Shown here in pieces: positions 1-64,000 of a DNA stretch of 64,000 nt. The position numbers and the translations under genes are program-made. The DNA lies in contig NC_091664.1 in NCBI RefSeq assembly GCF_042453785.1, positions 3,646,501 to 3,710,500 on the forward strand, read 5' to 3'. Within the stretch, counting starts at the first letter, position 1, and every line of letters begins with the position of its first letter. The notes under the pieces are model-generated. The model was given only the letters and a program-made list of their open reading frames with translations, was not told the origin of the DNA and ran no database searches. This DNA is from Malus domestica. Its lineage: Eukaryota; Streptophyta; Magnoliopsida; Rosales; Rosaceae.

Positions 1-1
1 G

Positions 2-1489
2 TTCATGGCGCAAGGCCATATCATACCATTCCTAGCACTTGCAAAGCAAATCCAGGAGTTAACAAACTTCACAATCACCATCGCCACCACCCCTCTCAAC
101 ATCAAATCCCTCCAATCCACCATTTCCACCGCCTCATCCAATCACAACAACATCCACTTGGCCGAACTTCCCTTCTGCAGCTCAGACCACGACCTGCCCC
201 CCAACACAGAAACCACCGAGAACCTCCCCTTCCCCAAAATCATCAACCTTTTCGCCGCTTCAGTCGCCCTTGAACCTCCATCCCGCCGCCTTATCTCCGA
301 TATCATCGAAAAAGAAGGCCGCCCGCCGCTCTGTTTGATCTCCGATGTTTTCTTCGGATGGGCTACTGATCTTGCAAACAGCTTAGGCACTGTCAATGTG
401 AGTTTCACCACAGGCGGGGCTTACGGCTCTGCAGCCTACACATCAATATGGCTCAACCTGCCTCACCGCTCCGCAAGCAACGAATACTTCACCCTCCCCG
501 GCTTCCCGGAACGCTGCAGGTTCCACATCTCTCAGCTGCATCCGTTTCTAAGAGCTGCAGACGGCACAGATTCTTGGTCAAGATTTTTCCAGCCTCAGAT
601 TTCGGGTTCTACAAAATCTTTTGGTTGGCTGTGTAATACTGTGGAGGAAATTGAGCCGTTGGGATTGGATATCTTGAGGGATTACTTGAAGCTTCCTGTT
701 TGGTGCATTGGTCCTCTAATTCCTACTGATGCACTCAAAAACTCATCCACATTGGACTTAAAGGTCTCGAGGCAGCGCGCCGGAAAAGAAATGGGCTTTT
801 CGGCCGAGAAATGCCTCGAGTGGCTTGACTTGCAAGGTCCGAATTCTGTAATTTACATCTCATTTGGTTCTCAGAACACAATCAGTGCAACCCAAATGAA
901 GGAATTGGCTGTTGGGTTGGAAGAAAGCGGAAAACCTTTCGTTTGGGTGATAAGGCCTCCGGTGGGGTTTGATCTGAAGGGAGAGTTCAGAGCAGAGTGG
1001 CTGCCTCATGGATTTGAGGAGAGAATGAGTAAACGAAAACAGGGGTTGCTAGTGCACAACTGGGCACCCCAGTTGGAGATTTTGTCACACAAATCCATAG
1101 GGCTTTTTGTGAGCCATTGTGGGTGGAATTCAGTGATGGAGAGCTTGAGCCAGGGCGTGCCGATTGTTGGGTGGCCGTTGGCGGCGGAGCAGGCCTATAA
1201 TTCGAAGATGTTGGTGGAGGAGATGGGTGTGAGCGTGGAGCTGACAAGGGGTGTGCAGAGTAATATTGGATGGAAAGAGGTGAAGGAGGTGATTGATTTG
1301 GTGATGGATGAGAGTGGGAAGGGAGGGGAGATGAGGAAGAATGCTGGTGAGATTAAGGTGAAGATAAGAAGATCAATTAGAGATGATGATGGTGATCAAG
1401 GAAAGGAGAAGGGGTCATCTGTCAAGGCAATGGAGGATTTCGTCGCTGCTCTTTTATCAAAGAAACAAGATTTGTCAAAAATTAATTAG
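2..1489 (+). CDS. UDP-glycosyltransferase, UGT92-like (copy 1, 5' end cut by window)
   Basis: Family-1 plant glycosyltransferase, which moves a sugar from a UDP-sugar to a small hydrophobic acceptor in the cytosol. The acceptor cannot be told from sequence. The reading frame is open from base 2. The intact copy at 17,020 has 13 further N-terminal residues, so the true start lies just upstream of the window and the ATG at base 5 is internal. Visible features are the catalytic His in the QGHIIPF motif at the very start, the likely partner Asp in LISDVFFGW (about residue 114 of the visible part), and a full 44-residue PSPG donor box (bases 1061-1192). The box starts WAPQLEIL, contains HCGWNS and ends in Gln, as in glucose-preferring enzymes. 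No intron interrupts the visible part. Resemblance to the UGT92A group is my recognition, not a search result. Confidence 0.9.
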   Translation, partial: FMAQGHIIPFLALAKQIQELTNFTITIATTPLNIKSLQSTISTASSNHNNIHLAELPFCSSDHDLPPNTETTENLPFPKIINLFAASVALEPPSRRLISDIIEKEGRPPLCLISDVFFGWATDLANSLGTVNVSFTTGGAYGSAAYTSIWLNLPHRSASNEYFTLPGFPERCRFHISQLHPFLRAADGTDSWSRFFQPQISGSTKSFGWLCNTVEEIEPLGLDILRDYLKLPVWCIGPLIPTDALKNSSTLDLKVSRQRAGKEMGFSAEKCLEWLDLQGPNSVIYISFGSQNTISATQMKELAVGLEESGKPFVWVIRPPVGFDLKGEFRAEWLPHGFEERMSKRKQGLLVHNWAPQLEILSHKSIGLFVSHCGWNSVMESLSQGVPIVGWPLAAEQAYNSKMLVEEMGVSVELTRGVQSNIGWKEVKEVIDLVMDESGKGGEMRKNAGEIKVKIRRSIRDDDGDQGKEKGSSVKAMEDFVAALLSKKQDLSKIN

Positions 1490-1684
1490 TGGTGATTGTG
1501 TTACTAGTAATTTATTAACTAGTTTCTGTATTGAAATTGAAATAATAACATTGTGACTTTCCTATATGGTCAATGTTTGCCACTTTGAAAAGTTATTATG
1601 CTTTTGTTATATCTGGGAAAATATGGACATGAACTATACATAAAATGCCAATGATATTTTTAAAGCTTTAATAGCATCTAGGAC
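1490..1684 (+). other. 3' flank of UGT copy 1
   Basis: AT-rich non-coding stretch. Its first ~80 bases resemble the 3' flanks after the UGT copies ending at 18,543 and 22,115 (taatttattaa... then a gaaat...aataa run), so it is probably 3' UTR inside the ancestral duplication unit. The similarity ends where the LINE fragment begins. Confidence 0.5.
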
Positions 1685-2316
1685 CAACAACAACAACAAC
1701 AAAGTCTTTTCCCACTAAGTGGAGTCGGCTATATGAATCCTAGAACGCCATTGCGCTCGGTTTTGTGTCATGTCCTCCGTTAGATCCAAGTACTCTAAGT
1801 TTTTTCTTAGAGTCTCTTCCAAAGTTTTCCTAGGTCTTCCTCTACCCCTTCGGCCCTGAACCTCTGTCCCGTAGTCACATCTTCGAACCGGAGCGTCAGT
1901 AGGCCTTCTTTGTACATGTCCAAATCACCGGAACCGATTTTCTCTCATCTTTCCTTCAATTTCGGCTACTCATACTTTACCTCGGATACCCTTATTCCCA
2001 ATCTTATCCTTTCTTGTGTGCCCACACATCCCACGAAGCATCCTCATCTCTGCTACACCCATTTTGTGTACGTGTTGATGCTTCACCGCCCAACATTTTG
2101 TGCCATACAACATCGCTGGCCTTATTGCCGTCCTATAAAATTTTCCCTTGAGCTTCAGTGGCCTACGACGATCACACAACACGCCAGATGCACTCTTACA
2201 CTTCATCCATCCAGCTTGTATTCTATGGTTGAGATCTCCATCTAATTCTCCGTTCTCTTGCAAGATAGATCCTAAGTAGCGAAAACGGTCGCTTTTTGTG
2301 ATATTCGCTAGATTGC
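1685..2316 (-). mobile_element. RTE-type LINE 3' fragment (copy A)
   Basis: The minus-strand translation gives the C-terminal part of a non-LTR reverse transcriptase, including [30 protein letters not shown] and [13 protein letters not shown]. On the + strand the element begins with an (AAC)n run at 1686-1703, which is the (TTG)n 3' tail typical of plant RTE LINEs. It is 5'-truncated and interrupted by stops and frame changes, so it is dead. Bases ~1725-2295 are closely related to 5840-6410, in the same orientation. Confidence 0.8.
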
Positions 2317-3866
2317 TCCGGTCATTAGTGTGGATAAGTATATAAATGGATAGAGATAGGAAAGCAAACACAAGATGTACGTGGTTCACCCAGATTGGCT
2401 ACCTCTACGGAATAGAGGAGTTCTCATTAATTGTGAAGGGTTTACACAACTACATAGGTTCAAGCTCTCCTTTAGTGAGTACAAGTGAATGATTTAGTAC
2501 AAATGACATTAGGAAATATTGTGGGAGAATGATCTCGTAATCACGAAACTTCTAAGTATCGGAGTGTGGTATCGTCTTGACTTGCCTTATCTGTCTCATA
2601 GGTAGATGTGGCATCTTCTCTGGAAGTACTCTTCCTCCATCCAGGGGTGGTATCTTTAACTGGTGGAGATGCACAAGGTAATGTATCAATTTCACTTGAA
2701 GCTTACTTGTAGTTTCAGGCTTGGTCAAGTGCGATACAAACCATGTAGTAGGAGTCCCCCAAGTCGCCGAGCTAGGGGATCTGCTGAAAGAGGTGACAGA
2801 CAAGGTAAGTAATCAGAGCTCCGGCTGATTGTTCACATTCTCCCTATCTTGCAGGCAGCATGAAGGATAAAGAGAAGAAAAATGAGAAGAGATGATATGG
2901 GATACTTTTGCTTTTGAGGAAATAACTTTCCACAGGCTTATTCTTGAACTGAGCTGGAGGGTTTTTTGGTTTCCTCCAGAGTATAAGGCCAACTGAAGAA
3001 TTTGAGGGTCAAAACAAGTCCATCAAATCTAGAGTACGTTCGACCCTGCTGATATGGGATACTTTTGCTTTTTGACAAAGTAGTGGATGTATCGGCACGT
3101 GTGCTGTTACGCTTGTCTCCACATGCTTCCTTGTATCCTTCTCACTTGCCCTATATGTTCCTCAGGCAGATGCGGTATTTTCCCTGGAAGCATAAGATGT
3201 TGAAGATGAGTACTCGAGAGCAATGCTAGGTAAGTAATCAGGTAAGGGGTTCCAGGCAGTCAGTTCCTGGCTGGAATCTTGATTCCAAGTGCTGACTGAT
3301 TGCTCTCTTTCTCCTTGTCTTGCATGTAAGAACAAGGCCAAAGGAAAAGACAGGGAAAAAGCATGATATGAGATACTTTTGCTTTTAACCCTGATGATAT
3401 GAAATATTCTTGCTCTAGTATAGCTTGTTTGCAGAGGTATTATCGGGGGGAAAGAAAACTGAAGATTTCGAAAGGCTTCGTTGGGAGTGCCCTCTCAGAT
3501 ATGAGGAAGGGTTGAGCATTTTTGCAGGTCTGCCTGTCCGTTGGGGATGGAGGTCGACATATATAGGAGTCTCCCTAACAACAAGTAGTAATGCTATTCC
3601 TTTACCCTGCTTGGTCATAGCACGGTAGTGGGAGCTGCCAGCTTCACATGTTTTAACTCTGTCAGAGCACTTTGAAAAAGTGGTCTATGGTATCTGGAAA
3701 GCTGATGTTGCGTGTGAAGATTACAAACAAACTTTATCCAAGGAGATCCGGCTCTTGAAGTTGGGAAAACGGTGCCTCTTCGATTTTCGAACAAGCAATC
3801 CTATCGGGGATCTGGCTCTCGAGATTCGGAGAACGATGCCTCTTCGGTTTTTTAGAAAGCAATCTT

Positions 3867-4210
3867 GTTGGGAGTGTTTTCTTGAATGTGAGTAAAGGTT
3901 GGGCATGTTTGCTAGTCTACCTTGCCATGAAGCATAGAGGTTGACACACAGGGACTTTCCAATTATCCAGCAATGGTACTGTTCCTTTACCCTCTCTTCG
4001 ATTTTTGAGAAAGTAGTCATGTTGGGAGTCTGGCTCTCGAGATTCAGAGGACGGTGCTTCTTCGATTTTGGAGCAAGCAATCTTGTTAGGAGTGTTTTCT
4101 CTAATGTGAGTAAAGGTTGGGCATGTTTGCTAGTCTACCTTGCCACGAAGCACAGAGGTTGACACACAGGGACTTTCCAATTATCCAGCAGTGGTACTGT
4201 TCCTTTACCC
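3867..4210 (+). repeat. Direct duplication of ~125 bp
   Basis: Bases 3867-3992 and 4087-4210 are near-identical (shared core ttgggcatgtttgctagtct and gacacacagggactttccaa). Both are preceded by related blocks with a TCTTCGATTTT motif. This looks like an internal duplication within the surrounding element. Confidence 0.75.
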
Positions 4211-4532
4211 TTGTGGGTAATAATATGGTAGCTAGACCTTCAAAATTTATGTGTCTAAACTTTGTTAGTGCTGTTTCTTTGCTATTCTTTTACCCTTCTT
4301 GGTCAGAGCGATGTAGTGGGAGCTGCAAGCTTCACGTGTCTCAACTTTGGCAGAGAACTTTGACAAAGTTATCTGTGGTACCCATGAGCTACTGTTGCGT
4401 GTGGGAAGTGGATGATTGAACAGTAAGATTCATGTGCTTTCTACTTCACCAGAAGTCTTCGACAGAATGCCCATAATTTCCGCAAAGCTGAGTGTGCGTG
4501 TGACAGGTGCTAACAAGGTTGGAAAAGTAGGT

Positions 4533-4770
4533 GCCTCTTCGATTTCTGAGATCGGCCTCGTGGTCTCTGAGCAGCTCAGCTTTTGAGAAAGCAAGCGCCT
4601 CTTCGATTTCTGAGATCGGCCTTCATGGTCTTTGAGCAGCCCAGCTTTTGAGAAAGCAAACGCCTCTTCGATTTCTGAGATCGACCCTCGTGGTCTCTGA
4701 ACAGCCCAGCTTTTGAGAAAGCAAACGCCTCTTCGATTTCTGAGCAGGCGCCTCTTCGATTTCTGAAGCT
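4533..4770 (+). repeat. Tandem repeat, 64-65 bp unit, 3.5 copies
   Basis: Units begin with gcctcttcgatttctgag at 4533, 4597, 4662 and 4727, with a shortened unit at 4749. Spacings are 64, 65, 65 and 22 bp. The array lies ~140 bp upstream of the coiled-coil ORF. Confidence 0.85.
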
Positions 4771-4905
4771 CCGTCGAGTGCAGATTTTTATAGGGGTTGG
4801 CATTAAGTTCCAAAGCACACTTAAATCTCCACCAGTAGAAGCTCCATTCTTGCACTTCTAAGATCTTGATTTGTCCGACCTCTTCTCTCTTCAACACCTT
4901 TGAAA

Positions 4906-5580
4906 ATGTCTGGCCCCTCCGACCGTCGTTTTGACTTGAACCTTGTTGAAAAGGCAGCACCGCCTTCTCCAGACAACATATGGTGCCCATCCTTCGTCTC
5001 CCCTACTAGTCCTCTTACCGTTGGGGATTCCGTCATGAAGAATGATATGACCGCTGCGGTGGTGGCCAGGAACCTTCTCACTCCCAAAGATAACAGACTA
5101 CTTTCCAAACGGTCTGATGAATTAGCTGTTAAGGATTCTCTGGCTCTCAGTGTTCAGTGTGCAGTTTCTGTGTCTAATATGGCCCAACACCTATTTGCTC
5201 GAACCCGCCAAGTTGAATCATTGGCGGCTGAAGTGATGAGTCTCAAATAGGAGATTAGAGGGCTCAAGCATGAGAATAAACAGTTGCACCGGCTCGCACA
5301 TGACTATGCTTCAAACATGAAGAGGAAGCTTGACCAGATGAAGGAATCTGATGGTCAGGTTTTACTTGATCATCAGAGATTTGTGGGTTTGTTCCAAAGA
5401 CATTTATTGCCTTCGTCTTCTGGGGCTGTACCGCGTAATGAAGCTCCAAATGATCAACCTCTGATGCCTCCTCCTTCTAGGGTTCTGTCCAGTACTGAGG
5501 CTCTGAATGATCCCCCTCCGGTGCCTTCTCTTTCTGGGGCTCTACCGACTGCTGAGACTTCTCCTAAGCAACCTTTGTGA
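4906..5580 (+). pseudogene. Coiled-coil retroelement-type ORF with one premature stop
   Basis: From the ATG at 4906 the frame runs 114 codons to a TAG at 5248-5250, then continues in the same frame to a TGA at 5578-5580, for 225 codons in all. One nonsense change is the only visible lesion. The N-terminal third is Pro/Ser-rich. The middle (around residues 80-145) looks like a coiled coil with heptad Leu and charged residues. The C-terminal third has a degenerate three-fold repeat of a Pro/Ser motif (LPSSSGA, PPSRVLSS, PSLSGALP). I recognise no enzyme motif. It may be a gag-like or adaptor protein of the surrounding element. No function is claimed. Confidence 0.5.
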
Positions 5581-5837
5581 AGGCTCCCTCTTGTTTGTTT
5601 ATTTTGACTCATGTATATGTACATATTTGTAACTTATCGGGGATATCAATAAATAAGATTTCCTTCATTTCAACGTATTGTGTTAAATACACCAAAGTCT
5701 TCTTCGCTAAGTTCTTTGAATTTTCTTTTGTTGAAGCTTGTATGTTGAAGCTTTATGAGTGGAGCATGTAGGTTGAGGTAGTGTTCCCTTAATTTCCCGA
5801 GTGAGGAAAACTTCTCGGTTGGAGACTTGGAAAATCC

Positions 5838-6530
5838 AAGTCACTGAGTGGGATCGGCTATATGAATCTTAGAACGCCATTGTGCTCGGTCATGTGTCAT
5901 GTCCTTCGTTAGATCCAAGTACTCCAAGTCTTTTCTTAGAGTCTCTTCCAAAGTTTTCCTAGGTCTTCCTCTACCCATTTGGCCCTGAACCTCTGTCCCA
6001 TAGTCAAATCTTCTAATCGGAGCGTCAGTAGGCCTTCTTTGCACATGTCCAAACCACCGTAACCGATTTTCTCTCATCTTTCCTTCAATTTCGGCTACTC
6101 CTACTTTACCCCGGATATCCTCATTCCTAATCTTATCCTTTCTCGTGTGCCCACACATCCAACGAAGCATCCTCATCTCCGCTACACCCATTTTGTGTAT
6201 GTGTTGATGCTTCACCTCCCAACATTTTGTGCCATACAGCATCGCCGGCCTTATTGCCGTCCTATAAAATTTTCCCTTGAGCTTCAGTGGCATACGGCGG
6301 TCACACAACACGCCGGATGCACTCTTCCACTTCATCCATCCAGCTTGTATTCTATGGTTGAGATCTCCATCTAATTCTCCGTTCTTTTGCAAGATAGATT
6401 CTAGGTAACGAAAACGGTCGCTCTTTGGTATTTCTTGATCTCCGATCCTCACCCCTAACTCGTTTTGGCCTCCATTTGCACTGAACTTGCACTCCATATA
6501 TTCTGTCTTTGATTTAGGGTTCTGTCCCAT
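5838..6530 (-). mobile_element. RTE-type LINE 3' fragment (copy B), 229-codon open frame
   Basis: The minus strand keeps an open frame of 229 codons covering the C-terminal end of a non-LTR reverse transcriptase ORF. Motifs include [40 protein letters not shown] and RLRWFGHVQRRP, with the final RAQWRSKIHIADP near the 3' end. The catalytic YxDD part is absent because the copy is 5'-truncated. An A-rich run follows on the + strand at 6531-6560. It lacks the (TTG)n tail that copy A has, so its 3' end is also clipped. Confidence 0.85.
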
Positions 6531-7003
6531 ACAAAAAAAAATAAAAAAATAAAAAATAAAAAGCGCTAACCGAAGACTTTGCTAAAAAACGAAGGATTCA
6601 TGCGGGTGACACCACTTAATAAGATAAGGTTTTGTTGTTTGTTAATAACATCTTCTTTTTCTTTATGAGTGATAATAGAGAGATTAACTTTTTAGATTAT
6701 CTTTTGTAAAAAATATGATGTGGCGATTAATAGTTGAACTCTTTCTTGTTTATCAATAAATTTTCCTGAAAGTCACTTTCTATGATAACAATGCTGGAAT
6801 GGGATGGACTTTGTGGCCAAATTGAAAAGAAATTTTTTTTACAAAAAGAGTTCAACCATCTGTCATATTATGAAATCTACAAAAAAATAATCGAAAACAT
6901 TTAATCTTTTTAACATTTTCCTTTTGTTATTAGTGTAACATCTCAAGTTTGATGATTCTCTAAAAATACGTGTGAGCTACATGTCTAAATTTGTGAAAAT
7001 TGA
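6531..7003. other. AT-rich spacer, no gene seen
   Basis: No coding signal. The last ~25 bases (ctacatgtctaaatttgtg and what follows) match the UGT 3' flank at 23,010-23,045, so this end belongs to the ancestral UGT duplication unit. Confidence 0.5.
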
Positions 7004-7696
7004 TTGGAATAGTTTTCCCTCTCTAGTGAGAGTCTTTCTCGGTTTTAGGGATTTTTTCTCATCCCTTTGTGTGAGGCCTCTAAATTGAGCAAAACTGGTG
7101 GCGAGGATCCTAACTTTGGCCGAGGTCGGTTGCCGTCCTCCCCTTTCTTTCCTTCTTGTATTTTTTCCTTGCTTTTACTATTTTTTCACCTTGGTTGTTA
7201 TACTTATATGTCCTGCTTCTCTTTTCCAGACAGTATCTATCCTTTGTGTTCATCCATATTCCGATTTTCAGTCATACAACCTACTGAGATTGTGTGTAGA
7301 GCTCTAGTTATTTCACTGGCTCGAGTGTTTCGAACACGTTCGTGGATCTCCACGGACTTATCTTGATAGTTGGCTTCTCTCGTTTGGTTGATGGCTATCC
7401 TTACTTTATGACTGTGCTTCGGAAACAGATTGGAGTTGGATGTGACATTTGGTGAGGTGTTGCTTGGCTGTGGAAGAGGAATTGGACAGATTGGGATGAT
7501 CTTTGGCTGCGGAGGAAACGGTAGAAATTTCTAGGCTCGGTGTTCGTGTTTTGCTTTTTCGGCCTAATTGTATCTTACCTCTTGTAGTGTGTTGTTCTGT
7601 TTTGGCCCCCTTTATTTATGTTAATATGTTAGCTTTGGGCTTTGTCTGTCTGTAAAAAAAATTTATTTTGTAATAAAAAGTACTTAAAAAAAAAAC
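7004..7696 (+). mobile_element. Poly(A)-tailed retroposon with 13-bp target duplication
   Basis: A 693-bp insertion ends in an A-rich tail (aaaaaaaatttattttgtaa ... aaaaaaaaaa). It is flanked by the direct repeat TTGTGAAAATTGA at 6991-7003 and 7697-7709. The flanks match uninterrupted sequence after the other UGT copies (19,274 and 23,033), which marks the empty site. The interior has no long frame and no motif I recognise. It could be a heavily truncated L1 LINE or a retroposed transcript. Confidence 0.7.
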
Positions 7697-7731
7697 TTGT
7701 GAAAATTGAAGCTATATGAATTAAAGTGGAT

Positions 7732-8060
7732 CTTTTTTTTTTTTTTTTTTTTTTGTAAGAAAACAAACTTAGTTAAGATAAGGGGAGAATTACAAATGTG
7801 ACTGATGGACTAAGTCCAAACAAAATACAAAACCCTTAAAAAGCAAAGACAGATATAATAAAAGAGTAAAAAGGCTCAAGCAATAGGAGAATTACAACCT
7901 AAGATACAATGGGAGACCCACACAAACTTAGGTCCAGATGCAGCAAAAACAAAGAACAATAGAGAAACCCTAAAAGTGATAATAACTGTAACCATTTGAT
8001 CAAATTTCAACAATTCAGATTCCGAACTAGGTTGATTAGGTAGAAAGGGATCCGAGGATC
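7732..8060 (-). mobile_element. Poly(T)-headed retroposon, minus orientation
   Basis: A run of 24 T at about 7732-7755 is followed by ~300 bp of A-rich sequence with no frame. This is the arrangement of a 5'-truncated LINE tail inserted on the minus strand. The flanks agtggatc (left) and agggatc (right, ~8050) may be a decayed target duplication, but I could not fix the right edge. Confidence 0.45.
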
Positions 8061-8074
8061 CCTTTCCAATACAT

Positions 8075-8275
8075 AAAATGCTGAACTATTTTGTTTTACA
8101 GCTAATTAACATGAATAGTTTTCTCAAAAAGTTGTTATCCCAAACCAATTGGGCACTCTCTCCCTCTTTCCCTTCAACTCACTCTAATTTAATAAAAAGG
8201 GCATTACTTGATTCATGTCCACTCCATGCAACTGTAAAGCTGGCATCTTTGGGCCTCGTTTGGTATACGTGAGTG
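8075..8275. repeat. Duplicated spacer block C, copy 1
   Basis: Matches 26,055-26,255 with small changes (shared stretches such as acagctaattaacatgaata and gattcatgtccactccatgc). Non-coding. It marks part of the ancestral UGT repeat unit and shows that the sequence beside the GST gene belongs to the same duplication history. Confidence 0.75.
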
Positions 8276-8589
8276 AATATGCTGAGGCGATTAAACACTT
8301 GAACCCAGGGCTTTTGGTTCACCAAGGGCTTATATAAGAGGGATGCGTACTTTTTATAAATGGTTGGACACGAAAGAGAAGAAAAAAAAGACTATTTCCT
8401 AACGCTTTTTGTAACCTTTATTCAATATATACGGCATCTCAATGAACGTAACCAAGTTTTTTAGAGTGACCCACTTAATCTAATCCGTGTTGTTAGATTT
8501 CTATTGCTTTTACCCTGAGCCCACCAAACCACAGTGACCTTTGTTAACCTCCAAATTTTGGCATAACTGTGTCTATTTTTGCTATTGAA

Positions 8590-9500
8590 TGAATATGCCC
8601 AGTGTAGTTTTTAGTGAGGTTTTTTTTAGTTTATCCATAAGAATTGCAGGAGCAATTGTTCTAACTCTATATATAAATTTATTACCAGCAAAATTGTTTG
8701 GTAGTGACGATGCTACCTCTTTAATAAGCACCTCTTCTCTAGCCCGCGATAAAAACTACCATGCCCATCCGTTAACATGATCTGGGACTTATCGAAGTGA
8801 CTTGCAGTGGTAGTTCGTTGCTGCCATTTTCCGAGAGGTTCATTCCAGAGCGTATGTGATATGGCAGTCATTCCGATCAGCTTGATCCGATGGTCCGAAA
8901 TTCATGATCCCATATACCCTTCAATGCTAAACAGTGAGACGGTGTAGAAAGTTCATCTTTTGCATTTGTAGAGGTAGATATATTAATTTTTTTGAGCGGA
9001 AAACTTACTAGATTGGAGATATTTAGAGAACTATTTTCAAATTGTGACGTTGAAGGTAGAAGATGTAGTATTTATTCGGAAAAGTTATCACCTCTAATTC
9101 CACAATGTTTTTAGAGAGAGAAATGCTAAAGAGACTCTCTCAAAGTAGGACTTTTTGCCACCTCATATTTTTTGCACAATGTTTTATAATGTTAGTACGG
9201 GAATTGTGCCAAAATTATGAGGTAATAGAGAGTACATGTAGAGTCTCACTTTTGAGAGTCTTTTTAGTATTCTGAGAAAGGGACTTCCTCTCAGTCTCGA
9301 CGTACGCAACGCAGCCTTAGAAATGCAAAAGCATGCATGATATTGTTTCAACGTTGCAACCTTCCTCTTCCGCTTATACATCAAACCTAATGAGGCAAAG
9401 AAGTGTATCGGCTCTGGTGCATTGACTTTTACCATTCTCCGAACTTCAACTTCAAATGTGGCAATGTCAGACACTACAAGAATTTCACAGGATACAGCGT
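8590..9500. repeat. Duplicated spacer block B, copy 1
   Basis: Diverged copy of 19,440-20,375 (shared stretches include tgacgatg, taataagcacctctt, gaagtgacttgc, gtagatatattaattttt). It lies upstream of UGT copy 2 as the other lies upstream of copy 3. No gene seen. Copy 1 carries about 300 bp of extra sequence around 9510-9815. Confidence 0.7.
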
Positions 9501-10037
9501 GGGCATTGTGAAGGCATTTCCTCCACGGATCGCGATCCAGAGTTGGCATTGTGAAGGCATTTCTATTAAGGACAATTCTCTTGTAAAAGATAAAACTTAG
9601 TCTTGATTAATTCTGTTGTAATCTGTTGATAGTGGTGTGATTAGTTAGGCTTAGTTTTTTATGTAGTTAGGATGAGTTGGCAGCACAAGTGTGTGCGCGC
9701 TATGCCATTGTATAAATACCAAGTGTAAGCTTATTATTTGATATATATGAAAAGATATTTTCTCAATAATTTCCTTCACGTCGGTCCTTCTTAACCCAAT
9801 TTTTGTTTTAATTCCCATCGACGATTTGTTAAAATCCTCAATGTTTTCATTACCGTCTACTTCAGTAGTTAGAAAAACTGAAATTTTGATATTACCTTTG
9901 AAACTATATTTTCCTCTACTAAAACTCATCTTTTTTTGTTTTCTTGAATAAAACCCATTGACTAGCCTCCAACTAAACAAATTCTTTAATTAAGTTTGAC
10001 TTTTTAAATTGTGTATTTTCCGAATGCCTAAACTATC

Positions 10038-11745
10038 TGTCACAGCTCGTCCCGAGATTTTCTTATTAAGGACATGAAATGTCGGATTTGACCTTAGCGC
10101 GGGCTAAGGTAAGTGTGTGTGACATTATTTGGATTATTTCTATATAAGTTTTGGATTTAAATTTTAGTTTTATAAAATTTTGGTTAGGGAATTAGATGAT
10201 GGAGGGTGAGGATTTAATGTTGGACCATCTAAACCCCTGCACTCTCTCTCTTCTCGTAGCACTCTCTCTCTCTCCTCCCTCACGGCTTCCTCTCTCTCTC
10301 TCTCACTCCCGAAGTGTACGGACGAGACCCAAAACCATCCAAAACTCAGTGGATCGAAGCAACCAAGGTAAGATTCTTCATCCTTGTGATGCTCTGAGTT
10401 GTTTGATGCTAGTTTTAGGACGTGGAACCTTCGATATCACGTGAACCCGAACCCCTCATTTTTTGTCACTGTTCATGCACACGTGAAATGTTGTGTTTCA
10501 GGGAATTCTAAGCTTATAGTGAGCTTAGTGATGTCCCAAGGAAGCTCGGAGTGCTTCGTTTGAAGGTTTTGGACGTCGGGATCACTAGGTTCGATTTTGG
10601 CCGGTTTTTCTTGGAATTTTCCGGTGAGATTTAGTTGTTTTTGGAGCTTAAAAGTAGTGTATCGTGATTTTACATGTTTGGGGCTTCATTTTGATATAAA
10701 ATACGAAGAAAATGGGTGAGAAACGAAGGAGAACAAGGAGTTTCAAAGTTGGCCGGAAATCGGCCGCCGGAAAGTTCAGTCCGGCGAGCCAAGGTTAGGG
10801 ATGATGCGCGTGGGGGCGCGTGTCCCCGTGCCTGTCCCGGAGCGTGCGGCCTCCAAAAATTTATCTAAAAATTTCTCGACGTCCGTGACGTCGAGTAGGT
10901 CGATGTGGTATATTCATATACCCAAATTGAGCATCGTATGAGAAGTTATTTCGAATTGTTGGTTATGTGTTTAAATTAACGTTTTTATAGTTGTTTCGCA
11001 TATAGGTGACACCTATCCCGAGGACGAGCGCATCCAGGGACGTCACGGGGGTTACGACCCATCGACTTACCAGTGAGTGGGCAGTTTTGTTTTCGTATTA
11101 CCTATATAGTACTGTTTTTCCCAGGAAATGCGTTTATTTGAAAATTATGATTTAAATTGCCATGCATGCAATTGTTGAGATATTTGGTTTGATAAGTGAT
11201 GCGTTTATATGTGAATTGACGCGGTGGACGCACATGTGAGTTTTTATATTATTTAGATGAGTTATTTTATGTGAATTGCATTGAAAGCTCATAACCTGCA
11301 CCCTAGGTGTTAGTGCTTATATTATTATTCACCACACAACACGCTCGTCTTGGATCCAAGTAGGTGGATGTCGTACAGACCATGTGAGGGTTCCGACATG
11401 CTAGTCGTATAGACCACTAGATCTGATTCCGACTAGTGGGTGACCTTAGTTATGTTCGCCGATGATTGATGAGAGAAGCACTAGAGCGTATTTATACACC
11501 TTTCATCGTACAGACTACCATATGTAGTTCCGAGTGACGTGCAGAGTTGGGCCGTATAGGTCACTGTGGTGACTCCGGCTGAGTGAGATGTTGAGCTTTA
11601 GAATCAGCCTTACAGGACCACTGTAGGGTCTCCGGTTGATTTATTATTTCACCTGATTGATATTGATGCATTCTGATTATATTTTGGCATGGCATGACAT
11701 ATCCTTTCTGAGATGTTATGTTGATGGATGTGAGCTGAGTTTTGA

Positions 11746-11789
<44 letters not shown>

Positions 11790-12214
11790 TATTTTCTAGG
11801 AAAGTATACAGGTTTTACGGTGAGGGGTTAGAAATGTTTTAAATGAAATGTTTTGGAAAATCTTTGGTTTTACTGACCCACTCATCTTTGTTTTGCGCTC
11901 CTCTAGGTTCTAGTTAGCAGTTGGTGGCTCTCGAGGTCTTTTTCGGCATTCTGACATACGCTCTACATGTAGGACTCACCTGCGGGTGTTGTACTTTTTA
12001 TTATGGTCCTACTTGACTGCACTTAGACCTATGCTCTGAATTTATGTGTTTTACCTTATAACTCATCCTTTTATTCTAGTAGGTTGTTACTACTAGAGAT
12101 TGGTTTAAATTCCTTATTATTTCTGTTATTGATTTGCTTCCGTGTCGCACTTTTGGTTACGTCACACTCACGTGACGGCCAGCACGCCTTGATCCTCTGG
12201 ATCGGGGTGTGTCA
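10038..12214 (+). repeat. Left LTR, 2177 bp
   Basis: Starts TGTCACAGCTCG and ends GGGGTGTGTCA, the TG...CA form of an LTR, immediately before a primer binding site. It contains a CT-rich run (10,240-10,310) and a long (TA)n run near 11,748-11,781. Short ORFs inside it, such as one near 10,196, look accidental. Confidence 0.85.
11748..11781. repeat. (TA)n microsatellite in left LTR
   Basis: About 17 TA units. The matching place in the inverted right LTR (about 14,070-14,091) has fewer units, which shows slippage after the arms were formed. Confidence 0.8.
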
Positions 12215-12217
12215 GTT

Positions 12218-12229
12218 TGGTATCAGAGC
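12218..12229 (+). other. Primer binding site, initiator-Met tRNA type
   Basis: TGGTATCAGAGC is complementary to the 3' end of plant initiator methionine tRNA and lies 3 bases after the LTR end, as expected for minus-strand priming of an LTR retrotransposon. Confidence 0.85.
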
Positions 12230-12293
12230 CTAGGTTGCAGTCCTGTATAATTGTTAATGCTTTAATGATCTTTTGATGTTTTCTGTCAGAATT

Positions 12294-13654
12294 ATGCCGC
12301 CTCATAGAGAGCGTAGGGAGTCCCGCCGTACTCCTGAACCTAATTTCCCGGATATCACTCAGTTGGGGGAAACAATGGCTCAGGCTTTTCAGAATGTAAT
12401 TCGTCCTCCTCCCCCTCCTCAGAGGACACCCTTGGAGACCATGTACAATCTGAAATTAGATCGTTTTATGGGTGATGAGGGTCACGAGGAGGCAGAGAAA
12501 TGGCTAGATCATATTGAAAAGACGTTTCAGGTGATGCAAAGTCAGGGGAACTTTCCGGCTGATAGGTGGGTTGAGACCACTACCTGGTTTTTGGGTCGAG
12601 AGCTGGCAGGTTGGTGGAGGAATCAGACGCATTTTATGTCCCCAGCTATGGCATCTGATTGGGAGGTATTTGAAGATAATTTCAAGAAAAGATTTGTCCC
12701 TCCAGAGTATATTGATCGTAAGAAACAGGAATTTACTCGGTTGAAACAGAGGAATATGACAGCTCATGAGTACTATAGAAAGTTTACTGATTTGTCTCGC
12801 TATGACCCTGATACAGCTGGTAATCAGGGAGAGATGCTTCGACGTTTCAAGTTAGGAACTAAGAGAAAGTGGCGGACTTTTGCCAGTGCACTTCCCTGCG
12901 CCGATTACCATGAGTTTTTCGAGATTTTGGTTAGGATGGAGGACTCTGATAACCTTCCCAGTGATAGTGAGGATGACGAGGACAAGAATGATGGTCAGAA
13001 GAAGGATGATAAAGGTAAGGTTATCTCTATTCCGGAACCTCGCAAGACGCAGAATTTTAAGAAGAGTGGAGCGAGTTCGAGTTCTTCTAGTGGTGGATAT
13101 AGTATTACTGGCCTGATGAGAGGTGGTGGAAGATTTTCTGGTGGGCCCAGATTTCAAAGGCAGAGGGATTCTGGTGGGGCTGTTGGTTCTGGCGCTCCGT
13201 GGTGCCGCCGTTGTAATTTTTGTCATCATGGTGAGTGCAGAAGAGGTGGTGGTGCTTGTTTTACTTGTGGGCAAATGAGACATCGGGCTTCTCAGTGTCC
13301 CCAGGGTCAGCAGAGACCACAGCAGACCACTATGCCACCTCCAGCGCCGATTCAGCAGAGCTTTGGACCAGGCAGTTATGGCCAGTCGGGTCATGGTGGT
13401 GCCTACCATTACCAGGGGGATGCTGCTCCGTATGCTCCCAGAGACCTTATTAGTATCCCCAGGAGCCTTATCCTCAGACGGGGTATTCCCAGGACTTTGG
13501 GGGTTATTCTTCTTATTCATCCATGCCAGCTGGTGGATCTCAGTGGCATCAGGGAGGTCAGCCTTGTCAGGGGGAAGTTGCTGTTGGTGGTGCAGGATCA
13601 TCTAGGTCGTCCAATCAGCCAGGCCAGGGACGTACTTCTCATAGGCGAGGTAAT
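12294..13654 (+). pseudogene. Truncated, frameshifted Ty3/gypsy-type gag
   Basis: Starting at the ATG in ATTATGCCGCCTC, the frame encodes a retrotransposon gag domain (about residues 45-200, with GWWRNQTHF, WEVFEDNFKKRF and DRKKQEFTRLKQ), an acidic stretch DSEDDEDKNDG and a CX2CX4HX4C zinc knuckle (CFTCGQMRHRASQC). An upstream in-frame ATG at 12,276 is also possible. Near 13,445 the Gln/Gly/Tyr-rich C-terminal tail moves into another frame, consistent with loss of one base, and that frame also has a nearby stop. The ORF is then cut at 13,654 by the inverted LTR. Protease, reverse transcriptase and integrase are absent. Confidence 0.85.
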
Positions 13655-15807
13655 CAAGGCGTGCTAGCCGTCACGTGAGCGTGACGTAACCAAAAGTGCG
13701 ACACGGAAGCAAATCAATAACAGAAATAAGAAGGAATTTAAACCAATCTCTAGTAGTAACAACCTACTAGAATAAAAGGATGAGTTATAAGGTAAAACAC
13801 ATAAATTCAGAGCATAGGTCTAAGTGCAGTCAAGTAGGACCATAATAAAAAGTACAACACCCGCAGGTGAGTCCTACATGTAGAGCGTATGTCAGAATGC
13901 CGAAAAAGACCTCGAGAGCCACCAACTGCTAACTAGAACCTGGAGGGGTGCAAAACAAAGATGAGTGGGTCAGTAAAACCAAAGATTTTCCAAAACATTT
14001 CATTTAAGACATTTCTAACCCCTCACCGTAAAACCTGTATACTTTCCCAGAAAATAGTATATAGACATATATATATATATATCATCAAAACTCAGCTCAC
14101 ATCCATCAACATAACATCTCAGAAAGGATATGCCATGCCATGCCAAAATATAATCAGAATGCATCAATATCAATCAGGTGAAATAATAAATCAACCGGAG
14201 ACCCTACAGTGGTCCTGTACGGCTGATTCTAAAGCTCAACATCCCACTTAGCTGGAGTCACCACAGTGACCTATACGGCCCAACTTTGCACGTCACTCGG
14301 AACTACATATGGTAGTCTGTACGATGAAAGGTGTATAAATACGCTCTAGTGCTTCTCTCATCAATCATCGGCGCGCATAACTAAGGTCACTCACTAGTCG
14401 GAATCACATCTAGTGGTCTATACGACTAGCATGTCGGAACCCTCACATGGTCTGTACGACATCCACCTACTAGATCCAAGACGAGCGTGCGGTGTGGTGA
14501 ATAATAATATAAGCACTAACACCTAGGGTGCAGGTTATGAGCTTTCAATGCAATTCACATAAAATAATCCATCTAAATAATATAAAAACTCACCTGTGCG
14601 TCCACCGCGTCAATTCACATATAAACGCATCACTTATCAAACCAAATATCTCAACAATTGCATGCATGGCAATTTAAATCATAATTTGCAAATAAACGCA
14701 TTTCCTAGGAAAAATAGTAGTATATAGGTAATACGAAAACAAAACTGCCCACTCACTGGTAAGTCGATGGGTCGTAACCCCCGTGACGTCCCTGGATGTG
14801 CTCGTCCTCGGGATAGGTGTCACCTATATGCGAAACAACTATAAAAATGTTAATTTAAACACATAACCAACAATTCGAAATAACTTCTCATACGATGCTC
14901 AATTTAGGTATATGAATATACCACATCGACCTACTCGACGTCATGGACGTCGAGAAATTGTTAGATAAATTTTTGGAGGCCGCACGCGCCCCCACGTGTT
15001 AGGATAGGCACGGGGACACGCGCCCCCACGCGCATCATCCCTAACCTTGGCTCGCCGGACTGAACTTTCCGGCGGCTGGTTTCCGGCCAACTTTGAAACT
15101 CCTTGTTCTCCTTCGTTTCTCACCCATTTTCTTCGTATTTTATATCAAAATGAAGCCCCAAACATGTAGAATCACGATACACTACTTTTAAGCTCCAAAA
15201 ACAACTAAATCTCACCGGAAAATTCCAAGCAAAACCGGCCAAAATCGAACCTAGTGATCCCGACGTCCAAAACCTTCAAACGAAGCACTCCGAGCTTCCT
15301 TGGGACCTCACTAAGCTCACTATAAGCTTAGAATTCCCTGAAACACAACATTTCACGTGTGCATGAACAGTGACAAAAAATGAAGGGTTCGGGTTCACGT
15401 GATATCGAAGGTTCCACGTCCTAAAACTAGCATAAAACAACTCAGAGCATCACAAGGATGAAGAATCTTACCTTGGTTGCTTCGACCCATTGAGTTTTGG
15501 ATGGTTTTGGGTCTTGTCCGTACACTTTGGGAGTGAGAGAGAGAGAGAGAGAGAGGAAGCCGTGAGGGAGGAGAGAGAGAGAGTGCTACGGGAAGAGAGA
15601 GAGGGCAGGGGTTTAGATGGTCCAACATCAAATCCTCACCCTCCATCATCTAATTCCCTAACCAAAATTTTATAAAACTAAAATTTAAATCCAAAACTTA
15701 TATAGAAATAATCCAAATAATGTCACACACACTTACCTTAGCCCATGCTAAGGTCAAATCCGACATTTCACGTCCTTAATAAGAAAATCTCGGGACTGGC
15801 TGTGACA
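13655..15807 (-). repeat. Right LTR, inverted, 2153 bp
   Basis: Reverse complement of the left LTR, closely similar along its length. It lacks the last ~23 bases of the LTR (the U5 end), so the inner edge is the break-and-join point with gag. The outer edge is a complete U3 end (…CTGTGACA on the + strand). Confidence 0.85.
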
Positions 15808-15920
15808 CTATCCCTATTAATACTTGGATGGGGTTTTTGGACCAGTTACTTGTTATATCCATTTAATTAATTTTATATATTTTACAAAATAATTTATGCC
15901 ATTCATTGTATATTCAATGT

Positions 15921-15962
15921 TAGCCGACCCCACTTAGTGGGAAAAGGCTTTGTTGTTGTTGT
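15921..15962 (+). mobile_element. 42-bp RTE LINE insertion with 16-bp target duplication
   Basis: The insert reads tagccgaccccacttagtgg then gaaaaggctt and (TTG)n. This is the extreme 3' end of the RTE family seen at 1685-2316. It is flanked by the perfect direct repeat ATTGTATATTCAATGT (15,905-15,920 and 15,963-15,978). Confidence 0.85.
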
Positions 15963-16865
15963 ATTGTATATTCAATGTATTAACTTTCAAATTGTTATAA
16001 CGTGCCAATTGAATAATAATAATACTAATTTCATAATTTTGTGCAATAAATATATAAGTTAATTTACCTACCAACACAACAATAAATCTAAAACAGCTTC
16101 GGCTAATACTCCAATCTCTAATACACAAAACAAAAGCTATATGTTCCACACAATTTTTACTTACAAAATAGTCTAATTTACCTACTCCATCAAACCAAAA
16201 TTTAAAGGTCTAATTTACTTCCAAAATGGTCTAATTTACCCACATGATTTATGTGCATTAGATTAAAAGTTTATTTAATTGCCTACAAGCACAAACCCAC
16301 AACATTCGAACATTATCTAATCACTAATTTTTTATTTTTTTTGAATAGGTAAATTAATTTCAATGTAGGTAAATTAGTATAATATTAATAAGTAGGTAAG
16401 TTAATTTAAATGTAGGTAAATTAGTATAATATTTTATAAGTAGGTAAATTAGTATAATATTTGTATGTAGGTAATTACATGATTCAAAATGCAGGTAAAT
16501 TAGTATAATATTTTTTAAGTAGGTAAATTAATTTGTTTGTAGGTAATTACATGATTCAAACAATATTATTTTTTGCATACAAGATATGTCTTTTTTTTTT
16601 TTAATTCGGTAAATTAATTTATTTATGTTGCTAATATTTATGACACAAGAAAGGTAAAATATCCATATGGATTTAATTGCTCATCATAATTAGGGTGAGT
16701 AATAACATTTATTGACCAAATTAGGATTTTGTGGCATAAGTTGCAAATGAATTGTAATAGTTAGTTATATATTTGTCTACATGGTAGGTTATTTGAAATT
16801 TAGGTTTTATTTGAATGTTTAAATTTAGTTGGGTTTTTATTTGAAAAATAGAAGTTTCAAGGGTC

Positions 16866-17019
16866 TATATCTAAAAAAATCTTTAGAAAAAATAAAGAAA
16901 TATCAGTGTTTCTCAACTGCCAGTGTCTACTTAAGACGGAAAATAATTGTTCTTCTTCTTCCTACTCCTCACCATTACAGATCATTGATAAAATCATCAA
17001 AAAAAAAAAAAAAGAAAGG
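16866..17019 (+). promoter_or_regulatory. Proximal 5' flank of UGT copy 2
   Basis: About 150 bp between the TIR element and the ATG. The part from ggaaaataattgttcttctt onward resembles the 5' flank of UGT copy 3 (20,538-20,600), so this is the only promoter-proximal sequence shared by the copies. A poly(A) stretch precedes the start codon. No TATA box could be assigned with confidence. Confidence 0.4.
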
Positions 17020-18543
17020 ATGGGATTTGAGAAAGAGCATATAGTAATGCTGCCATTCATGGCTCAAGGCCATATCATACCATTCCTATCACTTGCAAAG
17101 CAAATCCAGCAGTCAACAAACTTCTCAATCACCATCGCCACCACCCCTCTCAACATCAAATCCCTCCAATCCACCATTTCCTCCGCCTCATCCAATCACA
17201 ACAACATCCACTTGGCCGAACTTCCCTTCTGCAGCTCAGACCACGACCTCCCCCCTAACACAGAGACCACAGAGAACCTCCCCCTCTCCAAAATGATCAA
17301 CTTTTTAGTCGCCTCACTCAGCCTCGAACCTCCTGCTCGACGCCTTATCACTGATATCATCAAAAGGGAAGGCCGCCCGCCGCTCTGTTTGATCTCGGAC
17401 GTATTCTTCGGATGGGCTACCGATCTTGCAAACAGCTTAGGCACTGTCAATGTGAGTTTCACCACAGGCGGGGCTTACGGCACTGCAGCCTACACATCAA
17501 TCTGGCTCAACCTCCCTCATCGCTCCGCAAGCAGCGAATACTTCACCGTCCCCGGCTTCCCGGAACACGGCAGGTTCCACATCTCTCAGCTGAATCCGTT
17601 TGTAAGAGCTGCAGACGGTACAGAATCTTGGTCAAAATTTTTCCAGCCCCAGATTTCGGGTTCTACAAAATCATTTGGTTGGCTGTGTAATACTGTGGAG
17701 GAAATTGAGCCGTTGGGATTGGATATCTTGAGGGATAACTTGAAGCTTCCGGTTTGGTGCATTGGTCCTCTAGTACCTAATGATGCACTCAAAAACTCAT
17801 CCGCATTGGACTTAAAGGTCTCGAGGCAGCGCACCGGAAAAGAAATGGGCTTTTCCGCAGAGAAATGCCTCGAGTGGCTTGACTCGCAAGGTTCGAATTC
17901 TGTAATTTACATCTCATTTGGTTCTCAGAACACAATCAGTGCAACCCAAATGATGGAATTGGCTGTTGGGTTGGAAGAAAGCGGAAAACCTTTCGTTTGG
18001 GTGATAAGGCCTCCGGTGGGGTTTGATCTGAAGGGAGAGTTCAAAGCAGAGTGGCTGCCTAACGGGTTTGAGGAAAGAATGAGTAAACGAAAACAGGGGT
18101 TGCTAGTGCACAACTGGGCACCCCAGTTGGAGATTTTATCACACAAATCCACTGGCTTTTTTGTGAGCCATTGCGGGTGGAATTCAGTGATGGAGAGCTT
18201 GAGCCAGGGCGTGCCGATTGTTGGGTGGCCGTTGGCGGGGGAGCAGGCTTATAATTCGAAGATGTTGGTGGAGGAGATGGGTGTGAGTGTGGAGCTGACA
18301 AGGGGTGTGCAGAGTAATATTGGATGGAAGGAGGTGAAGGAGGTGATTGATCTGGTGATGGACGAGAGTGGGAACGGAGGGGAGATGAGGAAAAATGCAG
18401 GTGAGATTAAGAAGAAGATAAGAGGATCAATTAGAGATAATGATGGTGATCAAGGAAAGGAGAAGGGGTCTTCTGTTAAGTCAATGGAGGATTTTGTGGC
18501 TGCTCTTTTATCAAAGAAACAAGATTTGGCAAAAATCAATTAG
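17020..18543 (+). CDS. UDP-glycosyltransferase, UGT92-like (copy 2, intact)
   Basis: Intronless 507-residue family-1 glycosyltransferase. I chose the ATG at 17,020 (MGFEKEHIVMLPF...). The frame stays open further upstream but through poly(Lys) and UTR-like sequence with no earlier ATG. Catalytic His lies in QGHIIPF (residue 18), and the likely partner Asp in LISDVFFGW. The PSPG box spans residues 366-409 (bases 18,115-18,246), starts WAPQLEIL, contains HCGWNS and ends GEQ, where copy 1 has AEQ. The length is normal for the family. It is the only complete member of the cluster in the window. Its distal promoter is transposon-derived. The acceptor is unknown. Confidence 0.93.
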   Translation: MGFEKEHIVMLPFMAQGHIIPFLSLAKQIQQSTNFSITIATTPLNIKSLQSTISSASSNHNNIHLAELPFCSSDHDLPPNTETTENLPLSKMINFLVASLSLEPPARRLITDIIKREGRPPLCLISDVFFGWATDLANSLGTVNVSFTTGGAYGTAAYTSIWLNLPHRSASSEYFTVPGFPEHGRFHISQLNPFVRAADGTESWSKFFQPQISGSTKSFGWLCNTVEEIEPLGLDILRDNLKLPVWCIGPLVPNDALKNSSALDLKVSRQRTGKEMGFSAEKCLEWLDSQGSNSVIYISFGSQNTISATQMMELAVGLEESGKPFVWVIRPPVGFDLKGEFKAEWLPNGFEERMSKRKQGLLVHNWAPQLEILSHKSTGFFVSHCGWNSVMESLSQGVPIVGWPLAGEQAYNSKMLVEEMGVSVELTRGVQSNIGWKEVKEVIDLVMDESGNGGEMRKNAGEIKKKIRGSIRDNDGDQGKEKGSSVKSMEDFVAALLSKKQDLAKIN

Positions 18544-19320
18544 AGATGTAATTTATTAATTAATTAGTTTTTGCGTTGAAATTTAAAGAATAATATTGTC
18601 GCTTTCAAGTCAATTGAGAGCTGATGATACTTGAGTATTGACTAGTGAGTACTTATTTCTAATTTTGTTGAATGATATTATAATACATATGCTATTTAAA
18701 AAAAAATGAAATAATGGATATGTCATTTGATCTTTCTTAGACTATAAAAACAAATAATACGTTTTTTTATTGGGCTAAAGCGGAAATGGCCTTAAAATTT
18801 ATAAGGGACCGTTGTACTACCAGTCAATTGAATGAGCTTAAAGCTCCATATTCTTGGTGGCAAGTGCTGCTCAATGGTTCTCTCCCAAAGCGAAAATGCT
18901 TGAAAATGTTCTCGAAAGCCAAGGGAGTAGGAGCTTACCTCGTTTGATTATGCACTGGTGGAACCTATACTTTACAATAGGAAGGTGGATTGAATGCTCC
19001 TGGAAAGATAAGAATCGATGCAACTGAGTAGCTAAATCTAGTAAAACGCTCCAACTCAAACGAGAGGGATACATAAAATATACACTAGTAAGTACCGAAG
19101 TATTATCCTTTAAGAAATTTATATGTTTGCGAAGCGATAGGTTTTGTTTCAAAATATGTTAGGCTGTGGGGATGACATCCAAAGTCCAAAAAAGCCTGCA
19201 CCTGGCTAAGAGGGTAGGGTTGAAACTTGGAACAAATGCCCTCATTACGCTTTCATGTGCATGCTGCATGTCAACTTGTGAAAATTGAAGCTATATGAAT
19301 TAAAGTGGAAATTTATTCAA
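18544..19320. repeat. Duplicated spacer block A, copy 1 (3' flank of UGT copy 2)
   Basis: Aligns with 22,116-23,085 over nearly its whole length, for example ataagggaccgttgtactac, cattgaatg-type blocks and aggctgtggggatg. No gene seen. It lacks the small TIR element present in the other copy at 22,400. Confidence 0.75.
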
Positions 19321-19439
19321 CCTATTAGAATAACCTTAGGTGCTCTTCATATCATCCTCTTGATTAGCCACTCCATCACTGCCACAGTATCCTATTAGAA
19401 TAGTGTATTCCAGCTAATTGCCCCCTTTTTTTTCCACCA

Positions 19440-20375
19440 GAACTGTGTGAGCAATCGTCCTTGGTCTTTATATAAATTTACTAGCAGTTTAAAGCAAGAC
19501 ATATGTTTGGCAGTGACGATGTTACCTCATTAATAAGCACCTCTTTTCTAGCTATCCGGCGGTTAAAACTACTCTGCCCATCCATTAACACGATCTGAGA
19601 CTTTTCGAAGTGACTTGCTCCGATAGTTCGTTGCCGTCAATTCACTTCACATCGAGAGGTTCGCTCCGGAGCTTATGAGATATCAGTCATTCCGACCAGC
19701 TCGATCTTGTGGTCCGAAATTCATGGTTCCATGATACCCTTAAATGCTAAATAATGAGACGGTATAGAAAGTTCATTTCTTGCTTTTGTAGAAGTAGATA
19801 TATTAATTTTTTAAGGGGAACAACTTACTAGATTCAAGACATTTAGAGAAATAGTTTCAAATTGTGACGCTGAAGGTAGAAGATGAAGTATTCATTTCGA
19901 GAAGTTGTCACCTATAATTCTACAATGTTTTTGGAGACAGAAATGCTAAGGAGACTCTTTTAAAGTGAGACTTTTTATGAACTCTCCACCACCTCATATT
20001 TTTTGGTACAATGTTTTGTAATGTTGGTACGGGAATATTGATACATAACCTGAGAAATGCAAAATGTTTCAAATTGTAACGTACGCTACGCAACCTGAGA
20101 AATGCAAAAGCATGCATAATATTGATGCATAACTGAACTACAAACCATAAGGGAAAAAAAACAAGAGGAAGAAACAAAATACATAATTTGTTTCAACGTG
20201 ACATCCTCTTTTGTTTATACAACAAACCTAATTAGGCAACCTCTTTTGTTTATACAACAAACCTAATTAGGCAAAGAAATGTATCGGGTCGGGTGATGCA
20301 TTGGCTTTTAGTATTCTCCAAACTCCAACTTCAAATGTGGCAATGTCGGTAACCATCAGAATTTCACAGAATACA
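19440..20375. repeat. Duplicated spacer block B, copy 2
   Basis: Counterpart of 8590-9500, upstream of UGT copy 3. It contains a local duplication of cctcttttgtttatacaaca at about 20,208-20,265. No gene seen. Confidence 0.65.
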
Positions 20376-20607
20376 GAGTTGGCACCGACGATTTGTTAAA
20401 ATCCTCAAATTTGTCACTACTCTCTACTTAGTAGTATGAAAAATTAAAGAAATGACAATTTTTTTCAAATGCCAATGTAATTGATAAAAAAGTTGAAGTA
20501 CCCAGTAGTCCGGACTATCAAAGACTATCAAAGACTGGAAAATAATTATTCTTCTTCTCCCTCTTTCTCACCATTATAGGTCATTCAAAAAATTATCAGA
20601 AAAAAAA

Positions 20608-22115
20608 GGGGGATTTGAGAAAGAGCATATAGTAATGCTGCCATTTATGGCTCAAGGCCATATCATACCATTCCTATCACTTGCAAAGCACATCCAACAG
20701 TCAACAAACTTCTCAATCACCATCGCCACCACCCCTCTCAACATCAAATCCCTCCAATCCACCATTTCCTTTCCTCATCCAATCACAACATCCACTTGGC
20801 CGAACTTCCGTTCTGCAGCTCAGACCACGACCTCCCCCCTAACACAGAAACCACAGAGAACCTCCCCCTCTCCAAAATGATCAACCCTCCTTTAGCCGCC
20901 TCACTCAGCCTCGAACCTCCTGCTCGCCGCCTTATCACCAATATCATCAAAAGGGAAGGCCGCTCGCTGCCCGCCGCTCTGTTTGATCTCTGACGTGTTC
21001 TTCGGATGGGCTACCGATCTTGCGAATAGCTTAGGCACTGTCAATGTGAGTTTCAACACAAGTGACGGCTTTGCAGCCTACACATCAGTCTGGCTCAACC
21101 TGCCTCACCGCTCCGCAAGCAACGAATACTTCACCGTCCCCGGCTTCCCGGAACACTGCAGGTTCCACATCTCTCAGCTGAGTTCGTTTGTAAGAGCTGC
21201 AGACGGTACAGACTCTTGGTCAAGATTTTTCCAGTCCCAGATTTCGCTTTCTACAAAATCTTTTGGTTGCCTGTGTAATACCGTGGAGGAAATTTAGCCG
21301 TTGGGATTGGATATCTTGAGGGATAACTTGAAGGTTCAAGTTGGTGCGTTGGTCCTCTAATTCCTACTGATGCACTAAAAAACTCATCCATATTGGACTT
21401 AAAGGTCTCGAGGCAGCGCGCGGGGAAAGCCTTTTCCGCAAAGAAATGCCTCGACTGGCTTGACTCGCAAGGTTCGTGTTCTGTCATTTATATCTCATTT
21501 GGTTCTCAGAACACTATCAAGGCAACCCAAATGATGGAATTGGCTGTTGGGTTGGAAGAAAGCGGGAAGCCTTTCGTTTGGGTGATAAGGCCTCCGGTGG
21601 GGTTTGATCTAAAGGGTGAGTTCAGAGCAGAGTGGCTGCCGCACGGGTTTGAGGAAAGAATGAGTAAACGAAAACAGGGGTTGCTAGTGCACAACTGGGC
21701 ACCCCAGTTGGAGATTTTGTCACACAAATCCACAGGGGTTTTTGTGAGCCATTGCGGGTGGAATTCAGTGATGGAGAGCTTGAGCCAGGGCGTGCCGATT
21801 GTGGGGTGGCCGTTGGCGGCGGAGCAGGCTTATAATTCGAAGATGTTGGTGGAGGAGATGGGTGTGAGTGTGGAGCTGACAAGGGGTGTGCAGAGTAATA
21901 TTGGATGGAAGGAGGTGATTGATCTGGTGATGGACGAGAGTGGGAAGGGAGGGGAGATGAGGAAAAATGCAGGTGAGATTAAGAAGAAGATAAGAGGATC
22001 AATTAGAGATAATGATGGTGATCAAGGAAAGGAGAAGGGGTCTTCTGTTAAAGCAATGGAGGATTTTGTGGCTGCTCTTTTATCAAAGAAACAAGATTTG
22101 GTAAAAATCAATTAG
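20608..22115 (+). pseudogene. UDP-glycosyltransferase, UGT92-like (copy 3, broken)
   Basis: Compared with copy 2, the normal start codon is lost (ggggg in place of the ATG context near 20,610). The next ATG in frame is at 20,635. Further lesions are a net 4-bp deletion near 20,768-20,790, a 7-bp insertion near 20,965, an in-frame TAG at 21,295-21,297 and a 1-bp deletion near 21,335. Two in-frame deletions (6 bp near 21,430 and 9 bp near 21,915) are also seen. The C-terminal half from about 21,393 is uninterrupted and keeps a perfect PSPG box starting at 21,696. The frame damage in the acceptor-binding half rules out a normal enzyme. A transcript could still exist. Confidence 0.92.
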
Positions 22116-22265
22116 AGATGTAATTTATTAATTAATTAGTTTTGTGTTGAAATTTAAAGAATAATATTGTCACTTTCAAGTCATTTGAGAGCTGATAAAC
22201 TTGAGTATTCACTAGTGTGTACTTATTTATGATTTTGTCAAATGATATTATAACACATATGCTAT

Positions 22266-22296
<31 letters not shown>

Positions 22297-23085
22297 TAAT
22301 AATAATGGATATGTTATTTGATCCTTCTTAGACTATAAAAACAAATAATACGTGATAATTTTTTTATTGGGCCAAAGCAGAAAAGGCTTTGGGTTTTAAG
22401 GAAAACTAACCAAAAGTTCTCAAAAACTTTTGTTTTAATGAAAATGACAAAATAAATGTGTAAGTGAATAGTTCTAGGAATGACTTTTCAAGGTAAAAAT
22501 GTCCTTAATGTTAAAAGCGAACAGTATCAATAGTGTTTCATTAAGATTCCTTAGATTTTATAAGGGACCGTTGTACTACCAGTCAATTGAATGTGCTTAA
22601 AGCTCCATATTCTCGGTGGCAAGTGCTGCTAAGTGGTTCTGTTCGAATGTGAAAATGCTTGAAAATGCTCTCGAAGGTCGGGAGTAGGAGCTTACCTCGT
22701 TTGATTATGCACTGGTGGAACCTATGCTTTACAATAGGAAGGTGGATCAAATGCTCCTAGAATGATAAGAATCGATGCAATTGAGTAGTTAAGTCTAGTA
22801 AAACGCTCCAACTCAAGGTAGAGGGATACATAAAATATACACTAGTGAGTACCGAAGTATTATCCTAAAAAATTCATATGTTTGCAAAGGGATAGGTTTT
22901 TTTTTTCAAAAGATGTTAGGCTGTGGGGATGGCATCCAAAGTCCAAAAAAGCCTGCACATGGCTTAAGAGGGTAGGGTTGAAACTTGAACAAAGGCCCTC
23001 ATTATGCTTTCTATGTATGCTACATGTCTAAACTTGTGAAAATTGAATCTATATGAATTAAAGTGAAACTTTATTCAACCTACAA
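22116..23085. repeat. Duplicated spacer block A, copy 2 (3' flank of UGT copy 3)
   Basis: Aligns with 18,544-19,320, interrupted by a (TA)n run near 22,278 and by the small TIR element at 22,400-22,550. No gene seen. Confidence 0.75.
22400..22550. mobile_element. Small TIR element (MITE), family of 59,043-59,290
   Basis: Begins ggaaaactaacc and ends ttcattaagattcc, the inverted counterpart. It is a diverged inverted-orientation relative of the element at 59,043 (shared aaaatgacaaaataaa-type and gtgaatagt blocks). It is absent at the equivalent place after UGT copy 2 (about 18,790). Confidence 0.65.
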
Positions 23086-23699
23086 TTCAACCTTTTATAT
23101 TTAATACTAGCATATGGGCACACACAAAGTGAGTGAGAAAATGTTTTATTTTTGTTTTTGAAATAGAAGGAGAGAGGAAGAGAGTGATAGAGAATGTGAG
23201 AGTGAGAAGTTTTATTTTTTATTTTTTTTATTTTTTTAGAGATATGTTAGGACTATATGTAGGTGAGGTTTTGAAAAAAAAAACAGCAAAATTTGGTTAT
23301 ATGAAATTATATTTATGTCCCATATTTCTTATTCATGTTTTGTTTTAATTAGAGGGTTAAACTAGTAATTTCATAGGATTTTGGTTGACAGTGAATGTTT
23401 TATTAATTAGTAGAGATTACGGTCTAGTAGTACTCTTTTTAGTAGAGGGGCTTATGTCGAATCTCATGAACGAAAATACCAAATTAATACATTAGCCTAT
23501 TTTGTAGCTTAACTTAACTCTCACTTCTTAATGTAAATATATCTATTATATTAAAACAAGATTTAGTTTGTATATAAAAAGGGACTTCAAACCCCAATAT
23601 TTACATACATAAAACTTACGTCCCATTTGGTATATTTTTTTTCTCACCTTAAAAATATTTCACTTTAAGGTTAAGAGAGAAAAGTGTATAGTAAATATC
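23086..23699. other. AT-rich spacer, no gene seen
   Basis: Contains a GA-rich run near 23,165-23,210 and T/A tracts. I see no coding signal and no defined element. Confidence 0.4.
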
Positions 23700-25017
23700 G
23701 GGTTAATTACACTAACATCCCTTAAGGTTTTTTGGGTTTTCACAAAACCCTCTCACGTTTAAAATATTACACTAACACCCTTTCAGGTTTTAATTCTCTT
23801 TCACATAGCCAATTCACTCAAAATTCTACTAACAAATTGACAACTTTACCCTTATAATTAATTACGTAAACAATAAAAAAATGTCTTTATAATTATATAT
23901 AGAAAGAAAATATTAAAAATAAATAAAACATTAAAATAGAAAAACCACCACTCCAAAAACTCCCATGAAATCTCCTGCATTTGACTCCATTGCAAGTCTG
24001 CAACCCTAGCCACCATCGGACCCTCCTTTGTGTGTTTTCCCAAAACCACCACACAAACTACCACTTCAACTTCAACAACAAATTCAGACTCTAAAAAATG
24101 AAGAGCAACCATCCCTCACTGATGAAACTGATATAACGGGACAAGAAGACGTCGACAATCCAGCAAATAAAGCTGATCTTGCGTCGTAGGTCAAATTAGA
24201 TTTGTGGTCAGCCACTCTGCATCGCTTAGCCGTTGCAAGATCGATTCATTTCAGACCATCACTTTCGCGTTGTGGATTTTGATTTGCTGCAGTCAAATCT
24301 AGTACCCTAACATCTCTGAATTTGGCGTTATCTCCATTTACACCTCATCTCTCCCTCTCCCTATCTCTCTCACGATGAATCTGTTTGAAATTTTTGTTGG
24401 ATTCTTTTGGAACGTTGTTTAAGCGTTTACGTTGATGATTTCATATGACGCAAAGTGTGCAGTGGGTATAACATAAGGTAGAACTAAACGTAGATGTAAA
24501 ACGTTTAGAAACTAAACTGTGCAAAAATTTAGGGTTCAAAGAGAATTCAGTATTTTGTGCAAGATAATTGGGTCACAGCCACCACTTTGTGATGAAGAAC
24601 TTCAACAATAGTAATCTGTTTGATCTTCACCCCGTTATCAGGCATTACATATTTTTAGTGACAATTTTTAATGTTTAAATTATTTTTTAATATTTTCATT
24701 TTCTATATATAATTGTAAGGATTTCTTTATCGTTGATTGAGTAATTAGTTATAAGGGTAAACTTATCAATTTATTAGAAGAATTTTGACTGAAGGGATCA
24801 TGTGAAGGTGAAATAAAATATGAAGGGGTGTTAGTGTAATGTCTCAAATGTGAAGGGGTTTTGTGAAAACTCGATAAACCTCAGGGGATGTTAGTGTAAT
24901 TGTCACATGCCGGCTCGGGCTCCTACCACATCTCAGGCTCAACTTCACCGTAGCACGATATTGTCCGCTTTGGGCCCCGACCACGCCCTCACGGTTTTGT
25001 TTCTGGGAACTGACACG

Positions 25018-25138
25018 AGCAGAACTTCCCAGTGGGTCACCCATCCTGGGATTGCTCTCGCGTGAACTCGCTTAACTTCAGGTTCCATCTTGGGATTGCT
25101 CTCACGCGAACTTGCTTAACTTCGGAATTCCGATGGAA
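25018..25138 (-). ncRNA. 5S rRNA-like domain in left-hand Cassandra LTR, internally duplicated
   Basis: On the minus strand it carries AGTTAAGC and GGATGGGTGACCCACTGGGA, which match the A-box and C-box regions of the internal Pol III promoter of plant 5S rRNA. A 44-bp segment is tandemly repeated (25,042-25,085 and 25,086-25,129), so the A-box part occurs twice. It is derived from 5S RNA and is not a functional rRNA gene. Confidence 0.8.
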
Positions 25139-25429
25139 TTCTAAGCCAGTGAACTCCCAAATGGCCTCGTGCTAGGTAGAGATAAGAATATACATATAAG
25201 ACTTACAGGATACACTCCCCTGGGTAATGTAGAATGTCACAATCCACCCCCCTTAGGGGCCCGACGTCCTCGTCAGCACACTTCTGGCCAAGGATGGGCT
25301 CTGATACCAAATTATCACATCCCGACCCGGGCCCCCACCACTTCCTGGGCTCGACTCCACTGTAGCACGACATTGTCCGCTTTGGGCCCCGACCACGCCC
25401 TCACGCTTTTATTTATGGGAACTCACGCG

Positions 25430-25512
25430 AGCAGAACTTCCTAGTGGATCACCCATCCTGGGATTGCTCTCGCGTGAACTCGCTTAACTTCGGAGTTTAG
25501 ATGGAACCCGAA
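25430..25512 (-). ncRNA. 5S rRNA-like domain in right-hand Cassandra LTR
   Basis: Single-copy form of the domain, with AGTTAAGCGAG and GGATGGGTGATCCACTAGGA on the minus strand. It retains the spacing of a Pol III internal promoter. Confidence 0.8.
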
Positions 25513-25682
25513 GCCAGTGAGCTCCCAAAAGACCTCGTGCTAGGTAAAGAGATGATAATATACATATAAGGCTTACATGATCCACTCCCCTGGGAAATGT
25601 GGGATGTCACAGTAATTAACCCAGTAAGTATCCTACTTATTTTAAAAGTAATCGGCTGTAGGTTGTAGGTTGCGATATGGCT

Positions 25683-25860
25683 CGTTTGGAAGTACTTTTA
25701 AAATGATTGAAAGTACTTTTAGTGAAAATGTATGAAAAATCAATGCTTAGTTAAAATGCACGTGAATCCTAGTAAAACACTTGAAGTGCTTCCTGCAAGA
25801 AGTGCTTTTAGAATCCAAAAATATTTATTCTAAATTTTTTTTAATCTTTTTAAAAACACT
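25683..25860. repeat. Small TIR-like repeat
   Basis: Starts ggctcgtttggaagtacttt and contains agtgctt/aagcact-type inverted segments. It resembles the elements at 26,241 and 27,590 in its ctcgtttgg end. The right edge is not clear. Confidence 0.35.
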
Positions 25861-26054
25861 TCTGTAATGTTGTGAAAAATTGATTTCATAAAAAATGGAG
25901 TTGGGTCTTTAATGAATAATTTTAATGTTTTTATTACCCACATTAATTAGTTAAATAATGCTGTTTATCCTTTTACGCACATCACTTTTATAATTAGACT
26001 TCATAGCACAACAACAACAATTATATTCTACACACATCACTTTTACAACTAGGG

Positions 26055-26255
26055 TTCATAAAATGCTCAACCATTCTATTTTACAGCTAATTAACATGAA
26101 TAGTTATTTTTAAAGGCGTTATCCCAAACCAGTTGTGTACGCTCTCCCTCTCCCTCTTCACTCACTCTCTTTTATTTTATAAACAAGGGCATTACTTGAT
26201 TCATGTCCACTCCATGCAACTGTTAAACTGTCAAGCTTTCGGCCTCGTTTGGTAC
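26055..26255. repeat. Duplicated spacer block C, copy 2
   Basis: Counterpart of 8075-8275. It lies between the UGT copy 3 flank and the GST gene and marks the far edge of the UGT segmental duplication. Confidence 0.75.
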
Positions 26256-26536
26256 ACATGATTGAATTGAAATGGATGTGATGCTATTTTAAAAGTACGT
26301 TGAAAAAAGAAATGAATAAATTGTGACCAACATAGAGATAGACGAAGGATTACTCAAGAACAAAAGTTATCCATTTCAATTGTCACCAAAATGGGAGGAT
26401 TAAAAGGGAGAAGTTTTCTTCATTTCTAATCCTCTTCTAATCCCCTCAAAACGAAAAATCATTCTACATAACCTTCAAAATAATGGAATTTAAAGGATTA
26501 TCCATTCCAATCCAGTCATTTCCACCAAACGAGTCC
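26241..26536. mobile_element. MITE with CTCGTTTGGT termini
   Basis: The left end ggcctcgtttggtacaca is mirrored by the right end ccaccaaacgagtcc, with nearby inverted gaatggat and atccattcc blocks. The length is ~296 bp with no coding. A hAT-type origin is likely, but I found no clear 8-bp duplication. Confidence 0.6.
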
Positions 26537-26543
26537 TTAGCAC

Positions 26544-27409
26544 CTAATTTATTCCAAGCATTTTCTTGACTTCCAAGACGAAGTCATAGACTTTATATTT
26601 GTCAGGAAGGGTCTTGGAAACACTCTCCCTCAGGCTGCACCTTTTCACCCATTGCATTATCTTTGGGCACTCTTTCTCCACGCTAAAATTGCAAAACATC
26701 TCATATGTGTAAAACCTGCAGGCAAATGGTACCAGAGTGACATCCAGGAGGCCGAAACGATCACCTTCGAAGTAAGGCTTCTCCCCAAGCTCGCCTTCTA
26801 ACAGCTTTAAGACTTCTACAAACTCGTTCTTTGCTGCTTCCTGGTCTGCTCCCTTGGAAGCCCACATCCTTCTCCCACAGTCTGCTATCTGCACAAATAT
26901 ATAATGAATGATTTTACCCTACCGACGCCCGAGGCCTTTCGTGATAAAACCCTCCCACCAGCTGGAACTGATTAAGTTTGAGACAACATCGGTACTTAAC
27001 TATTCAACTGTTAAAGGATATTCTTGGAATTAAAGATTGAAGAAATAGGTACAATTTTCACTCGAGGATGAGTTACCTCCTTGTTGAAAAAGTCGACCCA
27101 AAATCTTTCTTTAGATCGCCGATAAGGATCCTCTGAAAGTAGAGGAGGTTTGTGATCACTCCAAACGTCAGCAATGTATTGAAGAATGATGAGGGATTCA
27201 CATACGGGCTTATTGTTATGAATGAGGACAGGAACTTTCTGATGCACTGGGTTGACTTCGAGAAGCAAAGGGCTCTTGTTATTTTGGAGAAGATGTTCTT
27301 CTTCCAAATAGAGGTAATGGACTCCCTTCTCCGCCAAAGCAATTTTCACTCTCATGACATAAGGACTTGTCCAGAATCCCACAAGAACCACTTCATCCCC
27401 ATCACCCAT
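26544..27409 (-). CDS. Tau-class glutathione S-transferase
   Basis: Two exons, 27,077-27,409 and 26,544-26,888, joined in phase 0 across a 188-bp GT-AG intron, give 225 residues, the normal length for plant Tau GSTs. Exon 1 encodes the thioredoxin-like domain with the catalytic Ser15 (GFWTSPYVMRVKIAL) and the glutathione-binding KVPVLIHNNKPVCES segment. Exon 2 encodes the helical acceptor-binding domain (ADCGRRMWASKG, LLEGELGEKPYF, ECPKIMQWVKRC). The intron position is the one usual for the class. The protein should act in the cytosol in conjugation of electrophiles or stress metabolites. No lesion is seen. The gene runs convergent to the UGT cluster and its 3' end abuts a MITE. Confidence 0.93.
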
Positions 27410-27589
27410 TTGATTACTTCCTTTCTGCTGTTTGGAGCAAAGTTGGGACTATTATATCTATATGGATTAATAAGAAGAAGTTCCAAGGTATATACATATA
27501 GATTATTTGACAAGGAAACTTGGCCTGTATGAATGACTAGCTAATAAATAAATTGATTTTCCTATGACAATAAAGGCGACTTAGGGTTC

Positions 27590-27771
27590 GTTTGAAAATA
27601 TTTTTTAAATTATTAGCAGTGTTTTTGGTAAAAATGTATTTAAAATCATTTTTTTGTAAAAATGCAAGTAAATCCTAAAAAAACACTTCAAGTGTTTTTG
27701 ATACCCAAAAACATTTTTTTCTTTTCTAAAAGGGGTTTTAGTTATTTTAAAATCAAATCCAAACGAGTCCT
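27590..27771. mobile_element. Small hairpin element (MITE-like) upstream of GST
   Basis: Begins agggttcgtttgaaaata and ends ccaaacgagtcctca, with inverted aaaacactt/aagtgttttt in the middle. It lies ~180 bp upstream of the GST start codon and so within its promoter. Confidence 0.5.
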
Positions 27772-27778
27772 CAGGTCA

Positions 27779-27960
27779 GAAGCTTTGTAGCATAGCTGGT
27801 TAATAGCCATTCCTCCTTACATCTGGAGTCCTGAGTTTAATTCCTCCCTCTATATATCGCTTGTATCTTCCTCGCAGTGTGAGAAATAAATAATCATATA
27901 CATCGCTTGTATGTCTTCCCAATGTGAGAAATAAATAATCATAGAATTAATAGAAAACAA
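27779..27960 (+). mobile_element. tRNA-derived SINE
   Basis: A-box-like TAGCATAGCTGG (27,788-27,799) and B-box-like GAGTTTAATTCC (27,833-27,844) have the ~33-nt spacing of a tRNA-type Pol III promoter. The 3' part has a short duplicated segment (gtgagaaataaataatcata twice) and an A-rich end. Confidence 0.5.
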
Positions 27961-28467
27961 AACAAGAATTTAAAAAGAAAAAAATAAAAATCTCTCCTGT
28001 AAACTGCTATTTTTTTTAACCTCAGATTCATGGTCTGCTTCTACATAAATTAAATTTACGTGCTATGTACGTAATCCCTTGCGTTGCGTCTATGCTGAGA
28101 ACCTACCAAGTTGATACTTGAAAATCTGATACTCACCCGTTAGCTTAACGTATCGTGTCGTGTCAACCCGTTAAAAAAATGGATTGTCTCAGTTATGACA
28201 AAAAAAAAAAAAAAAAAAACGAAAAACAGCCTACACTTCGTATACAACACTAAATTTTGTAAAAAGAAAATGTATTTTCAGTCTTACATTACAAAAAATA
28301 AACTAAAAGTGTCCAGTATCCAACTTTCAGTAAGAAAACAAATCTTAGGGGAAGGCTGCAGAAATGTGTTCGGAGTGTGACCGAGCAAACCATATCGATT
28401 TTGATAGATGGAAACACTTGAATCTAGCTTCCAATGGGCTTCAATAAGACGCTGACAGAAAGCACCA
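27961..28467. other. Intergenic spacer and BRF1 3' flank
   Basis: Contains an A-tract at 28,198-28,220 and no coding signal. Bases just before 28,468 are probably the BRF1 3' UTR. Confidence 0.4.
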
Positions 28468-31400
28468 TCAGTAGCCATCATAACCATAATCTTCATCGTC
28501 GTATGGTTGTTCATCAACATTTTCATCATCAAGATTGTAGCCAAATGCTCCTTCGATTCCCTCCTCGTCCTCATATTCATTTTCTGGACCCAACTCATCA
28601 ACATTGTCGTCCGCTTTGTCAGTGTCAAGATGAGATTCAAGTTTTTTCTTCTTGGAGCCATCTGGAGCTTCCTGTTAGAACAAGCAAAAACCATATATAC
28701 ATCATCAGCAGATGAATTCAACACGCATTCAACGCCAAACCATGAAAGTACATACAACGCCTACGCTATCAACAAAACAGAGACATATTAGCAGCTAGCT
28801 AATAAATATTGCACGATGATTATACAGAAGATTCAAAGTAGATTCCAAAAATAAAATTAGCGAAAAAACAGGTATGAAACTCGCCATAGGCATGCCGCAT
28901 GCAAGCAATAAAAGAGAATAGAGATTCAGCATTTAAAAACTAGAACCCAAGAAGAGAGGCACATACATCTGTTTGGAATATATGCTCAATGGCTTCAAAA
29001 TTGATTTTTGAGCTGAGTCTCTGCAAGGAAACCATGTTGAAATCCATCAAAATCTGAAAGAACTAGACAATATGGTCTACAAATCAATGTAAAAGATTAA
29101 CGAACAAAGTGCTCCACACATACAGCATATTATCAACCACCAGTTTACTTCAGCATTTGGTCAATCAAGAAAATTTCAGGAATGTACACCTTACAGACTT
29201 TCAGTAGGCCCTACCCTACAACAAACTTACAGACTAACTCACCCCAAGCTTGCAGACCTAATGTCATTTTCTTTATGCAACTTCTATCTAAGACTTATCG
29301 CATGTGAACTCAAAAGTCATAAATACCAGAAAATGGACAACTTATATGAAACTGCTGAGGGGCCCTAACCTAGTCCGGTTTATGATTCGACTTGGGATGT
29401 TTGGGATTTGCACTAATTTGTAAATAAATAATAAATTATCACTACACCCTAATGGGAAATTGCTCCAAACTTAAAATTGATCAACTAATAAAGATGAATG
29501 ATCATGAAAAGCTCGAGCAAGAAATTAAATTAAGGAGCTAAAATAAATACCAATTCAAGATCGTAAGGTTTAAGATTAAGACATCCAAAGGTCATGCCTA
29601 AACACTCCCACTTTTGAGTGTCCTAAATCCTTACTGTAAAAAGAGATAGTGGCCAGGAATGAGCTACTGAATTAAGCTAACTACTAAAGCCTCTCCGTTG
29701 TAACATCTTTTTTTTTTCTTTTTTCTTTTTTTCCATATAGGAAGCTATAAATACCTTCTTAGTCAACATCTGGTGGGTAGCTTCTGCAGCATTTTTAGCT
29801 GGAGTAGAACTCCTTGCTTCGGCTTCTCGAGCTAGTTGCCTTTCCTGAAAATTAAAATTTCAGAAATAAGGAGGTTGCAAATCGTGTGAAAACTTATGAA
29901 GACGAAACAATTGCGCCTATGAATAAAATAAAATCTGTTTATCATATTAAAGAGAAACGATATAGCATAATAGGTTCCACTTATCAAAAAGATGGGAGAA
30001 AAAACCTTTCTTTTCTTTGCCATAGCTGCCGCTGTAGCCTGCCCAAGGTTCTTTGCATCTTCTGGAATGTCATGATCCATACCAGCAGCCTTGTTTTGTC
30101 TCTCCTTTTCTGCTTGCTCCTGCAAAACTTTACTGGGTTAGTGAAATATATGACCAGTATGGAAGATGACAGCATAAAACCAACATAGATGCAGATATAT
30201 CATGCCATGCGTGACACGGCTAGGCTTTAGAATGATTTGGGATGGCTATATACCTTGCCAACCCCGACTTCTCCCAGTAATGAGGCTAGACTGGAAAGGC
30301 TGTTCTCTGATGGCTCTAAGGTAATTGTTTGTACTCAGTGTTTTATAGGTTCTAGCGTTCTAAGCCGTATATATTTTTCTGTTTTGGTTTGGTCTTCTTA
30401 ACCAACCTCTCTGCTGTTTCCTTTGAAAATACATACTTGGTAATGGTTATCACGTTCTCCCTCACAATTAGACCAACAAAGAACTCACTAGCCAAAGTTG
30501 AATTACAAATTTCTTCATTTCGTACAAAAAGAAAGGCTGATTCTCTCATACACCAATAATATTATGGCTTCTATTTTAACCAAGCATTTGACTTTTCCAA
30601 CCCAGCAGTTCCTTTTTCCCCATTATCACCTATAAAATTTTAAAAACTAAAATCACAAACCCAGCTCCACTATGGTCAAGGACCTCTCAGTCAGAATGGG
30701 GTCAATGGCCTCTTGCCGGATCTGAACTTTGCAGGTTTTGGGGAGACACGGACAGAGTCTGATAGGAATGGAGAGTTCTGACGGCTCTGCTGGAACTGGG
30801 TTTGTGATTTTATTTTTAAATTGTAAAGGGACATTGATAAACAATGGGTTCAAATAGAAACTCTCTTCATATCGAAGTGGTTATTGTTTATTCACTACTG
30901 AAACATGAATATACTTCCACGTTCTCAGAAACGGGGACCCCATTACTATGGATGCTCGTTTTCCACTTTAAAAGGTCAAGGTTTGAGAGCTACTGCCCCT
31001 TTACTCTAGCAAGTAATCAAGTAAAGTACCCTAAATAATCCAGTATAAAATAATGTCAATTCCAGGACTAGAGATCAGCCCTTTCAATTCTGTAGAGATA
31101 TATTAGATATACATCTTTTGTCATTATATTTGGGATGCATAACTACAATCTGTCGAAGAATCACAAAATGGTAACTAAACACCGTCAATAAAGGTACCTC
31201 AATGTACTCCCGGTTCATTTCTTCCCAAATCATCTGTTTATAACGTTTCCCCTCTTCATTTAGAAGGTAGCTATCAACCTGTGCAATATCTCAAATTAGT
31301 AAGTAATAATCTAAAAGTACAAACACAATGAACCAAAATCGATGCAAAAAAATGAATCACGTGCATAAAAACAAATAAATAGTTCAGGCAAAAAAAAAAA

Positions 31401-34400
31401 AAAAATACAAGTACAGAATTATGAATTACTATCATCAGAAGGTGGTCATCACGGTAGATACATTTGTAACCAATCAATGGAAACCAATCATTTATGATAT
31501 CTCAATTACATGTGTAAGCACACTCTCTGATGTTAAACTCAAGGTGGGACATGCAAATTTAAAACAATGGGAATAAACCCAAATAAAAGACGTTGAGAAA
31601 AGGCTATTTGTTCATTTAACCATTACGACCGCTAATCAGTTGTATTTTGAAAGTGCAAACAAAATAAACTATAACAAAAAGGCAAACCAACTATGTTAAA
31701 CCATTATACAGGATCAAGTAATAGCTGAAAAGATAACGCATCACATATAATAGAAAAATATAAAGTCACATGTACATAACCAATACAGTTATTACAATCT
31801 GACATAGGAATAACTGTTAATGAAACGGAGTCAACAAACAGAAACTTTCAGCTCATACAGTGTTGCTGTTAGTTTTAGATTATAGAATCATTAATAATCA
31901 ACTTTCATATCTCTGGAGCAGCCCCAATCATGTATTTGGTAAATGGAACTTAAAAGTTATGTTACAAGCAAAAGTACTTTTACAGAGAACAGAAATAAAA
32001 AATAAAACCTGTCTAGGTTAATAATTACAAACCTCTGCGTCCTCGATATCCGAGAGGTTGTCAGGCTTATCACAATCTTCAGCATCCGCATCAACAGTGG
32101 TACTTTCGGGCTCTGTAAACTGCTTTCTTTCGTCTTTGCTTTCTGTTTTTGATTTGTTCAGTTCTTTCTCAAACTATCAAGATGAAATGAGGAAAAATAA
32201 ACATCAGAGCAACTTTGTTATATGACTGACAAGGATAGTAATTAAGGTGTACAAGGTGGAAGAGTTATTATAAAGAATTGAGGAGAATCAAAAGTTCTGG
32301 AGATCTATTTCAATATGGAAAACTAGCCTTAGAGAGAAGGTCTGAGCCCTCCAGAAGACCTACTATACCTCTCCATCTATTAGCACTTATAACAAACATA
32401 ATGTAGTGGGTCCTCATAATGCTTTTCCAAAGCAAACAAGCATAACAGAGACTCAACCTTCAGTTCCATCCCACATGCATCTCAAAAAAGTATAACCCAA
32501 ACAAGGAAAAATCAAGACCATTCCATATCATCAAATAACACTGGACCCTCAAAAAGAAATTAGGACATTATCAACTCTTAAATCATGCCCGAAGAGTTTT
32601 ACATATTATGTGTAAATAACAGAAATATGAAACACCACTATTGTTATTTTACCACCAATTACTAACCACATAGCAGAAAAATAACTAAATGTAATGGTTA
32701 CATTTGGCAACTGTTTACTGTTGTCCGGGCTTTGGCAAGGTTCAACACCAGAATCCGTAGCAATTTGCTCAGCAGATGCCTCCTCCGATCTCTTTACTTC
32801 GGCACGCTGGAAAGCTGGAGGATTAGACCCTCCCTCAAGTCCACCTGAAATTTGCATAAACTACACCAACCCATTAAAGCTTTAACATACATTGTACGTC
32901 CTATGGAAACAAAAAAGTGAATTGGACTCACATCATCGTAACAAATTCTACAAAGTCCATATGCAAATGGTTTTCCACTACCCTTATGCTCACAAAGGAC
33001 ATCATCTGCATTACCCACTTTTAATGCCAAAATTGGTTCTTTGCTGAATTCTTCCAGCTCCCTGGCCTTTTCAAGGAATTCCTCAATCTGAAAAAAAAAT
33101 AGAATAAAAAATAAAATAAAAATAGCTTCAAGGTGGGGAGTATAAGAGTTCAGTACTTACATATCCCAAACAAATGTATGCAAAAAAAAAATCAGATACT
33201 GAATACCTTTTAGGTCTAAATTTTTCTGCAACTTATTTAAATGTCAAATACAGAGAAATAGATAAATGCTAAAAGCAATTGCAACTAAAGCCCAAAGGAC
33301 AACCAAAATAATATAATCACTGAACCCTAAGCTAAAAAATGTCCATTAATTTTACTTTTAAAAAACTATTATTATCATTAAGGGGAGGGGGCAGGAGTTG
33401 GAACTGTTACAATAATTTAGGGGAGGGGGAAGTTTTGAACCCAGGACGCATAGGCAGAAACCGTGTTCCAGATCGATCCCTATGCAGTAGTCTCCATCAC
33501 GCAGGGCTGTAAGGCTTTTAATATAATAGGGGCGTGCTAGGCCCTAACCTGGGTTGGTTGGGAAAAGGCCATCATATGCCCAACACCATATCCACTAAGA
33601 TACTGAACCACATGCACTTATTTAAAAATTTATACAAAACCCAGGAATTGTACACGCATGTGACTACAATAACATAGAAATGTATTGGCATGTCAAATTG
33701 ATGTTACCATTCAATTGTTTCTAAGTCAAGAGAAATGTGGAGATGGAGTGATGGGCAATGTACAGGCAAGTAAAGAATGATGGAGGAAATTTAAATGGAA
33801 ATGATGAAGGAAATTTAAAACTGTCCTCATATATGTAAGCTATATGGCTGAAATGCAGATGTTACAAATTACAATAATTGTCCTACTGCAAGTAACATAC
33901 CGTCAAGCTTCCGGATTCAGTATTCTCAAACTCAACCAGCCGCTTGGTCAATGTTGCATCACAAACATGCACAATCCTAGTCTGATAAAATATACAAGAT
34001 ACATCATATGAAATGTAAGGGCTGAATGAACATCAAATGTTTGAATTGTTACATAATCATTTTTACGAAAAAATTTGATGGGACAAAAGAGTTTTCATAT
34101 TTAGAGCACAGGACTGAACTGAATCTGATTAAGAAACAAGAAATTCATAACTTGACACAATATAAACAAAACAATGTGTACTCTTTCATTGCTGAAAATT
34201 TTTTGTATTAGAAATCTGGAATAAAATAAAAAATCTAACTGGTGTGCCCATATAATAGATGATCTATAACGAAAAAACCAACTCATTCAAAATATTCTTA
34301 CCACTGTAGAGTAGCAACTGAGTGTGACTTACAATATCAGACTTGGAATAATTGAGACCATGTGAATGTCCAGATATATATAGCGCAGCACCACATAGCC

Positions 34401-37175
34401 CACTGGGTTTTCTGCCCGTCTGTAAAAGAATTGAAGATCTTTCATATGACATTCAACCTCACTTGAAGATTAACACTACATCTGACACCCAAAATGCATC
34501 AATATTATGCTGAAAAGGGTTAGCACACCTGCATCCAATCCCGTTTCATGCTAGTGATAATCCGCAGTGCAGTTTGCATGACCCTTTTATTCGTTCCTCC
34601 TGGTAAACCTACAAGGCATATTTGTAACTGTTATGTATCCCTGTTATACCAGCAAACCTAAATACGTGTACCAGAAGGAACAAGGTACAGAGGACTTATA
34701 CCCAAAACAAAAGACATAAATAAAAAATAGTGTGACATAAGACATTAACAAATTGAAGATGCTTGGAAAAAGTAAAATTGTAAATAGAAATCCAAATTAT
34801 CTAAGCCCCAACTAGCTACTTCTAGCTGCAAACTTTAAGTGTTTAGGCCTAATAAATTGCTCAAAAGGTTAACATAGCACAAAACAGAGATGTTAAATAT
34901 GGAGGATGTACAACTAAAGCAGTAATAAATATGAATTGATGTCCGTGTCCCCATGTCCCATTGCATTTGAGTCCCATCAAACCAGAAAAGCAAATGAGAA
35001 CACACTTTGTTGGATTTGATACTTTTGTAGTATTAACTGAATACATATTCATCCATATAACCACTCAGCCGAAAAAGTTTCAACACTGCTTAAAAGTAAT
35101 GACCCTTTGTTGGAAATAAGTGATGCAATTACTTTGTGAACAAATTGCATTTAAATCCGAATCCTAGAGTAAGAAAGCTATTTGTTATTGCAGAGTTCTC
35201 ACACTTACTCTCTGTAAATTTATGAATAAACCAAGAAGGATCAACAGGTTTTTGGACAATTGGGTGCTCATTGAGCCTAAGAGTTTTGCAAAGTTGCAAA
35301 AACACAGCACCTAGCACATAACTGCGAATCACATTATAGGAAAGCAATATTAAACCCAAGGGCAAATGTTGATGGTTAAATCCAAAATCAGAATGTCATT
35401 ACTGAAAGCAAGGGAGAAGAAAGTCAAAAGTGAAGAAAAAAAAGGAAAGGCTCTCTCACACATTTATCTTCAAGTAGTTCGAAAAATCAATAAGAAGATA
35501 CGGCCTCCTCTTTTCCCTGTGAGACAAGATTCAAGTTCAATATTAGCACATATCATCATGGGGTAAAATTGAATATGAATAAGAAGATAAACATGGCTGG
35601 AAATAATTAATTAAACAGCTTAACTGTTTTTTTTTTTTTTTTTTTTTTTTTTTTCTTGGCTGCTTGGGGTGATCTGCTTGCCACCCCTCATCTATTTTCT
35701 GTCTCTTTCTTTACTGTTTCTTTATAGAATAAAACAAATAAATAAATAAAACAGCAAACAGGTTCTCTTACCGGCATGCAATGTAAAGACATGAAGCCAG
35801 TACTTGCTCTGATTTACGCCCCCTGGTGAAATTTTTCTCTACTGCAATCTTCAAAAGGAGAAGAAGATCACAGGTTTAGTCTTTTAGATTTCCACAATTT
35901 CTGTAACTAGAAACAATGAAGCTCAAATACATGAAGACGTACTCTATAAAAACGCTTAGCTATGTCAACAATTTCTTCATTGTCTCCCATATCCAAAGCA
36001 TTTCTCATACATCTTAATTCATATTCGGCTGCAAATCCATAAACAATCAATGAGACAATAGATAAGACAAATCTCATTATCTTCATTAACTCTTGAGCAT
36101 GATAAAATTGACATGTTAAAGTTTATTAAATTTTCAAAAAGAAAGTAGTAATTAAACATCCTAGTTTGTGCAAGTTGAGTAACTGCTAACATCAAGACAT
36201 GAATAAATTGTAACAACAGAATGTGCTGAGTTTAAAGAAAAACACAAAGCGGTAATACAGACTCTGGCTCTAGTCTTTACTCTGGCTGCTGGCTTATGAC
36301 CTGCCTTGATTAATGGCAGGTGATTTCACCCAAAACTCATTCAATGGACTCAAAGAGACTCAAGTACTAAGTATATTACATGTCTGTACACAAATGCAAG
36401 CGGTTATGCCCCTTCTATATGTGTATTGGGGTGTTGAGTCTGTAAATGACTGAATAAAGCACACTCCAGTTGATAGTGCAACCTAAATGCTTTCTTCTAG
36501 TTGATTGACCAGAAATGCTTACACATGATCCCTGCAACATTTCGATTTTCCAGTTCCATGTCTACTGCAAGTCCCCGACCAGATTTTCTTATCGTGTTCA
36601 TTAATTTGTAAGTGCACTAACTTAAAATCAAACCTCAAGAGAAAATTCTACTCCTGCAATCCCACTCCCCAGAGGTTAGCACTTCTTAGAACCCAAACCA
36701 AAGAAATAAAATAAATTCTTTTTAAAAACAAAGTACTTGAAAAATGGAACTCTTCCGTTAATAGAAGTAATTATATTTCTGAGGAAGCATATGCCAATAT
36801 TACACGGGGTCATGAAAGCGTAAAAAAAAAGAAGCAATAAAAAAGCCAAACCTTGAAAAACAAAAGCTCAACGAGCCATACCATTCTCGAAGATCCTTTC
36901 GCGAGAAGCTGAGATATCACTTTGAATGGTCCGTACAAATCTTCCAGCCACTTGGCTCTGCAAACACATACACAGAAAAGCTTTAAACAGAATATAAAAT
37001 CAATACTTCTCCATAAAATCACTCAAAAAATCACATCTTAGTGATTTTATGTAGAAATACATTCCATGTGCTTCCTCATAAACTAATTTTATGGAGAAGC
37101 ACATCGCAGAAGCGATTCTGGCTGTCCCACAATCACTCCGAAACGAGCCTTAGTATGCATTTGTTACCAAGTGTA

Positions 37176-37215
<40 letters not shown>

Positions 37216-37496
37216 AAGGAAATTGGGAAATACCTGTCCAGCTGCATTTTTAACGAATGTGGTTTCCTCACTGTATTGTTCGTACTCCAAAACCTTTCCA
37301 CATCCGGGACACGAACTACAAACAATTGCAAAGCAACATCACAATCCAATTCATAACACCCCAATATAAATTCTTTATGTAAAAAAAACACTAAAAATAT
37401 AAAATAAAATTATACAAACAAAAATTGGGATACTCACATTCTACCACCATCGCTAATTCCAGAAACTGGCTTTCTACAGTGAGAGCAAAAAACCAT
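28468..37496 (-). CDS. BRF1: TFIIIB subunit BRF1 (TFIIB-related factor)
   Basis: Eighteen exons, all with GT-AG borders, join in frame to 598 residues: 37438-37496, 37234-37315, 36882-36957, 35943-36028, 35772-35848, 35460-35516, 35209-35321, 34529-34608, 34333-34419, 33901-33981, 32932-33087, 32702-32860, 32033-32173, 31198-31278, 30006-30119, 29755-29844, 28967-29020, 28468-28671. The protein has a zinc ribbon (C4, C7, C22, C25) and two cyclin folds (about residues 75-170 and 175-265, with PYLLIDFSNYLKIN, YVLGAVFLQLC and GLCGAALYISGHSHG). A BRF-specific segment (419-445, LLNEEGKRYKQMIWEEMN) and an acidic tail follow. It bridges TFIIIC, TBP and RNA polymerase III at tRNA and 5S promoters in the nucleus. 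The 82-bp exon 12 acceptor was set at TAG before TTTATGCAA because the nearby CAG breaks frame. Introns up to ~1.1 kb hold no genes. Confidence 0.93.
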
Positions 37497-38868
37497 TCTT
37501 TGAAATTAAGAGCCAACTCCGCCACCGATTTTCCCCAATTACGAGGAAGAGCAACCGCCCTGTTTGTTTCCCGAGAAAATCAGAAAGAGAAAGAAAAAGA
37601 GAGCTGTATCTTAAATTCTCAGTAAACTCAAACGGGAGTATGAAATACCTTTCGGTTTTGGGGGCTTTGACAGCAAAACAAAACCGCCAAGAGTGAGTGG
37701 GGGTCTGACGTGAGAACGAGTGGACAAACGTGGGAAGATGAGAGAGAGCACGTTTGGCAAAAATTTAGGGCCTCGATTGGTTCGCCGTATAAAACACCGG
37801 AGTCAGCGAACCTGGAAGGATGGCTTTTGCTCCGATGCGGGGGCGCGTCCACGTGGACAAGTGGGGGCGAGTGAGCGAAGCTTGTAACGAGGAAAGATGG
37901 ATTTGGGCTAAGCAGAGACGGCGCCGGCGCGGAGGAGAGAAAGGAGAGGTTTTGGGAATCGAAAAGATACAGAGGAGGAGGAAGAGAGGGAAGAAAGGCA
38001 AGGGTGGCGGTTGTTTCAACAGTGCATCGGTGGTTTTGGGGTTTTCCATTGTTATCCATGATTTGGGAATATTTTACCAATTATCCCTCAATTTTAACTT
38101 AATTAAAGAAAAGATCTCTCAATTAAAAAATTATGATTATTGGTCCCTTAACTTATCAAGACGAAAATTATAATCTTTTTCATCAGCTTGTCATAATTTC
38201 GTCAAAATAAGTCATGTAGAAATAACCATTAGCTACAATTAGGATAAATTGAGAGACCATTACTCAATTGCATTAAAGGTGGGGGACTGTTTCTCCAATT
38301 GGTTTGGAGTTGAGGGCTACAATTTTTCTTATTTGGTTTCCATATTCGCTCCTTAATTCAATGTGCGTGGTACGTGACTCATTTTGACAGAAGTTTTAAC
38401 TAAGTTAATGAAAATGATCATAGCTGCACGTTTTGATGAGTTAAGGACCATTAATCATGAATTTTTAATTAAATGACCATTACTCTAATTAGGTTAAAAT
38501 TAAATAACAGTTTCTACAATTTCCTCAATGATTTTCAATAGTTAATATATATACCCAAGTCCACCCTAATTTCAACCAAAACTAATTTGATTAAATTCCA
38601 CTTATCACTGTTCTTGCCGAATGAATTTTGAAGCTAACGTCACTGTGGTCCTTGTTTGAGGACCAAAGAGAAACAACCACAAATCAGGGACCAAATTTTC
38701 AATTCACTCTTTTCATTGGGTAAAAGTGAATGGGGCAAAATATGAATTTTCGAAATAAAGCGAGGGCATAATGGCTAAAAACAAACGAATTCCTAGCTGG
38801 CAAGAAAGTTTAAGTCTTGGAACCTTTTTAGGGTTTAGCAGAAAGTGTCAACAAGCAGCTCTGCAAAA
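37497..38868. promoter_or_regulatory. Divergent intergenic region between BRF1 and CMS1
   Basis: A 1.37 kb head-to-head spacer serves as 5' flank for both genes. The BRF1-proximal 500 bp are GC-richer and likely hold its UTR and promoter. A TIR element fills the middle. About 340 bp remain on the CMS1 side. No core promoter motif was assigned. Confidence 0.5.
38078..38525. mobile_element. TIR element with ~145-bp arms in divergent promoter
   Basis: The left arm (accaattatccctcaatttt onward, through ttattggtcccttaacttatcaa) is matched in reverse complement by the right arm ending at tctacaatttcc. The arms cover most of the ~450-bp element. There is no coding. Long arms suggest a Mutator-like origin. 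Confidence 0.6.
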
Positions 38869-41800
38869 ATGGGGAGCGGGAAAGCAAAGAAGCCATCGAA
38901 GCTGTCTCACAGAAACCCTAAGAACAAGGGCAGGCCGCTCGGCCCTAAGACGAAGAAGACGAAGGCCAACTCCCACACCAAGAGCAAGAAGAAGAAGGAG
39001 AAGAAGCAACGGCTCAGCAATGGCGGCGGCAATGGAAACCCAACTGACGAGAAAGCGAGCAATCAAAACAGCCAAAACGACAATGGTTTAAGAGACGGTG
39101 CTGAGGTACAACCGGCATCGGCGTCCGCGCAGCTCAGCTTCTTCCTGGACAAGTTTCAGTCCGCCAATGGCGTTCAGCTTTCTTCTCTCGAGTTGGAGTC
39201 CTTTAATGGTACCTTTTATATTATTAATTTTTCTGTTTATATTTTTTTTCTTGCATATTATTGATTATGCAGTCTGTTTGGTTGGTGAGAAAATGTTGGG
39301 GAATTTGAGAAAAAAGCTAGCTTTCGAAATTCAGTGAAACTAGTTCAGTATTGACGTTGAATTTATATTCAGCATTATTTTCTATCTGTGGAATTTATTG
39401 ATTACGTTGAAGTACGCATGCACAATGGTCGAAATGCCCCCGCCTGAGGAACGAACTCAAATTTTTTCGCTTAATTTTGCAGATAAGTGTATTCTGGATC
39501 TGTCTGAAAGCTTGGATCAAGATGTCAGCAGCTTGTTGAAACATGTGAAGGAAGCTTTTGGTCCATCATGGAAACAAGAACTTTGTGGAAAGGATCTTGT
39601 GGATGGAAAAATTGATCCGGGGAGTCCAGCAGTTCTTATTATTAGTACATCTGCGTTGAGAGCGATAGAACTTCTTAGGTGAATAACGATAGTTTCCTTC
39701 CTTATAGTACCATAACCTGAACCATTTGCAAATTTGATCTCGCCAAACCCCTTATGTTGATTTTCATGTAAAATGTCTCAGTAGCACCAGAGACATTAAC
39801 CCCTCTTGTTACGTGCATATCGCTGAAAATTTATTCTGTTCCTATAGGGGCTTCCGGTTGTTGACTAATGAATGTCGTGCAGCAAAACTGTTCTCTAAGC
39901 ATATGAAAGTTGAAGAACAGGTAGTTACTCAGAATTTAAAAATTCTCTAGTTAATGGCACATTTATTACTACATATTACTCCGCAATGTTGCGCCATGCT
40001 CTACTATTTGCTAGGATTATTAGCATATGTCTGGTTATAGTTCAGCATGTTGAGCTTACCCACGTGCAATAGTTTATACACTACCATGAATTGTTACTAG
40101 GCATGGAGTCAGGGAAATCTATTGCCCTTCCCTTCAATTTTAAATGCTTGTGTTGGATGGTCTACAAATTTTTGAAACAAACATATCATGACTAGGATTG
40201 AAACCAGTTGTGTCCACTTCATGGTCACTCCAAACTATCACCAGGTTCATTGTGAATCTTTTTGGGTGTAAACTTGTAAATAAATGTTGCATTACCATTT
40301 TATTTTTTATAACATTTCTTACTGTTATTTTAGTACTGTAACTATTCCTATTTCATCTCTCTGCTTAGCATATCAGCTGTGTTTTTGCATATGTATGTGT
40401 ACGTTCTCTTTCAACCCCTTTATGCTTTATGCAGGTATCCTTGTTAAAAAACCGCGTCAATATTGCTAGTGGTACACCAAACAGGTATTTATCATAATTT
40501 CCTGTACATGCAGTAATCTTTCATTGCTTACCACAACCCAAAATTTGCAGCTTTTACTTAATGCTACATTTAATCACGGTATCATCTCAAATGAACACGG
40601 TGCAATGTTAATGTGTTCTTTACTTTGAAGTAACATGAGGGGTTCTTTATTTATTTGGTGTTCATTGTGTAGTGTGGGCTATGCAAAATATATTTTTCTA
40701 TATAAAAACAATTTCACCCAATAAAGCTCATTTTAACTAGAAACTACAGCTTTGATATTATTTGCTATGAAACAGTAAAGATAAAGAAAGTACCAAGCCG
40801 CCAATGGGGATATGATAGAGCTTGAAAACTAAGAGCTAGGAGTAATTATTCTTTAAGGTTTCAGTTATAAGTCACATCATTATATTTAGTTTGTATGTGA
40901 ATCAATATTGATTAGAAATTACACCATGCTCACCCTGGAGTCAGGTTTGCCTTGGGATTTTGTTTCCTCTTCTTTTGTTCCTGTAACTTATTCTCATAAT
41001 TGTTTTCAACTCAACATCCTTGTTTCTCCCTTGACCTATATGCATTATAACTGATTTTCCGATTATAATTAGACTTGATATTTGTATAATAAGATCAATA
41101 CTATCATAATTTGAGTCCCTTAGATCCCCAGAAACCAATTTGTAATTTTGTATTCTGCCGGGTAAGTTGGTAGCTGAAGTCAAGCGAAAGAGAAGTTCAG
41201 GATTTTGTTGCCATCCTGCATCATGTATTTGCTGGATGGGGTAAACATTAGGAAGATAAAACTAAAATTGGTATTGTTCCTAATGGAACGACTGAGACTC
41301 ATCCTTAGCACTGGATTTCTGTACTGTGTTTTTAGCAATTTGCAAGTTTGTTGGATTCTAGCAGCGTATATAGCGTTATTCCAGAAAATTCGAAAAGTTT
41401 AGGTTGAATATCTGCTTTATCTATGCTCATGGTTTGCTTCCCTTTTACTTCGTTTTTAGTTCATAAGGGTGCAGACCTGCATTATCATATGGCAATGGCA
41501 TGTCCTTTATCTTTCCTGTTTTCAAGTTCAGTTGTGTAAATTGCATAATTTGGTTCTTACTTCGACTCATCGATTTCAGGATAAAGAAGCTAATTGACAT
41601 TGAGGCATTGGGGCTTTCACGACTGTCGGTGATTGTACTGGACATGCACCCAGATGTTAAGGGCTATTCCCTGATTACGCTTCCACAAGTCAGGTTAGGC
41701 TATGAGTCATCTCTCTACATTACATTTGCTTTCTCTAGGATTTTTCTGTTCCGTTTTTATTGATTTCCCCCTTCCTAAATAATGAACAAAACAAAGCCCT

Positions 41801-42253
41801 ACCTTCGGATCTCAAATGACAAGGTGGAGTTTCAAACCTTCCTTAAGGTTTATACATTACTTCTCGGGAGATTCTTTTGCAACGTATATTATGCTCAAAT
41901 CCATAATTTGATACCGAACTAATGGTTGTCTTTGAAGAATCTTAACCCTCACCCTTTTCTCCAAGTTCGCTGGCCAGAGTGCGCAGTGATAGTTCAAAAA
42001 TCACAGAGAAGAAGCTTGATATATGCTTTTTCGTTTCTTCTCGTCTTTGTGCTGTGTTTTGAATAAAAAATCTTTCAACTTTATGCACTCCACATGCCTC
42101 ACATTCAATTTATTTGGCAGAGATGAATTCTGGGACTTGTACAAGAACTACTTTCACGATCGACTACAACAAGGTTGCTTGCGTCTCGGTCTTTATGGTC
42201 CGTTAACATCTGGGAAGGAGCTTAAGGGGAAAAAGAGGGGCCCGAATGAATAA
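38869..42253 (+). CDS. CMS1-like (CMSS1) ribosomal small-subunit biogenesis protein
   Basis: Six exons (38869-39208, 39483-39678, 39848-39920, 40435-40484, 41580-41693, 42121-42253) with GT-AG borders give a 301-residue protein. The start is the ATG in AAAAATGGGGAGC. The frame is open upstream without an earlier ATG. The first ~55 residues are Lys-rich (KKKKEKKQR) and look like a nucleolar targeting region. The conserved core follows, with VLIISTSALRAIELLRGFR, KHMKVEEQ, RVNIASGTPNRIKKLIDI and LDMHPDVKGYSLITLPQVRD. Yeast Cms1 is linked to the small-subunit processome, so a role in the nucleolus in 18S rRNA maturation is expected by family. No lesion is seen. Confidence 0.88.
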
Positions 42254-42547
42254 CAAATTTTAGTCCATTTTTTGTGCAAATTTTGAGCTATGTCAAGTAT
42301 CCTCTCTTAACTTTTATTCATTTGAATCTTGATAATATGAAGTTGTTTTATGTCCACGAGGGAACATCTATTGTGCACAAAGGAGCAATATTTCCACTGT
42401 GCTAAGGAATCGTACAAAATTAACTAATAACAAAATTATTCGTATGCTCGAGCATCCTAAAAGTAACACAAAACAATATGTCAAGACATGGTCAATGGCT
42501 GATATGAGAAAACAAAAACATGTATAAACTCGTACTATGGTGTAGGT

Positions 42548-42600
42548 ATGAACAACAACAAAACCCTTATCTCACTAAGTAAGGTCATTCAAAGACAAAT
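42548..42600 (-). mobile_element. Short RTE LINE 3'-end fragment
   Basis: aacaacaacaaaacccttat followed by ctcactaagtaaggtc resembles the reverse-complemented RTE 3' end seen at 1685. It is a short 5'-truncated relic. Confidence 0.45.
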
Positions 42601-42645
42601 ATTGTGTCGATCAAGGGTAGAACAAATCAAGGGAATATGTCATCT

Positions 42646-42822
42646 GTTTTTTATTTTTTTTTTTTGAACAACGATATTCATCTACATTAAGGGGTGAAGA
42701 GTAGACTAAGCCTCGCAATGAGTTTATAATAATGCGGTTTAAATTCGTTTTTTGGCAAGAACTGAATCTAAAATCTTTCACTTACAAGTGAAGTGAAATA
42801 CTACTAAACCATAGTACTAAAT
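42646..42822 (-). mobile_element. tRNA-derived SINE
   Basis: On the minus strand it starts near TACTATGGTTTAGTAG (A-box region). A B-box-like GATTCAGTTCTTGCC (42,754-42,768) follows, then a 3' body with CTCATTGCGAGGCTTAG and a poly(A) tail (T-run at 42,646-42,665 on +). A truncated relative lies at 56,425-56,510. Confidence 0.7.
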
Positions 42823-43928
42823 AGCAAATACGTCCTCTGTAGACTTAGGTAAATACTAGCAGAGAGCACACATTTTGTGTGCATGTGAACAATTTCTCTT
42901 AATAAGTCATTTTTTTTAATATTACATAATTACTGTTTTGTCCTCATATAAATATTGTGTATCAAAAGTAAGGGTAAAATTGAAAAAATATGATTGTCAT
43001 TATCTCAAAAAAAAAGAGGATAACATAGGAAAAATAGGGATATGATTGTCATTTTGTCAAAAGATACAAAATTACTATTTTACTCTCCTTTTGTCAATAG
43101 TGTGTACAAAAAATGAGGGCAAAAAGGAAAAAAAAAGTTGACAATAAGGGTTTTCTTAATAATAGTATAGATAAGTTTGCCAATAGTAATGACAGAAATC
43201 AATGCCTACACCTTTGTGTCGCTGCAGGACCAAATACTTTGTTAAATTTATTTAAACAGCCAGCGGCTGTCTTTACTTTTCTTTGTTTCGAGGGATTTGC
43301 GATAACTGGATCACCATTTTCACCAACATATTCTCTGTTTAACATATCCACTAAATTATTGATATGTCCGACAAAATATCCGTAAAATCAAGCATATGAA
43401 AAGGGATGAAATGCAAACTTCATCCTACCCGATAGCAATGAATATCTACGGTATTTATTGATTTACTACAGAAATTTACTACCATATACTAAAAGAAGTC
43501 GTAAAGTTTTCTTCTTTAGCTAAACTTAAGCATAACCCATAAGGATGCAAATTAGGTTTAGGCGTACGTCGCATTGCAAAATTGTTTGTTTACTTCTTGA
43601 ATTGTTCTACGTGATACAAAAAACAGAAGGGCTAAAGAAAAACCCTCCCTTACAGTTTCAGAAAACGCATGAAACTGTAATATGAACGAATAGCGATGTA
43701 TGGAACCCGAACAATTTCATGTATATAAAGAATCCCATCAGGTGTTGTCAAATATATCAGAGATATCGAATTGAGAAATACAGGTCCTTTCATCCAGCAT
43801 TCAGGATAGAGCAGAAGGGTAACGATGACAAGTCCAAGCTCCAATAATGTTATCACCTGGTGACTCTATAGTTCTACAAAACCACAGAACGGCTCGGTTC
43901 AGTTTTCTTACCTTAGCGCTACTTCGAA
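42823..43928. other. Intergenic spacer between convergent CMS1 and TyrRS genes
   Basis: AT-rich with repeated tatgattgtcatt blocks near 42,985 and 43,030. No coding signal. The part nearest 43,900 is probably the TyrRS 3' UTR. Confidence 0.4.
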
Positions 43929-46900
43929 TTAATAACTCTGAAATATGCAATGACGAAAAGCGTTTTGTATCAAACGAAAAAGAAAAATACCTTAACACTT
44001 TGCAATAGTTGCTTGGCAGCTTTGTCATTCTTGAAGTGTGCTCGTACAGGCTGCATACCGACAATAAGAAAGTTTAACCCAGCAGCGGCAAAGAGTAGCC
44101 AGGCATTTCTCTTTCTCCCTTCTTTTCTAATTTTCGTTTTTTTACCAGGTAGGCATAATTTACAAAAGAAATATACTTGCAGTTTGAGATTAAAGCAGAA
44201 AGAGAGATCCCGATAAGCTCTAGGATCTTTTTTTCATGAGACAGGTCAACTATTTAACGTAAAAGCAGAAATTCTTGAACCTATGAAAGATGGTTCATTT
44301 GTTTATTTAAACTAGAGAGCAAGATCAGTTAGGCTCATCAAATATAGATTTATTTCCCCGATCCTAACTGTGTAATGCTAACATTTTGAAAATCCTCTAA
44401 CAACTAAGTATGGGGTGAAATCGTCACCACTCTCATGGTTAGTCAAATTGGCATCAGGCTGTCAATTCGGGAGAGATAAAAATCTAAGAAACATACGTAT
44501 AAAAAGTGAACATACCTCCAGTATCTTGTTCAATGCTTTTGATAAAGCTGATTTAAGGTCTGCTGGATGTAGCTCGCCGCTTTCATAATCAGCAGCCAAT
44601 TCTTCAAAGGTTTTGAAGGTTCTGTATTGGAAGGAAAAGGAAGGGGACCAAAAAGTACAATTAGCCAAGACAACAAGATCAATTTGTTTTTAAATGGAAT
44701 TCTCGGTAGGATGTAAAGCTGAATTAGCAAAAAATCCTTTAATTAAAATTTTTAACCAATACAGATTTGATCTAAAGTCTATCACTTACTTATTTCCACC
44801 ATTCTTTTCAGTCCGCTCAACAGAAAACCCATTGAACCAAGGTAGAATGAGATACTTCACATATTCCATACATGGATTCCCATCGACAACATTTGGAGGA
44901 CAGTAAGCTTTCTTTATCTTCAAATTCACTTCAGCCTAAGAGAGTGATATATGTAAAAAAATTAAACAAATATATAGTGGATTACAATGGAAGATAAACG
45001 CCCTAGCTTAAAACTTGAATACATTTGTCTTCCAATCCACATGCAGCTTATACAGATAATTTAACCTTGACCCTCACAGAAATTGAAAATTTAGTTCACC
45101 TCTAGTAGGCTAGTAGCAACCCACCTCTTCATCTTCCATTAATATGGAGGACGTCACATCACTTTTAGACATTTTCTCCTGCCCTTGCTGCAAACCAGGT
45201 AACATGTCTGCAAATCATCATTTAGAAAAACAAACAAAAACCATGTCACCACTCCCATGTTAAAGGATAAAACATCAGAATTGCAACAGGTGGAATAGGA
45301 TTTAGAATGTTACGGTGTGACAAGATAATAGGCTTGTTCTTCTTTTTGATGTCATCGCAATACTCTCTTGCAAGCATATTGACTTTACGTTGATCCATTC
45401 CCAACTGGCAGATGTCTGCCTGTCAAAGGAAAAATATTTTACAGATCACTCTTATTTCAACATGGATATCTTTTACCTCTTCTTTTCCATATAAACAAAA
45501 TCCAGCAGTTTTTCTTTTACATGCATCCTGATCAGAAGACGCATCGTCTCAGCAAGATCTAGGCAAATAGTGAGTCTCAGGATTTCCCTTTATGGAGCTC
45601 CAGTAAAATGGACTTTTATGAGCCTCGTACTATTTGTAGTGTCACTATTACGCTTTTCATATCCATGTAATTTGATACAATAGGTTCAATAACTGAAGTA
45701 GCACAAAGCAAATGCAATGTCCTAAGTGGACCTATCATATACTCCATACATAAAAGTTAGCAGCATTCCTTTAATAATTCATGTCATATTCAGTTTCAAC
45801 ATAATGCTACACGGGAAACAAAACCTACTAACAAAAATTCAACAGTAAAATAGCAAGCTACCTGAAGAAAGAATATATCTGCACACTGCATACAAGGGTA
45901 GAGAATTTGGGCTGCCGTTAACTCATCTTGCTCAGTTCGACCCATAATCTGACTACACCTGGAAATATAGAAGAAAAAAAGCATATAAGTACAAGGTCCA
46001 CGGAGTTAGGCACAATAAGCATCACAATACAGTAGCTACCTAATTATTCTCGGAAGTTTATTTTTCCGAGCTATATCCATCACACGAGGCCAGTACTCAT
46101 GTGCTCTCGCATTAATTTCCTTTGACGACCACAAAAACTCAACTTTTCCAGTGTCCAAATTCATCCCCGCAGCCCTCCATATCTCAATCATGTAGCGGCC
46201 AATTGTCTCTATCTTTTTCAAATCACCCCCCATCTTATTGTTCAACTGCGCAAACCAATCTGCAATCCATATCTTCACTCGGCAGCCAGCAGATGTCAGC
46301 TTGTTAACATTAATAGTCTTCATAACTCCCTACACAATAACCCATTCAAACCTCATAAAACAATCAATGCTCAAACAAATATCCGCCGTTAAAATTTGTT
46401 ACTACAATCTTTCTTTCGAAACACAAAGAAATTCTTCTATAACCCGAATGAACTTACACGAAGAACACACTACAAAGTTCAAATTTAGAACCTTTTCAAA
46501 TTCACAAATACACAATTCATATCAATTACGTTTTATAATTACACATCTAATGATTCCTAGAAAAACCGATGTAAAACCTGAGCAATGTGCATTCGACCGG
46601 AGGGTTCGAACCCGTCGTAGCAGATGGGTTCAGTCTTGTGAGCCAGCAGATTTCGAAGCTCATCCTCCTGAATACACTCCTCCGCCACGCTCCTCACGAT
46701 CTGGTACTTCTCCTCCAAGCTCAATCTTCAGAAAAATCACAGCCACACAAACACACAATTTCGAAAACAATTCAGATCAACAAGCGAATTTAGAAACGGA
46801 AAGGAAAAAATACACTGATCGAAGCTTACGAAGTGGTTGGATTTGATGAACTGGAGGGTTGGTCATCGGCCTGAGGCTCGGATATTGAAAGCGACTGGAC

Positions 46901-46942
46901 TTGGTCGGCCGGCGGGGATTGCTCTGTTGTTTCGGTCGCCAT
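43929..46942 (-). CDS. Tyrosyl-tRNA synthetase, cytosolic type
   Basis: Ten exons with GT-AG borders (46830-46942, 46578-46725, 46040-46329, 45862-45958, 45314-45419, 45125-45207, 44790-44935, 44516-44621, 43991-44050, 43929-43937) give 385 residues. It charges tRNA-Tyr with tyrosine in the cytosol. A Ser/Pro-rich N-terminus is followed by a class-I Rossmann core: HIGH-type motif HIAQ in EPSGRMHIAQ, GCRVKIWIADWFAQLNNK, MGRTEQDELTAAQILYPCMQ and the KMSKS loop (KMSKSDVTSS). The C-terminal anticodon-binding part ends with LSKALNKILE and AHFKNDKAAKQLLQSVK. The last exon is only 9 bp (Ser-Tyr-stop). A later acceptor 2 bp on would give a longer tail, but the short form fits the family length. Confidence 0.9.
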
Positions 46943-47855
46943 TAGAGAGCTACGAGAGAAAGCAGAGAGTGCGTAGTAGTTTATCTTGGCGGCTAAGTTT
47001 TAGGGTTTATCTGTTTTGTTCTTAATTCTTTCACGCGACCTTTTTCAATGGACCCCACCACTATGGAGGGCTGGGATTAAGGATACAAATCCAACGGCTG
47101 TGACAGTTTTGAAAGTCGTAAAAACATAAAAACCAGTAACTTGCTAATAAAACTGGGATCAACTTTGTTCGCCCCGTCCGTTAAAAAGAAAAGTGCACCA
47201 AAACATTTTCGATTGAGGATCCTGATGCTCCGATCGTTTTTGTCCATCGTATATCGTGTGATCAATTTTTATCAAATATTATTTATATTTAATTTTAAAT
47301 AAAAATATTTACAATGATTTTTTAACGCACGATATACAATAAACGGATGTGATTGGAGGATCTCCAAGATCCTCATAAAAAGGATCCGAAAAGGATCCTC
47401 ATTCCCCTTCAATGTGCCCGAAACCGACCATTATGTCATAATACAAATGGTTGAAAAAAAATTCGTCGGTCTAGATGCATGCATGCATTGATTCTCATGG
47501 TATCGTAGAGAGGAAAGATGATGAATTTTGATTTCAAACTCAACATGACACCCACTGCCTCGGAGGTATCACTGACTCCGCTTACTCCTCTTGAGAATTC
47601 TTAGATTCGAATATTGTGAATGACGAGTTCGATACCAAATAACTTCCTCATCTCTGAACGTAAATACATCGTTACACTAAAAGGGATGATACTAATAACA
47701 AAGAAGATAACCATCCTTCAACCGAGGGGCACAAATTTTATGTGAATAAATAAATTTCAAATAATTGGAGCAACCAAATGAAATTTACGAATTCAATTTC
47801 AAAAGTGAACAAAGAACAAAAATATGCAGTATGAGATGCAAGTTCCCGGTTGAAG
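46943..47855. other. TyrRS 5' flank and spacer, no gene seen
   Basis: Holds the promoter side of TyrRS (46,943-47,050), a hairpin element (47,215-47,400) and AT-rich sequence. No coding signal. Confidence 0.45.
47215..47400. mobile_element. Hairpin MITE, family 1, copy 1
   Basis: Left end gaggatcctgatgctccg and tccatcgtatatcgtg are mirrored by cacgatatacaataaacgga and ggatccgaaaaggatcctc. An AT-rich loop lies between. It is related to 55,167-55,370. Confidence 0.65.
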
Positions 47856-49139
47856 AAACTATACATCTTTCAGAAACCTGAGCCACTGGCAGTTGTAATT
47901 GCTTGAGGCATATGGTAATGGTGTTGCCAAAAGATGAATTTGAGAAATCTGCATCATATGATTCATACGTTATGTGGCACCGGAACTCGTAACCCAGCAA
48001 TCCTGCAGGAGCATGGTGCAATCGTTGCATTGGCACTCGTAGCAGTCAATGATGGTCGGAGGAGGAACCTTTCGTTGCTTTGTGTAGTCGTCGTTGTGAA
48101 AAATCAATGAGAACGGGAGCAGTATGCCCAATCTTCCGACATATATGGCATGGTTCGATGCAACAGAAGGCGATTGAGAAGAGTGATTTGCATGTCTACG
48201 ATAACAACCTGAAGCATAGTGCCCTTTTTCTGAAACAGGAAACTGTGCTTTAGCAGCACCAGAGGTTACCATGAACAGATGCAGGCTTCGCTCTAGGAAA
48301 TCTTCTGCTAGTGTTGAAATAAAATCTTCATCTGCCACGAACTCTATAACTTGAACCCTGGTGACCGCCATAGAATGATTAGCCTTCTGAAAACTTGGGA
48401 CCAGCATGAAAGAATGAAGCTTTAGGCATCATAGATTGATTCTTCGCTACCGTAACAGAGCAAGGGGATTTCACACTCTGATCAAGAGTTGCCTCTTTAG
48501 AAAGCAACCTAGACCTTTAATCTTTGAGAGAAATTGCACTTTCCTGGCCTCTAAACACATACCTAATAAAAGTGCTGTGTTCGGCTGACACCCTATTAGA
48601 GCAAGAATTACATTATCTTCATCAGCAAAATTCACACCAACAACGACAGAAATAAACGATCTCTTGCTTCTGTAATTCTTTGAAGATGCTGAATGATAGA
48701 TTCGGACCCTTTGCTGACGTTTTTAAATATCTTTTTGCAAATTACTTGTTCAAGTAACAGTTGCAAACCATTATCCGAGATTAATCCACATTTCTGGAGC
48801 ACTGTCACTGCCTATAACACAGGAAGTTGCAGAAGAAGAGAGTAAAACTGATCAGCTCCATCAGGGTCCTGTCATGCATCTTCCAAATCTGATATGCATC
48901 AGTGTCTTCACAAGTTGAATTGATTTCTAACCCAGTAGGAAATTGAGGAGGACATGCTTTGGACCCATCTACAAAATGAATAATCCTGTGACCTAGAAGA
49001 AAGGCTGCAAGAGTTCCAGCTGAAAATTCCAATTCAGATAATTGTCGTCATCGGGTTTGACATTCACAGAATTTGTGACATTTTGAATGAGATTTGCAAT
49101 TACGTATTGCAAAATTGTCAATTGAGAAGCGGTCACCAT
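47856..49139 (-). pseudogene. Decayed Ty1/copia gag-protease remnant
   Basis: The minus strand from an ATG at 49,139 (MVTASQLT) shows copia-type gag features: NYLNWNFQ, then after a frameshift near 49,020 GHRIIHFVDGS and CPPQF. A knuckle-like GHYASGCYRRH lies near 48,210, and a protease-start-like WVTSSGAT near 47,975, where the usual active-site Asp is replaced. Several frameshifts and stops separate the parts. No reverse transcriptase, integrase or LTRs were found nearby. It is a dead fragment lying 3' of the PORR gene. Confidence 0.7.
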
Positions 49140-49675
49140 GATTGCATAGCAAAAAAATGAGAATGCAGAAGAGAAAATCGTCTGAAATCAAGACAAGTAG
49201 AGAAACAAAGATCAAGATTCAAGAATGAAAAGGTAATTTGGAAGAATTTGATCTGAGAATAAATAATAAAATAGCACTGTTTGTTGTAATCATCTATGTC
49301 AATTTTTTGCACAGTACTCTCTAAATGATCAAAAATAGAGAAGAGGACAAGTAAAGATAAGAAAACAAATACCTCAATAGGCTCAATTGCAAAACACAGA
49401 GGTGGAGTGTAATTAGAAGATTTGAAGCAAGACTGCAAAATATAAACTGATTGACATTATCACCATTTCAGTAAAGGAAATAAAAACGTTAACTGAAAGA
49501 TCGCCACTGAAGGTGAAGAATGATAGGTAACAATGAGTCATATCAGAAAGATCACAAATTTCTATAGGTTAACAATAAACATAGTTACCATTATTTGCAA
49601 AATTTTGCCAGTGATCATGAGGCTGATCCCACATATGGTGTCCAGAAGCGATGAATCACCCCGACCCAACCCTCT
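49140..49675. other. 3' flank of PORR gene
   Basis: AT-rich, no convincing coding. It may hold the PORR 3' UTR. The short open frame at 49,133-49,438 has no recognisable motif. Confidence 0.4.
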
Positions 49676-50953
49676 TCACAAATGAATCCTAGGTTCATGT
49701 TGCTCATCTGAGTCATACTCATAAAACAAATTATCTGACTCTTCTTCAGAACTGAATTGGTTATTACCAATACCATCAGCATATGGATCCACATCTATTC
49801 CATCACCTTTATTTTTCTTGTACAAACCTTTGCTCCTATCTAGGAACCCTTTTCTCAACAGCTTTGCAAAGTTTTCCCTCAATTCGACCGTAGGGTGTTT
49901 TTGCAATAGTTTTTGACGGTCATAGGCTTCCCTTAGAATGACAGTTTGAGTGGCACATTTATTTGAAATGTAGAAAATACCTGGATGGCGCTCAAAAACT
50001 TTAGTGAACTTCTGAGGTAGGGCCAAAGGTTTGCGAAGGTTGCTCACATTCTTACGTTCAGTTTTCTTGTTTATAGTTAGATGAAGAAGCTCGTGAAAGA
50101 CCCCTACAATCCTCTTCTCGGATACATCTGTACGAGGATCTAAATGGGAGGCATCGGAGTACGGAGAGGTATAAGGGAGGGTCTGCCACTCTTTCAACCA
50201 TTCCATGCATTTCCTCTTCAATCCAAAACCCCTTGTAAATCCAACTGGAAAAGCTAAACAGCCACTTCTTACGTCTTCTTCCTTCTGTTGTCGGGCAGAG
50301 TTCCTTTGCAATTGGGAGACAGCAAGGTCCTTATCCCAGGATAAGAGCTTCAAGCCAACACGGTCATCAGGGAGGTGTACAAAAGAGAACAGGTCGCAGT
50401 GATATGGAATCACAGAATGAACGTAATCATATGGCAAACCCAGGTCCCATTTCAGTTGGTCAAGGGTTTGTAAGGGAAGGGCCCAAGCCTGGGTGAGCAT
50501 GAGCAGTTTTCGAAGCCTATTAATGAAATCCATTCGATTCTGCTCAAGAACATTGAGTTCCTCTTGGTGTAGTTGTAGGGCTTCAGGAGTCAAGCCAAAG
50601 CATGGGACACGAGCGCCTCCGCCCCAAAAATCATAGGACTCAACAAAAACAGATGGGTACCTCCTAATAAAAGTAGCAAGCTTCAGATCGTGAGGAAGAC
50701 CGAGTTGTCCCCGATGACAAGTGAGCCGGTATACAGGGAGGCTGCACTGAGGTGAGGAAGAAATAACGGAAACGAGAATGCTGGCAGCCTTGAGATCCCT
50801 CTCAGAAGCCACAACAAAATCCAATGCCCTATCTTTCACCCATTTCAACTTCACATTCACAAGACCACGCGTTTGCTGATGGTTAAATTCTTGCAGACAT
50901 CCACGGAGGAAACCAAACCCGCCTACCTTAACAATCACAAGACACTGGGCCAT
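49676..50953 (-). CDS. PORR-domain protein (plant organelle RNA recognition)
   Basis: Intronless 425-residue ORF. The PORR domain runs from about residue 30 to 355. Typical segments are VKLKWVKDRALDFVV, LATFIRRYPSVFVE, RLRKLLMLT, LPLQTLDQLKWDLGLPYDY, VGFTRGFGLKRKCMEWLKEW, FHELLHLTINKKTERKNVSN and FTKVFERHPGIFYISNK. The C-terminus is acidic (EEESDNLFYEYDSDE). Family members bind group II introns and assist their splicing in chloroplasts or mitochondria. The short N-terminus before the domain is weakly amphipathic and could be a mitochondrial presequence. I cannot name the ortholog. No lesion is seen, and the start is the first ATG in frame. Confidence 0.9.
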   Translation of the reverse strand: MAQCLVIVKVGGFGFLRGCLQEFNHQQTRGLVNVKLKWVKDRALDFVVASERDLKAASILVSVISSSPQCSLPVYRLTCHRGQLGLPHDLKLATFIRRYPSVFVESYDFWGGGARVPCFGLTPEALQLHQEELNVLEQNRMDFINRLRKLLMLTQAWALPLQTLDQLKWDLGLPYDYVHSVIPYHCDLFSFVHLPDDRVGLKLLSWDKDLAVSQLQRNSARQQKEEDVRSGCLAFPVGFTRGFGLKRKCMEWLKEWQTLPYTSPYSDASHLDPRTDVSEKRIVGVFHELLHLTINKKTERKNVSNLRKPLALPQKFTKVFERHPGIFYISNKCATQTVILREAYDRQKLLQKHPTVELRENFAKLLRKGFLDRSKGLYKKNKGDGIDVDPYADGIGNNQFSSEEESDNLFYEYDSDEQHEPRIHL

Positions 50954-52279
50954 GACCCTTTCTTGGTAAATATGGACGGGACGAGCAGCGTTCTTGAGTT
51001 CTCTACATTTCCCGTTATGCTAGCCTAAAGGGCACGACTGTGTGCTCAACCCAAGACGCGCAACTGCAAAAGGAAAAATCAACACCGGAATAAACAAACG
51101 CAACGTTCCAGCAGATTGTCAAACAACGAACATGACATTACTCTTAAACACAACCTGAGCTAGGCATTTTATCGAACATGTTACGAGCGAAAAATCATAA
51201 GTATTCAACGTGAAATAAGAGTGGCGGATGTCGACTTCCTCACACCATCCCCCTCCTCCTTTATCGGGCTTGGGACAGACAATGTAAGATCGGAGTTATG
51301 TTACGAGCGAAAAATGATAAAACAAAATAAAAAGTTACAGTTTTGTAATTGCAAATGAAAATCTACAGTTTAGCAGCAAGAACACAGGAATGATTAATAT
51401 ATAAAACAAGCAAATAAACAATTGGAAAACGAAATTCAACCAGTTCTGATTACATTAAAGAATGAATAATTAAATTCGATATGTATGGGGAGTGAGTGAA
51501 TAATTGATAAGGCGATGGCACTGTTGTTTCCTTATCTTTCTCCCTCTTATTCTATAAACGGAAAATACGACGTCCGTGAAACCGAATGAAAATCGATGGC
51601 CTGAAATCCCACCTTCTCCGCACCACCGTCCACCACCGTCCCTTGAGAAAATCTCCACCGTGCTCAACGGCTTCCAATAGCTTGCTTCCCCGACTATCTG
51701 AACAGGTCCACTGGATTGGTGATGCTTGATGAGTCTGAGATGCTGGAGACGGCGAGGAGAGAGGTATATTCGCTTCTGTTAAGGCTTGCAGGAGGTGGCG
51801 TTGGTCTTAGCCGTTGGATCTGGATGAACGGTCCAGATTAAACAAGGGATTTCAGGGCAGACAAAAAGGAGGCGACAGAATCCGGCTCCTTAAATTATCT
51901 GCAATTGAGCTGTTAGACGCTATTCATTATTTAAGCCACCAAGCAAAAAGTAATTGTCTTTAATTAATAATAATTATTTTTGTATTACTACCGTTACATT
52001 AAATAGTCTTGACAATCGGTAATAAAATATTAGTATTATTTATTTATAATTAATATTATATTATTTACTTTGTATAAATTAATATTATATTATTAATTTA
52101 TCTTTTTCTTTTGTAAATCTATTCCTATCTCTTGAAACTTCTATCATTTTTTTTTGTTGCACTTTTGACACACAGCAGAGGAGCACACATGAATGCCCTT
52201 CTTAATTTTTTCTGCACTTCTGTAGTCCATGGCTTCGTGAAACGGTGTGGTGCATAAAGGTGTCGTGAAGCTAGGTCGC
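50954..52279. other. PORR 5' flank and intergenic spacer
   Basis: Non-coding. ttatgttacgagcgaaaaatcataa-type sequence occurs twice (about 51,179 and 51,299), a short local duplication. No other feature could be supported. Confidence 0.4.
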
Positions 52280-52440
52280 CTGGTTAATTTCAAAACGTGT
52301 ACTTCGCCCTCTCCTTCACAAACTTGGTCGACAAGTCGGCGATGTACTTCGCCAAACACACCGCCACTTCCTCCTCCATCTGAAACTTCTCCACCTTCTT
52401 CTCACACTGGCCCGTCATCTCTGCTTATGTCGATGATGCA
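52280..52440 (-). pseudogene. Fragment resembling 6-phosphogluconolactonase N-terminus
   Basis: The minus strand reads KKVEKFQMEEEVAVCLAKYI then ADLSTKFVKERAKYTF before a stop. This resembles the N-terminal exon of plant 6-phosphogluconolactonases (motif ...LAKYIA-LS-KFVKERG). The conserved glycine-rich segment that should follow is absent. It is short and truncated, and I call it from memory of the family, so confidence is low. Confidence 0.35.
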
Positions 52441-52585
52441 GAAATTGGGTTCTTAAAATTCGAGCAAACGGGTTTAATCGAGAGGATATAGATCTTGGTG
52501 CCGATCGAATTAAGATTATTCCCAGCACTCGAGATGTATGCGATGGGGACAAAGTTGTTGTGGAGTGAGAGTAAGAGGGAAAGCT

Positions 52586-54916
52586 TGACACACCCCGTCC
52601 CGAAGGAGGGCATGCTGGCCGTCACGTGAGAGTGACGTAACCATTTGCACAGTACGGAAGCTTTAATTATACAATTTATAAGTTGATACACCCGAAGGTG
52701 AGTCCTAATCTGATCCATTCTGTCAGAACACCGTCGAATTCCTCGTAGTCACCACACCTTTCTGATTCCTGAACCTGGAGGGGCGCAAAACCAAAATTGA
52801 GTGGGTCAGTAAAACAATTCTTTTCCAAATCCAAACATTTCTCAAAACGTTGTAACCCCTCTCCGTAAAACTTGTATACTTTCCCAGAAATGTAAAATAT
52901 AAATATACATATATATTCTCAAAACTTTATTTTTACTATCTCAACATTTTTCTTTATCAATCATGCCATGCCATGTCTAATTCAACAGTTAAGTATGGAT
53001 GCATCAATAATAATCATATCAGGTGCAAGAAAGTAATCAACCGGAGGCCCTCTAATAGCCCTGTACGGTTGAACCTAGAGCTCAAAATCTATCACTCTCA
53101 CTCTGCCGGAGTCACCAACTGTGACCTGTACGGCCTATTGCCGGAGTCACTAGCTGTAACTTGTACGGCCTTCTGCACATAAGTCGGAACCACCTAATGT
53201 AGTCTGTACGACTTAATGGTTAATATTACGCTCTAGTGCTTTCTCATCAATCATCTGTGCACATAATCTAAGGTCACCCACCAGTCGAAATCTCACTAAC
53301 ACTCTACGACTGGCCCGTCGCACCCACTCCGCGTGGACTGTGCGACCAGCATCTACTTAGATCCAAGGCGAGCGTGCGATGCGGTGAATACTATAAGCAC
53401 TAAACCATGGTGCAGGATTTGAGCTCAATATATATCAACATCATCATAACAGTATTTAAATACTCACCTGATACTCACCTGTGCGTCCGCCGCACCAATT
53501 CATACATATGCATCATATATCAATTCATATTATTTCATGCATGGCAATTCGATTCACGTTTTTCATATAATTCTATATAATTTTCACATACTTCTATGCA
53601 TGGCATTTCAACTAATATATCTCATATACTTTTATACATTTTCATTTAAAGCATAATTTCATGCATTTTCAAATTCTGGGAAAACGGCAAGTATATATGT
53701 ATACGGAAAACAAAACTGCCCACTCACTGAATACATCGACGTGTCGAAGGTCCCTGAGCCTCCCTTAGCCATGCCCAACGTCCGTATAATCCTTGCCTAT
53801 ACGAGAAGTAACCAAATTGACGTTATTTAACGCATAATCCCACTCTTAGCTAATAACTCCTCATATATTGCTCAATTTGGGTATATGAATATACCACCGT
53901 GACCTACACGACGTCACGAACCCGTACATATTTTTAGAAATAATTTTGGACCATGCACGCGCCCCCACGCGCCGGCGAGGCCACGGGTCTACGCGCGGCC
54001 CACGCGCAGTAACCCTAACGGAAATCTTAACGGCGTCAGGAATATTCTGTTAACTTCTAACGGTAACCGTTAAAACTGACTAACGGCGTCAGAATATTCC
54101 GTCAAACTTGACGGAATATTCCTTCACCTTCAACCTTCAGCTCCGGCGACCATCGCCGGCGCCGGAAACTGGGTAAACCTGCAACTTGAGTTTTCTCAGC
54201 CATTTCTTCACCATTTTCACTCAAATTTCTTCCTACATGCTCTAAATTAAGAGCGGAAGAAGTCCTTACCTTCAAAAACTTGTAAAAACGCCTGAAATTC
54301 GAAAGGGTAAATTCTCAAAAACCGGCCTTCATGGAACTCGTGATCCCGACGTCCATTTTGTTCAAACTAGGCACTCCGAGCCTCCTCGTGACCTCCTTAA
54401 GCTCACGGTGAGCTTGTTTTAGCCTAAAACGTAGTCATTTAGAAGATCATGAACAGTGCCATTTCACGAGGCTTTAAAAACTAGGGTTTTTCGAAATGAA
54501 ACTCACCTGAATTTGGTATCCCCGTGTTCGTGAAGTCCTCAGGATCACGATGGTAGTCTTAACTTGGACGTTCGTGGAGGTTTGATTGAGGTTGTGTGTG
54601 AGTCCGTATGTTCGAGAGTAAGAGAGAGAGAGAGTTTTCTGAGATGAAAGAAGAAAAAGAGAGAGAAGGAGTTACGGGTTTTAGGGAGGGAAATAAGGAA
54701 TGGGGATCCCACGTGGCCCCTTCTCAGTCCTTAACTAAAATTAATACAATAAATGTAAACCTAATTCTAAGTTCTTATCCCACAAGATATTTTAATTAAC
54801 CAAAAGTTATGAACTTAGATTAAAACCAACTTCACACTTACGCACCTTGTCACGTTTAAGGTTATTTTCGTACTTTCACGTCCTCGGAATTTATAATTCC
54901 GGGACGGGCTGTGACA
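52586..54916 (-). mobile_element. Solo LTR, 2331 bp, with perfect target duplication
   Basis: Begins TGACACACCCC and ends GGGCTGTGACA, so on the minus strand it is TGTCACAGCCC...GGGGTGTGTCA. It is flanked by AAGCT on both sides (52,581-52,585 and 54,917-54,921). Its layout matches the LTRs at 10,038 and 13,655, including the CACGTGA...GTGACGTAACCA block near 52,620 and the ctgcccactcactg block near 53,715. It is a related but diverged family member. No internal domain remains, which is the result of LTR-LTR recombination. Confidence 0.9.
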
Positions 54917-54921
54917 AAGCT

Positions 54922-55166
54922 AGGTCAACAGGAATATATGGCGGCAAAAAATGCAGAGGAGATGATGGTTGACGTCGCCCAGATGTCAGCCTTGTGTCAC
55001 GTAGCCTTCAGGCTCTCAGGCTGGCAACTCCTGTGGGGCCTCTCCTTCAAGCCCGCTCAGGCTCCATTGCCAGTACACGTTGGACCTCCCCATTCGGGCT
55101 CTCTGGCCCTGTTTGAGAGCCAGTCCATCGGACAATAGCCCACGGTGGAACTGCTCTTAAAATAAC
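54922..55166. other. Spacer after solo LTR
   Basis: GC-richer stretch with a 75-codon open frame at 54,911-55,138. I see no recognisable domain and treat it as non-coding. Confidence 0.35.
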
Positions 55167-55370
55167 TCGGATCCTCGCCAAATCCTATTTGTGAGGATCT
55201 GGGGGATCCGTGAATTGTGTTCGTTCATCGTACATAGTACGGTCAAAAATCATTTTCAATATTTTTAATTAAAAATACACATAAACAGTATTTGACAAAA
55301 AATAACCGCACGATGTTCGATGAACGGACACGATTCACATATCCTCAAAATCCTCACCAAAAGGATTCGA
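55167..55370. mobile_element. Hairpin MITE, family 1, copy 2
   Basis: Left arm cggatcctcgccaaatcc and gtgttcgttcatcgtacat are mirrored by atgttcgatgaacggacacg and ctcaccaaaaggattcg. The middle is AT-rich. It shares layout and arm sequence with 47,215-47,400. Confidence 0.65.
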
Positions 55371-56351
55371 ATATGATTATGTTGGCTGTTAAAAATCCAC
55401 AAACGCTATAACAGTAAAGACCACACTAGCATTTTCCAAGGAATTGTCGATTCCTATGTGACGTTGATAGTGATGTAATCATTTATTATAATTAATGTTG
55501 AGTTGATCGGTGCAATTATACTACCTCTTTCTTATTTTCATCAAGGAAGGTGAACGGGTGTCAATTTAATAATGAATTAAATGTCCTTTATTAATTTAGT
55601 TGTTTATTTTATAATGTAACAAATTAATAGTTTAATTTGACATATTGGTTAGATAACAAAACTTAAAAAAAATTGGTTGCCTACTAGAAGGACAATAAGG
55701 TCAAAGGACTATATTTTAGCCTTCAAGCTGAAGTAAATTTTCTCTAATGTATATTTAGTTTTAAATCTGAATAAGAGCCATTACAAATTTTCTTCAACAA
55801 TATCTAACAACTTTTGTTCAGATGTATAACTTAAATATGCACTAAAAAACTAACATCTCCATAAGCATATGTGAATCACGAGCAACACTCAACCATCCAA
55901 CATAGGCATGACAATTTATTGCACGACCCATTAACTCGACACGAAGCAATACAAAAATAGCAAGCTTCACGTTAACTTGTTAACGAGTCTGGTCGTTATC
56001 GGGTTACCTGCTAAGAACCTAATAAGATATTGTTTGCCAAATCTAAACATTAGACATGACAATTTATAGCATGGCTAGTTAACCTGATACAAAACGATAT
56101 GACCTGTTAATGAATCAGGTTGTTATTGAGTCACATGTTAAGAATTTGTTAAGATAAGGAGTTTAACACAACACGACCCATTAACATAACAGACATGACA
56201 CGAAAACGATACAAACATCACAACACGACCTATTTGCCCGACCTAAATTATTGTAATAGTTTCAAACTCTTCTCACTCTCCTTAATAATTACAAATTTAA
56301 CATCAATAAAAAAAATAACCTGTAAGCACATCTATAATGTCAAGCTTTCAC
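55371..56351. other. AT-rich repeat-derived spacer
   Basis: Contains repeated cgacccattaac / gttaacgagt-type blocks (about 55,925-56,230) that look like remnants of a TIR element. No gene. Confidence 0.4.
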
Positions 56352-56421
56352 TAAAGCGGACAATATCGTGCTACAGTGAAATCGAGCCTGAGATATGGTA
56401 GGGCCCGGGCGGGGAATGTGG
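56352..56421 (+). mobile_element. Cassandra LTR end fragment
   Basis: ggacaatatcgtgctacagt followed by gaaatcgagcctgagatatg and gggcccgggcgggg is the reverse complement of the first ~70 bases of the Cassandra LTRs at 24,901 and 56,650. The rest of the LTR is missing. Confidence 0.7.
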
Positions 56422-56424
56422 GTT

Positions 56425-56510
56425 TAGCCTCACAACGAGCTAACAATAATGTGATTCAAATTCGTCGCGAATTTGACCTAAGACCTCTTAGGCGATCTCC
56501 AACGAAGGTG
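56425..56510 (-). mobile_element. SINE fragment
   Basis: Matches the body of the SINE at 42,646-42,822 (gcctcacaacgagctaacaa, aatgtgattcaaattcg). Truncated at both ends. Confidence 0.5.
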
Positions 56511-56649
56511 TTATGTTTAGCCTATGTCCAGATTCTAGCCCTACAAGAAATTATTTTTTAATGAATAGTATTAAGCCATGTTTCTATATCATTTCCAAGG
56601 TTATTTTTTAGTCCCCTCAATAATTTATTAATTTAAGTTTGTTCTTTAA

Positions 56650-56941
56650 TGTCACATCCCTGCCCGGGCCCCACCATTCTCAGGCTCGACTTCACTGTAG
56701 CACGATATTGTCTGCTTTAGGCCCCGACCACGCCCTCACGGTTTTGTTTATAGGAACTCACACGAGAACTTCCCAGTGAGTCAACCATCCTAGGAATGCT
56801 CTAGCACGAACTCGCTTAACTTCGGAGTTCCGATGGAACCTGAAGCCAGTGAGCTCCCAAAAGACCTCGTGCTAGGTAGAGATGAGAATATACATATAAG
56901 ACTTACAAGATTCATTCACCTAGGCGATGTGGGATGTTACA
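56650..56941 (-). mobile_element. Cassandra solo LTR
   Basis: TGTCACATCCC...GGATGTTACA, 292 bp, flanked by TTTAA on both sides (56,645-56,649 and 56,942-56,946). It contains a single 5S-like domain on the minus strand (AGTTAAGCGAG near 56,820, and a decayed C-box near 56,785). Confidence 0.88.
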
Positions 56942-58049
56942 TTTAATTTTATTGCTTAATTGAATTAAACTACCATATTAAAATAAGGTTTACAAATATA
57001 CTTTGAGTGTCATTTGTTGCTAAATGAATAAGTATCGAGACATATTTTAAGTACCACTTGAAGACGTGTGGCCATTTCAAAATTATTGAATAAATTAAAG
57101 GAAAAATTATTGGAAGAGATAAGAGAAGGGTGTGTATGAAAAGAGTGTCTAAGGTGAATAGAATGTGAATAATTGAATAAAATGAGGTAAGATAGTATGT
57201 AATGGTGAAAATGATGTGAGAAATTGTGTATAAATGTCTTAGGTATTTATAGAAAAAAAATTAGAATTTTTAAATTTCGTCATAAAAAAAAATCCAGCTG
57301 GACCCAACTGAAAATGCGGGTTGGCTGGCTAAAGATGGCCAACCCGTTGGCCATATGGCTGTATTTTGGCCCTGTGAGTTCCAAGATTTTTTGACCCAGA
57401 CCTCTATTAGAGATGAATTTTGTGTCAAAAAGAACTATCCTTTGAACTATGGCCCTATGGCCAACCCGATTGGAGATGCCCCCTCCCCCTCCGCCCCCCT
57501 AATGGTGTAGCCACACCAAAGGCTACGATGGGCTATAGCCCAGGAGAGTTTGTGGCATATGTATATATATTTTAGTGCATAGTCTAATATAATAAATGAA
57601 CAAAAAATTGCAAGAAGAATTATTTTTTAATGAAATTAGCTCGGCGAGTATTTAGCACAACTAGAAATATAAAACTTATCATGGAAATTGTGATGCCATT
57701 TTGTTCAAGATTATTCTGCTTTGATTCAGTAGGCTTTATATTAGTTTCAATCAATTTTTTTAAGATTGCCTTTACATCTACTCTCGTTGTTTTGATTTGT
57801 GTTAGTTGTGTGATTGTAATTGAGATGTCAAGTTTTTTTACCTTCTTCTTGTGTTTGAATCTAAATATATGTAAATTTGATGATTCATTGTAATTTTTAA
57901 GTTTTGCAAATGCAAAGCTTGTTGAGTTCATGCCAAGTAAATTTTAAGTATACAAATACAGAAGTTAAACTTAAATTTTTGCATACAATATGTATGTAGC
58001 AAAAAAAATATATCATTTGATTTTAGGATACTTTTTTCTGAAAATATAA
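56942..58049. other. AT-rich spacer, no gene seen
   Basis: Contains a local ggccaacccg / cgggttggctgg inverted motif near 57,315-57,465, which resembles a MITE remnant. The open frame at 57,630-57,893 has no recognisable features. Confidence 0.4.
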
Positions 58050-59042
58050 TTTTAGCCCCTGAAACTCAAGTTTCTTTACATAAAACCCGACATAGTCTTT
58101 TTATCTGAATAAAACCCAATGACTAGGTTCCACATAAGCAAATTCATTAATTTTGTTTGCCTTTACACATTTTACATTTTACAGATGCCTAAAATACCCC
58201 TAAAAACAGTTTTAATGTAAACATTTAATTCTATGCAGATTTGAAAGGAGAGATTAATGGAAAAAATGCATTAATATTTAAAATAATAATATGTCATAAC
58301 AAATTGTATGATAAGGCAAAAAAGAACTAATAATGTTATACTTTCCTTAAGATTTCGTAATTGTTTTTCAAATTTTCATAAAATTAGACAATTTTAATTT
58401 AATCTTGTCATTTTCTTACCAAATGAAAATATGAAAGAGCACTATAAAATAATTTAGCTATATTTAAAAAGTATAGGTAAATTATTTGGACATGTGTATT
58501 AGTAATAAATTTGCCCTATATATGTAATGATACATGCAAAATAATTTACTTATAAAACAAAAAATGTTATTTGATTTCAAAATAAATTTATCTATATTTT
58601 GTATAATAATATAGGTAAATTATTGCACACATATATATTAGTAGTAAAATGTACCCAATATATATAATAATGCATGAAAATAATTCACCTACAAATAAAG
58701 GAAATTTGATTAAAAAATAATATATATACTACTTTTTGTTTATAAATTTCAATTTCTTTTTTTTATATTACAAACATAATGTACCTACAATATCATTTAC
58801 CTATTGTTTAATCTTATAAGAAAATAATGTAGCTACTGTTTTTTTTTTTTTTTTATTCGAATATCTACTGTTTTATTTTAATAGAGATAATTTGTCTTGG
58901 TTTAATTTTTACGAAATAATTTAGGCACTGTTTAACTTTACCAAAATAATGGAACTACTATTTTAATTTACCTACAAAATAAATGCTATTTGATTCAAAA
59001 TTAATTTACTTATATTTTACATATAAATATAGATAAATTATT

Positions 59043-59290
59043 GGGAACTTTAACGAAAAGCACCCGGTACTGTTCACTTTAACGAAAAACCACATTTTTA
59101 CACTAAAAAGTCAATCCTGGTACTATTCACTTTACCCTTTATTTTGTCCTTATCATTAAAACTCAAAGTTTTCAAGCCCTTTTCATTAGTTTTCACACTA
59201 AAAAGTCAATCCTGGTACTATTCACTTTACCCTTTATTTTGTCTTTATCATTAAAACTCAAAGTTTTCAAGCCCTTTTCATTAGTTTTCC
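59043..59290. mobile_element. MITE with internal ~95-bp tandem duplication
   Basis: Starts gggaactttaacgaaaag and ends cttttcattagttttcc, its inverted counterpart. The segment acactaaaaagtcaatcctg... through cattagtttt is present twice (59,100-59,194 and 59,195-59,288). Confidence 0.7.
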
Positions 59291-59514
59291 TTAAATTATT
59301 TTTAACAAGGATATATGATAACAAACAAAAAATGCCTAATGTATGTAATAATCTAGGTAAAATAATTTACCTACAACATAAAAGAATATTAATTGGTTCT
59401 TTGTTGTTTTTATCAAACAATATTATTATTTGATGCAAAATAACTGATTGTAGAAAGGATATTTTTTTTCCATATGAAAAATGTGCCCATAATTGTTTAT
59501 GAAGATGGCTAAAG

Positions 59515-59516
<2 letters not shown>

Positions 59517-59546
<30 letters not shown>
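59517..59546. repeat. (AT)n microsatellite
   Basis: About 15 AT units inside TIR element copy 2. Copy 1 lacks a run of this length at the equivalent place. Confidence 0.8.
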
Positions 59547-59548
<2 letters not shown>

Positions 59549-59795
59549 CTAATATTTACCATACAAGAAAGGTGAAATTTTCCATATGGGTTAATTACTA
59601 ATCATAATTAGGGTGAGTAATAATATTTATTGACATAATTAGGGTTTTGTGGCATAAGTTGTAAATATGTGATAATAATTGGTTATATATTTGTCTACAT
59701 GGCACTCTATTTGAAATTTGGGTTTTATTTAGATATTTAATATTAGGTGGGTTTTTGTTTGGAAAATAAGAGTTTTAAGGATCTTTTTCTAAAGA

Positions 59796-60591
59796 ACCCT
59801 AATTTTTTTAGCTAGCCCACCCAAAAGAAAAATTCTGGCACCACCATTGCTCCCCACACCTTGATTGGCTTTGGTGGTTGATTTAGGGAATTTACTTTAA
59901 TTTTATTTAATGTAATGTAAACAAAAAAAAAAAAAAAACAAAACAAAACAAAGGGATTACGATAAAAAAAGATATAAAATAAGACGAGAATTGTTGTTTG
60001 GCGGTTTGGTTCGAAGAAGAAGAAGCCGAGAAGGTGTCTTCTTTTTGTTGAACAACTTTTAGTTTTTTTGTATAGGTTTTAATGATTTATCTATGTGGCA
60101 AATATTAAATAGATTTGTGGATTCACATATGTGCCACATAAGCATATTAACAGAAATATAATGAAATTTTAATGAAATGATTATATTGATTCGTGACATT
60201 CATATTCAGGAAATACATTAATTGATTTTTATTTTCAAAGATCACACTGATGGTATGGTCAATTTGAGAAACTAGTTGTGATAAAAATCCTTCATTTTAT
60301 TGATATCATGTTAATATCATAGAGCAAAAGCTAATGCTAAATGATGACATTTTTATTTAATTTTTATGTTAAATGGAGAAAAATTATGCCAAATTAATTA
60401 TTCATCGCCCATTACACCAAAAAATTCTCCACCCATCCCTCCTCCACCAATTTTAAATGGAGACAGAAACGCTTAAAAAAGAAGGAAACAGAGTAGAAAT
60501 GCCAATAATTGACAGACAAAGAAAAAAAAAAATGGCAAAATTGTCAATGCCGTATTAAAGAGGACCATCCCAATTGCTGAAAGGCGTTGGC
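59796..60591 (+). promoter_or_regulatory. 5' flank of glutathione peroxidase gene
   Basis: AT-rich with an A-tract at 59,923-59,938 and ataaaaaaaga runs. It presumably holds the promoter and 5' UTR. No specific element assigned. Confidence 0.4.
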
Positions 60592-63500
60592 ATGCGTTTG
60601 TTGAAATTCACCAACTGGGTCTCTCTCTTCTTTCTGGGTTTTGCTTTCTTCTGCTACTTTTACACTTCTCAATTCTCTTCTCCTCGAATTATGGCTGAAG
60701 AAAGTTCCAAATCTGTTTACGACTTCACTGTCAAGGTACTGGGTTTTCATTCTTTTCTGTTTCATTCTCATATGTTATGTTTGGTTGCTGAGAAAATCTG
60801 GGGAGAAACTAATGGAAATTAAAGATATGAGCTTTTTGTATATTAAGTTTAATTGTTTGCAAAGCAACATAGTAGTGAATCCATTCAGTTGGACTATGGA
60901 GCCGTAGTTCTGGCATCTTGCTTTTGAGGTGGTTCTTCTCTGTTTGTGAATAGTTTCATCCTTCTATTTGCTTTTGATTTTCTGTGTGGTCACGTTAACT
61001 TTAGTATCATAACAACGACAATAACAACCAAGCTTTGTCCCACTAAATAGGGTCGGCTCTGAATCCTAGAACGCCACTGCGTTTGGTTTTGCACTATATC
61101 TTCCGATAGCCCCAAATACTTCATATCTTTTCCTCTTAGTATCAATTTTTTTTCTCTTCACATTTCGATTTTTGAATTATGATTTTTTTTGGATATTTTG
61201 AATTTTTTTCGGATTTTTGTTGTTACAGATATGAAATTAAATATATTGAAGTTTTATGAGAGAAAAAGAACAAAAGCATAGGCCGTTCCGGCCAGATCAA
61301 TTGCTTTGTGATGCTTCTTCTGGAGTTTTAGGAGACAGCTACAAATTTCTGTAGTTATAACTTATATCTTATATTGCATTATGTTTGATGAAATGACTTT
61401 GGAATTTCAGATTCAATACTGATTGAGTACATTCAAATTGTAGACTGTTCTATTTGACAACTTGATCTGAAATATATTTGTTTATGCATTGAATTCGGTT
61501 GCAGGATATTCATGGTAACGACGTAAATCTGAGTGAATACAGTGGGAAGGTTCTTCTGATTGTGAATGTTGCTTCAAAATGGTAACTAACTTGATCTCTT
61601 CTGTGAATGATTTCTTGACATTTTTTGTATCCCTATTCCATGTTAATCGTGACACCCTGCATTCGTGTGCTTCTTTGCATATTTGGAAATTCATGATACA
61701 AATCTTGTGGTAATAAATCTCTATCGACCTTTTCCGTGGAGCGTTGTTTTTAAACATAATTTATGGGGAATTAAGGAGGGCTTTAAAGAATTTTTCTTTG
61801 TAGTTTTAATATCTGCTGGTGCTCTTAAGAGAGAGATTTAACATTTGGAAATAGACGTTTGAGATAATATGTATGCTTCAAAGTTGGAACAAAAAAGAAA
61901 TACCGCTTTATAAAGAACATTTTTGTAGTTGTATACTATAATTACTTAATTAGGTATGATCCTCTCATTAAGAATATTTTTCTTTTTGGAATATTAAGTC
62001 TTTATTAAGTATGATTTCTCCTAGTTTAAATACAGGTTCAGCTTTCATGTTATGCATATATGTTCCTTAAATGTCCGACTCCTTATGAACGAATACATGG
62101 TTCTTACCTTCGAATTGAATTTTACGGAGATTATATATGAAAAAAATGCGGACTACACATACATTATCATGATGTGGAAAGTTAAATTAGATTGTTTCTC
62201 TTACTTTCAGATGATCTGTAAAATGGTCTAAATTGTATTGTATTTAGGATAACGCATTTTATCACAGATGCATTAATTTGTCCTTTTCATATTGTATGTA
62301 ACATAGGTCTTGTTTGATAATCTCAACAAATGTTTCCTTGTTCTTTTCGTAACTTTCGTTTTATTTTCTTTTGTTATGATGTAATATTTTAGTGATATTT
62401 CTACTTGAATTGTAATTGACAGATTGAAAGCCATGGACTTTAGTTAGCATAAAATATATAAAAAATCTGAATCTAAAAATTCCTTTTGAAAATTGTAGTT
62501 ATTGTCTTCCTGTTTGATACCAGGAAGTTTGTCACGAAATCTTAGTTGTGTTCACTAGTTGGTAAAATTTCATCAGATTGTTTAAAGAAAAAAAAAAAAT
62601 TGTACTGTGTAGCAAGCAATAGATCCCCTAAATGGAAAAGAATTTTATCTGGTACTACGGTGTCCATCCTTCAAGATTCAAAGGCAAGACTAATTATTTA
62701 ATCTCCTTTTTCTATGATCTTGATAAACACATCTTTCTTCAGAGCATTTCACTGGTAACTGTACACGTTTTCTATGCTCAGATGAACTTTTAGATGATGA
62801 ATTTTCTAGTGAATCATGTTGTTCTAAGCTGAATTAAGTGTTCGACATGCATTTCACCTTTGTAACCTCCGTTGTCCTTCGTGGCTCACTCTTTTATTAA
62901 TTTTGCAGTGGTTTAACACAATCCAACTACAAGGAATTAAGTGTTTTGTATGAAAAGTACAAAAACAAAGGTATGTGAACCTTTGCAGAGCAATGCCAAA
63001 AATTTGTTGATTCATGTGTTTCATACTTATCCATGGGGGTTTTACTTTTCAATTTCTGGCAGGTTTTGAGATTTTGGCGTTTCCTTGCAACCAGTTTGGA
63101 GGACAAGAGCCGGGAAACAATGAGGAGATTCAAGAAGTTGCATGCACTAGATTTAAAGCTGAATTTCCAATCTTTGACAAGGTATCCTTATATTGGAGAA
63201 AATAAATAAACAATAAGTATGTCAGCAATCGTATGCAAAATTCTAAATAGAAATCTTTTGTTTGTTCTTGGTGCTATATGGTTGTTGGTAGATATTCTCA
63301 ACGAGTATCTCCACACAAGTGCACAGAGATTATGTGCTCTTCAAATTTCATACATCAAATAAAATGCAGAGAACTGGTTCTACGGTTTTACTTAAATAAT
63401 TTTTTGATTGATGGCTTTTCTAATATTTAACGACTACTACACATATAAAGTGACTAGATTAACTAATTCATGCACAACTAATTTAGTTTACTTGTGGTCA

Positions 63501-63796
63501 TTGTAGATTGAGGTGAATGGGAAGAACGAGGCACCCCTTTACAAATTCTTAAAGGTACAGAAAGGTGGGATCTTTGGGAGTGGCATCAAATGGAACTTTA
63601 CGAAGTTTCTGGTTAACAAAGAAGGGAAGGTTGTGGAGAGATATGCTCCTGTGACATCACCTCTTAAAATTGAGGTCAGAGTGGTTTTTGTGATTATCTG
63701 TTTGTTTGCTTTGGCGATAATGAAGACAACAGCTGCTGATTTATTTATCTTTGCTCTGTGCAGAAAGACATCCAGAATTTGTTGGAATCTTCTTGA
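60592..63796 (+). CDS. Glutathione peroxidase-like (Cys type) with N-terminal membrane anchor
   Basis: Six exons (60592-60735, 61505-61581, 62909-62970, 63063-63181, 63507-63674, 63764-63796) with GT-AG borders give 200 residues. Plant GPXs reduce hydroperoxides, usually with thioredoxin as donor. The peroxidatic residue is Cys74 (NVASKCGLT), not selenocysteine. Gln105 (FPCNQF) and Trp163 (IKWNFTKF) complete the site. Cys122 (EVACTRF) is the likely resolving Cys, 48 residues on, as in plant enzymes. Residues ~8-28 ([17 protein letters not shown]) form a hydrophobic leader that could anchor the protein in the secretory pathway. A second ATG at 60,691 ([12 protein letters not shown]) would give a soluble form. 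The upstream frame is closed by a stop at 60,556. Confidence 0.93.
61008..61140 (-). mobile_element. RTE LINE 3' fragment in GPX intron 1
   Basis: aacaacgacaataacaacca then cccactaaatagggtcggct and gaatcctagaacgccactgc are the reverse complement of the RTE 3' end. It is more diverged than copies A and B and lies wholly within intron 1. Confidence 0.7.
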
Positions 63797-64000
63797 GTAT
63801 CAAGGTCTGTATGTTTCTTTGAGAAATGATACACATTACAGTCGGTTGCATTGGTGTTTGACTTTACATTTTTATTAAAAAAACATTCGTTTTGGTAAAT
63901 GACATTTAAATCCCGAATGCCGGGACCAGTTCTGCATGTCATTGCTTCATGCTATACCTCCTTTTATTATGATAGAATGGTTTAGATCATTTTAAATGTA
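63797..64000 (+). other. 3' flank of GPX gene
   Basis: Non-coding, probably 3' UTR, running to the window end. Confidence 0.5.

Follow-up and report, generated by a model that had tools for sequence, protein, structure and literature searches.

Positions 10038-15807 of the window, the 64,000-nucleotide stretch of Malus domestica DNA that was analysed, contain a Ty3/gypsy-type LTR retrotransposon that was probably misreverse-transcribed and then inserted by its own integrase. The insertion itself was very probably a concerted U3/U3 integration, while a strand switch onto strong-stop DNA, a template deduced from the position of an internal joint, is the favoured origin of the aberrant cDNA, with rather less confidence. 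The unit consists of an LTR in forward orientation, a primer binding site (PBS), a partial gag and an inverted LTR (Table 1). The original prediction of two opposite LTRs with PBS and gag between them thus holds with exact coordinates, as do the two U3 ends facing outward, which are exact U3 termini on the left and on the right, and the perfect CTATC target-site duplication (TSD). The right LTR had also been described as complete, but its U5 is missing the final 21 nt, and the PBS is absent on this side. For two exact ends, chance would yield a 5-bp match with a probability of ~0.0013 given the base composition of the window, or 0.0022 given that of the flanks.

Table 1. Features of the unit, its target and the related intergenic spacer (window positions).
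Feature	Position	Strand	Remarks
Host transposon-like unit, split by the LTR unit	9878..16882		~1.2 kb without the insert
Left TSD, CTATC	10033..10037		Sequence flanking the unit
Complete LTR, 2177 bp	10038..12214	+	U3 end outward (left); TGTCACAG...GTGTGTCA
PBS, TGGTATCAGAGC	12218..12229	+	Same spot past the LTR in copies L014, L021 and L026
Partial gag (Retrotrans_gag)	12294..13660	+	Relatives stay ordinary gag beyond 13660
Internal joint, 8-nt match ATCAAGGC	13653..13660		Common to gag and the reversed U5 end
Inverted LTR, 2155 bp	13653..15807	-	Final 21 nt of U5 missing; U3 end facing outward on the right; ends CTGTGACA
Right TSD, CTATC	15808..15812		Sequence flanking the unit
Spacer of two tandem UDP-glycosyltransferase genes	20383..20648	+	Aligns to both sides of the host unit

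The PBS located just after the LTR, the TG..CA ends and the 5-bp TSD are those of a Ty3/gypsy-type LTR retrotransposon; the LTRs of this copy, which would normally share one orientation, are inverted. The PBS, which we take to be of the initiator tRNA-Met type, differs by one change in copy L028. The internal region encodes a retrotransposon gag protein domain (PF03732, E 2e-11), while pol is missing from this copy. A search of the window against Rfam gave no hit that reached the gathering score, and none of the 5 and 22 pattern matches to gag in viral and prokaryote contigs, respectively, was confirmed as a relative. Other copies of the family carry direct LTRs, both in four other near pairs, in which the LTR starts are 7.1-7.2 kb apart, and in 21/21 neighbour pairs; 12 of 13 solo LTRs have an exact 5-bp TSD. 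DIRS-type elements also have inverted terminal repeats, but these are present in every copy, and the elements use a tyrosine recombinase and leave no TSD. In contrast, the ordinary copies of the family studied here have direct LTRs and a 5-bp TSD.

The internal joint is located 21 nt from the LTR end, on an 8-base match between gag and U5 that extends to 9 bases in 15/17 relatives. At this position, the gag parents read GGTAATCAAGGC followed by A in most rows, and the LTR parent reads ATCAAGGCGTGC, preceded by A in 15/17 relatives. All 19 fetched gag relatives run on as gag past the joint. In 38 of 60 shuffles, gag shares an 8-nt word with the terminal 60 nt of U5. Thus, the match is not special as such, because chance provides one somewhere; what is special is that the joint sits on it. 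The pattern over the joint has a single genome-wide match at up to 2 mismatches, which is the unit itself, and none in the control; at this threshold the gag/U5 joint does not recur elsewhere in the genome. The distance of 21 nt from the LTR end fits a template of about one strong-stop DNA.

What we infer in this explanation are the cDNA-making steps before integration. A plus strand that already contained U3-R-U5-PBS-gag would have left its minus-strand template inside gag and used the 8-9 nt match to anneal to another plus-sense U3-R-U5 strand at its U5 end; this second strand was most likely a spare plus-strand strong-stop DNA. Copying of it would have continued as far as its 5' terminus, the position of which is set by plus-strand priming exactly at the end of U3. 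The resulting linear product would carry U3 at either end, and integrase would then have paired the two U3 ends and inserted both concertedly. A review on Ty3 (PMC5371799) describes that the polypurine tract primes more than once and that particles accumulate dead-end strong-stop DNA. For Rous sarcoma virus (RSV) integrase, another report (PMC3579926) describes concerted integration of donors with a single U3 end, carrying one gain-of-function base change.

The short match at the joint would also suit host microhomology end joining of two partial double-stranded cDNAs from the same source before integration, with integrase again using two U3 ends, and this route predicts outer ends and a TSD like those seen here. 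However, it calls for two broken cDNAs, one with its break in gag and the other with its break no more than 21 nt from the LTR end, and a break at the latter position, natural for strong-stop DNA, is arbitrary for a broken full-length cDNA. End joining is therefore considered unlikely, although it is the foremost competitor of the strand switch.

Alignment of the two arms, a check proposed with the original prediction, gave 57 differences over 2139 sites (2.66%, K2P 0.027) and 4 indels, compared with a divergence of 2.0-3.4% in six ordinary LTR pairs of the family. A tree built from 22 LTR rows places the arms as sisters at 100/100, with tip lengths of 0.014 and 0.015. Because they are sister sequences that diverge as ordinary pairs do, the arms were probably near identical at birth. 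Their differences fall on family-variable sites in 30 of 57 cases, against 139 of 319 in ordinary pairs (Fisher p 0.25), and both states are found among 20 relatives at 24 of the 57 differences, ordinary pairs behaving in much the same way. Separate sources for the two arms are thus unsupported. The differences are closely spaced, 8 pairs of neighbours being no more than 2 nt apart (p 0.007), which may hint that some existed at birth. The sister relationship also bears on the idea that two separate cDNAs were inserted by their U3 ends, brought together by integrase, and that their free inner ends were then trimmed and ligated at the site, though cDNAs from one source would give sister arms too. 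Pairing of donors with a single U3 end has been described in vitro for RSV integrase (PMC3579926); in the apple unit, however, most of both cDNAs would have to be lost and one break would have to fall near an LTR end, which makes this possibility quite improbable.

The insertion lies within a host transposon-like unit that is itself flanked by a 9-bp TSD, TTAGAAAAA (9869-9877 and 16883-16891), and the spacer at 20383..20648 is, judging from the alignment, the empty site of this host unit. The target is uninterrupted in 19/19 other (non-self) fetched copies of the host transposon, and the flanks of the LTR unit join in these relatives with one TSD copy and no loss. One clean insertion is well supported because all of these copies keep the target uninterrupted. 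The original prediction had instead taken its empty site from the related copy at 58 kb. There, the score rises from 98 to 105 with the single-TSD join, but this supports an empty site weakly, since 1.5% of 20000 48-mers taken at random from the window perform as well; this copy was rejected as the main proof of an empty site, since alone it could not carry the argument. The further claim, that the unit is the primary integration product of an aberrant cDNA, is borne out by the exact U3 termini, the family-size TSD, the lossless join of the flanks and the sister arms. Fold-back repeats can rearrange in general, and an ordinary insertion could have been rearranged later, or two independent insertions could have been followed by a deletion between them. 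Against this very remote alternative, the two flanks can still be joined precisely at the target when a single 5-bp copy is kept, the insertion lies inside a single host unit whose 9-bp TSDs match, and a simple inversion should not be able to bring a U3 end into exact contact with the right-hand TSD. An assembly artefact or a fold-back read is just as improbable, given an exact TSD and arms separated by 57 differences and 4 indels; the unit is also found in the whole genome, but this is the same assembly and hence not independent support.

The template-switching complexes of Sabot and Schulman 2007 (PMC1950507) resemble the unit as aberrant reverse transcription products with outer LTRs of the same age and a 5-bp TSD, read as one integration. 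They contain three LTRs, depicted as a pair of elements with one LTR in common, and an ordinary end pair, whereas the present unit has the TSD and highly alike outer LTRs but no third internal LTR; its two LTRs are opposite, its ends are U3/U3 and its internal switch occurs at a short match. Inverted cDNA rearrangements also arise by retroviral autointegration, in which attack of the reactive CA ends on internal positions yields deletion or inversion circles (PMC2644782). The apple unit is instead linear and integrated, and its inner joint does not lie at an exact processed LTR end, as 21 nt of U5 are missing at an 8-nt match. No U3/U3 insertion with inverted LTRs appeared in the titles or abstract openings of the literature searched, mostly outside subscription journals. 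To our knowledge, U3/U3 end pairing is otherwise known mainly from purified integrases. The unit would be a natural in vivo record of two U3 ends paired and inserted with the normal 5-bp stagger, suggesting that the inserting enzyme need not have one end of each kind. It would also record, base by base, a template change by a plant reverse transcriptase.

As the original prediction had proposed, the genome was searched for other units with inverted LTRs, and two fold-back units, L080 and L081, were found; no opposite-strand neighbours within 15 kb occurred among 100 listed of 1271 U3 starts. L080, on contig C1, has flanks that match at 4/5 bases. Judged from the surrounding satellite monomers, its target lost ~40 bp and gained ~8 bp of filler, and a U5/U5 integration was rejected on these grounds. 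Because of the ~40 bp of lost target, repair capture is likelier than an integrase product. The U3/U3 case described here is a single example. It is conceivable, though doubtful, that the reverse transcriptase of this family repeatedly makes fold-back cDNAs by switching from gag to plus-sense strands at short matches, including spare strong-stop DNA, that integrase takes any end pair in living plants, and that U3/U3 insertions are produced regularly in small numbers. LTR finders relying on direct repeats would be expected to overlook fold-back units, whose frequency can be counted. L081 is located in this genome on contig C17 and is a fold-back unit of the same family with the TSD CACAC and arms 35/1340 apart. 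Its first joint lies on a near-match of 8 nt (7/8 against relatives), and its second joint shares ~2 bases, judged by eye. Like the unit at 10038-15807, it is fold-back, TSD-flanked and joined at a short match, but its two switches leave it with an ordinary U3/U5 pair of ends rather than U3/U3. L081 also carries a protease domain (PF08284).

Directly outside the two ends of the retroelement unit at 10038-15807 lies a matching CTATC duplication (chance of a match at both ends about 0.0013-0.0022), and the U3 ends are exact at both outer termini, confirming the original prediction of two outward U3 ends with a target site duplication (TSD). Its description of the LTRs as reverse complements holds for their orientation, but the right LTR is incomplete and lacks 21 nt of U5. 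A 5-bp TSD is the usual product of this Ty3/gypsy-type family: among 19 classed LTR copies (20 fetched, the truncated L011 left out), the solo LTRs carry an exact 5-bp TSD in 12 of 13 cases and one with a single mismatch in the other. On sequence grounds, this is an insertion with two U3 ends.

Features of the inverted-LTR unit, its host sequence and related fold-back units (L080 and L081 in coordinates of the fetched loci)
Feature	Position	Strand or remark
Left LTR, complete, 2177 bp, TGTCACAG...GTGTGTCA	10038-12214	+
Primer binding site (PBS)	12218	after left LTR
Partial gag (Retrotrans_gag, PF03732)		E 2e-11
Right LTR, inverted, without last 21 nt of U5 and without PBS	13653-15807	-
TSD CTATC	10033-10037 and 15808-15812	directly outside each unit end
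Host-unit 9-bp TSD TTAGAAAAA	9869-9877 and 16883-16891	two of three occurrences of the 9-mer in the window
L081 (extended L046, contig C17), fold-back unit	1320-7163	CACAC directly outside both ends
L080 (extended L037, contig C1), 527-bp unit	3751-4277	U5 ends outward on both sides

The unit splits a transposon-like host sequence of about 1.2 kb. When the flanks are joined through a single TSD copy, the alignment score with the related copy at 58 kb rises from 98 to 105, a score equalled by 1.5% of 20000 random 48-mers of the window, so that this copy, originally proposed as the empty site, is a weak one. A left-flank search of the genome (651 Mb, 19 contigs) gave at least 41 matches, with 40 of 248 candidates scored. 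Of the 20 loci retrieved, one is the window itself. In all 19 others the target is uninterrupted, with ..CCTAAACTACC running directly into CCTATTAATACTTGG.. apart from small differences, and the alignments span the flank join by 54 to 1066 bases. Together with the host unit's own 9-bp TSD and its empty site, which is the spacer separating the two UDP-glycosyltransferase genes that follow, this means that the left and right flanks of the LTR unit are original neighbours. The inverted ends of the host unit are weakly alike, their score being reached by 1 of 500 (10-kb copy) and 0 of 500 (58-kb copy) dinucleotide shuffles; for longer end stretches of the 10-kb copy, plain shuffles reach 78 versus 71 observed. 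A Mutator-like label would have the 9-bp TSD as its sole basis. Tandem repeats with UDP-glycosyltransferase genes (PF00201) are located at 2-1561, 16933-19324 and 20531-23082.

The arm alignment suggested with the original prediction shows 57 differences over 2139 sites (K2P 0.0272) and 4 indels, giving an age of about 1 million years if 1.3e-8 changes accrue at each site every year. Polarised against a distant solo LTR in the same window, 23 differences are derived in the right arm and 19 in the left, with 15 unresolved; compared with 20 relatives, 17 are private to the right arm and 15 to the left, 24 occur in both states and 1 in neither. A tree of 22 LTR rows places the two arms as sisters (100/100; tips 0.014 and 0.015). 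Six ordinary 5'/3' LTR pairs, one of them measured over 1007 sites only, diverge by 2.0-3.4%; a seventh, L021 with L075, was left out as L075 lacks an LTR. Differences at sites variable among relatives account for 30/57 in the arms versus 139/319 in ordinary pairs (Fisher p 0.25, larger row set). The arms thus behave like two LTRs from one reverse transcription. A point against this is the close spacing, at most 2 nt, of 8 neighbouring pairs of arm differences (p 0.007), whereas the differences are evenly spread along the LTR (p 0.85) and their longest uninterrupted match is ordinary (p 0.14).

A genome search with the region around the internal joint (13450-13760) gave at least 41 matches, with 40 of 1497 candidates scored, and 20 loci were fetched, including the window's own unit. 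All 19 other gag relatives match through 13660 (L032 through 13659) and then continue as ordinary gag, which in L081 leads on into a protease domain (PF08284). Since the LTR parent matches from 13653 onward, the joint is an 8-nt overlap, ATCAAGGC; with the LTR end found in 15 of 17 relatives with the end shown, AATCAAGGC, it becomes 9 nt. An 8-nt word common to gag and the U5 end arises in 38 of 60 shuffles, and the argument therefore rests on the joint falling on the match. A pattern over the joint (up to 2 mismatches) has one genome match, and its reversed control 0. The gag frame of 12273-13667 appears shifted in the last part of the copy, judging from L081, whose frame at the codons corresponding to about 13646 differs from that of the ORF starting at 12273.

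The right arm comprises the whole U3-R-U5 minus 21 nt and matches one plus-strand strong-stop DNA almost exactly in extent. According to PMC5371799, the polypurine tract of Ty3 and Ty1 appears to prime repeatedly, products in the proposed scheme terminate either 12 nt into the tRNA or where U5 ends, and dead-end strong-stop DNA builds up in Ty3 particles. A strand switch onto a strong-stop template is most likely: a plus strand already grown from U3 through gag would pair with the U5 end of the strong-stop strand and copy it to its 5' end, creating the second exact U3 terminus, and integrase would insert the U3/U3 molecule concertedly. This last step is plausible given the concerted integration by RSV integrase of single-U3-end donors bearing a gain-of-function base change, described in PMC3579926. 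The same outer ends would result if two cDNAs had been end-joined ahead of integration, or if two separate U3 ends had been inserted and then joined, and both are retained as rivals to the strand switch. The template-switch complexes of Sabot and Schulman 2007 (PMC1950507) also carry a TSD, and their outer LTRs are likewise very similar; unlike the window's unit, they include an internal LTR as a third copy, and none of their LTR pairs is inverted. A literature search by titles and abstract starts found no inverted U3/U3 insertion, which does not imply absence in print.

Fetched loci L001-L079, mostly 3-4 kb pieces in which only nearby inversions are detectable, were scanned for gag/LTR matches in both orientations. 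The scan flagged L018, L029, L037, L046 and L079, with L029 and L079 representing the window's own unit. L081 ends in an ordinary pair, U5 left and U3 right, but encloses pol-gag-PBS-U5 in inverted orientation; 35 of 1340 sites differ between its arms. It has two internal switches, the gag joint on an 8-nt near-match (7/8 versus relatives) and a second joint with about 2 nt in common, by eye. L080, in the order U5, gag, reversed PBS and U5, U5, lies inside a satellite of about 347 bp, whose surrounding monomers reveal about 40 bp of target gone and about 8 bp of filler. A reading of L080 as a U5/U5 insertion by integrase is therefore unsupported, and it was probably captured by repair. By eye, its gag joint falls on the final nucleotides of the 12-nt PBS, which is where a strong-stop DNA would stop. 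L018 has a solo LTR (101-2275) and, about 1.8 kb further on, a fragment of another, oppositely oriented LTR (4085-4381). U3 starts (up to 1 mismatch) number 621 forward and 650 reverse in the genome, probably including relatives of the family. The first 100 listed (contigs C1-C3) form 21 direct versus 0 opposite-strand neighbour pairs within 15 kb, and U3/U3 units therefore look rare.

Elsewhere in the window, a solo LTR of a distant family relative occupies 52586-54916 (- strand), with the 5-bp TSD AAGCT on both sides. A short element at 24901-25611, which we take to resemble a TRIM, has a repeat at each end, a reversed PBS between them (25298) and the TSD GTAAT; by eye it seems to contain a 5S-like stretch, for which Rfam gave no match. 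A single repeat related to this element is found at 56652-56941.
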